64,000 nucleotides of DNA from Rhytidiadelphus loreus (lineage: Eukaryota > Streptophyta > Bryopsida > Hypnales > Hylocomiaceae): contig OX344762.1 in NCBI GenBank assembly GCA_947034895.1, positions 13,893,501 to 13,957,500 on the forward strand, written 5' to 3'. Position numbers and translations under genes: made by a program. The notes beneath the pieces were generated by a model, which saw only the letters and a program-made list of their open reading frames with translations, searched no databases and was not told where the DNA came from. This document shows, piece after piece, positions 1-64,000 of this stretch. How positions within the stretch are numbered: the first letter of the stretch is position 1; the number at the start of each line of letters is the position of its first letter.

Positions 1-1
1 C

Positions 2-136
2 TTGGAATCTATTTTAGAAGCAGATGGACCTGCTTCAAGGACTCGTGCTAAGAAGAAACTCGTTGTTGGAGAGTCCAATGATTACGAACAAGGTGCAACG
101 AGTGGTTCTCAGAACAATCCAATGGACTTGAACTAA
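2..136 (+). CDS. C-terminal end of an unidentified protein (partial)
   Basis: An open frame enters from the left edge and runs 44 codons to a TAA at 134-136. The peptide is hydrophilic, with a basic patch (AKKKL) followed by an acidic and Ser/Gly/Asn-rich tail ending PMDLN. It resembles the disordered end of a nuclear protein, but no family can be named. It lies outside the proposed left terminus of TE-B at 456, so it may belong to the DNA into which TE-B inserted. The open frame is short and could be chance; composition is the only support. Confidence 0.35.
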   Translation: MESILEADGPASRTRAKKKLVVGESNDYEQGATSGSQNNPMDLN

Positions 137-455
137 ATATTTCTATGAGATACTTACTTCAACGGTGGTTTTAATTAATCGTAGTAGTATACAAGATGTA
201 AGGCCCATAGTATAAGGGCCGTAGTATATCCATACTCGCACAATGTAGTACTCTAGCAAAAGTTAGGGTTAAGATGTTGGCTTCTAAAACTATACCGCCT
301 TGGCTGTGTATTGTACTACTATGCTTATGGACAACAACCTTCTATTGCTTTGGTTTTGAAGGTTTGGGCATACTTATACATTTGTAGCCTAAAATGTAAT
401 TGGTGAAATGCAAATACATTTTTTGTAATGCCTCGCACAATGATTCCATACACGG
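137..455. other. Noncoding gap left of TE-B
   Basis: AT-rich DNA with a repeated TAGTAGTATA-like word near 181-240 and several TTGTA/TGTAA words that could be 3' end signals for the partial gene ending at 136. No gene is seen. Confidence 0.4.
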
Positions 456-471
456 GGGCGAATGCACACTA
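456..471 (+). repeat. TE-B left terminal inverted repeat
   Basis: GGGCGAATGCACACTA, matching the right end at 31,916-31,931 in inverse orientation and the inner end of copy 2 at 43,940-43,955. All three are preceded or followed by extra G/C bases, so the exact outer base is uncertain by about two positions. Confidence 0.55.
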
Positions 472-757
472 GGGTGTTCCATTTTTGGCGGCTTAATAGT
501 CCTTTTTGGAACTCCAAGAAGAACGTTGCCTACAGCAAGGGTGACGGAACAAGGAATCGGGAGCCGATATTGGGGTCTGGGTCGACCGTTGATTCAAACA
601 GATCTATCGGCTAGGGTTTGGATGTCCTGTTCGGAATTTGCCCTCTCGGGTTTTGTTTTTTCTCCTTGCGCCGCTCAACTTCCATCATGTGAAGTCCTGT
701 TTCTGGTTCTGTTTTTGGACGCTTGCATTGGTTTCCTATTCATGTTGGTTGATCATG

Positions 758-2353
758 GCTACTCTAGGTCAGAACAGAAGGACCAAGATTAAGTTAGAGG
801 GATCTCCTTTAGGGCGTTCGAAGCAAGGGTATAGCGCTCCAGTGTACGCACAAGCGCTTGACCTTTTTCCTCTTTGCAACTCTAGATCATACAATCGGAA
901 GGAGTTTCACGAGAAGTATGGGTTGAATTGTGCTGGCATTAATCCCAAGCACTTGAAACAGCCAGACGATTATATGGAAGAAGACCTCTTAGCATATTTA
1001 GGTCTTGTAGTGAACAAAAACGGACACCGATATATGTTTTTGAGGGATGAAGAGACTGTGAAGAAGTTAGAAAGTTTGTGGATGTAGATTCATCAAAAAC
1101 ATTGTTTGTTGTCATCACGGTTAATCTCGTTGGGCATGGCCAGAGGCTTCTACTGCCAAGAGAAAAAAAATTGCAACTTGAATTGGGCCGCCTACGTTGA
1201 GTGGACAAACACTGAACAACTAAGGCGGCGACAAAAGCGGATGAAGCAAGGGAGGGTGTCGGAAGAGTCTTGTTTTTCAGACGATGAAGATTGCTACTTG
1301 CCCGGTGAAGATGGCGGTTCTACTGGGTCGAAAACATTCAGTCAACTAGACAGTCCTTCGCGGGAGGAGAGCGTTTCAGGAGATCGTCTTGGTTACAAGG
1401 GTTTTGGAGGTCCCGGTGCACTGTTGGCAGCTCTTCAGTCTTGGAAGATCTACGGAGGGTTAATCAGCCAGGAGCATGGGAGGAAGGTACAATCCCTAAC
1501 TCGAGAGAGACAAGCCCAACAAGATTACACCGTAGCAGATGCATGGGCCAAGGGTCAGATGGAATTTTGTTTAGAAAAGTTGTTTGATGCACTTGGGAAA
1601 CTTGAATCCCTGGAGGGATTGAAAGAGACTGAAGTCAAAAAGATTTCTGAGAGCGGTTTAGATTTAGGGTGCGAGAGTACTTTACTAGATTCGTTGACGC
1701 AGGAGATTGATGGCCAAAAGAAAATTGTGGCTTTTTGTGAGACTTGGGCAAGTGATGGCCAATGCGGTTATGTGAAAGTGAAGGCAACGGAGTCCGGAGT
1801 CCAAGCTAGAGTGATTTGCTTAGAAGAAGAAGTGTTACAGCTTGACCGGCACGAAGCGGCAATAAAGATTTGCATTAGCCGACTAGAATCAGGGTCTAAA
1901 TTGTTCTGGTCAGTGCCGCCACAGCCGATTTCGATTGTCCTTGTTCCCAGTTCGGCCGAATGGTTTGAGGTGCAAGGTTGTGTTTATTGCAGCTTAGGAT
2001 TTGACCCCGTGTGGGCCATTGTTTTCGCAAGTTGCAAATGTGCATACCACCCGATCTGCTGTAGGTATCACTTCCAAGAGTTCACAAGCTGCATTTCAGG
2101 GAAGTGCAAGAAGGAGATGCACCAAGAGTGGTGGGCAGCTCAAGGGATTGTGAAGCCAGGATCAATGATATTGAAATCTGGATTGCCAAAGATGAAGCCA
2201 AGACCAGCCACAATTACTGGTCTGTTGAACTCCCAACCTTGTTTAGAGATGTGCATTACAAAGTTATTTGGGGATTGCAATGTATTCAATCATTTAAGTC
2301 ACAATTTGGATATGAAATTGAGCTGGGTAGGGTCTTGTAAGCCAAAACTGTAA
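758..2353 (+). pseudogene. RING-like zinc-finger protein gene of TE-B (in-frame TAG)
   Basis: The first good ATG is at 758 (MATLGQNRRT...). The frame meets a TAG at 1085-1087 and then continues in the same frame to a TAA at 2351-2353. The second part has an AAYVEW segment resembling the AYAEV/VYVEV segment of the genes at 61,438 and 41,092, then an acidic stretch, a heptad-rich helical region, and near 1,975-2,115 a cysteine/histidine cluster (CVYC, CKCAYHPICC, then GKCKK) that looks like a divergent RING or PHD finger. Such a finger would bind zinc and could act in ubiquitin transfer, but that is inference. The TAG could be a nonsense change or lie in a small unrecognised intron. The gene shares its reading frame with the downstream acidic ORF at 2,933, so both may be parts of one gene. 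Confidence 0.5.
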
Positions 2354-2932
2354 TCCTTGTTAGCAATGAACAACGGTTTTATCTTGCTTTGTTGGTGTTT
2401 GCAGTAGATTCGGGTAGCTTTTGGTTTGGGTCTCCTTGTTTTCTTGGCCAATTAGTAGGTTCAATGAGCTCATGCTTTGTTCCTTTAGGGTTTTGGGTTT
2501 TGGGAAGGGGTCCATTAATAATATATTTATTTTATATGAATCAATCGGAATATGATTGTGTACTTGGGTAAATGGGTGCAACATGAGTATTGTACAACGC
2601 ATTAGTCCATTCTGAGATCCTAGTAGTGCTGTTTAGTCCGTGCGAGAGGAGGATTGACTAGTTCGAAGAACCAGAATTCCCAAACTAGTCCATTTTGGTG
2701 CTAAATACTAGATTTTACTTAGCAACAATTCCATAGAACTGTCTCAAAATCCTTTTCAGTACTTAGCAATTACATAGTATGTGGCATAGAACTGTAGAAG
2801 TGGCCACGAGTGCTTGGAGAGTAAATAATCCTACAAGTTTACTGTAATAAGAGTCCATTTTGTAATTACAAGTGAAGTGTTGTACATGTCACTGTACAAT
2901 TGTGCTTAGGGTGTTTAGACTCTCACATTTGA
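2354..2932. promoter_or_regulatory. Noncoding stretch with repeated AGTCC words
   Basis: No ORF of interest. The segment carries several AGTCCATT, AGTCCGT, AGTACTT and GGACTGT words. The same words recur in the transposase-gene intron of TE-B (29.1-29.7 kb and 46.1-46.8 kb). It may be an intron or a regulatory segment of the zinc-finger gene. Confidence 0.35.
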
Positions 2933-3567
2933 GTGATTTTTTGGACTGTAGAAGTCCCTGAAAGTCCCACTGCAAGCCAGGGGGAAGATGACCAAGTGAC
3001 TGAAGGACTCAATCTAGGTGAAAAGTCCATTGAAGGTCCTACATCTTGCACATCAGCACGTACTATATGTACTACGGACTTCGGAAACACTTCTGATGTA
3101 CCTATACGCTCCAACCTGAGTCCATCAAGACCTCCAAAGTCCACAGGTATACAAGGGTCACCTACAAGCATGGGACCAGATGAGCGCTCAGGAGTGCCTA
3201 CAGAGATTTCACCACAAGTACAGAGCATGTCGGAAACTGACCGAGTACACAGTTTAGGCCCACAGTCAATTCTCCTCGGATCTCATATGAGAGGCAATTC
3301 AAAGGGCAAGAATTCACGATCCAAGAGTGACCGGGCAGTCACTAGGGTGGAGCCAGAAGACCTTGTTCCCGTAGGTGGCGATTTCAGTGATGAGGATCAC
3401 AATGAAGATGGGCAGCAACTTCAAGAAACAGTGGGCGATGATCAAGCTTTAGAGAGTGACGATGAAGAGGGAGAAGAGTATAACGAGGAATCAGCTGAAG
3501 ACGAGGCCAAGGTGGACGATATGGCCAAGAGAAAGTCAAAGAAAAGTAGCAGAGGCGGAACTAAGAG
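2933..3567 (+). CDS. 5' part of an acidic, disordered protein gene split by TE-A
   Basis: The open frame encodes a Ser/Pro/Thr-rich segment followed by a strongly acidic stretch (SDDEEGEEYNEESAEDEA) and then a basic run, MAKRKSKKSSRGGTK, where the TE-A terminus interrupts it at 3,568. The current ORF reads a few codons into TE-A and stops at 3,613. If TE-A and one GAG copy are removed, the frame continues at 23,426 for 40 more open codons to a TGA at 23,544-23,546. The composition suggests a nuclear chromatin-associated tail. It is in the same frame as the zinc-finger ORF upstream and may be its C-terminal exon; no clean splice pair was found. The start at 2,933 is only the ORF limit. Confidence 0.55.
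3565..3567. repeat. TE-A target-site duplication, left copy (GAG)
   Basis: GAG directly before the TE-A terminus. The matching GAG follows the other terminus at 23,423-23,425. Keeping one copy restores the reading frame across the insertion site. Confidence 0.65.
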
Positions 3568-3595
3568 TAAGGGCTTATTCATTAATTTGAGACAA
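3568..3595 (+). repeat. TE-A left terminal inverted repeat
   Basis: Begins TAAGGGCTTATTCATTAA and continues TTTGAGACAA. The reverse complement of 23,395-23,422 matches it with two substitutions. Confidence 0.7.
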
Positions 3596-4102
3596 GTTGG
3601 GGTCTCATTTTAATGCATTCTATATTTAGAAAGAAATAAGGGTTTAATAAATTGAGACTCTTCAATAAATTAAGACTTCAAAATGTTAAAATATTTTTTT
3701 ATAGATTTTTCTAGTTCTAGAAAAAGTATCTCCAACCAACAATTCACTATTTTATTCCTTAATTTATTCATTAATATCTATATACAATAGACCATGAACT
3801 TCTAAATTGAAACATTTCTTTAAATTGAGACTACCTTTAATCCCAAAAAATCATCCCCATACTTCTCACACCAAACTTTTTAAATGAAAGACTTCAACCA
3901 AATACAAATTGAAGGCACAAGTAAATGTAATATATAGAAAAGCTATAAGAAAGGGGAAATATTTTCTATTAATAGCAATAAAAATGTTACATATCTGCCA
4001 CATCATTATAGAAACAATCAAAGAAACAACTACAAACACTAAAATGTAAAACCACATGGAACTTCACTTCCTAAAATAAGAAACCACCAACAGACCTACA
4101 AA

Positions 4103-7003
4103 CTATTCGTCGCCTTCCGCGGAAGACACTTCGTTCTCCGAATTAGAGTTAAAGGCCGTCAGGGATGATTTGATGATGTTCATTTGCATCTTCGGAATTG
4201 TAACTTTTGTAATAACTTGAGGTTGATCTTCAGCCCCCCTTCTTCCACGTGGCTTGAAAGCTGTCATGATACAGTCCGTATTGGACCAGCACGGAGGGAT
4301 TACACGATCCTCGCGCCACACATTCCCAGCTTTAGTGTCCCATCCAGCATACGTATCCATATTGATGTGACGACTTGAAGCAGGCGTCCAATACTGGATT
4401 TGGATCAAATGAACATGTTCGGGATCTGGATTTGGATTTGTAAGAGCCCTGGCAAGCCAAAATGGTTTTGGGTCGTCATCTGCAGGGCGCACTGCAACAA
4501 AATAACCTGCAAACACATCACGATCAACACGAAATGAAGGACGTGGGCGGTCACGCCTACGTCCAATGAAAGGTGCATCCCGTGCAAACTCTTCACGTAT
4601 TGTACCATCTCTCTACATTTGGTCTTCCGGTTCATTGGTGATCCTAGAAGCTGGCCAAAATCCATCTTGTAATGTCTCACGCACCTATAGAGGGGCATCT
4701 AGGGCAGATCTCACACCTTTCCAGTAACTTTTTATGGGGTCAATCTTCCTCCTGAACTCTCCAGATCGGTCGTCGTCTGACATTGCACTCCAATGAGCAA
4801 TAAAACCATTCAAACCCTTTTTGATCTCAGGCAGTGCTTTCATATGTTGTGGAGGCAGCGGGAGCGGACTACCGCTTGGTACTAGGGGACGCCCGTCTTC
4901 AGTCTCCGACCACAAACGAATCCCTTTCTTGTGTAGTGGTAGCCAGTCCTTGTCGGTACAAAGATATTTATACTCCATAATCGGCCAACCACTAGAATCC
5001 ATATGGAACTTGAACTGCTGGCCCGAGGAATGACCTTCTAAAAAATCCCCACCTGTTCCCAAGTACCCGTGCACAAATCTTTTGAAGTCAGGGACTTCCT
5101 CGATGAGATGAGGAATTACCGGGTGGGATTCACAGTCCATGAAGGACTTCATGAGTCTTGGAAGTGTCTGGTAATCATTGGTCTTCAACATGTTGCTCCA
5201 TCGACCAAACAAAGCATCAATGTCTTCATGTGTGTGTCCAACTATAAGGAAGTTGATGTATATCTCGCGGAAAATGCCTTTGAATACAAGTAGAGAGCAA
5301 AAAGCAAAAACCCATCGGTTCTTGTTGTCTTCCGATGCATTGTCCAATTGCAAAGTCAATATAGGCGGTAGGGGCTGAGCAGAAATAGGTTCCTGTGGAG
5401 GAACGAGGGAGTCCAAGCAAATTCCCCAACCTGCTAGCACAGCCTTGGTTAACATGGATTGGTCATCGTCCTTAGAAAATAAGATCCGTGATGTATTTTT
5501 GGGCGGTCCCTCAAGATCACGCAACAATCTAGCAATCGAGCCAATGGTGTGATTGGAGTCTGTTGGAAAAATGTCTAACCCATAGTGCGCATACCGAATG
5601 TCACCATGACCATGAGCAATCATACCGGTCACAACAATGGGCATTTTCATGAAAGAATCCGTCACTTTAGTCTTGTGAGAGAAGTGAGGAGAAGTAGTCT
5701 TCGAGTGATCCATTTTGTCATGAATGATGCAGAGCATCCTCTCTGGATACATCACGGAATACTCTCTATTTCCGTAATAGAGTTCCCTATGTGCCTTCTG
5801 CCCTGAAAGGTGTGTGGTCAAAATTCTGTCCCATTTGTCTTGTGCAGTGGAGAGAGGAGTACAAGCGGTCTTCAACTGCCTATATGTATCGCACATACCA
5901 CACCTCGAGAAAGTATCTCCTCGTGCCTTTGGAGCAAACTCAGGAAAAGACGCACGACGGATATTACTCAATCCACTAGAAGAAATCGGTGACAAATTGA
6001 ACGCAGCATTTGCCTCATTGATTTTTGGTAATTGATCACTCCAACGGAAGGCTGACGGCAATACCATTGCAGGGACTCTTTCCCCAGATGCTAAAGTTCT
6101 AGTCTTGTGCGGCATTGCTTCAGCTTCACCTACGATGAGCATTCGAAGTGTGGCAGTAGCTTGTACAGTTTGCGTGCGTGGTTTTTTCAACCCCAAATTA
6201 CCATGCGCTCTCGCTTGCATCCCAGATTTAGCCTTCTCTTTGTATCGGTAGAATGTAGCTTTTGAAATCCCGTGTATTGTCCACCAAGCAGTGGGACACA
6301 CTTCTAAGTTCTTCAAGGTAATCCAATCCTTCCCATCCTGGTCCTTGTGCATTTGTCGATGAACTTCAAGAAGACACTTCTTGTGATTATACACCCCATC
6401 CATTACATGCAGTTGAGAACGTATGGCTTGAATTTCTCGACGGGGAAACGACTGCAAGCAATTTTTGGGGCAACATGGCTTTGTGGACACATCAGTGATC
6501 GCTTGAGTTGTGAGAAGCGATTCTTTTTTGGGAAGAACGTCTACATCCGTCCTGACACGAGAACTTTCATACGATCGAATTCCCACACGTCCGCGGCGGT
6601 TCAAAGCATTGATAGCAGTGTTGTAAATGCTAGTTTGATCGTGGTCGTAAAGACTAACACCATTCAAAAACACTCTTTTAATGTGCCAGGAGTGCATGGA
6701 CCACATCCACCCGGACGGTACTTCATCCTCGCATAAGGACTCGGCAATCTGAATTGCCACACGGTCGTCACCAAGAGGTTCACCATCCATGTCAATGACG
6801 AGGTCCGCGTCAACGCTTCGACAAATCCCATTCGCGACGTCATCACCAGTATCATTCTTCAAAGAAACGCACTTCGAGATCCATGACGGACGAGGAATAC
6901 CGTCGCAAGGTGCGACCCCCACAGGAAGAACAGGCACCGGATTGGTAAAGTCATCGGGTCCATGGACGTCCATTCTACAATTCAAAGAAGTTACCCACGT
7001 CAT
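4103..7003 (-). pseudogene. DDE-type transposase of TE-A (DUF7869-like), two in-frame TAG codons
   Basis: From the ATG at 7,003 one frame runs 772 codons to a TAG at 4,685-4,687, continues in frame past a second TAG near 4,616, and ends at 4,103. A cysteine-containing segment (CCPKNCLQSF) lies near residue 200. The core carries HDKMDH (D429), LQLDNASEDNKNR (D554) and GHTHEDIDALF (E593), the likely catalytic Asp-Asp-Glu set of an RNase H-like fold. After the stops the frame encodes FAGYFVAVRPADDDPKPFWLAR, a conserved-looking C-terminal module common in this family. Both stops could be CAG-to-TAG changes. It presumably moved TE-A, but this copy looks inactive. Family assignment is from memory of the motif pattern. 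Confidence 0.7.
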
Positions 7004-7415
7004 GAACTAGAACTAGATGATACATGAAGTCATCAAACTTATCTTCGACTCAAAGATATGGTACGGTCAACATATCGGACAGCATTCCCAACTAGAAGTC
7101 GAGCATCTGACGAAGGATATGAAGCTCAGATGACAGTGATAAAAATATTATCATCACTGCAAAGATAATGTCATGCTCAGAACAAGAGAATTTAAAAATT
7201 AAATCCAACATCGGATTAGCCCAGACATTCAAACATCCTGCTATCGTCCACATTTCCTCACAGACTAGATCCATCCCAGCAGGCTTACGAAAACCAAAAG
7301 TACAGTGAAGGTAAAATGAAATTGAGAACTCATAACCTTCGAGAACGAGTCAATCTAGATTTAACATTCGACTTTCAGGTAAGTCAAGAAACTAGTAAGA
7401 TAACAACTGAATACC

Positions 7416-8712
7416 ATACCTTCGACTCGAAGATAACAGGATGGAGTGTCCACACTGAAGTTGGTAAATAATGTTGCCAGACTTGTTTTAAACAATAGCA
7501 GTAATTGTGATTGGAAAGGTTAATGACAACATTTTTAGTTGCGTAGTATATATAGGTCATTCCATCATATTTACGATTGGTACTTAAATGCTGAACGAAA
7601 ACAAAATATAGAAGTTGGAATTAAACAACAGAGAACTACACTAATTATCTCAAAATAATATCTCAGTTTGTGTAGTTCAGATTCGCTAATTATCCTCGAC
7701 TCGAGGATAAATTGGTGTCTCCCTATGCAAATCAACTATTCCCAACTCAACACTGTTGATTGCAAACAAATATGTAAAAACGATACATTAACTGCTCTTG
7801 TTAACGACCAACCCAGAAATGGGTAAATGAACATGAAACTCAAGTATCTGGATACCATTAACATCAATGAATGCACCATACAAGTGAGATACTTTACCTT
7901 CGAGTCGAAGTTAAAGCATAATACGAAACTGAACGAAAACTATTTGTAAAATTAAACAAGGAAATACACTAATTATGTTACAATAAAATCTCTTTTCCCC
8001 AAATTCAGATTCGCTAATTACCCTCGACTCGAGGATAAATTGGTGTCTCCCTATGCAAATCAACTGTTGCCAACTCAACACTGTTGATTTCAACCAAATA
8101 TGTAAAAACGATACATTAACTGCTCTTGCTAACGAGATACCCATAAATGGGTAAATGAACATGAAACTCAAGTATCTGGATACCATTAACATCAACGACT
8201 GCACCATACATGTGAGATACTTTATCTTCGAGTCGAAGATAAAACATAATACGAAACTAATCGCAACATATTTAAGGAATTAAACAACAAGGAAATACAC
8301 TAATTATCTCAATGAAATATCTGTTTTTTTAAATCAGATTCGCTAATTACCCTCGACTCGAGGATAAATTGGTGCCTCCCTTTGCAAATCAACTGTTGCC
8401 AGCTCAACACTGTTGATTTCAACCAAATATGTAAAAACGATACATTAACTGCTCTTGTTAACGACATACCCAGAAATGGGTAAATGAACATGAAACTCAA
8501 GTATCTGGATACCATTAACATCAACAACTGCACCATACATGTGACATACTTTATCTTCGAGTCGAAGGTAAATCATAATACGGAATTGAAAGCAAAACAT
8601 TTGTACTAGTCACAGTACTCAAAAAATATCATTTCAAGTTCACCCTTATCTTCGACATGAAGGTAAATGTGTGCAGTCCGTAGTGTCGTCTTTATCTTCG
8701 ACCCGAAGATAA
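7416..8712. repeat. Palindrome cluster 1 (nine copies)
   Basis: Copies of the 21-bp palindrome start at 7416, 7690, 7894, 8018, 8222, 8347, 8551, 8646 and 8692. Each is a 10-nt half site (TTATCTTCGA or TTATCCTCGA), a central C or G, and the complementary half site. The copies at 7690 and 8222 are perfect. A weaker copy lies at 7039. Confidence 0.85.
7681..8600. repeat. Three tandem units of about 330 bp, each carrying two palindromes
   Basis: Units begin with ATTCGCTAATTA at 7681, at about 8007 and at 8338. Each has a palindrome at its start and a second one about 204 bp later, so the palindromes were present before the tandem duplication. Confidence 0.8.
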
Positions 8713-9589
8713 AGTATCAAACTCGAAGAGGACACTTAGAATGATGTCCTAAATTTACGCCTCAATTTTCGGAGGCTCCACTTCGGATTTTACAAATGAA
8801 ATTTCCAATGACAATGACAATGGTTCCATAGCCGAGACATTGTGTGCAGGAACTTGTAATTCGTCGACATCAATCCGACTAGTTTATCATACTGAAACGA
8901 AGAAAAGCTGAATGGAGAGGGAAAACAGAAGCGACACTCACAGTCAGTCCTCCGGTATGAAATCGTCTACGCCTTTACAATCTGCCCGGCTCACCACAAA
9001 ATCATAAGCACACTCCTGCAAATGAATGCAAAACTTCCTACTAAAACTATGAACTATAGATTCAAGGAAGGAACGACATGATACAAGATTGCACGAAATT
9101 TTCTTAGCGCTGCAGACGTGCGATGAGAGCATCGGAATGGGGACACTCGCAACAATAGTGGAAGAAACTGGAGAAGACTAGGCGGGGAACAAATGAGGCG
9201 GCAAACGCTGAAATTTCAAATTGAGAGGAGTCGTCCGCGAATCTGTCAGTCATCAATTTATGGAAAAAGCAAAAGCAGATGCCGCGCGGTGTGCACGATT
9301 TTCCACTGGAAATGCGGGACTGCAGAATAAGTCGATTGAATTAGGTGACCTCAAGTGGAAAGTGACCATGTACAAGTCAAACTGGGCTTTATTTGGAGGA
9401 AAATTTAATGGGCATTAGCTAAATTCTGGGTGACACATGGAATTGAACGTTGAAGACAGTTTCTAAATTAAAAGCGATCTTTTTCAGGATTGCGGACAAT
9501 ATATTCTTTGGCATAAAATAGGGTTTCCACGATAAAATGTGGAATGAAAGGATCCACTGAGATCCTGTTCTAATTCCTTTCACCGTCAA

Positions 9590-9770
9590 ATAGGGTTTAT
9601 GGTTTCGAATTCGTGGTTTAGGGTTCATGTTCACGTTACGATTCGGGTTAAATAGGGTTTATGTTAAGGGTTTAGGGTTTACGTTCAAGATTTGGGGTTT
9701 CTGGTTTGGGGCTCAGAGTTGACATTTAGGTTTTAGGGTTTGCGCATTTAGGGTTTTGGGCGACTAAATT
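9590..9770. repeat. Degenerate telomere-like TAGGGTTTA repeats
   Basis: Many variants of GGGTTTA and TTAGGGTTT in a row, of the plant TTTAGGG type but imperfect. Confidence 0.6.
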
Positions 9771-11139
9771 TCACAAAGTTTTAACCCACATAGGGTTTGA
9801 AATTTACATCGATAAATACGTTATTCCGCCTACGCATTCAGAGTGTACTCCACAGACATTGAAAAATAACAACGATTTTATTTATTCTCTACCCGAAACC
9901 GTAAACCTCCTCTTCAAATATATTATAGAAGTAGAATGTATGAATTGAGGTGAATTCTAAAATGTGGACCACACAAATGTAAATTGAAGCGTTCTTTTAA
10001 CTAAGGTATAGGTTTCTTTAACAACGTATTTTAAGTGAATAGAACAGTCATCAATAATTAACTTTATAAACTTATACAATAAATTATTTATTTTTATACA
10101 TAAGAGTCTCGTAAATGGATGCATAGGATAATTGACAATCACTTTCAAGTGTTTGAACCTCCTTGTCAACTTTGATTGTTTACTTAAAGAAGGATGGAAT
10201 AATTAGTTAAAGCATACTAAGTATCACTCATAGTCACTTGAAGTCACTATGACTATGATTGTATGCTACCTAATTAAAGCAAAGGTCAATCATCATATAA
10301 ACAGTGCAATGTCATTGGACAATAATGGTGCAACTTCATGCCAATTAAACATCACACTAATAATGTATTTGAAAGACACAATGAATGGTAATTAGACAAT
10401 CATATTAAACAGTGGTAAAACAATTCTTATAAATAATTATGTGTTTCTTAAATAAAAGTAGCAAAATTTAAATTGTAATGACCCTAAACATCTTAAAAAC
10501 AATAATCATAATCACTTAGTTAATTGTAATTGAAGTTGCAATATTCATAATCATTCATTCAATCAATAGTAAGGCCTAAAAAACAGGAACCATGCCTTAC
10601 TATTCCCTAACTGCCAAATTCACAATGCCATGGAATTTGCATGACAAATAATCAAGGAGAATTAGAATAATACATACAAGTTCGAAATGAGTAGGAGGTG
10701 TAGCATCCGTGACAATCCCAAATGAATTTAAAGTACTACTATTTTTTTTCTTCTTAAAGATGTTATACGACTTCCATAAAAAAATATGTTATGCAATTTC
10801 ATTGCAATTACTCCTATTGTAAACTACTTTAGAAAATTATCCAATCAGTGCTCACTTTTAATGATATTGTACTTAGAACTAAAAAGTAAGCCAAGAACCT
10901 TAATACGATGTAGAACTCTAATAAAAGAATGTGCAAAAACATCCAAAGTCACTAAATTCAAGTTAAAAAATAAATAAGAAACATGACTATTCAATTCTGC
11001 TACTTCCAATTATACCTAAACACAAGAATTCAAAAAACACATGCAATCACTGGCCACTTTTAATGACCTCCTACTTCAAACTAGAAATTAGGACTACAAA
11101 CTTGCCATGTACTTTAATTATCAATTAAGTTTAATATCC

Positions 11140-11910
11140 ACAAAATTGTAATGTCATGGAATTTAAAAAAATAAAATTGGGAAACAAGTTGAGCTAGTTG
11201 CAATTGCTCCTAAATTCATGAATTCAAAAAAATATATAATTTGTGGTCACGTGGAATGATCTTTTATGTGGAATTAAATATTCATGCATGATTCTTGTCA
11301 TGTACCTTAATGTCCAAGAAATTGTAATGTTATGGAATTAAAAAAAAAAAATGGGAAACAAGTTGTGCAAGTTGCAATTGCTCCTAAACTCATGAATTCA
11401 AAAAAATATATAATTTGTGTTCACGTGGAATGATCTTTTACGTGGAATTAAATATTCATGCATGATTCTTGACTGACATGTACCTTAATGTCCAAGAAAA
11501 TGTAATGTCATGGAATTAAAAAAAAAAAAAATGGGAAACAAGTTGTGCAAGTTGCAATTGCTCCTAAACTCATGAATTCAAAAAAATATATAATTTGTGT
11601 TCACGTGGAATGATCTTTTACGTGGAATTAAATATTCATGCATGATTCTTGACTGTCATGTACCTTAATGTCCAAGAAATTGTAATCTCATGAAATCCAC
11701 ATGAAAAAAAATGGGAAACAAGTTGTGCAAGTTGCAATTGCTCCTAAACTCATGAATTCAAAAAAATATATAATTTGTGTTCATGTGGAATGATCTTTTA
11801 CGTGGAATTAAATATTCATGCATGATTCTTGACTATCATGTACCTTAATGTCCAAGAAATTGTAATCTCATGAAAATAATTCCCCCCCACAAATGGGAAA
11901 GAAGTTGTGT
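11140..11910. repeat. Tandem repeat of about 180 bp, four units
   Basis: The word GGGAAACAAGTTG recurs at about 11,179, 11,352, 11,532 and 11,713, with a diverged fifth copy near 11,896. Each unit also has ATGAATTCAAAAAAATATA and a poly-A stretch of varying length. Confidence 0.8.
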
Positions 11911-13079
11911 AAGTTTCAATTATTCCCAAATTCTAGAATTGAAATGAAATCCAATAATTGGTGGTCACTTGAAATCACCTTCTCCTTGAAACTAGAAATT
12001 GGGCCTAGAAACTTCGTTGCCATTTACTTTACGTAATGTCCAAAAATAAAAAAGGGCATGAAATATGTAGGATTCACAAATGAAAAGGATTATTTTGTAG
12101 GAAATTATGCCGTCCCAATTTCACCTAAACCACTACTAACTTTTTTAGTACATGTGTTGCATGAGGTGGACCGTGTGTGAAGAGGTATACTATTAAATAG
12201 AAGAAATAAGAAACTAAATTTTAAAACGTTTTTAAAACTCACTTTAGTTAAGATTTAAGATTTATTAACAGTCATGTAAAATTTCGAATCTAGTTTAATA
12301 TGCTATACCCTAAACAAATAGTATAAAAATAGCCTTTGACTATAGAAGAACATTCAAAACTTTCTATTGAATGTGAATTCATTATTTTGGTATTTTTGAT
12401 GATTTGAATATTGAATTCCATTGAATGAAGTTACACTTCAAGTTCTGTAGCAAAGTTATTGAACAATCACATTCTATATCTTTTTAGTTAGTGCAAAGTT
12501 ATAGTTGTGAAAATATGTTATTATTTTCAGTTCTTCTACAATATTACCATTCTAACATTCTCCTATTCTTTTAGCCTATTCATACAAAATGTTGATGTGG
12601 ACATAGTATATATCACTTAAACTTTCAACGAATATAATATAATAGGGTTCTAAATTTCATGAAGTGTAACTGTTTGAAAACAATTATATACTCCATGATA
12701 ATAATTTTGCCAATTTTGATTAAGCACGCAAAGAACTACTTCATGTTTTCATTTCACATACATTATTTTATTGTTTAGCCATTTAACATTGAGGCGGACG
12801 GTTTGCATCTAACGAATGACCCCGAATTCTCTTGTGTAATTATGACCAAAATCACACTATTCATCTTCGGAATTAGGTATAGAAGGATAAATCTTCTACT
12901 GTTACTAGATTCCAAATGAATATTTATGATTTTTTAACTAGATTATGTCACATGATTCCCAAAAGGCTGATTTCGATGGACACGTGACAAACCCGATGTT
13001 TATGGATTAGAAACGTGCATCCGTAAATAATATGCCTTCCTGAGTAACTTGCCTTTTAAACCTAGTTTATTCAGGAACT

Positions 13080-13430
13080 TTTATCAGGAATTTGCATGCA
13101 AACCTCCATTGCGACCATCCATTCCTAAGCTGCATTCCAAACTTGCATTTCGAACCCGTATTTTGAATTAGAATCCCAAAACAACATTAAGAAATTGTAC
13201 CGGTTTCCGAACTTACTTTTACAACTTGCATTAACGACTTTGCATCCCAAACTTACTTTACAAGTCGATTCCGAACCTGCATTCCAAACTTGCCTTGTTG
13301 GCTTGGCATCCCACACCTAAATCCCGAACCTACAACCCGAGACTATGTCCCAAACCTGCATTTTAGGCTCGGCATCGCACACGATTATCCCGAACCTACA
13401 ACCCGATCGATGTCCCGAACCTGAAATGGC
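13080..13430. repeat. Degenerate short repeats (AACCTGCATTCCAAACTTGCAT type)
   Basis: Repeated variants of GAACCTGCATTCC, AAACTTGCAT and CTCGGCATC with spacing of roughly 20-40 bases. No gene is supported. Confidence 0.5.
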
Positions 13431-13479
13431 GGCTCGGCAGTGGTTCGGTCGTTCATCTCCCTCCGTCAGTCTCACGCTT

Positions 13480-13850
13480 CCTCTACTGGTGTGTGCGCGC
13501 CCAATTCTCTGCTGGTGTGTGCAGTCGCACGATTCTGTGTGCGCGCCCGATTCTCTACTGCGATTCCGAGGTGGTGTGTGCAGTCGCGCGATTCCTATGC
13601 TGCATGTGTGCGCGATTCCTCTGCTGGTGTGTGCGCGCCCGATTCCTCTGCTGCAGTGTGCGCGATTCCGAGCTGGTGTGTGCGCGCCGTAAGTAGTTTT
13701 CTGTGCCCTTTCCTGCTGGTGTGTGCGAGGGGTTCTGTTTTTTTTCCCTGCTGCTGTGTCGGAGCGCGCTTCCGTTCTTTTCCTGTTGGTGTTCCCGAGC
13801 GTGCTTACTTCCTGCTGCTGTGTGCGTCGCCATCTCTGTCGGCTGTGGTG
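13480..13850. repeat. GC-rich minisatellite (GCTGGTGTGTGCGCGCC type)
   Basis: At least eight variants of CTGGTGTGTGCGCGCCCGATTC and shortened forms. Overlapping open frames on both strands are low-complexity by-products. It lies about 1.7 kb upstream of the ParB-like gene and could be part of its promoter or 5' leader region. Confidence 0.6.
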
Positions 13851-14871
13851 ATCTCGCGGGAATGCGGTGTGTGCACTTTTCTGTTGATTTCCGTGAGTTG
13901 GATAGAAGATCACCGTCAAACACCAAGCGTGTCTGAATCAACTGCTGTGTATGCCTCTCTCAATGTATTTGATTTTGCAGTGACTAAGTTCAGCTTGTCC
14001 CTGTTTGCATGACTGCAATTTCAGCGTTTTCGTGATTGGTTTGGGTTCTGATTCTTGGGCTGGAAAAGTTAATCATAGAAGGTGTTTAATGGTTGTGGGT
14101 TCTGCAGATAAGAATGAATGTACATACTTCTGTAAATCAGTAGCTGTTGAGGGTTTAGTAGTTTTCTGTAAATCGGTAGCTGCGGCTGAAGTATTCTTCC
14201 GCTGGTCTCCTTCGGGTGGAGCCGAGTTCGACCTTCTCCAACGTGATCTCCCTGATCTGCTTGAGTCGCAAAGTTGCAGGGATCCGGTTTTGTTTTCTTC
14301 AATTTCTGAGCGCAATCGTTCTGCCTCTGCATTCTTGAGCAGTGGAGGAGACGACGCCAACAGCAAGTGCAGGTATGGTTCTTTTCATTTCATTTTATTC
14401 TACTTGTTTGGAGATGAACACTTTGAGTTTTCAGGCGGGGTTTTGGCTAATGTCCATGGCCGGATTTTGCGTTCACTGTCATTTTATTTTTTCCAATTAT
14501 TATGTGAGTTACTTTTTCTCTCAAATTTCCAGGTGCTACGGTTACAGTACTTCAGGTTTCAATTTTGTCTAATTGTAGTATGGGAAAGTTGTGTAGAGTG
14601 AGCCCGGGAGGAACTTCTGTCGGATCAGCAACTCCATTTCGTTTTGCATTCTGTCAATTTCTGTGTGCAGGTCTGCTCATGCTTGCCGTGTAGGGTTTAG
14701 GATTTCTGTGTTGCTGTACTTCACACATTGGCAATTCAAGTGTTGAGAAGCACTGATTGTTTGCAATAAATTCAGCTTGCCTGAATTCAAATTCAATAAA
14801 CATATAGGTTCAGGGTTTATGAGCTAGGGTTTACGCATCAAAGTGGATCAAGGTTTACGAGTCAAGGTTAA

Positions 14872-15482
14872 TTAGCCTCGACACGAGGATAAAGTTAAAC
14901 GGACTGAGGAATAGACCAGCCGAACTGCCTATTCAGAAGTAGAGCTTCATACTTGATTAGCCTCGAGTCGAAGATAATGGAGATACGGGCATTGTAGACC
15001 CAATAAAACAATGAACATTGCCCAGATTACCCCGAGGACCCAAAACAACTGAAATAACAATGCACATCTGAAATTAAAATAATTAAAACCAGAGAAGATA
15101 ACTCATAATAACAAATAAATCTGAACACTTTTACCTTCGAGTCGAAGATAAAGAAATAACAATGGTCAGTCCAGGGAAAATTACACCTTCAATAGTATCA
15201 GATTCAACAAAAATCAGTACATGCAAGAATTCATGTTAATATATGATGCGATAACGTTAGAAAACAAATAGTCTCCATTGGAAAATTGAGGTCATTCAAT
15301 TATTGAACTCATAATTAATAAACTCGTCTCTTACACCTAATACGATGATACGATTAATTATCTTCGACTCGAAGATAATTCTAATTTAACTAATTACTAA
15401 AGAAACTGCCCCGCCATTCTATATCCACAGGATATGCTGACCAACAATTCACACTATCATATTACCCTCGTCTCGAAGGTAA
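14872..15482. repeat. Palindrome cluster 2 (five copies), upstream of the ParB-like gene
   Basis: Copies start at 14872, 14958, 15131, 15358 and 15462. The one at 15358 is a perfect palindrome. The last lies about 38 bp before the ATG at 15,520. Confidence 0.85.
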
Positions 15483-15519
15483 CTAATAGGCTTTCAATGT
15501 CTACAGACTTCACAGCAGG

Positions 15520-18500
15520 ATGGCGGAAGGAGCAAATTATGACTATTCTAGCACGTTGCCCTTCATGGAGCCTTTCCAAAACCCATTTACAGACGGGCCC
15601 TTCATAGATGAAATGCCAGAGGCATTTGGGGACCTTTGGCAATTCAAGCAGCATGTTGCTGTTTGGTCATTTGGCTTAAACCGGTTCCAAGACTTCGTGC
15701 ATCTACGGTACCGGGTCCACAACCAGCCAGACTTTTTTCCATGGCATCTGCAGGAGAAGGTCACAAACATTGAATCCGTCCGCGAGAACTTCGTCGTGAT
15801 CGTGCTGCAGGAGGCACGAGAAGACGGCAAGGACGGGGAGCACATTCATTCAATTGTGATGAACGTGAATGACATATGGGCAAAGTTTGAAATGGAGGAG
15901 TTAGAGTCATTTCTCCAAAACGCAAAATTAGACTACTTAATCAACACATTCAAAACTGCCAAATACATACCGTGGATTGAAGGCACTGCCAAAGTAAACT
16001 GCCGAAGACTCCTGAACATTTGGAAATCATTGGACAAGCATGCTCGACAGTATGTGAAGTCCCGGCCACTGATAGGCCATCAGATGAAGAAGAAGCAGAG
16101 GCCATCATTAGAGGGGCAGCCTAGTGGGTCCACTCCCCTACTGTCGGGCAGCACAGCAACCGGTCAGGGTCAAACTCGCTCAGAGCCGCGAAAACGGGCA
16201 GGAACTCAGTCCGTTGACGCAACGCAGGCAGGGGGCTCAAAATCTAAGCGACCGAGGGCAAGCCGAGCTGCCACAGTAACCGCTGCAGGAAGCTCAGGAT
16301 CGGCTCTCACGAATGTCACATTGCCAGAGGAACCCATGAGTCCGAAGGATGACGCTGACAAGTTTGGCCGCATTCAGCGAGACTTCTGGGCTATGCACAG
16401 AGGATGCTACGTCCTCGGACAAGATCCGAAAGTTGTCGACATCAAGCAGTGTATACCTGCAAGAGACGACTATGTCATCCGGGGTATGGAAGACCGTATC
16501 CTAGAATCGGTGAAGCGCAACCTCATTGCGCTAGGCCACATTCGGGAGCGCCAACGATTGTGTCTGACTCCTGTTGACAAACGCAACAATCTCCTGAAGG
16601 AGCCTCCCAAAAAATGGAAGGATATAAAGGATGGGAAGTTCATGATAATCAATGGTCAACATAGTGTCCAAGCATCCAAGGACTTGCAGAGAGAGAAGTG
16701 TTGTGAGCAACGTCGAGTTGAACTCAAGACCTGGGAGGCGTACATTGTTTGGACCCTTGATACATCGAAATTGGTGAATATATCAGAGTTTTACAACTCG
16801 ACTAATCACCTAGACCACGCCCAACCAACATGGGGGAGCCAGATTATAAGCTCCCGCAACGTATGGATCAACTGCCTCCGACCGACTCTAATCGCCGATG
16901 AGCCGGTGAAGCGGAGAAACGCGTCCGTCCTCAGCGAAGGGCAATGGAAGGTGATTTCTCCTCCTGACCTATTACCCTCGTCTCGAAGATAAATTTCTCA
17001 GTTCATGGTTCGCTAGTTCAGTAATTTTCTGGTTCATTATTATTTCACTACTACTTCGTCTTTCTATAAATGTGTACTTGTTGTATTATCTTCGAGTCGA
17101 AGATAACTGCTGAAGAACTCGGTGCTCACACAATGTATGTCCACTGTACTGCAGAGTTTCACTAATGCGGTAGTAAAACGATTCCAAAATATCAATCCCG
17201 AGAAAGAAGGCAAAAATATAAAACATGCCGGTGATCTCAAGAGCGAGATTAAGATTATCACTCTACGTGATGATATCTGGAGGCTCTGGAAAGAGTTCCT
17301 CACGAAGTACCTAGAGGGCTATCTCGTGGAGCCCGTCTCCCGACAGCTCTTCCGGGATTTGGATGACTTCAGCCGGAAGTCATTCTTCTTGAAGAGAGAG
17401 TTCTTCAAACATTTGGGCCACTTCACAGATTGTGATCTCGAGATTTTTGCAAAGCACCTCCTCAATCTAACCGAAGATTGTAGACTGAAGCACCCAAAGG
17501 TGTCCATCGGCAAGACAAAATATCTTGTGCCGGACAACCAAACAGCGTAGGACTGGGTGGAGCGCAAGAAGAAAAAGAAGATCATCCATGAAGAGTTGAT
17601 GACAATAAAGCCCAGTCTGAAACTGCGAGATGAGAACAACGACACTGACCTGACCGTCTGGAGGTCGTGGAAGAAGAGGCACAGCTTCTCGTCGTCGACG
17701 TGGGATTTCCTCCTCTCCTACCCAAAGCCGTCATACTTCAGTAAACGGCTTACAAACGATGCAAAGTTGAAACGGGCCAAGGATCTTGGGGAAAAATTTG
17801 CGGACGAGGCAACAATGTTTCAGAGGTTTATGAAGTCGAAGTATCGGCTTCAAAAACAATGTGGAGGTTTCGAGTTCAGGGGCCTGGACGCGAAGTCCAG
17901 AGTTCTGGTAACAACTGGAATGTACCAGTACATCAGTCGACCCCTTCCATTTGCTCTTCTTGACGTCCGGTACATGAACAGACCCGCCGTCCCTGATAAC
18001 ACATCCAATCTGGACCCGTTCCTTGAATACGTGGCCACCAGCCTGGAACCCCAGGCAAGTGACGCAAGTGTCTGGCTTTGGATCCTCGGTGGAGACGAGG
18101 ACTTCAACTCGGCATACAAATTCGCAACTGTCGACATGCCGAATTTCGACATCGTGAAGTCTGTATACATTGCTTCCCGCGCGGAGCGATTGGACAGTGT
18201 GTCTAATCGGTTTAAAACCGCTCCTGACGTGCGTATGCTCTTCCTCTTCAAGAGAGGTGACATGCATGCCAACGAAGTGCGGGACAGAGTAAAGGCAGAA
18301 TACCGTCCTGCCGAAATTTTGTATTACCAAGAAAGTAAGTACAACAACGAGGCAAAGTGGAGGATATATGCCTACGAACTCCGAATGGAGTTCTATTTTG
18401 AGATGCTCCAATGCTTCGCAATTCGTGAGGAAAACGTCTTGGGAATTTTTGCTAGAGCGAAGATTGCGTTGGCCGCCAAGGTGAGATTATCCTCGAGTCG

Positions 18501-20486
18501 AGGATACTGCCTGCTGTCTTCTGCCTGCATTCTTATTTCATTATTTTCATGTGGAGGCAGTCGATTACCTTCGATTCGAGGTTAATTGCCCTCGTGAATC
18601 GTGTTTAAATGTTTGTGTGTGTTGCTGTCCATAATCTGATATTTCTATGTCTCCCGTTCACATGTCAATGCTTATAGCGGTACGGAGGTCCACAGTTTAC
18701 CTTCGAGTCGAAGGTAAATTTAGGCTAGCTCTGAATTCTTACATTTGCATATCAATCTTTTGTTCTCAGATGTTCGGGACATACTACTACGGCCTAGTCG
18801 ATACGGACATGGGCACGGTGCACCGTGCCATGACAAAATCGGCAGAGTACTTGGACATGAATGATTTCTTGCATTCAAATTCACCGTACTCAGTCAAGTA
18901 CTTGAGGCCATTGTACATCGATGCGCCAGTACTGACATCTGTCTCTCCGCCCTCGGAAGAGGATCTACAGTCTCTTTATTCTAGTAGTGATGAGACTAGT
19001 ACTGCATCTGAGGGGGGAGGGTCTGGAAGTGGAGACGAGGGAGATAAGTCAGGGAGTGGGGATGGCATCGACATTTCTAGTTCCGAACCAACTGACTCAA
19101 CGAGGGACTCGTCACCTCCTCCTCACGCTACGGACGCGGGAAGGGATGACGTCTCTCCCCCTGAAGAACATAGGGACGCCGGTGCTGGCATCGGAGGCCT
19201 TGACGAGTATGGCACCAACGCCGATGCCATGGTGCGTTGGGAAGCTCAGCCTCGACTGGATGGTGAAGTGCCCAACCATGTAGTCGAAGATGTCGAGACA
19301 AACACGGAGTTCCAAGAGCAGCAACACCTGGAGCGCTTGCGCGAGAGCCGGAAGTTGGAGAAGAAGTCTGCTTCGATGACCTCTAGAGGCGCCGAGGGCC
19401 ACAGTCGTGAGGGTCGCGAGGGCGGCAGAAAGCTGAAATCGAAAGTGGAACGTGTTGTGGAAAATCTCAGCGACATCGACACTGACACGCTCCCGCAGTC
19501 GTCGGATTTCGATGACAGCGACAGCGACGACGGCAAAATCCCCGACGTCCCTCCTACTCCCATCCCCGGAAAGATTCAGACTGGGTGGTGGCAGGCGATG
19601 GTCGAGAGGAAGGCGAAGAAGGCAGCGAAGAGGATGGTAATGCAGGAAGAGCTTGACAAAAAGGACAAACAAATCGCAGACGCTCTCCTCGCCAGCAAGG
19701 AATCGAAGGCGAAGAGCCAGGCCACAACAGAACGGCTGGAAGTTCTGGAAAAACAAATGCATGACTTTTTTGCTTTAAAGGAATCCCAGTCAGTTCCTGT
19801 TCCAAGCCTGCCACCCTCCGAGTCTGCCCTAAACCCCCCTCCCTCCACACCCGGTCTGTCGCAGGAGGCCTGTGAACTGGTCTCTGGGCTGGCGGATCCT
19901 CGACTCGAGGATACACCTGCCGAGAATGCGCCACCTAAGCAGACAGGTCATGGAGTCGATCCAGGAAGTCGTCCTGTTCCTTCTCCCGCATCCCCTGGTA
20001 ATGTTGCTGGGATTTATCCTCGACTCGAGGATAAATCTGAAGTGGGTCCTTCGCTTCCCCAAGATGATCGGGTTGGTGATGCTTCTGTGGATGCTCCACA
20101 ATGCACACCGTCCAGGCAGGAGATAGAGGAGACAGCTACTCCAGGTGTACCCGAGCAGGAACAAGTCGACTATGGCGACTACGACGACTTCCTGCAGGAT
20201 AACACTATCGACGGGGGCGAAGAAATGCCTTCTGAGGCACCATCTCAGGAAGGAGGAGATGAGCAGCCTGCCGAATCGGTTGAGGTATGCTCTACTGATT
20301 CCTATTGACTTTCTCTCCCTCTGTACATAGTCTGCGTCGAAGTCACCTCTTCGTTGTCGATCTCATAGTCTCCGCATTCTGATATGATTATCTTCGACTC
20401 GAGGGTAAATTTAAGAGATGTGGGTGAGTCGCTCTTCTTGTCACTTATATTGTATGCATTTTGCTTGACAGGACGGTCCTCTTTGA
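15520..20486 (+). CDS. ParB-like domain plus degenerate N4/N6 DNA-methyltransferase-like protein
   Basis: Proposed exons are 15520-16950, 17155-18480, 18770-20284 and 20472-20486, all phase 0 with GT/AG borders, giving about 1,428 codons. Residues about 300-440 resemble a ParB/DGQHR-type domain, with MIINGQHSVQA at 375-385. Residues about 700-940 resemble an N6_N4 methyltransferase of beta order: LLDVRY (D747) sits where motif IV (DPPY) is expected, then a WLWILGG strand, then NVLGIFARAKIALAAK joined by splicing to MFGTYYYGLVDTD, matching motif I (VLDPFAGSGTT..AAK..GR.Y.GI). The key residues are replaced, so catalysis is unlikely. The C-terminal 480 residues are acidic and disordered with a charged helical part. 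ParB-methyltransferase fusions are common in bacteria and phages. A TAG at 17548-17550 interrupts exon 2 and may be a nonsense change or a tiny intron. All three introns contain palindromes. Confidence 0.65.
16951..17154 (+). other. Intron 1 of the ParB-like gene, containing two palindromes
   Basis: Donor GTGATT after TGGAAG, acceptor CTGCAG before AGTTTC; both flanking frames are phase 0. Palindromes lie at 16972-16992 and 17086-17106. Without splicing the first palindrome supplies the stop codon of the upstream frame. Confidence 0.65.
18481..18769 (+). other. Intron 2 of the ParB-like gene, containing three palindromes
   Basis: Donor GTGAGATT directly after GCCGCCAAG, acceptor TTCTCAG before ATGTTCGGG; phase 0. 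Splicing rejoins the methyltransferase motif I region. Palindromes start at 18487, 18565 and 18697, the first only six bases from the donor. Confidence 0.7.
19894..20034 (+). repeat. Two palindromes inside coding exon 3 (encode PRLED)
   Basis: Copies at 19894-19914 and 20014-20034 lie in the open frame and are read in the same phase, giving DPRLEDT and YPRLEDK. They sit in the disordered C-terminal region and do not break the frame. Confidence 0.85.
20388..20408. repeat. Palindrome in intron 3 of the ParB-like gene
   Basis: A copy with one asymmetric position (TTATCTTCGA, C, TCGAGGGTAA) inside the 187-base intron 20285-20471 (donor GTATGC, acceptor GACAG). Confidence 0.8.
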
Positions 20487-20614
20487 TTGTTTGGCGTTGA
20501 AATCCTGACGAAGTCGTCTTCGCAATGCCCCGCGTAGACTAGTGTAGTATAGAATTCACTTGTGATGTTTTCCGGCCTGAGATGAGGGTGGCATCTTCGA
20601 TATGTACTCTAATA

Positions 20615-20636
20615 TTTGTAAATAAATATGTATGCG
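20615..20636 (+). terminator. Shared 3' end motif after the ParB-like gene
   Basis: TTTGTAAATAAATATGTATG followed by CG. The identical 22-base word occurs at 21,761-21,782 after the phosphatase gene. It contains AATAAA, so it is a likely polyadenylation region, duplicated between the two genes. Confidence 0.5.
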
Positions 20637-20725
20637 ATTCACTTTCCATACGCGTCGATCTAATTGCATTTTCTTGACAATGTTATGTTGCTCAGCCAAA
20701 CATTCCTAGAAGTTTGCACCGCCCG

Positions 20726-21686
20726 ATGGCAATGAAAGCTTTTCCTAAGGGGAGCAAGCAATCGATTAGTGGATTTCAGTGCTCCTTCCCATTGTCTGGC
20801 TCACCTGATTCTGCATTCAAACAGGTAACTCCATTTCTATGTTGTCTGATTTAATCAGGTAGGGTCTGAGGGAACCGGAGAGCTTGTGCCGCAGAATATC
20901 TCGCCGGTAGTGCCTGACCGAAGGAGGTGGCTGAATATAGTGTTCGACTTAAACGGAGTCCTGTGCCACTGCGAGCCCAAATCTTACTCTAGGAGATTTA
21001 AGCCGTATAGTGTCGAACAAAATAATCTATGCCACTTGAACCCCACCCTCGTAGGCCCCAAGGCGGTATTCGCCAAGCAAAATCTACGCGACTTCCTGCA
21101 TGAGGTCTCGGAGATCACGGCGAGGGTCGTTGTCTGGTCCTCCATGAAGCACTCCACTACGGAGATGGTGGTGGAGCACCTCTTCAAAGGGATCAGGGCC
21201 CCCTTCGAAGTTCTGGGTCAGGACCATTGCAGGAGGATTGAGACCTTCCGGGGGACTTTCCTCCACTTCGATAAGAAGCCGGTCTTCCTGAAGGTCCTGG
21301 CCGAGCAGGTGTTCACGATGGTGGGTGGGGATGAGGCCTTCACCAGAGACAACACCCTTCTCATCGACGACTCTCCCGAAAAGAGTGTCTGCAATGAGAA
21401 GGGGAATGCCATATTCCTTCGCTCCTGGCGTCATAGTCATCGGCTGGACAACTTCCTCATGGGGGAACTTTTGCCGTGGCTCGGGCGTCTGGAAATGGAG
21501 TGTGAACCCGGTCGTCTGCGGGAGTATGTGCAGGTCAATCGGATAGGGGAAAGGCCGTTGGCCTATGTATCCGAGTATGTCCAAGGCATCGTCTCGGCGA
21601 TGAGAGATTCCGCACAGAATCTCGGCTCGCGTTTCGAACTTCCTGGGTTCGATGTAGTTATAGAGCCCGATGGACATAGGCCTTAG
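20726..21686 (+). CDS. FCP1/NIF-type HAD phosphatase homologue with altered motif I
   Basis: Main exon 20859-21686; a short upstream exon from ATG 20726 to 20824 is in phase if a 34-base intron (GTAACT...AATCAG) is real. The protein (about 309 residues) has the HAD-fold order of the FCP1 homology domain: VFDLNGVL (D63, N65), VVVWSS, and LLIDDSP (D203, D204). FCP1 and SCP enzymes dephosphorylate proteins, notably the RNA polymerase II tail, and use DxD in motif I; here the second Asp is Asn, as in some plant NIF-like proteins, so activity may be altered. An exon start at 20,696 is also in phase with exon 3 of the upstream gene, so alternative splicing could fuse the two proteins. The independent 3' motif after each gene favours separate genes. 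Confidence 0.7.
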
Positions 21687-21760
21687 ACTAGTCTTCTGCC
21701 CCGGCATCCGACAGTGCACATTTTGTAATTTGTGATTGTATATTCTGTACATTTGTAAAA

Positions 21761-21782
21761 TTTGTAAATAAATATGTATGCG
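21761..21782 (+). terminator. Shared 3' end motif after the phosphatase gene
   Basis: Same 22-base word as at 20,615-20,636, about 75 bases after the TAG of the phosphatase gene. Confidence 0.5.
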
Positions 21783-21944
21783 GTTCGGAATTTACATTAA
21801 AAGTTGCGCGTTTCTGTCGTCTTGGATCTGCGCTTGTGTCGTCTGCTTTGGGCCGGGGGGGGGAATGTATAGGAAACTTGTAAAATTTATATCTTTTTGC
21901 AGGTTGGAGCTCAAAATGTTGGAGACTCGCCTAAGAGGTTGAGG

Positions 21945-22832
21945 ATGACAAGGAGCCTCCTCTCTGGATCGGGGAAGTCGCTTTCGATGTCTTCCGGATC
22001 GGGATCGGAATCGAAATCTCCGGGAGGAACGTTCGTGCCGTCAGTGTTCTCTGGGCCTTTCATGATGCACACGGCCGAGGACGCTGCTTCTGCGGCCATT
22101 GACTTCTCCAAGGGGGACGTGGAGGACGGCGCCGTGGACAGCCCGCCAAGCCGAGGTCCGGGGAGGACCCCCGTTTGTTCCCCGTCCCCGTTGAAGCGCG
22201 CATCTTCGAATCGAGGATGCTCGTTCTCCCCAACACCACAGAATGAGGCGGGGACCAGTCGGAAACTGCATCTTCCCGTTCGCGGGGGCAGTCAAGATCC
22301 TCCACTGCAGGATACTATTTTCACGGAGCTCGACCGCCCAAATGTTCCCGTCACAGCCTCGAAGACGACTGCCCAAGTGTTACCAGGAACGTATACGAAG
22401 AGTGACGATGCGGGTCTTCCAAGGGTGGCTCGTTTGCCTCGCCTTGAGGGTAATCGGGCAAGCCCTTCACTATCTACTGGAGGTAGGCGGTCGCCTTCAG
22501 CCGACTCCCTTTTTCGTCAAAGGATTATAAGAGACCAAAGGCGATCTCTGGACTCCAAATCAACTGGATCTGGACTTCCATACATAAGCAATGTAAACTC
22601 AATGCTCCCAAGGCCGCGCCCTCATGGGTCAAAATCTATGTCCAGTTCCGAGGTTCCACGAAGCACCCTGAAGTTGAAGCGGAAGGAGAGTGACTCTCAA
22701 AGTGTGGGCTTCTCCGGAGCGGTGGACGGTGGAAATGGGCCCCATTATCACTCTCGACGCGAGGATATATTTAGAGGGTTGGTGAAGCTAAAAGCGTTAG
22801 AGGCAGCTAAGAGCAACTGTACAGGCAAATAG
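21945..22832 (+). CDS. Disordered Ser/Pro/Arg-rich protein of TE-A
   Basis: The open frame begins after a likely splice acceptor (TTTTTGCAG at 21,894-21,902); the first in-frame ATG is 21,945. The protein is rich in Ser, Pro, Gly and Arg, has basic patches (LKLKRKESD) and ends KLKALEAAKSNCTGK. No domain is recognised. Three palindrome-derived segments lie in it: an intact copy at 22,200, a diverged one near 22,433 (reads PRLEG) and one at 22,745 (reads RREDI). It may have an upstream exon. A nuclear or DNA-binding accessory role for transposition is possible but only a guess. Confidence 0.5.
   Translation: MTRSLLSGSGKSLSMSSGSGSESKSPGGTFVPSVFSGPFMMHTAEDAASAAIDFSKGDVEDGAVDSPPSRGPGRTPVCSPSPLKRASSNRGCSFSPTPQNEAGTSRKLHLPVRGGSQDPPLQDTIFTELDRPNVPVTASKTTAQVLPGTYTKSDDAGLPRVARLPRLEGNRASPSLSTGGRRSPSADSLFRQRIIRDQRRSLDSKSTGSGLPYISNVNSMLPRPRPHGSKSMSSSEVPRSTLKLKRKESDSQSVGFSGAVDGGNGPHYHSRREDIFRGLVKLKALEAAKSNCTGK
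22200..22768. repeat. Palindromes in the last TE-A gene
   Basis: A copy with GCATCTTCGA as half site, central A, at 22200-22220, and a diverged copy at about 22745-22768. A further remnant at 22433 keeps the coding sense PRLEG. Confidence 0.7.
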
Positions 22833-23394
22833 TGACTCGTCGAGATGCAAGAATATTTTTTGAAGCCAGTCTTTAAAACGTCCCTTACTATAAATAGCAT
22901 GGTAAATAAAAAATTACAAACCATAACTAACGATAGTTGAGAGCTTGCATGATCAATAAGCATCTAATTTTGTAGTTCATTTAGATTCATGACACTATCA
23001 GATTTACTTTGTCCATTGGATGAAGCAATTTAGTGAGACAATTAACATTAGTGAATGTAAATTCATCCGCATTTTCATCTACTACTGAATTCTTGATGCT
23101 AAACATGTGAATGTTTTACATCATGACTGTCTATCCTTGTAATCCACATTGTTTTTTTGGAGGGGCGGACAAGTATGTTAAGGAATTACACTAGAAGTGT
23201 TCTAGCACACGAGAGGTTGATTTCACACTAGGTAAGAACCCGCTACCACGGCATTAGATTTAGGCACCTCACGACCATCACCCTAAAACATATTGTAAAA
23301 ATGTGTTCAATAATTTCTATTTTCCTTTGAGTTTGGCAAGTATTACTACATTAAAGCTTCACACCCTTATTTTCAAAGTCTCAAAATTGCCAAA

Positions 23395-23422
23395 TTGTCT
23401 CAAATTAACGAATAAGGCCTTA
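23395..23422 (-). repeat. TE-A right terminal inverted repeat
   Basis: On the minus strand it reads TAAGGCCTTATTCGTTAA then TTTGAGACAA, matching the left terminus with two substitutions. Confidence 0.7.
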
Positions 23423-23425
23423 GAG
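23423..23425. repeat. TE-A target-site duplication, right copy (GAG)
   Basis: GAG directly after the right terminus, matching 3,565-3,567. Confidence 0.65.
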
Positions 23426-23546
23426 GAAGAACAATGCTCATGTGAGGGCGACTGTGGGGGCAAATTCTAAGCGGAAGAAGGTGCCTGTTGAAGCCCGGAA
23501 GTCCACGGCGTCCAACACTCGGGCAGCTAGCAAGAGCGCCAAATGA
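23426..23546 (+). CDS. 3' part of the TE-B gene split by TE-A
   Basis: Read in the frame of the ORF that ends at 3,567, this segment gives 40 open codons and a TGA at 23,544-23,546. It encodes a basic tail (VGANSKRKKVPVEARKS...RAASKSAK) that continues the MAKRKSKKSSRGGTK run on the left side. A clustered lysine/arginine tail suggests nuclear localisation or DNA binding. Confidence 0.65.
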
Positions 23547-24832
23547 CCAGATCATCCCATTGTTGTGAGCAAATCATGCCTTTTGCAGAGTTTTAGGGTC
23601 CAAGTTTGATTGCAACACTTTGATTTTGAAGTAGGGTTTAGGAATGTAGGTTTAGAGTTTGAACTCCATAATGTGTTTAGGTGAAGTAGTTAGCAGCTGC
23701 ACTTGATACAGGCATGAAACCATCATCTCAGTGAATAATTGGAACTTGATGTTTGTTCATTTCCAGATCAACTGAGGGTAAGCAGTGCCTTCCATTGCCA
23801 AAGCTGCGAAGTTAGTATTTAAGGTATGAATCTGAATTTTAGATTAGCTCTGTGTTTAGGTGTGCAGATTGGTTCTTTGTAGTTATGGGGTCTTCAGTTG
23901 GCACCCCAATTTGTTATAGGATGTGCAAGGGTGCAAGTGCTGAAGTTTTGCAATTGGATTTCCGTTTGTGAATGCAAGAGATTTCATGCATTAATCCCGA
24001 TTTTGCAGAGGGCCTTACGTGCAAGCAAGTCCTCCTTTATAATTACAGCATATGGTCTTCCACAAACGCCCAGCAACATTGCACCGGGACTTAAATTGAT
24101 TGGCATTCCGATTTTAGGGTGCAAATGAGTCGCTATAAATTAGAGATTCCCGTAGGGATTTTTGGCCGGAACGTTACCTTAGTTCTTTTGGTACTTTAGG
24201 GTGTGTATGAGAATTAATAGAGACCAATGTCAAACAATGGACAGACTAGTTTGCAATATAAATCTATTTCCATTCCGTATGGTCTTCAGCTGTAATCCTT
24301 TTCAAATGGGGTTATAAATGTCGAATTGCATGCATAAGTAGTGAAAATTTGCGTGGACTTGAAACATTTCTGATTGTGCACTTATTGTAAACTGCTGTAC
24401 ATGGAGATTGGACATGAGCGACATATAAGGACCTTTATGGAGTACAATTATCTATTTAGTACAACTGTGCACTCTGCCTTGCCAACATTCCTTCAACACT
24501 ACACTGTACTTCAGTAAATAATTGCATGTAGGCAATCATCGGGCATTTATGACACAACAGCAGGTAATGCTTGATGCTTAGACAATGATCCATGTCCATG
24601 GATACTCTGGCAGTCTGGCACGAGTTGTTGAACGTTAAAGAAGCTAACGCTGCTGGAGGTAATGAATGCAGTTAAGCTGCGGAGCTTCGTGATTTATAGA
24701 TTCCAATATACTCAGTGAACAACACAATCCAGATTTGCTTGGACAGGGCTCCTCTTATGTGCCCACATGAAGTTTAATGTATAAATCTAGTGTCAATTCG
24801 AGTTATTTATCTCAGTATTAGGATCATAATAT
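23547..24832. other. Noncoding part of TE-B
   Basis: AT-rich, with some AGGGTTTAG-like words just after the gene end. A short ORF at 23,898-24,128 has no support. I see nothing else. Confidence 0.4.
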
Positions 24833-25370
24833 TTGTTCATTTTATGAATTTCATTCCTAACCCTATATTAGTGGGCAGAGGGGCCACAGTTGAAGTAGTA
24901 TATTTTTTTGGACAACTCCTCTTGTGTTAAATAATTAGCACTTGGGGGAGTGAATAAGTGATGCTTCAAACATTTTATGAATTTCATTCCTAACCCTATA
25001 TTAGTGGACAGAGGGGCCACAGTTGAAGTAGTATATTTTTTTGGACAACTCCTCTTGTGTTAAACAATTAGCACTTGGGGGAGTGAATAAGTGATGCTTC
25101 AAACATTTTATGAATTTCATTCCTAACCCTATATTAGTGGGCAGAGGGGCCACAGTTGAAGTAGTATATTTTTTTGGACAACTCCTCTTGTGTTAAACAA
25201 TTAGCACTTGGGGGAGTGAATAAGTGATGCTTCAAACATTTTATGAATTTCATTCCTAACCCTATATTAGTGGGCAGAGGGGCCACAGTTGAAGTAGTAT
25301 ATTTTTTTGGACAACTCCTCTTGTGTTAAATAATTAGCACTTGGGGGAGTGAATAAGTGATGCTTCAAAC
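24833..25370. repeat. Four tandem units of about 133 bp (TE-B)
   Basis: CCTAACCCTATATTAGTGG recurs at about 24,858, 24,990, 25,123 and 25,256, each unit ending in GAATAAGTGATGCTTCAAAC. The units differ at a few bases. At least two and a half units are present at the other arm (50,500-50,815). Confidence 0.85.
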
Positions 25371-26048
25371 ATGTCATTTTAATTTAAATTTTGAGGCAAA
25401 ATGAATTTTTATATGTATTGGTGCGAGAGTACTTTAGGATAAATGTCTTCAAAGAAATGGTGACTTCAAAGTCAATGTGTTTCTAAATTACAGAGGCCTA
25501 GCACATAGACCCTTGACCCTAAACAACCCCAGAGAAGGACCAATTCCGGGTTATGACAAGAATAAATAGCAGTCCATCTCAATCCATTAACCACAAGAAG
25601 CCATAACTCCAAATAGAACAGGGTTCAATTTTGGGAGGCCAGGCGGTGGGCTAGCTTCATGACTGAGATGGAGGCGGGAAGCATCGACCTTTCTGCGATT
25701 TTATTTGGGTAGCCTCCAATGCTACTGCCCCATATAATGGCTAACAATTACTAAGCTGTCTTGAAATTAATTAACTAGTTTGACAAACAGAACAAACATT
25801 TGAGGCCAAAAAATGGAGGAGACAAGGTAGGAAATTCTTGTGTCATTTATAAAGCAAAATTGCAACTGCATTTTCACAGTGCATTGTAAAGCTGTACAAC
25901 TACTTATAGTGGATTTAGGGTTGCATGAAAGTGCCAAAACGAAAATAAGACACACTAGTGTCTTTGAAAGCAAGCCTACACTGAAATTGGGGTAATGCCT
26001 AATGCAACGCCTAAAGCCTACTGCCTTGCGGGGAAATATGCAACATCC

Positions 26049-26600
26049 CTATTGCCTTGGGGGGAAATATGCAACATCCCTACTACCTTGGGGGGAATAT
26101 GCAACATCCGCATTGGTATGAACATCTGCGTTGGTATCAAAATTCCACATACTTGGCCGATATGTCATATTCTGCCACTGTTCTTCAGAAGGCGGCTGCT
26201 CAACCTCTTCAAGCGTGTTGTCTTCACCACCACGTTCCATCCGGTGAACGTTGGAGTCGGGGAAGTACTCATATGAGAGCACCCATCGTCGGCTACCGCC
26301 TTCTGACTCTACCTCGGAGTACTCCCTGTATCCAAAACAATCATCCTCCATCAGGTCATCCATCGGGTCATCGTCTCCAAATTGCCCATAGAACGGTACA
26401 CCAACACTATGCTCCATCTGCCTGAACTCCCGGTTTGCAGCCACTGTCCACAGCACATCCTCACCATGTCCGTGCGTGAGAAGAGCTCTCACGTGTGAAT
26501 CCTCAAAGTAAGGAACTTTCCCCTTTCGGCTCTCCACTACCTCATCGACACTTGCCAAGTATTCTTGCAAAGTAGACTTGGAATGTGGGAGGAGAGACAT
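26049..26600 (-). CDS. Small acidic protein of TE-B (copy 1)
   Basis: Starts at ATG 26,600 (MSLLPHSKST...), 184 codons. The first 60 residues are mixed helical; the middle is acidic (GQFGDDDPMDDLMEDD); the last 35 come from three imperfect repeats of about 30 bases around TGTTGCATATTTCCCC. No family is recognised. A TATA-like box lies 197 bases upstream. The identical frame is kept in both arms, but as the arms are nearly identical overall this says little about selection. Confidence 0.5.
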   Translation of the reverse strand: MSLLPHSKSTLQEYLASVDEVVESRKGKVPYFEDSHVRALLTHGHGEDVLWTVAANREFRQMEHSVGVPFYGQFGDDDPMDDLMEDDCFGYREYSEVESEGGSRRWVLSYEYFPDSNVHRMERGGEDNTLEEVEQPPSEEQWQNMTYRPSMWNFDTNADVHTNADVAYSPQGSRDVAYFPPRQ

Positions 26601-26796
26601 CCTAAGGACTGCCTTCGACTGGACCAAGCGGTTTAGGACTAAATCAGACTGCCTCAAACTGGAGCAACCACTACGCTACATCCTAACGACTGCCTCGGAC
26701 TGTAGTGAGTACTATGCATCTAAATAAGACTACCTTGGACTTAAGAGCAGGGGTTAAGAAGAGGGTTTAGGGTAGGGTGAAGCTGAAATCCCAGCT

Positions 26797-26804
26797 CTTT
26801 ATAC
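26797..26804 (-). promoter_or_regulatory. TATA-like box of the small acidic-protein gene (copy 1)
   Basis: GTATAAAG on the minus strand, 197 bases before the ATG; mirrored at 49,069-49,076. Confidence 0.45.
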
Positions 26805-27069
26805 GTCATAAACCGCTTGGTTTACTTGCATCATGAGTACCAAAATTAAATGGGTTTAGATCACAATTACACTTGAAAACAATGATGCAAACACCTAAAC
26901 CATCAAACATCAGCACTGGTTTCAAATTCTGAATTGAGGCAATAATAGCTATTATATTCATCAAGAATCCGAGACCCAGCTAATGATTATGAAGTACTCA
27001 CCTCCGGTCATGAGTTGGAGAACACCCTTGATGGCAAGGGAAAGACAAGTTACTTTGCATTGATGCAAA

Positions 27070-27140
27070 GGCCCCAATTGGGCACACAGGGACTTGAACC
27101 CTGATGGCATCCAGTTCATGCGTGCCCCCCCCCCCCCCGC
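27070..27140 (-). other. tRNA T-arm-like hairpin next to a poly-C/G run (copy 1)
   Basis: Mirrors 48,740-48,793: a five-pair stem CAGGG/CCCTG closing the loop TTCAAGT, beside a homopolymer of C (plus strand) at about 27,126-27,139. Confidence 0.35.
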
Positions 27141-27202
27141 TCCACCTGCGCACCCCCCCAAACCAAAAACAAAATTGTACTGTGCAGATGTAATTGGAGT
27201 CT

Positions 27203-30200
27203 TTAATCCTCTTCCAGATTCAAACTCACAAGCACAGTCATGATTTTGGTCCTTACCTCCTCCGCCAACTTGAAAACCATGTCATTGCCAGTAACCCGAT
27301 GGTCTTTTGGAGGCATAATGAACTTCACTGCACGAATGTGTGTAGCATGCATATAGACAATGTTGGAATTCCGCAATAGCACATAAGAACTCTCCGAAGA
27401 TCCCCACACCTGATAGTAATGTCCGGCCATGACAAGATCTCCTTGCTGAAATTCAGTGCCCCACTTACAAGTAAAAGCAGCCTTAGCTGGGTGCAAAGGC
27501 TTCGTAACTCGGATGAGCCATAAATCTTGCCCTTCGCTATTGCCTGCTGCAGCATTGACAGCAAAGTTGTCACCAATATCTAGGGTGGCAGCCATTAGCT
27601 CTCCATCGTCTCCCCATTGCCAGACGCCATCCCAACTCTCAACCATTGCACGTCTTACAAATTCAGTGTCACCTGGTTGCAAGAACTTTGGTTCCCACTC
27701 TCCTGTCCAATGCAAATTCACACATCTTGCCCAATCGTTGTCAATGCAAAATGCACAGAAACAAGCCAATGGCTTCACCATTATCTGGGTAATTTGGTTT
27801 TTATTTGTTGCCATTATTGAGTGAATTTTCCTAGTCCCATGTACAACATCACATTTGTGCCTATTGTCACGAAGAGGTTGGACATTTGATTCTAGTACTT
27901 CGTGGAAATACCGTCTCATCGGCTTTTTGCGACCAGAGTACGTAGTCTCTGTTCTCTCAGTCAAATAAGCTTGCAAGAAAACCACAACATCATTAGCACA
28001 CTGCAACTGAACACCATGAGACTTTAGTTGTTCTCTTCGAATGAAAGACTTTACAACAGCCCCTGCTTCGTCATGAGGGCCCATGCCATGACCACTGCCA
28101 AAGAAACTCCACAGCATTGAGCATCCATTTGTCATAATTTGGATATCTAGACACAAAATACCAAGGTCTATTGGATTTAAACTGATTAGCACATCCATCA
28201 CTCCATACCCAATGCTGCTTCGGTGCAAATCCAGATCTCGCCATGTGATCCCAATGCATCCCGAAGCAGTACTGGATAAACTCCGAGTCATGATTTTTGT
28301 CATCCGAAATGTAAAAGTGGTACTCCATTAGTATCCATGTCTCAGGGTCAGAGAGGTCCAACTCGGGGTTGTGCCGATAAGTTATTTGGACAAAAATGCT
28401 CACCTGATACGAGTGCCAGTGCATACTTTGCACTTCGTCTTGAATCTCGAACTTATAGTTCTCAGCATAGTCGACAACAGAGACTACTGTGTCTTCAGGG
28501 AATGCCTTGCAACAACGTTTGAACTGTTGGTCCTCCCACCTAGCTACAAAATTGTGGGTAACAAAAGCTTGAAGTTTTGGCTTCAAGTAATCTAGGAAGA
28601 CATCTGAAGTGGTCTTCTTGTAGACCAAGTTTAGCTTTTTCAAGACCTTCCCCTTCTTCGAAATAGTCTCTTCTAGGGCAAACCTCCTCCATTCCAGTAA
28701 TTGACCCTCATACCCTTCAGCCTCGTCTGGACAAAGTGGTAGAGTGTCTACCCCACAATGGGGGCATTCACCATACAAGCATTTGACATTATGCCATTCA
28801 TCAAATTCTCCCTTTGTGCACACTATAGATTGCCACAATTCAGTCAAGCCGTTGTACTGAATGATACAAGCCGCACATTGCCTGTCTACAACACATCGAC
28901 AATTTATAATCCAGAACTTACATGCTCGCATGTTGTTCAGAGCAACAAGCAACTCATGCAACTCAACATGGTAAATATAGCAACAAGTGTTTCGTTCACT
29001 TAGCCTCTTGACATAGAAGGGCTTCAACATCCCAAACGCCCTCTCTGCAACTGACACTTCTGGGCAGGCTACTACAAAGCGAATAAAAAATTGTGTCTAC
29101 AAAACAACAACAAAGTCAATGTTAGTACATATTACTAAGTACATTTGATTTGTCCATAACCCTACAAGTGTAAGTATTGATTCCTATGCACTGCAAAGGA
29201 AGGCCATTTAGTCCTATTTAAAAATGTGTACTTCACTAAGTTCACAGTGGACTATTTAGTACCATTATCCATCCTCAAAGTACTCCACCTGCACTACTGA
29301 ATTCAACCACAAGAATTGAAGCGTGAATACTAATTCCTATGGACTTCAAATGAAAATGACTGAATCCCAGTTCCGCTCGGTACGTTAGTCAAGTCATAAT
29401 GGACTGCCGAGGACTTTAATCCATCCTCACAGTACTCAACGTGCACTTCAAAAGACTCATAGTGAAATTTTGAGTACTTTTATGGTACCTCAGACTACTC
29501 ATACTGGACTCAACATGTGAAGAGTACTGCACACTTCCATTTCATGTAATCCCCAGGACTCCAGCGGACTTTAGATGAAAAATGATTGGGTACTCAATCC
29601 TAAACCACGACTATTGTCAAAATGTATGGAGTACTTAACAAAATTTTAGATGAACAGTTCACCACTATTCACACTTTCTAGATGGTACAAGCCTCACACT
29701 ACAACTTTATACTACAACCCTACACAAAACTACATGCAATTCACTAAGGTATCCAAGCATCAACAGACCCCAAAGTTTATTACAACCATGGATTTAGGGC
29801 AACAATTTACCTGTGTTTCTTGCAAATAATGCGTCAGCTTCGTTTCATAAACACCCGGTGACCGCCACTTCCGGGTTACATCCTTTTTATTCGGTGAGAC
29901 TCGGCTCTCGACCACCCACCACTCAATGATACGGGTGCGTTCTTCTAGGTTGAGTCCGTCTGTGCGTTTTCTCCGGAGCATTAGCATGCATACAAACACC
30001 CCGTTACTGTCCATAACTTCTCGTCTGGAAATGGCAGCTGCGAGATTGCGCGGGTGAACTCGTAACAGTCTTCCTATTTGTCTCAACGATGGTCCACCTG
30101 TCCCGAATCCTAAACCAATATTGGAACTCACTGCAGCATCTAAAATTGCGTGCTTAGTTGCCAACTTTGCTGCACTGTTCACTCCCTTCACAAGATCTAA

Positions 30201-30671
30201 ACGGGCTGAAACACCTCCCAGTACTTCTTCATATGCTGCCAACACCTTTGAGGGAAGAATGTGATCTAGAAGATGAGCACACACTTTCTTGTGATCCAAA
30301 ACTCTTGCAAAGACTGCTTTTCTACTGTTTGGCCCTAGAAGAATAGAGAGCTTTGAACTAATGAATTCAACAATCAGCAATGTAGCCCTACGCTCCTCTC
30401 TATCTACAATCTGGTCCTCTATAATACAAGACCGATCTATTTCTGTACACTCATGCGACTCACAGTCACCGTCCTTGTCCCGAATTGAATTAGCCTCGGC
30501 AAGTTGTCTTCGTGACTTTGATTTCCTTGCATTTTGAGATGACTTGATCCATTCTGTTGCAATATAGTCCAATCTCCGCTGTCCTGATTTCTGGACATCG
30601 TGCAATGCTCGTGCTTGAGGAGGCAACCTCCCATGCCCAGCCCTAGTCTCTCTAACCTTGGCCGAACCCAT
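27203..30671 (-). pseudogene. TE-B DDE-type transposase gene, copy 1 (one intron, one frameshift)
   Basis: Exon 1 is 30671-29811 (287 codons, basic N-terminal region and a helix-turn-helix-like segment around PSLRQIGRLLRVHPRNLAAAI). The intron is 29810-29097, with donor GTAAAT and acceptor TTTTGTAG, both phase 0. Exon 2 begins TQFFIRFVVACPEVSVAERAFG. The core has VVDYAENYKF and WSDGCANQFKSNR, then, one frame over, FFGSGHGMGPHDEAGAVVK. This SDG..QFK plus GHG.GP.DG.GA signature is typical of an uncharacterised eukaryotic transposase family with an RNase H-like fold. The shift to the +1 frame must occur near 28,115-28,135. The same shift exists in copy 2, so it predates the duplication. The second frame ends at 27,203. 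Confidence 0.7.
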
Positions 30672-31880
30672 CAGAACTGGTGGGTTTGAGACTCAACTTT
30701 GATGCAGTAGGAGGATAGGTACGAGACCACCGCCTTAGAGAAACATCCCATTTTTGTGCAAAATCTGAGGACAATCTTGCAAAAAACGAACCCCATGACC
30801 CAACTAAGGGCCGTAAACCCTGACCCCAAAGACTTTATCCTAAACCCTAAACCAGAATCCCATAGCCAAGCTTCCAGACTTCAATACAAAATGCAAACAA
30901 ACCACATCCATCTCCCTAAACCCTTGACAACACCCACCCAATGAATTTCTCAGACGATGCAACACGCTTGAACAGTAGTGACCCTAACCCTAAGCCAACC
31001 TTCAGCTTCCATAATCACAACATGCTTGACGCTAAACCACAATATTCTCGACCAACCTGCAACTTCCACAATTCACGCCCAAAATTTGCACACTTGACAA
31101 TCGGGGTTGTTCCCACAACTATTGTGTCCAACCCTCCTCAGATGCATTGATTCTGAAACCATTGCAAGTAGCCCTGGTAGCCAGATGAAAGTGCAGCATA
31201 ATTACCACAACCCTACACCATACCCGAACACGAGCCTCAACAGAAATGCAAGTCGTCAGGCAGAAAGGAGGAACACAACTAAACCCCGAACCCTAACCCT
31301 AAGCTATAGAGCAATCTCCTGAGTCCCCCTAAACCCAATCCCTGTCAAACACGTGTACAGAGCCACGGGTCTGACCAGCTCGACACCTGCCACTGCAACT
31401 TTGTAGAAAAAGACAGAAACGAAAATTTAAGAACATACCACCTTAGAAAAAGACTTTATAGAAACATTTAGCAAAGCCAACATATAAGAATTTCAACTTT
31501 AAAACGGTGAAATGAAGCCCTAAAAATTGGATGTAATTTTGCCTGAATAATAGTCCATATCTACAAATTTAGAAATACAACCCTACATATTCCCCAATAT
31601 GTCATTTCATCACATATATACCTATGAAAATATAATTCCTTCTATTACAAAATATTTGAATTCCTAATAGATCAATGAGTCTTTCTCTTAAATGCTGTGG
31701 ACTGTGACAATATATGAAGAGTCCATTTCAAAGTCCTTTACTATTAAAGTATAAACAATTTTGCAAAGATTTCTTTTTGATTTCATACATCATAAAGTAT
31801 CCAACATTAATATGAGTCCTTTTTTATGTTCCACAACTTTTATACATTTGAAATTACAAGAATTTCACCTACACCCACTG

Positions 31881-31905
31881 AAATATGGACTGTGACAGTC
31901 CATAT
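31881..31905. repeat. 25-bp perfect palindrome near the TE-B terminus
   Basis: AATATGGACTGT, a central G, then the complementary half. It sits 11 bases inside the terminal motif and is mirrored in copy 2 at 43,966-43,990. It contains the AGTCC word that is frequent elsewhere in TE-B. Confidence 0.75.
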
Positions 31906-31915
31906 TGATCCAGCG

Positions 31916-31931
31916 TAGTGTGCATTCACCC
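31916..31931 (-). repeat. TE-B right terminal inverted repeat (copy 1)
   Basis: On the minus strand it reads GGGTGAATGCACACTA, differing from 456-471 at one base. Confidence 0.55.
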
Positions 31932-32051
31932 CCGAACCGGATTGGTTCTGTCCGGATCAGATCTGGAGGACCGGATTAGGTCAGGAGCGGATTAGGGTTA
32001 ACCGGATTAGGTCATTTGACCTAATTTCTGGCGGCGCTGAGAGCCTGGGAC

Positions 32052-32059
32052 TATATAAG
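32052..32059 (+). promoter_or_regulatory. TATA box
   Basis: TATATAAG in a GC-rich setting, about 300 bases before the short coding region at 32,354. Confidence 0.55.
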
Positions 32060-32353
32060 GAGAGGCCTTGCCAGTTAGTATTCCTTTTCTACCTTGAGCG
32101 CTGAGGCTTGTTTTCACGCTTGGGGCTGTTTTGTGTTTCGTCTTTGTGATTTCTCTTTAGATTTGTGAGGTAGGGCGTCATTAGTGAGTAGTTCTTTTGG
32201 GCGCTGTGGGGTTGGTCATCCGCAGTTGCAATTTGTTGCTTTCCGGTCAAGACCAGGAGGGAAAGTAAGGAACGGGACGTGCGGCTAGGAGTGGAAGTGA
32301 GATAGTCTTTGGGAGGTGCTTGAACGCTTCAGAAATGCGCCCATGCCGCAGTT

Positions 32354-32761
32354 ATGTACAAGAAGCTATCCGGTTCCCGGATGGTCCGGATCTTGACAGA
32401 CTTCGCCGAGAAGGTTGAGGCAGTTATGAGGGAAGCTCGGGAAGCTGCGGACCGGATGGAGATGAGCAGCGTGAAGCTGACCGGAACTGTACTCTCAAGG
32501 AGTATCCGTCTTTCGGATATTTCCTTGCCTAAGTCGTTTCCGGGAGGAACAGAGTTAAACCGGAGGAAGGATGTTACTCCCCAGTCAAAGAAGGAGCGGA
32601 AGCCGAGAGGGACCGGATCTGTTGAGCACATCGAGTTGGATTCATCGCCAGAGCGACCGGATCCTCCTACTGGTGAGAGGGCCAGGAACTTGCAGGAGGT
32701 CTTCGACGAGCTTCCGCCTGAGACCGTCAGCGTCACATTGAAGATGGGCATGGGATCTTAG
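32354..32761 (+). CDS. Short charged protein of the CCGGATT segment
   Basis: 135 codons from ATG 32,354 to TAG 32,761. It begins with an amphipathic helical stretch (MVRILTDFAEKVEAVMREAREAADRME) and continues into a basic and acidic disordered region (RRKDVTPQSKKERKPRG...HIELDSSPERPDPP). No family is recognised. Its own coding sequence contains CCGGAT words. It may be a fragment of a larger gene; the TATA box upstream and the plausible composition are the support. Confidence 0.4.
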   Translation: MYKKLSGSRMVRILTDFAEKVEAVMREAREAADRMEMSSVKLTGTVLSRSIRLSDISLPKSFPGGTELNRRKDVTPQSKKERKPRGTGSVEHIELDSSPERPDPPTGERARNLQEVFDELPPETVSVTLKMGMGS

Positions 32762-33899
32762 TGTAAAGTAGTTTTGTAAATACCGGGTGTTATGACCGGA
32801 TTGTAGTTAGGAACCGGACCGGATTGGATCCCGGTCTGATAGTTAGGAACCGGATTAGTATTCCGGTCTACTAGGGTTTTGAACCGGGTTAGCATTCCGG
32901 TTTTGCCAGCGAGGCTTATCCCGGAAATCCAGCGTGGGTTGCCTGCGAGGATTTTCTGGGGCGCTTTTCGCTTTTTGGCGCTTTATAGTGTATATAAATT
33001 CATTCTCTGCGGAGGAGAATGAGAGTCTTCTTTTGTTCAAACTTCTTTTGTATTCTATTGGCACCTTGTTTGTGTGTTCTTCCGCAGTTGGCAGGGCAGA
33101 TTTGTGAGGAGTTAGGAGCACATTTAGAGTTTGGATTGGGATTTCTCCCCTTTGTGTTCTTGTTTTGGTTTTGAGTACATGAAGGCAGGTAGTAAGAGTT
33201 GGGAGTACTTTCTAGTGCCTCAGCACTGCTAGGATTCAGTATTCCGGTTGAGGAAGCCACTGCTAGGCTAGGCGTATAGGGAAGGAGTCTTTAGGCACGC
33301 TAGAACTCCTGGATAGGAAATCTGGTTGAGTGTCCGAACTGTTGTGAGGCTTCATTGCTGTAGTGGCGAACGGAAGAGTCTTAGTTGATGTTGGTATGGA
33401 CGGTTGTACTTGAAGACACCTACCTTAGTACGGCCGGAACTTGGCATCGAGGTCATTGTAGTATGTGTGGATCGTACGGGGGGTCTTTGTGTGACCTGTG
33501 ATCTGGATTGTTTTCTGGATTACTGTGAAAGATCAAACCGGATCCGGATTAGAGTAGGAGAGTAGAGTAGAAGAAGTGGGTCTTCAGCCACTATAAGTCA
33601 CGGAAGGAGCGGCGGGCCTGCCACTCTCAAATTCAAGCGGCGACCCCTCTGATGGTAAAACAGAGGCAAAATTAAACCAGATTGGTTACTGGATCGAGTG
33701 GGAGTAGACCGGAAGTTATAGGTCTAAGAGTTGTACCCAGGACCGGAAGTGTAAAGGTCGTGGTTTTGTAGCAGAGTGACAGACCGGATTACTTCCTGGT
33801 CCGGATTAGGTCCAGAATCGGAAGATTGTAGGAAGTCTGGTAGTTACTTCTGTGGGTTTTGTTGTTTCCGGTTGCAGTTGTAGGACCGGAAAGGTGTTG

Positions 33900-34320
33900 T
33901 TGGAGACTGACTTAGCTTAGAATCATAAATAGGGTGAATACTTCACAGAATCTCGTGGGTTCGATCTTTAAAGTCACTTTTGTTATACTTTAGAGTGGTT
34001 TTTGGTAGTATAACATGGGAATTGCATATCCTGTACTGCGACAATCCTTATTATTCAACAACTTTGCCACAATGAATGCAATTGCCGTTTCAAGGCCCTC
34101 TACATCAAATGGCTTTGATATTCTCACTATCCTAAACTAATGGAAAAGATTTTGGGTTCATTGAAGTATACAAGAAGTGTCTGCTGTATTGTTGGCTGTT
34201 TGTGGGAAACCAAAAAAACCACGAGACCTCCACAACATTGGGCCCACATTCAACCACTACAAGGTAGGTGAACTACAAGGCGCATTTATGAAAATTATAG
34301 ACCATAGGCTGGAACAGCCC
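33900..34320. other. Noncoding gap
   Basis: No gene, repeat or element end that I can support. Confidence 0.35.
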
Positions 34321-35580
34321 ATGAAATACCCGCGGTCGCCAAGGGCGCATGCGCTAACCCTAACACGGATACTAGGGCGACAGCGCATGGGGCAACTACG
34401 CGTGGGGCGACCGCGGGTCCGGTTCAAGGATCCCTCGCGTCTTTCAAGGGCGACCTCGGGTCAGGGCGACCTCGGGTCCTCGAGGGGGAAACACATTTCA
34501 AAATCCCCCCTCCATATGGGCGACTGCGCATAGGGGGCGACTGCGGGTCAAGGAGAAAATGCAAACTCCTTGACCCGCAGTCGCCCCCTACGCGCAGTCG
34601 CCCATATGGAAGGGGAGGGAGACACCAAATACTTTTCCGCCCTCTATCAAGGCGACTGCGTGTAGGGGGCGACTGTGGGTCAAGGTGGGAGACACCAAAA
34701 ATTTCGAAAATGCAATCTCCCCCCTTCCATCAGGGCGACTGCGCGTAGGGGGCGATTGCGGGTCAAGGTGGGAGCAACCTAACTATTTCAAAATGCAATC
34801 TCCCCCCTTCCATCAGGGCGACTGCGCGTAGGGGGCGACTGCGGGTCAAAGTGGGAGACACCAGAAATTTCGAAAATGCAATCTCCCCCCTTCCATCAGG
34901 GCGACTGCGCGTAGGGGGCGACTGCGGGTCAAAGTGGGAGACACCAGAAATTTCGAAAATGCAATCTCCCCCCTTCCATCAGGGCGACTGCGCGTAGGGG
35001 GCGACTGCAGGTCAAAGTGGGAGACACCAGAAATTTCGAAAATGCAATCTCCCCCCTTCCATCAGGGCGACTGCGCGTAGGGGGCGACTGCGGGTCAAAG
35101 TGGGAGACACCAGAAATTTCGAAAATGCAATCTCCCCCCTTCCATCAGGGCGACTGCGCGTAGGGGGCGACTGCGGGTCAAAGTGGGAGACACCAGAAAT
35201 TTCGAAAATGCAATCTCCCCCCTTCCATCAGGGCGACTGCGCGTAGGGGGCGACTGCGGGTCAAGGTGGGAGACACCAGAAATTTCGAAAATGCAATCTC
35301 CCCCCTTCCATCAGGGCGACTGCGCGTAGGGGGCGACTGCGGGTCAAGGTGGGAGACACCAGAAATTTCGAAAATGCAATCTCCCCCCTTCCATCAGGGC
35401 GACTGCGCGTAGGGGGCGACTGCGGGTCAAGGTGGGAGACACCAGAAATTTCGAAAATGCAATCTCCCCCCTTCCATTAGGGCGACTGCGCGTAGGGGGC
35501 GACTGCGGGTCCCCAGATCACTTCCAAAATCAGACCTGGGGTTCTAGGGCGACTGCGCTTTGGGCGACTGCGGGTATGGG
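34320..35580. repeat. GC-rich minisatellite: about ten 83-bp units plus irregular copies
   Basis: Each unit has the core GGGCGACTGCGCGTAGGGGG followed by CGACTGCGGGTCAA and a spacer with GGGAGACACCAGAAATTTCG and AATGCAATCTCCCC. Regular units start near 34,733 and every 82-84 bases to about 35,478. The part before 34,700 is less regular and has some copies in reverse orientation. Confidence 0.9.
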
Positions 35581-35589
35581 CATGTTTCA

Positions 35590-35940
35590 CAAGATTAATT
35601 TTTTTTTTGGGACCCCTCTCCCTTATTGTTTCTAATTCCCTTTAATCATATGTTACTTCCTCCATTTTGTTTACAAATTCAACAAGACAAACAAATCCTA
35701 GGTTTTGCATTAGCTCTCCAACACTCCTTTGGCAAGAAGTTCCAAATGAAAGTTTTATGTACATTCTAATAGTGGGGAGGTGTAATTAGATTTATTTGGG
35801 CATGATTAGATTTATTTGGGCATGATTCACGAGATGGTGTTTTTTTTGGGACCTCTCCCTTATTGTTTCTAATTCCCTTTAATCATATGTTACTTCCTCC
35901 ATTTTGTTTACAAATTCAACAAGACAAAAAAGACATGATT
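35590..35940. repeat. Direct duplication of about 95 bp
   Basis: The segment with CTCTCCCTTATTGTTTCTAA through ACAAATTCAACAAGACAAA occurs at about 35,600-35,690 and again at about 35,845-35,930. Confidence 0.75.
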
Positions 35941-36225
35941 CTGTTTTAGGTCTAAAACACTACATCTCGTGTAGGATGTGTAAGTATTTTATGTAGGTTT
36001 AAGGATTTGATTCTAGATAAAAGTTGTATTATTGTTTTCCAAGGTCTAGGGTCTAGGGTTTGGGAAACCCTTCACATTGTGAGAATAATTCTTCCATTGC
36101 CTTGCTATGTCTTTGATATGAACTGACGCCTAACATTTATTACCAATTTAGTATGTGAGATAAGGAAAAATCAATTAGAATATGCTGCAGATGCTAATTA
36201 GTGTTGGGTCAGATTGGTTGTTGGT

Positions 36226-36650
36226 TTAGGGCGACCGCGGGTCATCGACGAAGCAAAAAACACATTTGAATCAGGGCGACTGCGCGTAGGGGGCGACTGC
36301 GGGTCAAGGAGGGAGACTAATTTTTTGGAAAATGCAAACTCAATCTCCAGTAGGGCGACTGCGCGTAGGGGGCGACTGCGGGTCAAGGAGGGAGACTAAT
36401 TTTTTGGAAAATGCAAACTCAATCTCCAGTAGGGCGACTACGCGTAGGGGGCGACTGCGAGTCAAGGAGGGAGACTAATTTTTTGGAAAATGCAAACTCA
36501 ATCTCCAGTAGGGCGACTGCGCGTAGGGGGCGACTGCGGGTCAAGGAGGGAGACTAATTTTTTGGAAAATGCAAACTCAATCTCTAGTGGGGCGACTACG
36601 CGTAGGGGGCGACTGCGCGTAGGGGGCGACTGCGGGTCGAAGAGACTTCT
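36226..36650. repeat. Second GC-rich minisatellite: about 79-bp units
   Basis: Four to five units share the same 34-base core as the 83-bp array but have a different spacer (GGGAGACTAATTTTTTGG and AATGCAAACTCAATCTCC). Units start at about 36,274, 36,352, 36,431, 36,510 and 36,589. Confidence 0.9.
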
Positions 36651-36654
36651 TTGT

Positions 36655-36900
36655 GGGCGACCGCGTGTGCAAGTTTCGGGATGCTTTAGTTGGTACCCGC
36701 GGTCGCCCAGGATCCGCAGTCGCCCTTGATGCGCAGTCGCCCATTTCAGCGCTCCAAAAACGCGCAGTCGCCCATTCCCGCTGTCTTCAGACCCGCAGTC
36801 GCCCCTCCTCAGACCCGCAGTCGCCCCACTTCAGACCCGTAGTCGCCCCCTCCCGACCCGCAGTCACCCAAACGCACGCGCCCTGAGGCGACTTCGGGTA
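36655..36900. promoter_or_regulatory. Reverse-oriented CGCAGTCGCC words before the kinase gene
   Basis: At least eight copies of GACCCGCAGTCGCC or close variants, opposite in orientation to the arrays to the left and identical in type to 40,430-40,810. Confidence 0.75.
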
Positions 36901-37040
36901 CTTAAGCGTTAGCCCCACTTCCGATTCTCACCTTACTTTAGCCTTGCGCACTGTCTTTCACCTACCTTCAGGTGGCTGGATGCGTGCCCGTGGGCTGGGG
37001 TTTCAATTGGGGGGGGAATTTTTACCCTTTCAATCTACGA
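36890..37040 (+). promoter_or_regulatory. Conserved 5' leader of the kinase gene
   Basis: Contains CGGGTACTTAAG, then GCGCACTGTCTTTCACCT, TGGCTGGATGCGTGC and a GGGGTTT...GGGGGG run. A similar series (GCGCATTGTCTTTCACCT, TGGCTGAATGCGTGC, GGGGTTTGAG, poly-G) lies at 40,770-40,920 before the next gene. So promoter and leader, not only the minisatellite, are shared. Confidence 0.6.
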
Positions 37041-37078
37041 ATTTTGAACTACGGTTTTGAATTGTTTTTAAGTACAAC

Positions 37079-38668
37079 ATGGCTTTTCCACATGAAGGCA
37101 ACACTACAAGGAGAAAGTCTTTATGGGATCTGGAACTCGATCCAATTTTTTTTGAGGTTCCGATAGCTGTAAATGAAAACGAAGAAGGAGGGAGTCAAGA
37201 GCGACGGAAGGGCAAGAAGCAGAAGTTAGCATATGACAAGGACTCCAACTATCCTCCCCCGAGTTATACCCGATATGCATACGAAGCGTGTCTCCAGTGG
37301 TACGCAGGGAAAAGTGTACAATTCTTGGAGGCAAGCTATTTGAGGTGTCCTACAACTGGTAGTGTGGCCTTGCCAAACGATTTACAAGCACGGATTTTAA
37401 CCAAGCTAAAGGGATCCGATGATTTCGCAGACATTGACTTGACATATTCTTCGAGACTATTTGAATGGCTTGATAACACATTGAAAGCGGTGATGTTCAA
37501 TACCAAGAAATTGATGGAGGAACATCGACCGTTTCTTCCGATAGTAGAGGAATCAGTAGACATCAAGGCATTCCGCCAAAAAATGGAGTGGTGGTCCAGC
37601 GCAGTGAAGAAATTGGCAAGAGGCTCGGCAAGGGGTTTTAAGTGGAAAAATGCAGCGGTGCAGGCAGCATTTGCACGAGATGGTGGATTGTGTATCACGT
37701 GGATCCCCGATACGGCAAAAGTGGTGCCCCTTAGTGCTTTTGAACATGAAGGGGGGTATGCAAAAGTGCGTAAGGTACGCATTGAAGGAATGGATACAAT
37801 TCCAAGCTACATCGCTTTTGCTGGGAAAGTATCCAAGGCAATAAACCCGCGCAAGGGGAGAGCGCAACGATCCATGGAGGCCCTTGCATGCCCCTTAAAC
37901 CACCCTGGCATCATTAAGTTTTTTGCCATTCATTCTCGCACGAATGAAGCGTACACTTTGTGGTGGAATGGGGGCCATTTGAATGAGTTGAGGCATTTAG
38001 ATCGTTCTGTATCACCAACCATTGACTGGCATGAAATGCAAAAAGCCACAAGACTTCCTGAAGAGAAACAAAAAGAACTTGGTCTCTTCTGAAGGCACAA
38101 GGCAAAGTTGGCATGGGCTTTAGTATATGTGACAAATCTCATGCACAAGTGCCGCGTGCTATACAATGACTTGTCTCCCATGAACATCATGTTGCATTTT
38201 CCGGATTATTCAAACGACATAATCAACATTGGAATTTGTGATTTTGGAATATCAAGTCGTTTTGATGAAAACGCGCCTTCACATTTTGGAAAGCCATCTG
38301 AGGCCGAGAGGGATCAATACCGAGAAGGTCGTTGGTGGATTGCCCCGGAGTTGTTTTATGCATATGGACCTCCAAATTCTGATACAAGCATACCGATCAT
38401 GCAACAACGGTATAAATATACACAACAGTCAGACTCGTATTCTATTGGGAAGTTGACCGAATGGATGAGAATTGGTGATATGGACGATTGGGACAAGGAT
38501 TTGTTCAAGAGCCGCGAGGGATCAATGTACTTTGGAATGAAGTTGCGTGAACTCGTGAACACTGACCCAAAGAAAAGACCAACGTGTATAGAGATCACAA
38601 ATTCCCTTATGTCTCCACCATGGTCCATGATGCCCCCCGAATTGGTGTTCCGAGACTCACCTTTGTAA
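37079..38668 (+). pseudogene. Protein-kinase-like gene with one in-frame TGA
   Basis: From ATG 37,079 the frame runs 337 codons to a TGA at 38,090-38,092 and continues to 38,668. A long N-terminal region is followed by a kinase fold: HEGGYAKVRKV as a divergent Gly loop, AFAGK with a candidate Lys, HPGIIKFFAI, VLYNDLSPMNIMLHF (D364, HRD replaced by YND), ICDFGISSR (DFG, D388) and RWWIAPELF (APE). The paralogue at 56,010-57,688 has Arg where the TGA stands (RRKRTELAWA against stop-RHKAKLAWA), so CGA-to-TGA is likely. Serine/threonine or dual specificity cannot be told. It pairs with the coiled-coil gene at 41,092 as the other kinase pairs with a RING gene. Confidence 0.7.
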
Positions 38669-40429
38669 TAGGATAGTCTAGAGCAAGAGTTTAGTGCTAC
38701 AAGCAATGAGCTTGGTGGCCAATTATGTGTTGCTTACTTTGTAATATTTTCCTATAATATATGAAGGAATTTTATGCTACGCACCTTGTCTTTAGAAAAA
38801 CAATTACTCAATGGGCTATTTGTCAAATTGTATATATTGAATATGGCCTTTTACACATTGTTATGCAAAGTGTAACAACTTTTGAATTCAAATGTTCTTG
38901 GTCCTTTTTGATTCCGTAGTATATAATGGACGCAAGGAAAATAAGAAAATGAAAATAAATTAGTTGGTAATTGATGTTGAAGACTTGTATTATTTCTTGA
39001 ATAAAATGTGCTAGTATGCACTTGAAAGGAGTTTTACTTTCATGGTCATTGAATTCAAATAGTTGTTTTTTCAATCCCTAAAAAAATGTAAGTCATACAT
39101 CATTTACATTCTCTTATTATTTTTTCTATTTCCAAAAATAAAAGAAAGTTTTTTTTTTTTTTTGCCTATTTATTCTAATTCAAATATAGGAAACATAAAT
39201 TTTAGACTTTTTTAGACTTTTCCTTTTTATTCGTACTTTACCTATTTCAAAATAGATGAGAGATGTTTTTATTTATTTATTTAACCTTTTTCGCTCTCTT
39301 CCTATTTATTTTATTTGGAAAAAGGAAGTTCATTGACTTCTTGCGACCCTTTTTTTTTTTTTGACAATGAAACAAGAGTGGATATTGCAAAAAAGATATG
39401 TAGCCATAATCTTTGTCATTTATTAAACACGCAATTCGAGAAAACTTGGATGAATTCAATAATAAATGTAAATCTGGTTTTACCATATATATTATTCCTA
39501 GTAGCATAATGTTTTCCTACCATATTCTTTTTTTTGGTATATGTCATCCAAATTGATAAAAACACACATTCTTTCATAGATGGTTGGAGTATGATATAAG
39601 TCCAACAATGACTTTCATTTATAGATTTGTGTCCGTACAAGAAATTTAGTTATTAGGCATGTAATTTACCAAAATTAGTGTGTGTAACATAGTATGTAAT
39701 TTGAGTCTACATCCAAAAATACATAATGAACATCTCATGTCAAAACAATTACAAAGACATTATTGTTACAATTGCAATGGTTAATAATCATAACATTGGT
39801 TATTAACAATTGAATTAGTTATTAACAATAAAATTAGTCATTAACAATGAAATAAGTCATTTACAATCAAATTAAGAATTAACAATGAAATTAATTAATA
39901 AGAAAAAAATTAGTTAACAAGAACTTCTTCTAAAACAATTGCAAAGATTTAACTTTTGTTCAGATAATCAATAAGGAATCCATTTGTACCACAACCGACC
40001 TCAACCCTAATGGCTCCCCAAATATAGTATAAAGTATAAACTAGTATTCCATAAATTTTGCAACACAAATGGGATTGAGCTCACAATCCTTTTTTTTTCC
40101 CTTGAGATTTGGTGCTCAAAAGCAACCAAAAATTTAGGCTAGCTATAAGCTATAGGAATTTTTTAGGAAAATTTTGGATGAAATTGCTAGAAAAACTTCA
40201 ACTTCTAGAAAAGTCTTCGATGAAATCGCCACAATGTAAATGAAAATAGAATTTTAGATACTTAGTATCACATTTTCTATCCAGTACGTGGATGAATGTT
40301 GAAGCTTGGAGCCCCTCCGTAACATTTAGTATCGCCACTTTCCCAGCGCAAGGAAAAATGGAAAAAAATATCACAATCTATAAACATGTACTAAGAAAGA
40401 AAAGAAAAGTCCATGCATTAATAGATGGA
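38669..40429. other. AT-rich noncoding gap
   Basis: No gene. At about 39,780-39,920 there are six or so imperfect 15-20 base repeats of ATTAACAATGAAATTAGT. Several homopolymer runs occur. Confidence 0.45.
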
Positions 40430-40810
40430 CCCGCGGTCGCCTGGGACCCGCTGTCGCCCAGGACCCGCGGTCGCCTTCGCAAAGTGGACCCGTGGTCGTC
40501 CTGGACCCGCGGTCGCCTAGGACCCGCAGTCGCCCTGGACCTGAAGTCGCCCTAGACCCGCGGTTGCCCACTCACCCGGGCTCCTTCGACCCGCGGTCGC
40601 GTTGGAGCACCTGTCCAGACCCGCAGTCGCCCCACTCTAGGACCCGCGGTTGCACTTGAGCACTTGCGCTGACCCGCAGTCGCTCCACTTCCGGACCCGC
40701 GGTCGCCCTGGAGCACTGGGCTGACCCGCACTCGCCCCACTTCAGGACCCGCACGCGCCCCAGGGGCGACCTCGGGTACATCAGCATTCTCCTCCACCCG
40801 CAGTCGCCAT
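40430..40810. promoter_or_regulatory. GC-rich minisatellite before the coiled-coil gene
   Basis: About 16 variants of GACCCGCGGTCGCC or GACCCGCAGTCGCC with irregular spacing. Same core as 34.3-36.9 kb, in the orientation seen just before the kinase gene. Confidence 0.85.
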
Positions 40811-41091
40811 TAAATTTTCCCTGGCATTCTGCGCATTGTCTTTCACCTGATGACGTGGCTGAATGCGTGCACAGAAGCTAGGGGTTTGAGTTGTGGGGGG
40901 GGGGTTTGTCCCTTTACACGGCTCATTTTATTCACGCTTGGATGACATAGGGTGTTTCACGAGAACATTGTATTTTTGTAAATGTTAAATGTGATAGGAT
41001 TACGTTTAGCATTTTTTACACCTACGGTTTAGGCTTGCAACCCTAAACCGCATAGTACTTAGTTGGCTACTTTTGAGACGAAGTGATCGTT

Positions 41092-42582
41092 ATGGAGGGC
41101 GAGGACTCTCAACCGCCACACGGTATGTCAAGATACCGACTTCGGCTCAACAAAAAGGCGGTTCGTGACAAGGATCGTAAAAGGAGCGGCAAACCTCGCA
41201 AGAAGCGTGTACCCATCTTGTTGCATCCAAAGATGAAGGCCTTTTTGGGATGGGAAGTAGAACCAGAGCCTTGGACATATGAAACTGTAAACAAATATGT
41301 GGATTGGTGCCACATCAACAAGTTGTTCCCGTTTTGGCGACACCCTTTGCACGTGAAGTCTAATAAGGCAAATTTGGCTTACTGCAAGAGTGTTGTCTTC
41401 CAGCGAAGGTGTTTGGAGGTATAGTAGCAACTCTATTTGGAGTCCCAGCCTTATCGAAATGACAACTTCTCTTTCTATCTTGTGCAAATGGTGTACGTTG
41501 AAGTTCAATTGAAGAAAAAGGTAGATTGGACAACCTTGAAGGAGCTTCCTATCGGTGACCGCCCGGACAGACCGATAGTGCTGGATGAAGAAGGACTTCT
41601 TCAAGCAAATCAGAAGCTTTTAGAGGCAAAGCCTGGCAAGTTGGCTGTTGGTGATGACCAAGTTCAATGGTCTTCAACTTCTAGCTCAGATGAGCACACT
41701 CATGAATACGATGGATATTCTTTTGAGAGTGATGACGAAGACATTGGCAAAGAAAAACAAGAGGCGGCTGAAGACGTTCAAGTTGACAAGAAGGGCAAGA
41801 GGAAGCTTGAGGAGCCGCAATCATTGTCCAAGATTCAAAAACAAAGCGAAGATGTTCATGTACCGATCAATGTGGACCGTTCTGGTGTAGACATTGGGTC
41901 TAGCGGAAGTAGTGACAATGATTCGGAAGACAATTTAGAGATGTTGGGCACTAAGATCGAAAGTGCACGAGCAGCTTTGATTTCAACAGTAGCGGATCTT
42001 ATGAATTTGAAAGAGAAGGTACAACATCTTCCAGTGAATCCAACTGTTGTGGATGGGTTGAAGAAGGAGTTAGAGGCGACTGAAAACGCCATTGCTGAAA
42101 ATGAGAAGATTTACTCTAAGTTAAACAAAAGTAGAGTAAATTATTTCAAGAAGATCGAAGACGGGCGAGCACACATTTCCGATGATTTAGCGGTGCTTCA
42201 AAATAAACTTGATCTTTTGCAACGTGATAAATGGTCCCATCAAAGCGAAAGGAGGAGCTTGAATCTTCAAATACGTGAGCTAGAGATGGAATATTATGAT
42301 GATGCCTTAAAAGAAGCCAAAAAAGAGGGCATCTTGGCTTTAGCTCCGGATTATGGTAGCAATACAGAAGAAAGAGCAACGCTTTTTTATTTGGTGAAGC
42401 TACTGGAGAAAAAACAAGAGTTGTTGCATGAGGGCATATTGGACTTGGAGCGCCACATCCTTTATTTTAAGGAATGGCGCAAGTGGGCCTATGAAGGCAT
42501 AGGTGCCACCCGTGCGGAACTTCAAAGAATGAGACCGGAGCCCAAAGAAAGTGACTTTGTGAATAGTGAAAAAAATGCTTAG
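41092..42582 (+). pseudogene. Coiled-coil protein gene, related to the RING gene at 61,438 (tandem TAG TAG)
   Basis: From ATG 41,092 the frame reaches two adjacent TAG codons at 41,422-41,427 and continues open to 42,582. The first 150 residues align with the start of the gene at 61,438: FLGWEVEPEPWTYETVNKYVDWCHIN against HPGWLEVESPWTRATCRRFVDWAHIN, and QMVYVEVQLKKKVDW against QMAYAEVFLGKDVDW. Then comes an acidic region and a long heptad-rich coiled coil (about 41,940-42,530). No RING finger is present. The aligned homologue is about three residues shorter over the stop region, so a small insertion may have brought the stops. Function unknown; a multimeric scaffold is possible. Confidence 0.65.
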
Positions 42583-43939
42583 TGGTTGGATCTAGTGTGG
42601 TAGAAAAAAACAATTTGGCCTTCCAATTTTTGATTTTCCAAAGGTTTTGTGGAATAAAGAAATTCACACCTTTGTTTTTGAAATGTACATATGTTTTTAT
42701 TATATTTTGAATACGAGGGCTATGAATATGGTGTCTTTGCAAGAATGGATGTCAGAGATGGTACCTACGGGCTGAAATTTGGGACTGAATTTTTGAAACT
42801 TTATTTGAAGATAGAAAAAACGATTACCTTTGTGGTAATATAACTTTTTTTCCACTCGGTGCCCGGGAACAAAAGTTATGCCCATATAGTCCAAACTCCA
42901 AAGCAGGGGAGAATGGGCAGCAAAAAAATGTGACAAGCATTTGAATTTATTTTTCTAAGTTTTTTTCCCTCATAGATTATAATTTTGTCTATCCGGAAAG
43001 CTTTTTTTCATTTCATTTGGATATTTTATGAGAAAGTTATGGACAATCTTGTTTATTGGGCAATTAGAGCTTCTGGTGGGAAAAATACCTTGTAAGATTA
43101 ATTTAGGAACGCAATTTTGGCAATTGTTCAAGAAAAGAAGTTTGACATGGTTTAGTTTGCTTGCAACAACAATTTGACTGTGGGGATTAGTGCATTTTAA
43201 TTCTATCTTAGAAAGAAAATAGATTTTCATTCAATCTCATATGTACTTCTATTCTACAAGTTTTTTAAGAATGAAAATTAAGTTTTTTTGAAAACCTTTT
43301 CTTTATTTAGACTCTCAACTCAATTCTCCACTATATTTGTTTAAAGCTCAAAACTCTGTAGTGCAAGAAATTAAAGTGAAAAATGTTAAAAGTCAAATAA
43401 TGTAGTCCAGCAATGTGCTGAAAAAATTGTTTTTTTCACTCTAAATGCGGATATCTTGCAATCTGTAAGATGAAAAATTCTGAAATTTTTTCCACACATT
43501 CTCATACTAGTAAGGTGTAAGATCCTATGGTTATGTGTGGGAAACAAACAATTTTCAAAAACAATTTTGGATACTTTTAGAAATTGTTGAGTAGAAGTAG
43601 GTAAGATGTAGTTGTAAAATTTAAATAATGAATATCTCTAAAATGAAATGAAAATGGTGAGAGTGTGCTATCAAGTGAAGTTAACTATGTGACCGGACCT
43701 AATTTTTTTTTAGATTGTAGAAATTGCCTGGAGAAACAAATCCTACAAGCAACTTTTAAAAGAAGAAGCTGTAGACTCAAGTTGCCCGCCAAACAAAATG
43801 GTCCATAACTTTCTCATAAAAAATCTGAATGGAATGAATCAAATTTTTCCATGTAAACAAAAACATGTTGTATGAGAAAAAAATCCAAAAGGAAAAAATT
43901 CATTAAAAGATTTGAAGATAGCAATTTTGTGGGGACCGT
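42583..43939. other. AT-rich noncoding gap
   Basis: No gene that I can support; many poly-T runs. It ends at the inner terminus of TE-B copy 2. Confidence 0.4.
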
Positions 43940-43965
43940 GGGCGAATGCACACTACGCTGGATCA

Positions 43966-43990
43966 ATATGGACTGTCACAGTCCATATTT
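43966..43990. repeat. 25-bp perfect palindrome, copy 2
   Basis: Mirror of 31,881-31,905, with the half site AATATGGACTGT. Confidence 0.75.
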
Positions 43991-44519
43991 CAGTGGGTGT
44001 AGGTGAAATTCTTGTAATTTCAAATGTATAAAAGTTGTGGAACATAAAAAAGGACTCATATTAATGTTGGATACTTTATGATGTATGAAATCAAAAAGAA
44101 ATCTTTGCAAAATTGTTTATACTTTAATAGTAAAGGACTTTGAAATGGACTCTTCATATATTGTCACAGTCCACAGCATTTAAGAGAAAGACTCATTGAT
44201 CTATTAGGAATTCAAATATTTTGTAATAGAAGGAATTATATTTTCATAGGTATATATGTGATGAAATGACATATTGGGGAATATGTAGGGTTGTATTTCT
44301 AAATTTGTAGATATGGACTATTATTCAGGCAAAATTACATCCAATTTTTAGGGCTTCATTTCACCGTTTTAAAGTTGAAATTCTTATATGTTGGCTTTGC
44401 TAAATGTTTCTATAAAGTCTTTTTCTAAGGTGGTATGTTCTTAAATTTTCGTTTCTGTCTTTTTCTACAAAGTTGCAGTGGCAGGTGTCGAGCTGGTCAG
44501 ACCCGTGGCTCTGTACACG

Positions 44520-45070
44520 TGTTTGACAGGGATTGGGTTTAGGGGGACTCAGGAGATTGCTCTATAGCTTAGGGTTAGGGTTCGGGGTTTAGTTGTGTTC
44601 CTCCTTTCTGCCTGACGACTTGCATTTCTGTTGAGGCTCGTGTTCGGGTATGGTGTAGGGTTGTGGTAATTATGCTGCACTTTCATCTGGCTACCAGGGC
44701 TACTTGCAATGGTTTCAGAATCAATGCATCTGAGGAGGGTTGGACACAATAGTTGTGGGAACAACCCCGATTGTCAAGTGTGCAAATTTTGGGCGTGAAT
44801 TGTGGAAGTTGCAGGTTGGTCGAGAATATTGTGGTTTAGCGTCAAGCATGTTGTGATTATGGAAGCTGAAGGTTGGCTTAGGGTTAGGGTCACTACTGTT
44901 CAAGCGTGTTGCATCGTCTGAGAAATTCATTGGGTGGGTGTTGTCAAGGGTTTAGGGAGATGGATGTGGTTTGTTTGCATTTTGTATTGAAGTCTGGAAG
45001 CTTGGCTATGGGATTCTGGTTTAGGGTTTAGGATAAAGTCTTTGGGGTCAGGGTTTACGGCCCTTAGTTG
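44520..45070 (+). promoter_or_regulatory. Telobox-rich region before the transposase gene
   Basis: At least six TTAGGGTT/GGGTTTAGG words (for example near 44,570, 44,880, 44,950 and 45,020). AAACCCTAA teloboxes are known promoter elements in plants. The same region is mirrored at about 30,800-31,350. Confidence 0.45.
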
Positions 45071-45199
45071 GGTCATGGGGTTCGTTTTTTGCAAGATTGT
45101 CCTCAGATTTTGCACAAAAATGGGATGTTTCTCTAAGGCGGTGGTCTCGTACCTATCCTCCTACTGCATCAAAGTTGAGTCTCAAACCCACCAGTTCTG

Positions 45200-48100
45200 A
45201 TGGGTTCGGCCAAGGTTAGAGAGACTAGGGCTGGGCATGGGAGGTTGCCTCCTCAAGCACGAGCATTGCACGATGTCCAGAAATCAGGACAGCGGAGATT
45301 GGACTATATTGCAACAGAATGGATCAAGTCATCTCAAAATGCAAGGAAATCAAAGTCACGAAGACAACTTGCCGAGGCTAATTCAATTCGGGACAAGGAC
45401 GGTGACTGTGAGTCGCATGAGTGTACAGAAATAGATCGGTCTTGTATTATAGAGGACCAGATTGTAGATAGAGAGGAGCGTAGGGCTACATTGCTGATTG
45501 TTGAATTCATTAGTTCAAAGCTCTCTATTCTTCTAGGGCCAAACAGTAGAAAAGCAGTCTTTGCAAGAGTTTTGGATCACAAGAAAGTGTGTGCTCATCT
45601 TCTAGATCACATTCTTCCCTCAAAGGTGTTGGCAGCATATGAAGAAGTACTGGGAGGTGTTTCAGCCCGTTTAGATCTTGTGAAGGGAGTGAACAGTGCA
45701 GCAAAGTTGGCAACTAAGCACGCAATTTTAGATGCTGCAGTGAGTTCCAATATTGGTTTAGGATTCGGGACAGGTGGACCATCGTTGAGACAAATAGGAA
45801 GACTGTTACGAGTTCACCCGCGCAATCTCGCAGCTGCCATTTCCAGACGAGAAGTTATGGACAGTAACGGGGTGTTTGTATGCATGCTAATGCTCCGGAG
45901 AAAACGCACAGACGGACTCAACCTAGAAGAACGCACCCGTATCATTGAGTGGTGGGTGGTCGAGAGCCGAGTCTCACCGAATAAAAAGGATGTAACCCGG
46001 AAGTGGCGGTCACCGGGTGTTTATGAAACGAAGCTGACGCATTATTTGCAAGAAACACAGGTAAATTGTTGCCCTAAATCCATGGTTGTAATAAACTTTG
46101 GGGTCTGTTGATGCTTGGATACCTTAGTGAATTGCATGTAGTTTTGTGTAGGGTTGTAGTATAAAGTTGTAGTGTGAGGCTTGTACCATCTAGAAAGTGT
46201 GAATAGTGGTGAACTGTTCATCTAAAATTTTGTTAAGTACTCCATACATTTTGACAATAGTCGTGGTTTAGGATTGAGTACCCAATCATTTTTCATCTAA
46301 AGTCCGCTGGAGTCCTGGGGATTACATGAAATGGAAGTGTGCAGTACTCTTCACATGTTGAGTCCAGTATGAGTAGTCTGAGGTACCATAAAAGTACTCA
46401 AAATTTCACTATGAGTCTTTTGAAGTGCACGTTGAGTACTGTGAGGATGGATTAAAGTCCTCGGCAGTCCATTATGACTTGACTAACGTACCGAGCGGAA
46501 CTGGGATTCAGTCATTTTCATTTGAAGTCCATAGGAATTAGTATTCACGCTTCAATTCTTGTGGTTGAATTCAGTAGTGCAGGTGGAGTACTTTGAGGAT
46601 GGATAATGGTACTAAATAGTCCACTGTGAACTTAGTGAAGTACACATTTTTAAATAGGACTAAATGGCCTTCCTTTGCAGTGCATAGGAATCAATACTTA
46701 CACTTGTAGGGTTATGGACAAATCAAATGTACTTAGTAATATGTACTAACATTGACTTTGTTGTTGTTTTGTAGACACAATTTTTTATTCGCTTTGTAGT
46801 AGCCTGCCCAGAAGTGTCAGTTGCAGAGAGGGCGTTTGGGATGTTGAAGCCCTTCTATGTCAAGAGGCTAAGTGAACGAAACACTTGTTGCTATATTTAC
46901 CATGTTGAGTTGCATGAGTTGCTTGTTGCTCTGAACAACATGCGAGCATGTAAGTTCTGGATTATAAATTGTCGATGTGTTGTAGACAGGCAATGTGCGG
47001 CTTGTATCATTCAGTACAACGGCTTGACTGAATTGTGGCAATCTATAGTGTGCACAAAGGGAGAATTTGATGAATGGCATAATGTCAAATGCTTGTATGG
47101 TGAATGCCCCCATTGTGGGGTAGACACTCTACCACTTTGTCCAGACGAGGCTGAAGGGTATGAGGGTCAATTACTGGAATGGAGGAGGTTTGCCCTAGAA
47201 GAGACTATTTCGAAGAAGGGGAAGGTCTTGAAAAAGCTAAACTTGGTCTACAAGAAGACCACTTCAGATGTCTTCCTAGATTACTTGAAGCCAAAACTTC
47301 AAGCTTTTGTTACCCACAATTTTGTAGCTAGGTGGGAGGACCAACAGTTCAAACGTTGTTGCAAGGCATTCCCTGAAGACACAGTAGTCTCTGTTGTCGA
47401 CTATGCTGAGAACTATAAGTTCGAGATTCAAGACGAAGTGCAAAGTATGCACTGGCACTCGTATCAGGTGAGCATTTTTGTCCAAATAACTTATCGGCAC
47501 AACCCCGAGTTGGACCTCTCTGACCCTGAGACATGGATACTAACGGAGTACCACTTTTACATTTCGGATGACAAAAATCATGACTCGGAGTTTATCCAGT
47601 ACTGCTTCGGGATGCATTGGGATCACATGGCGAGATCTGGATTTGCACCGAAGCAGCATTGGGTATGGAGTGATGGATGTGCTAATCAGTTTAAATCCAA
47701 TAGACCTTGGTATTTTGTGTCTAGATATCCAAATTATGACAAATGGATGCTCAATGCTGTGGAGTTTCTTTGGCAGTGGTCATGGCATGGGCCCTCATGA
47801 CGGAGCAGGGGCTGTTGTAAAGTCTTTCATTCGAAGAGAACAACTAAAGTCTCATGGTGTTCAGTTGCAGTGTGCTAATGATGTTGTGGTTTTCTTGCAA
47901 GCTTATTTGACTGAGAGAACAGAGACTACGTACTCTGGTCGCAAAAAGCCGATGAGACGGTATTTCCACGAAGTACTAGAATCAAATGTCCAACCTCTTC
48001 GTGACAATAGGCACAAATGTGATGTTGTACATGGGACTAGGAAAATTCACTCAATAATGGCAACAAATAAAAACCAAATTACCCAGATAATGGTGAAGCC

Positions 48101-48668
48101 ATTGGCTTGTTTCTGTGCATTTTGCATTGACAACGATTGGGCAAGATGTGTGAATTTGCATTGGACAGGAGAGTGGGAACCAAAGTTCTTGCAACCAGGT
48201 GACACTGAATTTGTAAGACGTGCAATGGTTGAGAGTTGGGATGGCGTCTGGCAATGGGGAGACGATGGAGAGCTAATGGCTGCCACCCTAGATATTGGTG
48301 ACAACTTTGCTGTCAATGCTGCAGCAGGCAATAGCGAAGGGCAAGATTTATGGCTCATCCGAGTTACGAAGCCTTTGCACCCAGCTAAGGCTGCTTTTAC
48401 TTGTAAGTGGGGCACTGAATTTCAGCAAGGAGATCTTGTCATGGCCGGACATTACTATCAGGTGTGGGGATCTTCGGAGAGTTCTTATGTGCTATTGCGG
48501 AATTCCAACATTGTCTATATGCATGCTACACACATTCGTGCAGTGAAGTTCATTATGCCTCCAAAAGACCATCGGGTTACTGGCAATGACATGGTTTTCA
48601 AGTTGGCGGAGGAGGTAAGGACCAAAATCATGACTGTGCTTGTGAGTTTGAATCTGGAAGAGGATTAA
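45200..48668 (+). pseudogene. TE-B DDE-type transposase gene, copy 2 (one intron, one frameshift)
   Basis: Exon 1 45200-46060, intron 46061-46774 (GTAAAT...TTTTGTAG), exon 2 from 46,775, phase 0. Exon 2 also holds a CGECPHCGVDTLPLC-like cysteine pair (YGECPHCG) that could bind zinc. The frame changes by one base near 47,740-47,755, between the WSDGCANQFK block and the FFGSGHGMGPHDGAGAVVK block, and the second frame runs to 48,668. Compared with copy 1 it has Thr for Met in WIL(T/M)EYHFY and Gly for Glu in PHD(G/E)AGA; Gly is the family norm, so copy 2 is closer to the ancestral state there. Unless the shift is bypassed or spliced out, neither copy makes a full enzyme. Confidence 0.7.
46061..46774 (+). 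other. Intron of the TE-B transposase gene, rich in AGTCC/AGTACT words
   Basis: 714 bases with about ten AGTACT or GAGTAC words and about ten AGTCC/GGACT words. Mirrored at 29,097-29,810. No other gene is seen in it. Confidence 0.6.
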
Positions 48669-48739
48669 AGACTCCAATTACATCTGCACAGTACAATTTT
48701 GTTTTTGGTTTGGGGGGGGTGCGCAGGTGGAGCGGGGGG

Positions 48740-48793
48740 GGGGGGGGGCACGCATGAACTGGATGCCATCAGGGTTCAAGTCCCTGTGTGCCC
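48740..48793 (+). other. tRNA T-arm-like hairpin next to poly-G (copy 2)
   Basis: A poly-G run (about 48,733-48,748) leads into GGGCACGC; a perfect five-pair stem CAGGG/CCCTG closes TTCAAGT at 48,770-48,786, followed by TGTGCCC, which can pair with GGGCACG. Only about 48 bases lie between the pairing ends, so it is not a whole tRNA. It could be the remnant of a tRNA-derived SINE or a polymerase III B-box. Confidence 0.35.
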
Positions 48794-49068
48794 AATTGGG
48801 GCCTTTGCATCAATGCAAAGTAACTTGTCTTTCCCTTGCCATCAAGGGTGTTCTCCAACTCATGACCGGAGGTGAGTACTTCATAATCATTAGCTGGGTC
48901 TCGGATTCTTGATGAATATAATAGCTATTATTGCCTCAATTCAGAATTTGAAACCAGTGCTGATGTTTGATGGTTTAGGTGTTTGCATCATTGTTTTCAA
49001 GTGTAATTGTGATCTAAACCCATTTAATTTTGGTACTCATGATGCAAGTAAACCAAGCGGTTTATGAC

Positions 49069-49076
49069 GTATAAAG
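49069..49076 (+). promoter_or_regulatory. TATA-like box of the small acidic-protein gene (copy 2)
   Basis: GTATAAAG, 197 bases before the ATG at 49,273. Confidence 0.45.
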
Positions 49077-49272
49077 AGCTGGGATTTCAGCTTCACCCTA
49101 CCCTAAACCCTCTTCTTAACCCCTGCTCTTAAGTCCAAGGTAGTCTTATTTAGATGCATAGTACTCACTACAGTCCGAGGCAGTCGTTAGGATGTAGCGT
49201 AGTGGTTGCTCCAGTTTGAGGCAGTCTGATTTAGTCCTAAACCGCTTGGTCCAGTCGAAGGCAGTCCTTAGG

Positions 49273-49824
49273 ATGTCTCTCCTCCCACATTCCAAGTCTA
49301 CTTTGCAAGAATACTTGGCAAGTGTCGATGAGGTAGTGGAGAGCCGAAAGGGGAAAGTTCCTTACTTTGAGGATTCACACGTGAGAGCTCTTCTCACGCA
49401 CGGACATGGTGAGGATGTGCTGTGGACAGTGGCTGCAAACCGGGAGTTCAGGCAGATGGAGCATAGTGTTGGTGTACCGTTCTATGGGCAATTTGGAGAC
49501 GATGACCCGATGGATGACCTGATGGAGGATGATTGTTTTGGATACAGGGAGTACTCCGAGGTAGAGTCAGAAGGCGGTAGCCGACGATGGGTGCTCTCAT
49601 ATGAGTACTTCCCCGACTCCAACGTTCACCGGATGGAACGTGGTGGTGAAGACAACACGCTTGAAGAGGTTGAGCAGCCGCCTTCTGAAGAACAGTGGCA
49701 GAATATGACATATCGGCCAAGTATGTGGAATTTTGATACCAACGCAGATGTTCATACCAATGCGGATGTTGCATATTCCCCCCAAGGTAGTAGGGATGTT
49801 GCATATTTCCCCCCAAGGCAATAG
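49273..49824 (+). CDS. Small acidic protein of TE-B (copy 2)
   Basis: The same 184-codon gene as at 26,049-26,600, with no visible change in the protein. It sits downstream of and in the same direction as the transposase gene but has its own TATA-like box, so it is probably a separate transcription unit. Elements of several families encode a second protein beside the transposase; that role is only a possibility. Confidence 0.5.
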   Translation: MSLLPHSKSTLQEYLASVDEVVESRKGKVPYFEDSHVRALLTHGHGEDVLWTVAANREFRQMEHSVGVPFYGQFGDDDPMDDLMEDDCFGYREYSEVESEGGSRRWVLSYEYFPDSNVHRMERGGEDNTLEEVEQPPSEEQWQNMTYRPSMWNFDTNADVHTNADVAYSPQGSRDVAYFPPRQ

Positions 49825-50499
49825 GGATGTTGCATATTTCCCCGCAAGGCAGTAGGCTTTAGGCGTTGCATTAGGCATTACCCCAATTTCAGTGTAGGCT
49901 TGCTTTCAAAGACACTAGTGTGTCTTATTTTCGTTTTGGCACTTTCATGCAACCCTAAATCCACTATAAGTAGTTGTACAGCTTTACAATGCACTGTGAA
50001 AATGCAGTTGCAATTTTGCTTTATAAATGACACAAGAATTTCCTACCTTGTCTCCTCCATTTTTTGGCCTCAAATGTTTGTTCTGTTTGTCAAACTAGTT
50101 AATTAATTTCAAGACAGCTTAGTAATTGTTAGCCATTATATGGGGCAGTAGCATTGGAGGCTACCCAAATAAAATCGCAGAAAGGTCGATGCTTCCCGCC
50201 TCCATCTCAGTCATGAAGCTAGCCCACCGCCTGGCCTCCCAAAATTGAACCCTGTTCTATTTGGAGTTATGGCTTCTTGTGGTTAATGGATTGAGATGGA
50301 CTGCTATTTATTCTTGTCATAACCCGGAATTGGTCCTTCTCTGGGGTTGTTTAGGGTCAAGGGTCTATGTGCTAGGCCTCTGTAATTTAGAAACACATTG
50401 ACTTTGAAGTCACCATTTCTTTGAAGACATTTATCCTAAAGTACTCTCGCACCAATACATATAAAAATTCATTTTGCCTCAAAATTTAAATTAAAATGA

Positions 50500-50815
50500 C
50501 ATGTTTGAAGCATCACTTATTCACTCCCCCAAGTGCTAATTATTTAAGACAAGAGGAGTTGTCCAAAAAAATATACTACTTCAACTGTGGCCCCTCTGCC
50601 CACTAATATAGGGTTAGGAATGAAATTCATAAAATGTTTGAAGCATCACTTATTCACTCCCCCAAGTGCTAATTGTTTAACACAAGAGGAGTTGTCCAAA
50701 AAAATATACTACTTCAACTGTGGCCCCTCTGCCCACTAATATAGGGTTAGGAATGAAATTCATAAAATGTTTGAAGCATCACTTATTCACTCCCCCAAGT
50801 GCTAATTGTTTAACA
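50500..50815. repeat. 133-bp tandem units, right arm (two and a half units)
   Basis: Reverse-complement equivalents of 25,058-25,370. The array is truncated at 50,815 inside GTGCTAATTGTTTAACA by the hAT terminus. Confidence 0.85.
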
Positions 50816-50819
50816 CAGG

Positions 50820-51240
50820 GTTGTCTATCCGGACGTGACGTTGGCTTTTTACGTCCGGATGTCATGACACGTCCGTCCGGACGCGTCAGAGCTCGTCGCC
50901 GATACTGACGGGACCATCCGCGGCGCGGATGAAGTCTGTCTAGTCTGCGACGGCGTTGGGCCGTCTTCTGGACGGTTATTCCGTCGCCGAATGGACATCC
51001 GTCTCTTGGACGGAGAGCCCATCCGTCCCCTGGACGGTAGGCCGTCCCCTGGACGGAGAGCCCGTCTCTGGATGAAGAGGTCGTCTCCTGGACGGAATTC
51101 TCGTCTCCAGGACGTTAATCCGTCCCTTGGACGCGAATCCGTCCTCTGAACGGGAAACCGTCCACAGGACGGGAATCCGTCCCGTCCCCTGGATCGGAAT
51201 ATCGCTGGACGGGACAGTCGCCGCTTGGACGGTTTAGGGT
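50820..51240. promoter_or_regulatory. CCGTC/GACGG minisatellite before the hAT gene
   Basis: About 20 copies of CCGTC and GACGG, many paired as CCGTCCCCTGGACGG. The first copies are CCGGACG/CGTCCGG. The same paired core precedes the kinase and RING genes at 57.9 and 60.6 kb. Confidence 0.8.
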
Positions 51241-51291
51241 GCGGGGCTGCGGGTTTAGGGTCCACCCCATCAGCCGGATGTCCGTCTAGTT

Positions 51292-51332
51292 GGGTTTAGG
51301 GTTTAGGGTTTTAGGGTTTTAGGGTTTTAGGG
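51292..51332. repeat. Telomere-like run (GGGTTTAGGGTTTAGGGTTTT type)
   Basis: Five consecutive TTTAGGG or TTTTAGGG units. Confidence 0.7.
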
Positions 51333-51346
51333 AGGGCTTCAAGGTG

Positions 51347-51354
51347 TATATTAA
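51347..51354 (+). promoter_or_regulatory. TATA-like box of the hAT gene
   Basis: TATATTAA between the telomere-like run and the coding region, about 220 bases before the ATG. Confidence 0.4.
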
Positions 51355-51569
51355 GGACTTCCGCCTATTCAAGATTACTTTCCCGTGCTGATTTTGCCTT
51401 TCATGTCTTGGTTGGAGTACAACCATTGCGGTAGAGCAAAGTCCAAGAAGAGTGTATTGTGGTGGCACTTGTTGTGAGAGCAACAAGTGTTATTGCCACA
51501 TCACATTTCAAACAGAATACTAATCTTTTTTTTGGTGCAGGGGCAGGTAGAGGAGGACAGATAAGAGCA

Positions 51570-54500
51570 ATGGGTGGAGGAAGATCACAGTGGGAACCTT
51601 GGTACACACTACGGCCAGATGGAAAAGTTGCTTGCAAGTTTTGCGAAACTTTGCTAAGCTACCGAAAGGATCGGTTGCTTTTCCATTTGGGATACAGACG
51701 AAACGACACCGTCCAGGGAGTGAGAGCGTGCACTAAAGTCAATGCAGCCGTGAAGGTAATGTTTTGGAATTGTGGAGGACATATACCTACGGACACTTCG
51801 CATGGACCTGGACGCGACGTGGAAGTGACATCACCATCAACGATACTACCAAGTGTAGTACATGGCGAGCAACAACCTGATGCTTCAATCTCAGCAAATG
51901 ATGGAGGAGAAAACACTGGGGGGCAAAGCTCTCAAGTACGATCATCGGAGGCGCCCATTCCTAATTTGACCCACAGTCGATCGATGAGGCAATTGTCTGT
52001 ACAAGATGGAATGAACGCATCAAACAAGCAAGTACTAGACAAGAAGTGGGCTAAGTTTTTCTATGAAGCCAATATACCATTCAATGTAGTGAGGCATCCT
52101 GCGTTTCTGGATGCAGTGAAATCAACATCGGAATCGAGAGTTGGCTACAAACCTCCAGCATACCATGCACTTCGTACAAAGCTCATAAAATCTACAAAAG
52201 ATGAAGTGGCAGCAATTGTAGCAAAGAAGACAAGGTCACCAATCCACAAGTATGGCGTTACAATATGCTCTGATGGATGGGATAATGTGACACATCGACC
52301 ATTGATGAATGTCATGTTGGCATGTACAAGTGGAGAGGTATTTCTTGGATCGATAGACACAACAGGCGAATGCAAAGATGTTACTTACGTGGCTAATTGC
52401 ATGGGTGATTACATTGACGAGGTAGGGGCACAGAACGTGGTATAAGTTTGTACAGACAATGCAGCAAACATGTTGGCCGCTGGCGCTCTGTTAATGCGTA
52501 GATTTCCACACATATATTTTCAAGGGTGTTCAGCACATGCACTTGACCTTCTACTTGAAGATTGGGGAAAACAAGATTGGATTACAAGTATGGTCAAGAA
52601 AGCCAAGTCAATTGTGAAATACATTCGAACGCATCACATGCCACTTGCAATCTTTCGACGACATTCTCCTAATCACGTTTTGAAAAATCCCGTTCAAACA
52701 CGCTTTGCAATCATGTTCCTCATGATCGAACGTTTGGTGGAGGTGAGGGAAGCGGTAGAATCAACAGTCCACGATCCGCAGTGGAATGAGTACATGCGGA
52801 GATTGGCATCCAGTGAAAAGCAAAGAAAAGCTAATGATGTGCGACGATATGTGCGAACGGATGAATTTTGGAGGAGATGTTTAAACTTTGTACACATAGT
52901 GGAGCCCGTGTTGATAGCTCTTCGAGAGTTTGATGGAAAGCACCCGTGCTTGGACAAGGCATGGCTTGTGATGAAAAAGGTGGAAAAGCATGTTTTATCT
53001 TTGAGGGATCCACCATTTTCATTAGAGCCACGGTATGCAATTTCCGCCATCGATGATTTCTACAAGCGCTGGGACATGCTGAGGATGGATTTGCATTACG
53101 CCGGGGCTCTATTGAATCCCTTTTTACTTGACGAAGTCTTGCTAATGGATGATGATGAGGCAAGAGAAGCCATATTGAGAGTTCTGCGCAAATTGGCGGT
53201 TGGAGATCAAGCATTTGTGTCAGCTTTGTCTGAGTACCAAGCATTTAGAGATCGGCAAGGCATTTTCAGTGGACTCCCTGATGTAAACACCTTGAATTTG
53301 CAGCCTCACGAATGGTGGGACCTTCTCGGAGCCAGTGCTCGTACACTTGCACCGATTGCCAAAAAGATCCTCGCACAAGTGTGTTCTGCATCGTCATGTG
53401 AACGCAATTGGAGCATGTATTCGTTTGTCCACAACAAATCACACAATAGATTGACATCTGAGCGTGTTGAGGAATTGGTTTACATTTATACCAATTCCAA
53501 GACTCTAAGAGAAAGGGTTGCAGCAAATCCGACAAGGTGGTACACTGAAAACATGATGTCAGAGGATTCCATGACAGATGAATCTGATGGTCTAGACCGT
53601 CGTTCGGTTCGCTCTGATCCAGATGATGACGATTCAGATGATAGTTCCAATGACGATGACGAGCCACCGTTTGATAGATTTGGTGGGTTTGGAGGAGTGC
53701 GTCCTCTAATTGATGCATCCGTATTTGACTTTGAAGAGGGGGATAATAACGACAATGCCTCCGAGGGACATCAAGGAAGTCCACCACGAATGCCACAAAC
53801 GTGGAATGCTGGGCCAAGTGGGGGCAATACAAATGAGGACGTTGTGGCACCGAGACCACTAAGTCCAGACCCTATGGATGTACAAATTGATGCCACAATA
53901 GACAGAGATGGGGTTGACGTTGGAAGAGGACGTGAAGAAGAAGTAGTAGTACCACCGTCCTTGCCCATGAGGACCACTCGTAGAGAAGGGCCCCCTCAAG
54001 GTGGAGAAGCACATATGACCCCTCCAAATCGAGTCTCGGTTGCACAACGGCAGATGCCAGTATTGGAAAATCTACAAATCCAAAGTTCATCAAGGCCGTC
54101 TAGTTCCGAAGTTCGTCCACACGAACCAACTTCGTCGGTAGGTACACGATTGGCTGGTATGGTGTCACAACGTGTGACTAGAAATACGAATTCATTGCGG
54201 CCACCTGTACATGCCAATAATCAAGGGAAGCGTCCCCGACCACAAGGTACTACCAGTGAACGTGTGAATACTAGAGCACGTAGAAGGCTGAGGAGGGAAG
54301 AAGCGGCTTCCCAACCATTTTTAAGAGAAGTTCAAACGGGAGGGCCCAATACAGATGGCATTATGGACGCAACGGGCCAACGACCTCTTCGGACGTTGTC
54401 TTCTATAGCTCGACCACAACGAAACCGCAATGATGAGGCCTCCAGCGAAAGTGATAGTGCACCATCCAATCATTCCAATGATGATGGTGCATCCATCGGT

Positions 54501-54659
54501 GGTACTATAGGTGAAGATGGTGAGGTTCCAGGAGATAGTGATTACAGGGGGCCGGTGCCTCGACAAGGTCCACTCGAAGAAATTGGTGGTAATGAACCAA
54601 TAGTACAAGAAGCAAATGCAAATACTTCTGTGCACATTCTTAGGCATGGAAGACGTTGA
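51570..54659 (+). pseudogene. hAT transposase gene with one in-frame TAA
   Basis: From ATG 51,570 (just after a possible acceptor GGTGCAG) one frame of about 1,030 codons is broken only by TAA at 52,443-52,445. An N-terminal BED-like zinc finger has WYTLRPDGKVACKFC...LLFHLGY. A DUF659-like catalytic region has YGVTICSDGWDN (D235) and, just after the stop, VCTDNAANML (D296) and CSAHALDLLLEDW. The hAT dimerisation region has SSCERNWSMYSFVHNKSHNRL near residue 610. The last 350 residues are acidic, disordered and rich in basic clusters, longer than in typical hAT enzymes. The TAA stands where Gln is plausible (NVV-Q-VCTDNA), a single CAA-to-TAA change. Apart from that the gene looks intact. Confidence 0.8.
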
Positions 54660-56009
54660 ATGTTTTTGAAATGACAATAGGGTCTTCACATTTTCAAATG
54701 CAAATTTTTTAGAGGCTCAATACCTTGCATATTGAAATCAGCATTAATATTAAATATGACTTTTGTTCCTTTCATTCTCATGGAACTATTTACCCCTACA
54801 GTCCCAAAGTCATTACACAAAAAGGGACGCAAAACTGTTTTTTCTCTTGCATTTGCCTCAACATGTGGAAAAAAAGGTTTTTTACAACATCTAACCGTAA
54901 GATCTTGTACTTCACATGTTTTTTATCACGTGGAAAAAATTTCATGAAGTTTGACCGAATAGATTGAAAGATATTAGCATTCAAACTTGGAAGAACTAGT
55001 TTTCTGAATGCGGGCTTTGCAATTTTAAATTAACTTTCACTACGATTTATGGAAAATTAGGCCTCTGGAGTTTGGAGCAATATTGTTTTTGAATTTTTTT
55101 TTGTGAATACGAAAGAATCGAGGTCTAAATTTGAAAGAGTTATTGCAATTGAAAACTCCATGTGTTAAAATCCAAATAACACAATCTGACAGTCTGGTGT
55201 TTTTTTCATGTATGTTTTCTTTTTTTCAAATTTAATTTAAATTAAAATTCTAAAACTATGTTTTTCATTCATTCCTTCGTTTATGACTTTATGGTAAGAG
55301 TTTCCGGTTATTCTGATACATATTCTAATTGATAAAATTTGATTTCCACGTTTAGCTTTATAAAATCACAATAAATTCATTTTTCCATTAATTTTGCTGA
55401 AAAAAATAAAATAAATTTAAAATAAATTCTTACGAGTGGGGAGAAATATTAAAATATTATGCTGATTTTCAATAAAAATATAAATTTGGTTTGATAGTGA
55501 AATTTGACTTCAAGCCCGTCTTTGTGGTTGTTTATTAGTTTTGGGTGTGAAAACTAAAATAACCAATTGAAAATTGGTTCGATTAGAAATCTCTATTGAT
55601 ATTTGGACCTCTTGTAAAAAACTAAAAATTTAGAATCTCGTGAGTTGTTTTTTCTATTTTTACTTATTTATGGCACGAAGTGCAACAAAAATGATGACAA
55701 TTACAATTGTGCACAAAACTAATTGGAATTTCTTATAATGATGTACAATTCAGAGTTTTTAGTACTAAAGATATAAGATTTTTGTTTAAACTCAATTTAA
55801 ATGATAAAGTTAGGAAAGACAATAAGTTCTTTACAACTCAATGTTTTGGTAAAATACTTTTATATCTTTATATAAACCAAAATGAGTACAAAATGCATTG
55901 AAGTCACAAAGTGTGCTACATTGCTACGTATGTCCTCAAGCCTACATTATAATAACCGCATGTGCTAAGTAAACACTAACTTTGCAACTATATGGTAATA
56001 CACTATTAT
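54660..56009. other. AT-rich noncoding gap
   Basis: No gene seen. This is the 3' side of both the hAT gene and the leftward kinase gene, so two convergent terminators are expected. Confidence 0.4.
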
Positions 56010-57688
56010 CTAATCTTCATTGCGCGCTTGCTCTTCTTGAAGGTCTTGTTCTTTGTGAGCCTCGCGATAGCAATCCACAGCTGGTGTCCAAAATGTTGGA
56101 GCACTACTTAGACGTTGCACGACGTATGTCACCGAGCGTCGTTGTAGTGGCTCCACCTTGCACAATTCACCCAACATGGTTTGAAATGCACCAAATGCCG
56201 TATGGTCCGGAATCATCTCTAGATTTCCGCGATCTTTTTTCCATACCTTCATAGCCAATTTGCCTATGGAGTATCCATCTGTGTGTATACTAACACACGG
56301 TGGCTTAACCCTGCGAGTAGGAGATGATGAAGTTCCTGTCTCTCCAGTCAAGTACATCAACTCAGGAGCCACCCACCAACGTTGCGCTCGGGTTGCCTGC
56401 AACTTCCTTGGACAATTGAATTGGTAAAGAGAAGGGGTTTCTTCGTTGATGCGGCTACCCATTCCCCAATCACATAAACCAATCCACACGGTTCTGCCAT
56501 CATCATTCGGAAAATGAAGCATAATGTTCTCCGGTGTGATGTCGTTGTGCAATACAGAGCATTGTTGCACTGCATCCACAATGCAAATCATTGCCCACGC
56601 AAGTTCAGTGCGCTTGCGTCTATATGCCATGAGGCGTTTCATGGCTTGCATTGTTTGTGGAGTTGCATCGTAAGCCACCTCTCCAATTTCATCTGGATCT
56701 CGGTTCTTCTCATCCAGTGTAAACATGGCGCCGAGAGTACCGCCATTCCACCACTGCGAATAACACTCCATGGTCATATCATTTATAGCAAAGAATTTGA
56801 TGACCCCTGGATGCTCGCATGGACATACCAATGCCTCGATGGACAACTTTTCCCTGGACTTCTTCAATTCATCCACGCGCAAAGCTGACTTCCCAGCTAA
56901 TTCCATATTCTCTGGAATATGTTTTGAATTTTGAACACATACTTTGCGCACCCTCCCATGCCCCCCTTGTTTGCTATGGCCAGACAAAGGAACCACCACC
57001 ACTCCGTGTTCAAGAAAAACCACTCCTCCTGCAGCCTGTTGACCAAAGGCCAAATTTTGACTTCGTTGAAACCACGGAGCGGAACGGATGTTGTTTGAAG
57101 ACAGTCCACGCATTGCTTCATGCCACCAATACACCTTCTTGTGCAACAAATTCAATGCTTGTTGTCTGGGCACTACACTCTTCTGAAAGCCTTTTATTTT
57201 TTCCGCAACTTGGGCAAGGTTGAAGATACATGTTTGCACTTGTGACTCCAACCAATGATCGAAGCATTCTTTCATGCGGTCTTCATGCCACTCATCCGCG
57301 CTCATTGTTGTCCAAAACATATGGTGGAACTTTTGTTTTATGACATCCACTCCCTGTAATCCGCGCGAGACGTATGTTGTGTTCAACTACGAAATCGAAT
57401 ACTGCTCAAAAAAATCCAACGCCACTTCATGCAATTTTCGCGTTGCACCCTTGCTTGGCCACTTCTCCGGATTTGTAGACTTGTGCCTCCTTCGTGTTTT
57501 TTTTTTCCCCTTCGAAGACTCTCCGCCCCCCCCAGCAGTTGTGGCCCTTCTGCAACTACGGACCCTTCAGCAACTACGGCCTCTGAAACGGGCTCTGGTG
57601 ATTCTGCATCTGGGTCCATCATCGGTGCATTTCCAATACCTGTGTACCAATCATCAACTTTTCTCTTTGAGAAATCTCGACCAGCCAT
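56010..57688 (-). pseudogene. Protein-kinase-like gene with frameshift and in-frame TAG
   Basis: The likely start is ATG 57,688 (MAGRDFSKRKVDDWYTGIGN). Near 57,495-57,510 a run of about ten A on the coding strand marks a one-base frame change: the +1 frame gives KTRRRHKSTNPEKW then LHEVALDFFEQY, which aligns with the 37,079 paralogue. A TAG follows at about 57,387, then 457 open codons. The kinase core has QGGHGRVRKV, ELAGKS, HPGVIKFFAI, VLHNDITPENIMLHF (HND for HRD), LCDWGMGSR (DWG for DFG) and RWWVAPELM. Catalytic Lys, Asp and Asn appear kept. With the start resolved this is the same family as 37,079-38,668. Confidence 0.7.
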
Positions 57689-57888
57689 CGTGACAGTAAC
57701 AAGTAACAAATAATCAAAATGATAGGAATTAGGAATTCGGCTTCCACAAAGTGAAAAACCGCCCCCCTTATTCCTCAAACTAGCCTCTACCCAGCACCCG
57801 CGCTCGCAAGCAAGGACTGCAACCAATCCAAGACAAGAGAGCACCGTCAGAGCAGGAGAGACTGTGGCGAAAGTACCCTAAAAACAGT

Positions 57889-57897
57889 CTTTATATA
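57889..57897 (-). promoter_or_regulatory. TATA box of the leftward kinase gene
   Basis: TATATAAAG on the minus strand, about 200 bases before the ATG and directly inside the minisatellite boundary. Confidence 0.6.
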
Positions 57898-57904
57898 CCC
57901 ATTT

Positions 57905-58262
57905 CACGTCGACGGAAAGGCCGTTGAGAGGACGGACAGGGCGTCCAGGGCCGTCCAGCCCGCGGACCAACCGTCGAGAGGACGGACGGCCGTGCAGGGG
58001 CTGAGACCGTCCAGCCTAAACCTTGGGCGTCCAGAGGCCGTCCAGGCCGTCCCCCCCCACGGACCAGCCGTCCAGCGGGCCAGGCCGTCCAGAGGACGTG
58101 AAGACTTTCGAGAGACGGTACAGGTCGTCGAGAGGACAATCTGAATCTCGAGAGACGGAAAGCCCGTCGAGAGGACGGACAGGCCGTTGAGAGGAAGGGA
58201 AGGCCGTCGAGAGGAAGGGAAGGCCGTCGAGAGGGCGGGAAGGTCGTCGAGCGGGACGTTCG
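57905..58262. promoter_or_regulatory. CCGTC/GACGG minisatellite before the kinase gene
   Basis: About 20 copies of GGCCGTCGAGAGGACGG and shorter forms, each a CCGTC and GACGG pair separated by four or five bases. Confidence 0.85.
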
Positions 58263-58389
58263 AACAAGTGGAATTCATTTCTAATCCTTGTTCCACGAAT
58301 TTTTCATTTATGTGGTTCGGCACTCTCGGACTTGTCAGGACAGGTATCCTTCCTCTCAATCGGGCATTAGTCTACAGTGGCGGGTAGTT

Positions 58390-60620
58390 TAGGAGTGCTA
58401 ACTTAATGTATTTATTTGTTTCAATTAGAGGACAAATAAATACCAGGGATGACATTCAAATGCTGAAAACGAGGTTTACTGCTCATTTAGAATGGAATTC
58501 TATTTTGTTGCACGTAAATAATGGGAGATACATAGAAAAAAATCACCAAAGGTCAAATTGAAAACTTTTTAATGTCGGTCCTTTAATGTTCTATTTGGAT
58601 GTTCATGTTAACATTTGATTCATTCTATTGATTCTAATTGCACCCATTTTCACAAAAGTCGTTGGCATTGGGCAATGTTTTTATTCCCAAAACCTCAAAA
58701 TCTCGCAATCCCTTAAAATAATTTATAATCTGTAGGGCTCAAATTTGAATTCAAATGAATTTTATCAATTATACGTAGAACAATTTCACCTTTGGAATTA
58801 TTGTATTTTGATTCCATCCTTCCTTGCATGTAAGTGCACATGACAATTTAGTATTTTGTTGAATTTTAAACCCTGTCTATACTAGTATACTCGATTCAAA
58901 GTCTCAATCTTACAAACATTCAATAACTTACTGAGAACGGATCAAATATACAAAGACCAAGACAAAAACAACCCTCTAAATGCTCTAGTTAAAGGTAGTA
59001 AGATTAATACTCTAAAATGGTTAATTATCAAATAAGTGAAAGACCTCCTAAACAACATATGTCATATGCATATCATTGATTCATGTAAAACATTGTTTCT
59101 TCTTTCCCTTCATACATTACATAAAAAAAATGTAGCCCTATACATCTATACTTAAGAATGTTTTACCTTTTACAGATATTGTTATGCCATTTTTTGGTGT
59201 CTTCAATATGTTTTCTAAAACTTTGAATTTAAATCATTAATCTATTTTTTTCCAATTCAAACTTCAAAGACTACATCTTGATTGAGTTTTGCACTTGTAA
59301 TGCCAACTACCGAAATGAAGGACATGTTTCGTAGTATCCGGTCCAACCTAGGTTTTGAAGTAAATCCTATAGGCTTATACCCTAAACCCTAAACCCTAAA
59401 CCCTAGACGTTGTTGCAATTTTAAGAGAATTTGATGTTCAAGTTTATGTAACTATGACAAATAAGAGAGGATTGGTGTAAGTCCGTAAGATAAAGGAAAA
59501 AAAAGGACGAATGGATTCTAATGTTCCATGTAGTCTTCCACACAAAGGGAAACTCTAAAAGACTAAATCAATAACATAATAACATATGGCATTTGCCTTT
59601 TATTTTTATTCTCAAAATCAAAATGCAACATTGAGTACATGAACTTGACATTTTTGTGGTGCCTATATTTTTTTTATGGCTTCTAAATTATAATGCAACT
59701 AGCGGTGAATTACTATAGTTTTTCTTATGGATTGTTTATTAATTGCTTATGTAGTATCGTATGTTAGCCACTAAACTGACTGAAGTTGCAAGGCCTCTTT
59801 TGAGTCTTTTCCATACTAAATCTGAATAAATTGCCATTTCTAATTTTCTATAGCAAAGAATTAAAAAAAAAAAAAATGTGTTTAGGCCTCTAAGGTGCAC
59901 CTTTGCTTGTAGCATGTAGGATCTCATACTAGAGTACTAGACTAGTGTTCAATTGATCGGAAGAAATTTCACAAACTTGACCTATGTAGAATTGTAGATT
60001 GCAAGATATTTACAATAAACTTCACCCTCTGAACACCCAACGGCATCATTTAGTGCCAATTTAATGGCAGTTCAATCACTTCAATGACATGGAAAGAAGT
60101 TGGAAGCGTTCATTTCATTTTCTTGGGACCTACCATGTTGAGTTACAAAGTGTATCCAATTGATTTTGAAGTCTTTCCAATATTTGCCTCCAAGTAATTC
60201 CGAGTTTAGAAAAAATAAAAATAAAAAAATATGCTCCTTTAGTGTATTTTAGGAAGTTGTTGCTCCTTACTCTAAATCTAAGATTTCTCCCCAAAATTGA
60301 TATTTTGGGAGTTTGAGTCTAACTATCAAACAAAAGGTCCTTTTCTCTAGTTCCTATTTTATGTAAAATCCCCCAACACAACCCTAAATTGAAATTTCAT
60401 TATTGCGATTTGAACTTCGAATGTGTTTTTAATGTCTACTACATTGAGTACAAAACAAATATATCATGAAATGGAAATTAAGTTTACACTATGATGAATT
60501 CTAATGTCCTTGTCTTTGTGATATATACACATGGTGAAAAATTGAAAATCTGAAAATTACTTTTCTATTTAACGTGATTTTGTCAAAACTTCCACCCTGA
60601 ACCAATTTAAAAAAAAAAAA
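58390..60620. other. AT-rich noncoding gap between divergent cargo genes
   Basis: No gene seen. A telomere-like run lies at 59,380-59,406. Poly-A runs occur near 59,866 and 60,608. Confidence 0.45.
59380..59406. repeat. Short interstitial plant telomere run
   Basis: About four consecutive CCCTAAA units, the plant (Arabidopsis-type) telomere repeat. Confidence 0.8.
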
Positions 60621-60639
60621 AAATTTATATATTGTGAAG

Positions 60640-61050
60640 GGCCGTCCAGAGGACGGAAAGGCCGTTCCAGACCACGAACAGGCCGTCGCGAGGATGGGCA
60701 GGTCGTTCCCAACCAGGGACAGGCCGTCGAGGATACGGGCAGACCGTCCTCCTGGACGGGCTTTCCGTCGAAGAGACGGGCAGGCCGTCTAGGGGACGGA
60801 AAGCCCGTCCAGGACCACATCCAAGCCGTCGAGGGGACGGGCAGGCCGTCCAGGGGACGGAAATCCCGTCCCCTCCCACATCCAAGTCGTCGAGGGGACG
60901 GGCAGGATGTCCAGGGGACGGAATGCCCGTCCCCTCCCACACCCAGGCCATCGAGGGGACGGAAAGCCCGTCCCCTTCCACGGAAAGGCCGTTGAGGGGA
61001 CGGGCAGCTCGTCTAGAGGACGGAAAGGCCGTCCGTCGAACTCTCGGGCG
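60640..61050. promoter_or_regulatory. CCGTC/GACGG minisatellite before the RING gene
   Basis: About 22 copies of GGCCGTCCAGAGGACGG or CCGTCGAGGGGACGG. Less regular copies reach 61,170. Confidence 0.85.
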
Positions 61051-61225
61051 GCGGTGTAATCATTCCCCGAACCCGTTGACGGCGTTCCGACCCGAGGCCG
61101 GACGTCCGTGGACGGATCGGCCGTCCTTTCCAGGGCTGTCCTCCGCCGTGGACGGTCTGGATTTGGGGGGGGACGGGCTGATTAGGTGTTAATTACCCTT
61201 GCTAACCGGGTCGGTAACTGGGGGG

Positions 61226-61230
61226 TATAA
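61226..61230 (+). promoter_or_regulatory. TATA-like box of the RING gene
   Basis: GGGTATAAGTG, about 210 bases before the ATG, just after the minisatellite. Confidence 0.45.
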
Positions 61231-61437
61231 GTGACATTTTTTCACATTTGCCCTTGCTTCCTCTTTTGAATTGCACTGTCCTAGCTTGAGAAAGCTTCGC
61301 ATTGCAATTTGAGGGGAAGTGTTATACATTTGACATTGTTTTGCCACATTTCAGTTGCCTTCACGCAACAGAAGGCAAAGCAAATTGTCATTGTATTCGC
61401 ATACAGTATCGTGTGTGTCATTGTGCAGGTATCAAGA

Positions 61438-63672
61438 ATGGATGCAGATGATGTAGCAGGAGGTGAGGGACCTGGAGGTGAGGGAAGCGGTAGAAAGAAG
61501 AGAGGAAATAGAGCAACTTTGGATTGGGGCACACTTAATGCCCCAGCGATTATGGCACACCCTGGGTGGTTGGAGGTAGAATCACCATGGACAAGAGCGA
61601 CATGTCGGCGGTTTGTAGATTGGGCCCACATCAACCGCCATTGGCCACACGACCGGTACGAGGTGCACGTGAAATCTGGAGTGGTGAATATTGACCAGTG
61701 CACCCATCCGCACTTCAAGAAGAGGATGATTGAAGTATCATTGGCACTTTGGGGTTCAAGATCGAAGAAGGACGGGACACTTTCATTGTGCCAAATGGCA
61801 TATGCGGAGGTTTTTCTTGGCAAGGATGTGGATTGGAGAAGCTTTTTGGGCAGACAGCGGGACAACAAGTTTCCAAATAGAACTCGCCACATTCCAACAA
61901 ATCCTGCCGTGCCACTGGACAATGCACAAATTCCTACCGTGCCATTGCTTGGTATTCAAAATGTACAAATGGATGTGGTTCCACCCGTGGAGCAGCCAAG
62001 GACGGAGTTGATGGAAGTAGAAGTTGGTCAGAGCAGCGGTGCAAATGTCAACCAGCAAAATGTGATTGGTGGAGCCCAAGCTGACAGTGAAGAACTAATT
62101 CGCTTGCGCCAATTAGTACAAACACTGCAAGCGGAAAAAGAAGAAGCGCTACGACTTCATGCAGTAGAGTTTGAAGTTCAAAGTGCAAGGATGCGGGCCC
62201 TTGTAGATGAAAACATGCGCCTCATCGCACGTGAAGCAGAGCTTGTAGAGCGCAACAGGCGGTTCAGCACAGACTCAGTTCCACCACTTGATGTTGTAGT
62301 GGAACGTGCTACATACGGGGCAGACGAAGATAGAGCAGGCCCGAGCAATACACCTGAGTTTGTGGTACGACCACGGGCCATTTTTCCAAGTGCAGAAAGT
62401 GCCTCGTTGGATATTATGCGTGCACGTGCTGAGCGGGCTGAAGCAGAGGTTGGAAGTACTCGCACAAGCATGGAAGAATTAACAAGCGCCATGCGTGCTT
62501 TGGAACTCCGTGCCAACAACGCTGAGGCAGATGTGGCGGTGTTGACTGCAACTCGAACTGACATGGAACAGACCATGACCGCAATGAGTGCTCAAAACAT
62601 GCGGTTGGTCCACAATCCTCAGAAGGAACAGATGCTGCTTCAAATGTGCAACATGAAATTGACATGCAGCATGGCGCTAAACGAGGCTGAGCAAATGCAA
62701 CGTGAAGTGAGGAGAGTGGCTGCGGAATTCAATGATGGCGGTCAACGTTATTTTGGCTTGACCTCATGGCCTCGGGTGGAAGAAATGTTCACCGACGATT
62801 TGCCAATGTTCGCCGAGAATTCAAGCATCGATTGGAATTCCCGTGCAGACTTGGAATTCCAATACAATATCGAGCGCCAACGGTACGGGACACCCAACCG
62901 CGATGGCATTACACCACTAGTGTGGCCGTCCGTTCCAGCTTTTGTACAAGATGGAACAACATGTATAATTTGCCAAGAACCGTTTGGCCCAGAAGGTGGA
63001 TGGAATCTTGGTACATGTGGCCATCTATACCACCCCGGGTGTCTCATTCCTCACATGGTCACCAGAAAGAGATGTGCGCAATGTAGAGCTCCATTTCATG
63101 CACGACTGTACAAAACGTTTGGCCTTCAAGACCACATGCCTACAGCGTACGAGTACAATGAAGAAAATTTACCGGGCCTCGATAATAGAGTACATTGGGG
63201 TTCAGACGTGACATGGCTTTGGAAGTGGGGCCACGACAACCGACACCTCCCGGCAGGAACGATCGCTGAGATACATTGGCAGAGTGATGCCCAAGTGACA
63301 GAGGTGATCAGAAGGGTTTTTGGAGAGGGTGATCCAGGGCGTCGACTATATTTTGGTCAGATTGCGGGTGGACATTGGGACCAAGACCGCTCCATTTTTG
63401 TGCGTGCGCCACATCCACAGCGCATCATGTTTAACTCTCAAGGCGCGCCAGTCGGATTTGAGGGTGAACTGAGTTTTGAGGAACAAATGACGTACATTGA
63501 AGACAATACCTTCCATGAGCCAACTCTCGTGAGTGCCATTTATTCCCACTTACATAATAGATACGACATCGACGCATTTCAACTATTGACGACTTTGCAA
63601 TCGCGACGAGAATTGCAACAATTTTTGAGAAACAGCATAGCACGAGGCGTTGTAATCGAAGAAGTAGAATAG
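61438..63672 (+). CDS. RING-type zinc-finger protein with a coiled coil
   Basis: ATG 61,438 is chosen because it follows a possible acceptor (TTGTGCAG) and starts the homologous region; the frame stays open further upstream. The protein has 744 residues. Residues 25-150 match the start of the gene at 41,092 (WLEVESPWTRATCRRFVDWAHIN and QMAYAEVFLGKDVDW). Residues about 215-430 form a heptad-rich coiled coil (LIRLRQLVQTLQAEKEEALRL). Residues about 508-550 hold a RING finger: CIICQEPF, GTCGHLYHPGCL, RCAQCRAPF. The C-terminal 190 residues contain a conserved-looking WGSDVTWLWKWGHDNRHL block. RING proteins usually act as ubiquitin ligases; the target is unknown. It is the only intact cargo gene among the kinase/RING set, and it diverges from the kinase gene at 57,688. 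Confidence 0.75.
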   Translation: MDADDVAGGEGPGGEGSGRKKRGNRATLDWGTLNAPAIMAHPGWLEVESPWTRATCRRFVDWAHINRHWPHDRYEVHVKSGVVNIDQCTHPHFKKRMIEVSLALWGSRSKKDGTLSLCQMAYAEVFLGKDVDWRSFLGRQRDNKFPNRTRHIPTNPAVPLDNAQIPTVPLLGIQNVQMDVVPPVEQPRTELMEVEVGQSSGANVNQQNVIGGAQADSEELIRLRQLVQTLQAEKEEALRLHAVEFEVQSARMRALVDENMRLIAREAELVERNRRFSTDSVPPLDVVVERATYGADEDRAGPSNTPEFVVRPRAIFPSAESASLDIMRARAERAEAEVGSTRTSMEELTSAMRALELRANNAEADVAVLTATRTDMEQTMTAMSAQNMRLVHNPQKEQMLLQMCNMKLTCSMALNEAEQMQREVRRVAAEFNDGGQRYFGLTSWPRVEEMFTDDLPMFAENSSIDWNSRADLEFQYNIERQRYGTPNRDGITPLVWPSVPAFVQDGTTCIICQEPFGPEGGWNLGTCGHLYHPGCLIPHMVTRKRCAQCRAPFHARLYKTFGLQDHMPTAYEYNEENLPGLDNRVHWGSDVTWLWKWGHDNRHLPAGTIAEIHWQSDAQVTEVIRRVFGEGDPGRRLYFGQIAGGHWDQDRSIFVRAPHPQRIMFNSQGAPVGFEGELSFEEQMTYIEDNTFHEPTLVSAIYSHLHNRYDIDAFQLLTTLQSRRELQQFLRNSIARGVVIEEVE

Positions 63673-64000
63673 ATAGTTTTGGACTAGATTGTGTATAACT
63701 AGATAGATGTATAGAATTAAATACCGGAAGTTGTACAAAGCAAACATATGTAATTATATAAAGTCTTTATTAGTTTACTATGTACTTCAGCGGATTTATA
63801 AAGTATGTACATTTATCGTTTTCTTTCCACCTTGTGTATTGTTGCTTCGCCTTTGTCTATTTTTGTAATCTATTGTACCTTTTTGTAATAGTATAGAAGA
63901 AGCTTGTATGCTTAGATGGTAGGTAAAAGAGTGTTTTATCTTTATTTTGGGTGTTGCCCTAAAGTCCGAAGTCCATTTTTTGGCCCAAACCACCGTAAAC
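63673..64000. other. Downstream flank of the RING gene
   Basis: AT-rich, with TTGTAA words that may be 3' end signals. No gene and no hAT right terminus are seen. Confidence 0.4.

Follow-up and report, generated by a model that had tools for sequence, protein, structure and literature searches.

The 64-kb stretch of Rhytidiadelphus loreus DNA analysed here (the window) contains a large transposable element, TE-A, bounded at 3568-23422 (19.9 kb). The triplet GAG occurs directly outside each end of TE-A, and removing the element together with one GAG extends the open reading frame from 2933 by 40 more in-frame codons beyond the element. TE-A has the features of a DUF7869 DNA transposon, namely PF25273, terminal inverted repeats and a target duplication of three or four bases (GAG at TE-A, AATA at the gene-less MITE L014), and the termini of related elements resemble its own. 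Its ends and genes are as follows:

3568-3600, + strand: left terminal inverted repeat, 33 nt, 91% match to 23390-23422; outermost base 3568 or 3569
4103-4612, - strand: putative transposase, C-terminal exon; ORF with a homologous exon in related elements
4690-7003, - strand: putative transposase, main exon, DUF7869 (PF25273, E 3.4e-43); role presumed
15520-16950, + strand: ORF1 exon 1, N-terminal domain and predicted ParB-like fold (residues about 300-444)
17155-18480, + strand: ORF1 exon 2, helical region and predicted beta-class DNA methyltransferase fold with degenerate motifs (model of the L016 copy)
18770-20284, + strand: ORF1 exon 3, two palindromic sites inside; first 62 residues match diverged relatives
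20472-20486, + strand: ORF1 exon 4, last codons, predicted from splice sites
20886-21686, + strand: NIF/FCP1-like phosphatase gene (PF03031, E 5.5e-10)
21897-22832, + strand: ORF5, conserved in related elements
23390-23422, - strand: right terminal inverted repeat, paired with 3568-3600

The ParB-like protein mentioned in the first-pass annotation finds backing in ORF1, whose exon 1 has a predicted ParB-like fold (model pTM 0.42; best Foldseek E-value for ParB 0.008). By predicted fold, ORF1 combines this domain with a DNA methyltransferase domain, and the N6_N4_Mtase profile is matched by only one of 44 members (E 0.0035). At the strand end that we putatively aligned with catalytic motif IV, none of the 44 aligned rows has DPPY, most having D-x-R-x-x-P; the catalytic motif therefore looks lost, and ORF1 is a degenerate methyltransferase relative at most. 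The ParB helix-turn-helix was not identified in the aligned rows, which cover residues 236-442 only. In the window copy, exon 2 carries an in-frame stop at 17548.

A family of 21-bp palindromes is distributed between and within these genes (sites are given without strand):

7039-7059: about 35 bp upstream of the transposase ATG
7416-7436: found in both word counts
7690-7710: perfect, CC type; tandem unit 1
7894-7914: tandem unit 1
8018-8038: tandem unit 2
8222-8242: perfect, TT type; tandem unit 2
8347-8367: tandem unit 3
8551-8571: tandem unit 3
8646-8666: found in both word counts
8692-8712: found in both word counts
14872-14892: upstream of ORF1
14957-14977: upstream of ORF1
15131-15151: upstream of ORF1
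15358-15378: perfect; upstream of ORF1
15462-15482: 37 bp upstream of the ORF1 ATG
16972-16992: ORF1 intron 1, 22 bp after the donor
17086-17106: perfect; ORF1 intron 1, 49 bp before the acceptor
18487-18507: ORF1 intron 2, 7 bp after the donor
18565-18585: ORF1 intron 2
18697-18717: perfect; ORF1 intron 2, 53 bp before the acceptor
19894-19914: ORF1 coding exon 3
20014-20034: perfect; ORF1 coding exon 3
20388-20408: ORF1 intron 3
22200-22220: weak site, 4 mismatches; in ORF5
22433-22453: weak site, 4 mismatches; in ORF5
22748-22768: weak site, 4 mismatches; in ORF5

The family reported in the first-pass annotation is real: the word TTATCYTCGANTCGARGATAA matched 23 times with up to 3 mismatches, whereas 100 shuffled sequences averaged 0.02 matches and never gave more than 1. 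With up to 4 mismatches, the word TTAYCYTCGANTCGARGRTAA matched 26 times (11 exactly), against a mean of 0.1 at 4 mismatches and zero at 3 or fewer in ten simulated 64-kb sequences. All 23 and all 26 sites occur inside TE-A, to which the family had been said to be confined, and the best match in the rest of the window had 5 mismatches (n = 1; simulated mean 2.4 per 64 kb). The TTAYCYTCGANTCGARGRTAA sites span 7039-22768, so that the family begins at 7039 and not, as originally given, at 7416. A tandem repeat of three units at 7.6-8.6 kb holds 6 of the 23 sites, and the independent number of sites is therefore lower than 23. Perfect symmetry, proposed for the family as a whole, applies to 6 of the 23 sites (7690, 8222, 15358, 17086, 18697 and 20014), the other 17 having one to three asymmetric pairs.

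The palindromes are placed as had been described, between genes, in all three ORF1 introns and in a coding exon. They occur 5' of both divergent genes (transposase and ORF1); the three introns, 680 bp in total, hold 6 of them and exon 3 holds 2. The transposase exons, the termini of TE-A and the 6.1 kb of intergenic DNA in its middle contain none of the 23. In 14 elements with both exons, for which the exon ends of relatives were extrapolated from the window, the leading site in intron 1 or intron 2 starts 7-30 bp past the donor; in introns where more than one was detected, the final site stops 35-76 bp short of the acceptor. Such placement just inside introns is not demanded by a pure DNA-binding model.

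Across the 407-Mb genome of this moss we detected 599 exact sites, and none with a reversed control. Of these 599, 50 were listed, and the 20 regions of 10 kb that we sampled, all on contig 1, take in 38 of them; every one of the 20 contains TE-A relatives or MITEs. Equal density outside TE-A-type elements, which the first-pass annotation had named as grounds for abandoning its idea, was thus not observed in this sample. The gene-less MITE L014 retains its termini and three sites, the first positioned 43 bp from the MITE end. By arm type, the exact sites divide into 331 CC..GG, 169 TT..AA and, by subtraction, 99 mixed, as compared with about 278 mixed sites under independence, in a comparison where copies are uncorrected and MITEs contribute many CC sites.

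Matched changes in the two arms had also been reported, and these were clear at one arm position. Grouping 250 sites into 79 flank clusters, we found 72% matched at position 6 against 43% expected (reached by 0 of 300 shuffles) and a slight excess at position 1 (70% against 60%; 1 of 300 shuffles), whereas matching at positions 4 and 10 was no higher than chance. The position-6 signal is weaker within lineages, being reached by 111 of 2000 shuffles in lineage I and 50 of 2000 in lineages II/III. In four of the five pairs of copies compared, flanking DNA within 40 bp has changed about 1.8-3.9 times faster than the sites; the youngest copy pair showed no extra conservation (site divergence 0.016, flanks 0.016-0.020). 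Relative to all non-coding sequence the advantage of the sites is small (0.087 versus 0.120 in L017; 0.102 versus 0.144 in L008).

Lineages I, II/III, V and L029 have nearly one common word, even though ORF1 exon 1 of the lineages other than I shares only 36-53% identity with that of the window, and the word therefore changes far slower than the protein. The diverged sister lineage VI, whose ORF1 exons are about 27% identical, has a different palindrome, ATCAGCTCGANTCGAGCTGAT, in which both arms are changed relative to the first word. This palindrome has 145 exact matches in the genome (chimera, 0) and occurs upstream of the same genes and inside the same introns as the first word. Word changes seen so far are one complete and one partial. 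Separate words per lineage suggest that a docking site of its own has evolved in each lineage to suit one of that lineage's proteins. Because the lineage VI transposase has diverged as well (36-47% identity in the pieces seen), co-divergence does not settle which protein is the binder.

The first-pass annotation had offered a binding site for an element-encoded dimer as one explanation. The occurrence of the sampled sites in this superfamily and its MITEs, their constraint, and the sister lineage with both arms changed all point in this direction, and a dimeric binder encoded by the element is, on these sequence patterns, likely. ORF1 is the probable candidate for that binder, while a role in anti-silencing or transcription, as opposed to some other one, is to us slightly short of an even bet. 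Taken as one statement, we favor the reading that the sites are cis-acting targets of a TE-A-encoded dimer, most likely ORF1, for expression or anti-silencing; the binding, the binder and the outcome are all things that we infer. An ORF1 homodimer would recognize both arms flanking the core TCGANTCGA and would occupy numerous sites, next to the two divergent genes as well as within the introns of ORF1. Once bound, it may keep the genes of the element expressed or shielded from host silencing, a benefit that gene-less MITEs with retained sites would share. The ORF1 protein and the sites would co-evolve, leaving diverged lineages each with its own word.

Among other explanations, we take most seriously, as an unlikely one, that the DUF7869 transposase binds the sites for transposition, as with subterminal repeats of plant DNA transposons. 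This protein is element-encoded and co-diverging, and MITE L014 has kept sites along with its termini. In the full element, however, the sites are internal, with none at up to 4 mismatches in 3568-7038 and three weak ones only from 20409 to the right end; the strong sites cluster in introns and upstream of genes, whereas subterminal repeats should adjoin the termini. Less probable again is a role as RNA hairpins, in which the palindromes fold in the pre-mRNA, or two in one intron pair with each other, and aid splicing. The distances from donor and acceptor described above would suit such a role, as would the matched position-6 changes, which resemble base-pair compensation, but wobble pairs are equally frequent in sense and antisense (15 versus 15; 45 distinct intron sites), arm position 4 does not covary, and sites are also found 5' of both genes, in arrays and in gene-less MITEs.

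GATAA is read by GATA factors, and a host protein of this type might bind the sites and be exploited by the element for its own expression. The arms of the first word end in TTATC/GATAA and sites are located upstream of the element's genes; yet the lineage VI word lacks GATAA while occurring in the same kinds of places, and exact first-word sites were found, in the sampled regions, only in these elements, so that we rank this explanation lower still. Template switching, by turning short quasi-palindromes into perfect ones, is a very improbable source of the symmetry: the over-matching at position 6, and slightly at position 1, would fit, but such correction should hit every variable base, whereas positions 4 and 10 match no better than chance, and the slower evolution of sites than of near flanks is left unexplained. 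The tiny mobile hairpin of the first-pass annotation, copying itself to new places, would account for numerous copies with frequently matched arms. Against it, related TE-A copies carry orthologous counterparts of the sites, placement is conserved across lineages, and 0 of 20 sampled regions hold a site outside TE-A-type surroundings. The two absences examined removed 182 bp (window versus L009) and 52 bp (L016 versus window), both larger than the 21-bp unit, with no presence/absence of the bare unit in either, and we give this idea almost no weight.

The preferred reading, an ORF1 dimer at the palindromes, has parallels in known systems. The bacterial parS site is a palindrome, and TE-A resembles ParB/parS in its predicted ParB-like fold and in having palindromic sites near the gene, but differs in its many dispersed sites and in being a nuclear transposon. 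A bolder version, which we regard as doubtful, is a transposon-borne parS counterpart: a ParB-like protein with a decommissioned methyltransferase would load at dozens of palindromes, spread along the element and keep silencing off. The dead enzyme would act as a long-word reader switching specificity between lineages, with the sites dragged along and site-keeping MITEs carried too. Unlike the beta-class DNA methyltransferases CcrM, M.RsrI and M.BceJIV, to which it is about 10-12% identical, ORF1 does not conserve the catalytic motif, and the 21-bp word is far longer than GANTC.

VANDALs are MULEs, whereas TE-A has DUF7869, and TE-A is likened to VANDAL/VANC by description without being classed as a member. 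In the passages cited here, an element-encoded Arabidopsis protein binds the motif of its own family, binding and loss of methylation were both shown, and the VANC21 motif consists of nine bases, YAGTATTAY, repeated with its copies pointing the same way (PMC5735166, PMC10398659). As far as those passages describe, TE-A shares with that system a short element-specific motif multiplied by tandem repeats in non-coding sequence, including introns and upstream regions, its enrichment in one TE family (20 of 20 sampled regions here), and different motifs in related elements (here the lineage VI word); unlike the VANC21 motif, the TE-A site is a 21-bp odd palindrome with conserved intron placement. 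The Ectocarpus element Sola1-1_Ec32 is described as a 21.5-kb DNA transposon with a ParB-like and methyltransferase accessory protein, the methyltransferase being predicted by its authors to be N4C/N6A, and for such proteins of algal transposons, binding and marking of the element that encodes them has been proposed (PMC12477816). TE-A is likewise a giant element with a protein of this kind encoded opposite to the transposase, though with DUF7869 instead of the Sola1 family and no DPPY in the ORF1 alignment. ParB-methyltransferase transposon proteins are already published; that account names no binding site in the passages cited, and the TE-A palindromes are candidate sites, the proteins being likened by description.

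As a candidate site, the palindromes bring their own test of specificity, in that two sister lineages carry two different words in matching places, with zero chimeras. If binding is true, the VANDAL/VANC logic of a co-evolving protein and motif would have arisen with a seemingly unrelated protein built from prokaryote-type folds, and the paired words may allow specificity-setting residues to be mapped in a methyltransferase-derived reader.

The palindrome TTATCYTCGANTCGARGATAA matched the window 23 times at up to 3 mismatches, as compared with 0.02 matches expected, and a slightly wider word matched 26 times at up to 4 mismatches, every match lying within 7039-22768. Outside TE-A, the large DNA transposon in the window, the wider word was never found at better than 5 mismatches. 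The palindrome family described in the first-pass annotation, and its confinement to TE-A, were thus recovered in the window, except that the range had been started at 7416 and the first site lies at 7039. TE-A is about 19.9 kb long and carries the following features:

3568-3600 and 23390-23422: inverted repeat of 33 nt, with GAG flanks on both sides, marking the TE-A ends
17548-17550: in-frame stop in ORF1 of the window's TE-A copy
20886-21686, rightward: NIF/FCP1-like phosphatase (PF03031)

Once TE-A and one GAG are removed, the reading frame from 2933 continues for 40 codons to a stop, an open run that is suggestive, not proof, of these boundaries. Both the TE-A terminus and the duplication length are approximate, because the base outside AAGG differs among copies and a related MITE (L014) has AATA flanks. 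The leftward gene codes for a DUF7869 protein, the putative transposase. ORF1 runs rightward through four exons (splice sites read from sequence; about 1430 codons), and ORF5 is also rightward. Since matched exons of several other copies carry stops, as ORF1 does here, many element copies are probably dead. The phosphatase is also present in diverged relatives; host enzymes related to it target the tail of RNA polymerase II, which would be in line with a transcriptional role.

The 23 sites (at up to 3 mismatches) were concentrated within 1.7 kb upstream of the transposase ATG (10 sites, 6 of them within a threefold tandem repeat), in the 0.65 kb upstream of ORF1 (5 sites) and in the 680 bp of ORF1 introns (6 sites), with 2 in the 4287 bp of ORF1 exons. 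None occurred in the exons of the transposase, NIF and ORF5, in the 6.1-kb middle or at the TE-A ends; ORF5 has three weak sites (4 mismatches). The first site starts 7-30 bp past the donor in intron 1 or 2 of the 14 elements that have both exons, exon ends in relatives being extrapolated from those of the window.

Other repeats also occur in the window. A 100% identical inverted repeat lies at 25056-31934 and 43937-50817 around a 12-kb spacer; it consists of two blocks, with 4782 nt and 2083 nt in each arm, and represents either two very recent head-to-head copies or a single long palindromic element. Units resembling GGGCGACTGCGGGTC are arrayed at 34447-36869 and 40427-40752 in both orientations. 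A dense family of short CCGTC..GACGG repeats (50996-51183, 58082-58251 and 60636-61034, outside TE-A) may be a further element that has a symmetric word of its own.

The R. loreus genome (407 Mb, 489 contigs) contained 599 exact sites and no exact match to the reversed control word. Homologues of TE-A proteins were encoded in 17 of 20 sampled 10-kb regions; the 20 regions represent 17 separate places and cover 38 of 50 sites listed of the 599, all on contig 1. L005 is 98.7% identical over 1787 bp to L013, one of those 17. L014, a 379-bp MITE whose ends resemble those of TE-A, has three exact sites and encodes no homologue of TE-A proteins; at least 55 genomic stretches match it, several being parts of one copy (40 of 116 candidates scored). 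L020 is an 82% relative, and its first site is TT..AA where the aligned L014 site is CC..GG, both arms differing. Counting L005, L014 and L020, each of the 20 sampled regions contains a TE-A relative or a MITE.

Compared with four older copies, sites differed by 0.087-0.102 per base, as against 0.188-0.342 for non-coding flanks within 40 bp; in two of these copies the contrast shrinks when all non-coding sequence is the reference (0.120 and 0.144). The choice of sites from the window's own sequence favours conservation somewhat. In the youngest copy sites were no different from flanks (0.016 vs 0.016-0.020). All 23 sites have counterparts in the youngest copy; the older copies, which are alignable only in part, yielded 9, 7, 8 and 7. 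The two absences examined span 182 bp (window vs L009) and 52 bp (L016 vs window), each piece including a site; together with the shared counterparts, this speaks against the earlier suggestion of a tiny mobile hairpin. In the youngest pair (window vs L009/L010), 5 of 8 within-site differences were C/T or G/A at CpG (window sites 7039, 7690, 7894, 8646 and 18697), as expected if copies are now methylated at the sites.

Matched changes in the two arms, also proposed in the first-pass annotation, were clear at one position alone. Among 79 flank clusters from 250 sites (lineage VI left out), arm position 6 was matched in 72% as compared with 43% expected (0/300 shuffles), an excess reached in 111/2000 shuffles within lineage I and 50/2000 within II/III. 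Position 1 showed a slight excess (70% vs 60%; 1/300), and positions 4 and 10 none in the same clusters, so the arms have not been corrected along their full length. Exact sites in the genome, copies counted individually, comprised 331 CC, 169 TT and 99 mixed types, with about 278 mixed expected. Symmetry might also reflect an RNA hairpin; wobble pairs were equally frequent on both strands of 45 intron sites (15 sense vs 15 antisense), leaving that reading unsupported.

Lineages I, II/III, V and L029 share nearly one word, even though exon 1 outside lineage I is 36-53% identical to that of the window; L024 has mainly GTATCRTCGANTCGAYGATAC (5 vs 2). Lineage VI carries ATCAGCTCGANTCGAGCTGAT, a different palindrome that shares the core of the first word. 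It was first met in an element with 27% identity to the window's copy in exon 2, and two more elements, chosen for carrying it, encode the same proteins. The genome holds 145 exact matches to ATCAGCTCGANTCGAGCTGAT and none to its control. Among 15 compared elements, at up to 2 mismatches, the 12 outside lineage VI lacked ATCAGCTCGANTCGAGCTGAT and the 3 within it lacked the first word; no chimeric word with one arm from each was found. L029 (1-4235), a 4.2-kb contig with ORF1 and sites, is filed under a Synechococcales cyanobacterium assembly and, judging by the shared exon layout, is probably misbinned eukaryotic DNA from that sample; its first-word sites lie in intron 1 and upstream of exon 1.

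We propose that a dimer encoded by the element would read the palindromes, which would explain their restriction to the element, constraint and retention in MITEs, the lineage VI word with both arms changed, and the concentration of sites in introns and upstream of genes. The best candidate for this putative binder is the ORF1 protein, the DUF7869 transposase being less favoured. In the exon 1 model (27 sequences, pLDDT 73.6, pTM 0.42), residues 300-444 are predicted to resemble ParB, Noc and KorB, and in that of exon 2 (L016 copy, 44 sequences, pLDDT 86.6), residues 236-442 resemble beta-class DNA methyltransferases. Such enzymes are defined by DPPY and FxGxG motifs. DPPY was absent from 44/44 aligned rows at the strand expected to hold the catalytic motif, which mostly reads D-x-R-x-x-P (with R replaced by K, W, Q or C among the variants), and motif I is mostly F/Y-x-G-x-K, so that the methyltransferase-like part looks inactive or altered. 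The structural matches of exon 2 include CcrM, described in parts of PMC6787082 as a dimer methylating GANTC; the palindrome core is centred on GANTC.

According to passages of PMC5735166 and PMC10398659, the VANC proteins of Arabidopsis bind non-coding motifs of their own VANDAL family, among them motifs in introns, and reverse silencing. A 21.5-kb Sola1 transposon of Ectocarpus encodes a ParB-like and methyltransferase protein, and its authors suggest, in sections of PMC12477816, that proteins of this kind could bind the transposon encoding them and modify it. To these ParB-methyltransferase transposon proteins, the TE-A case adds candidate sites.
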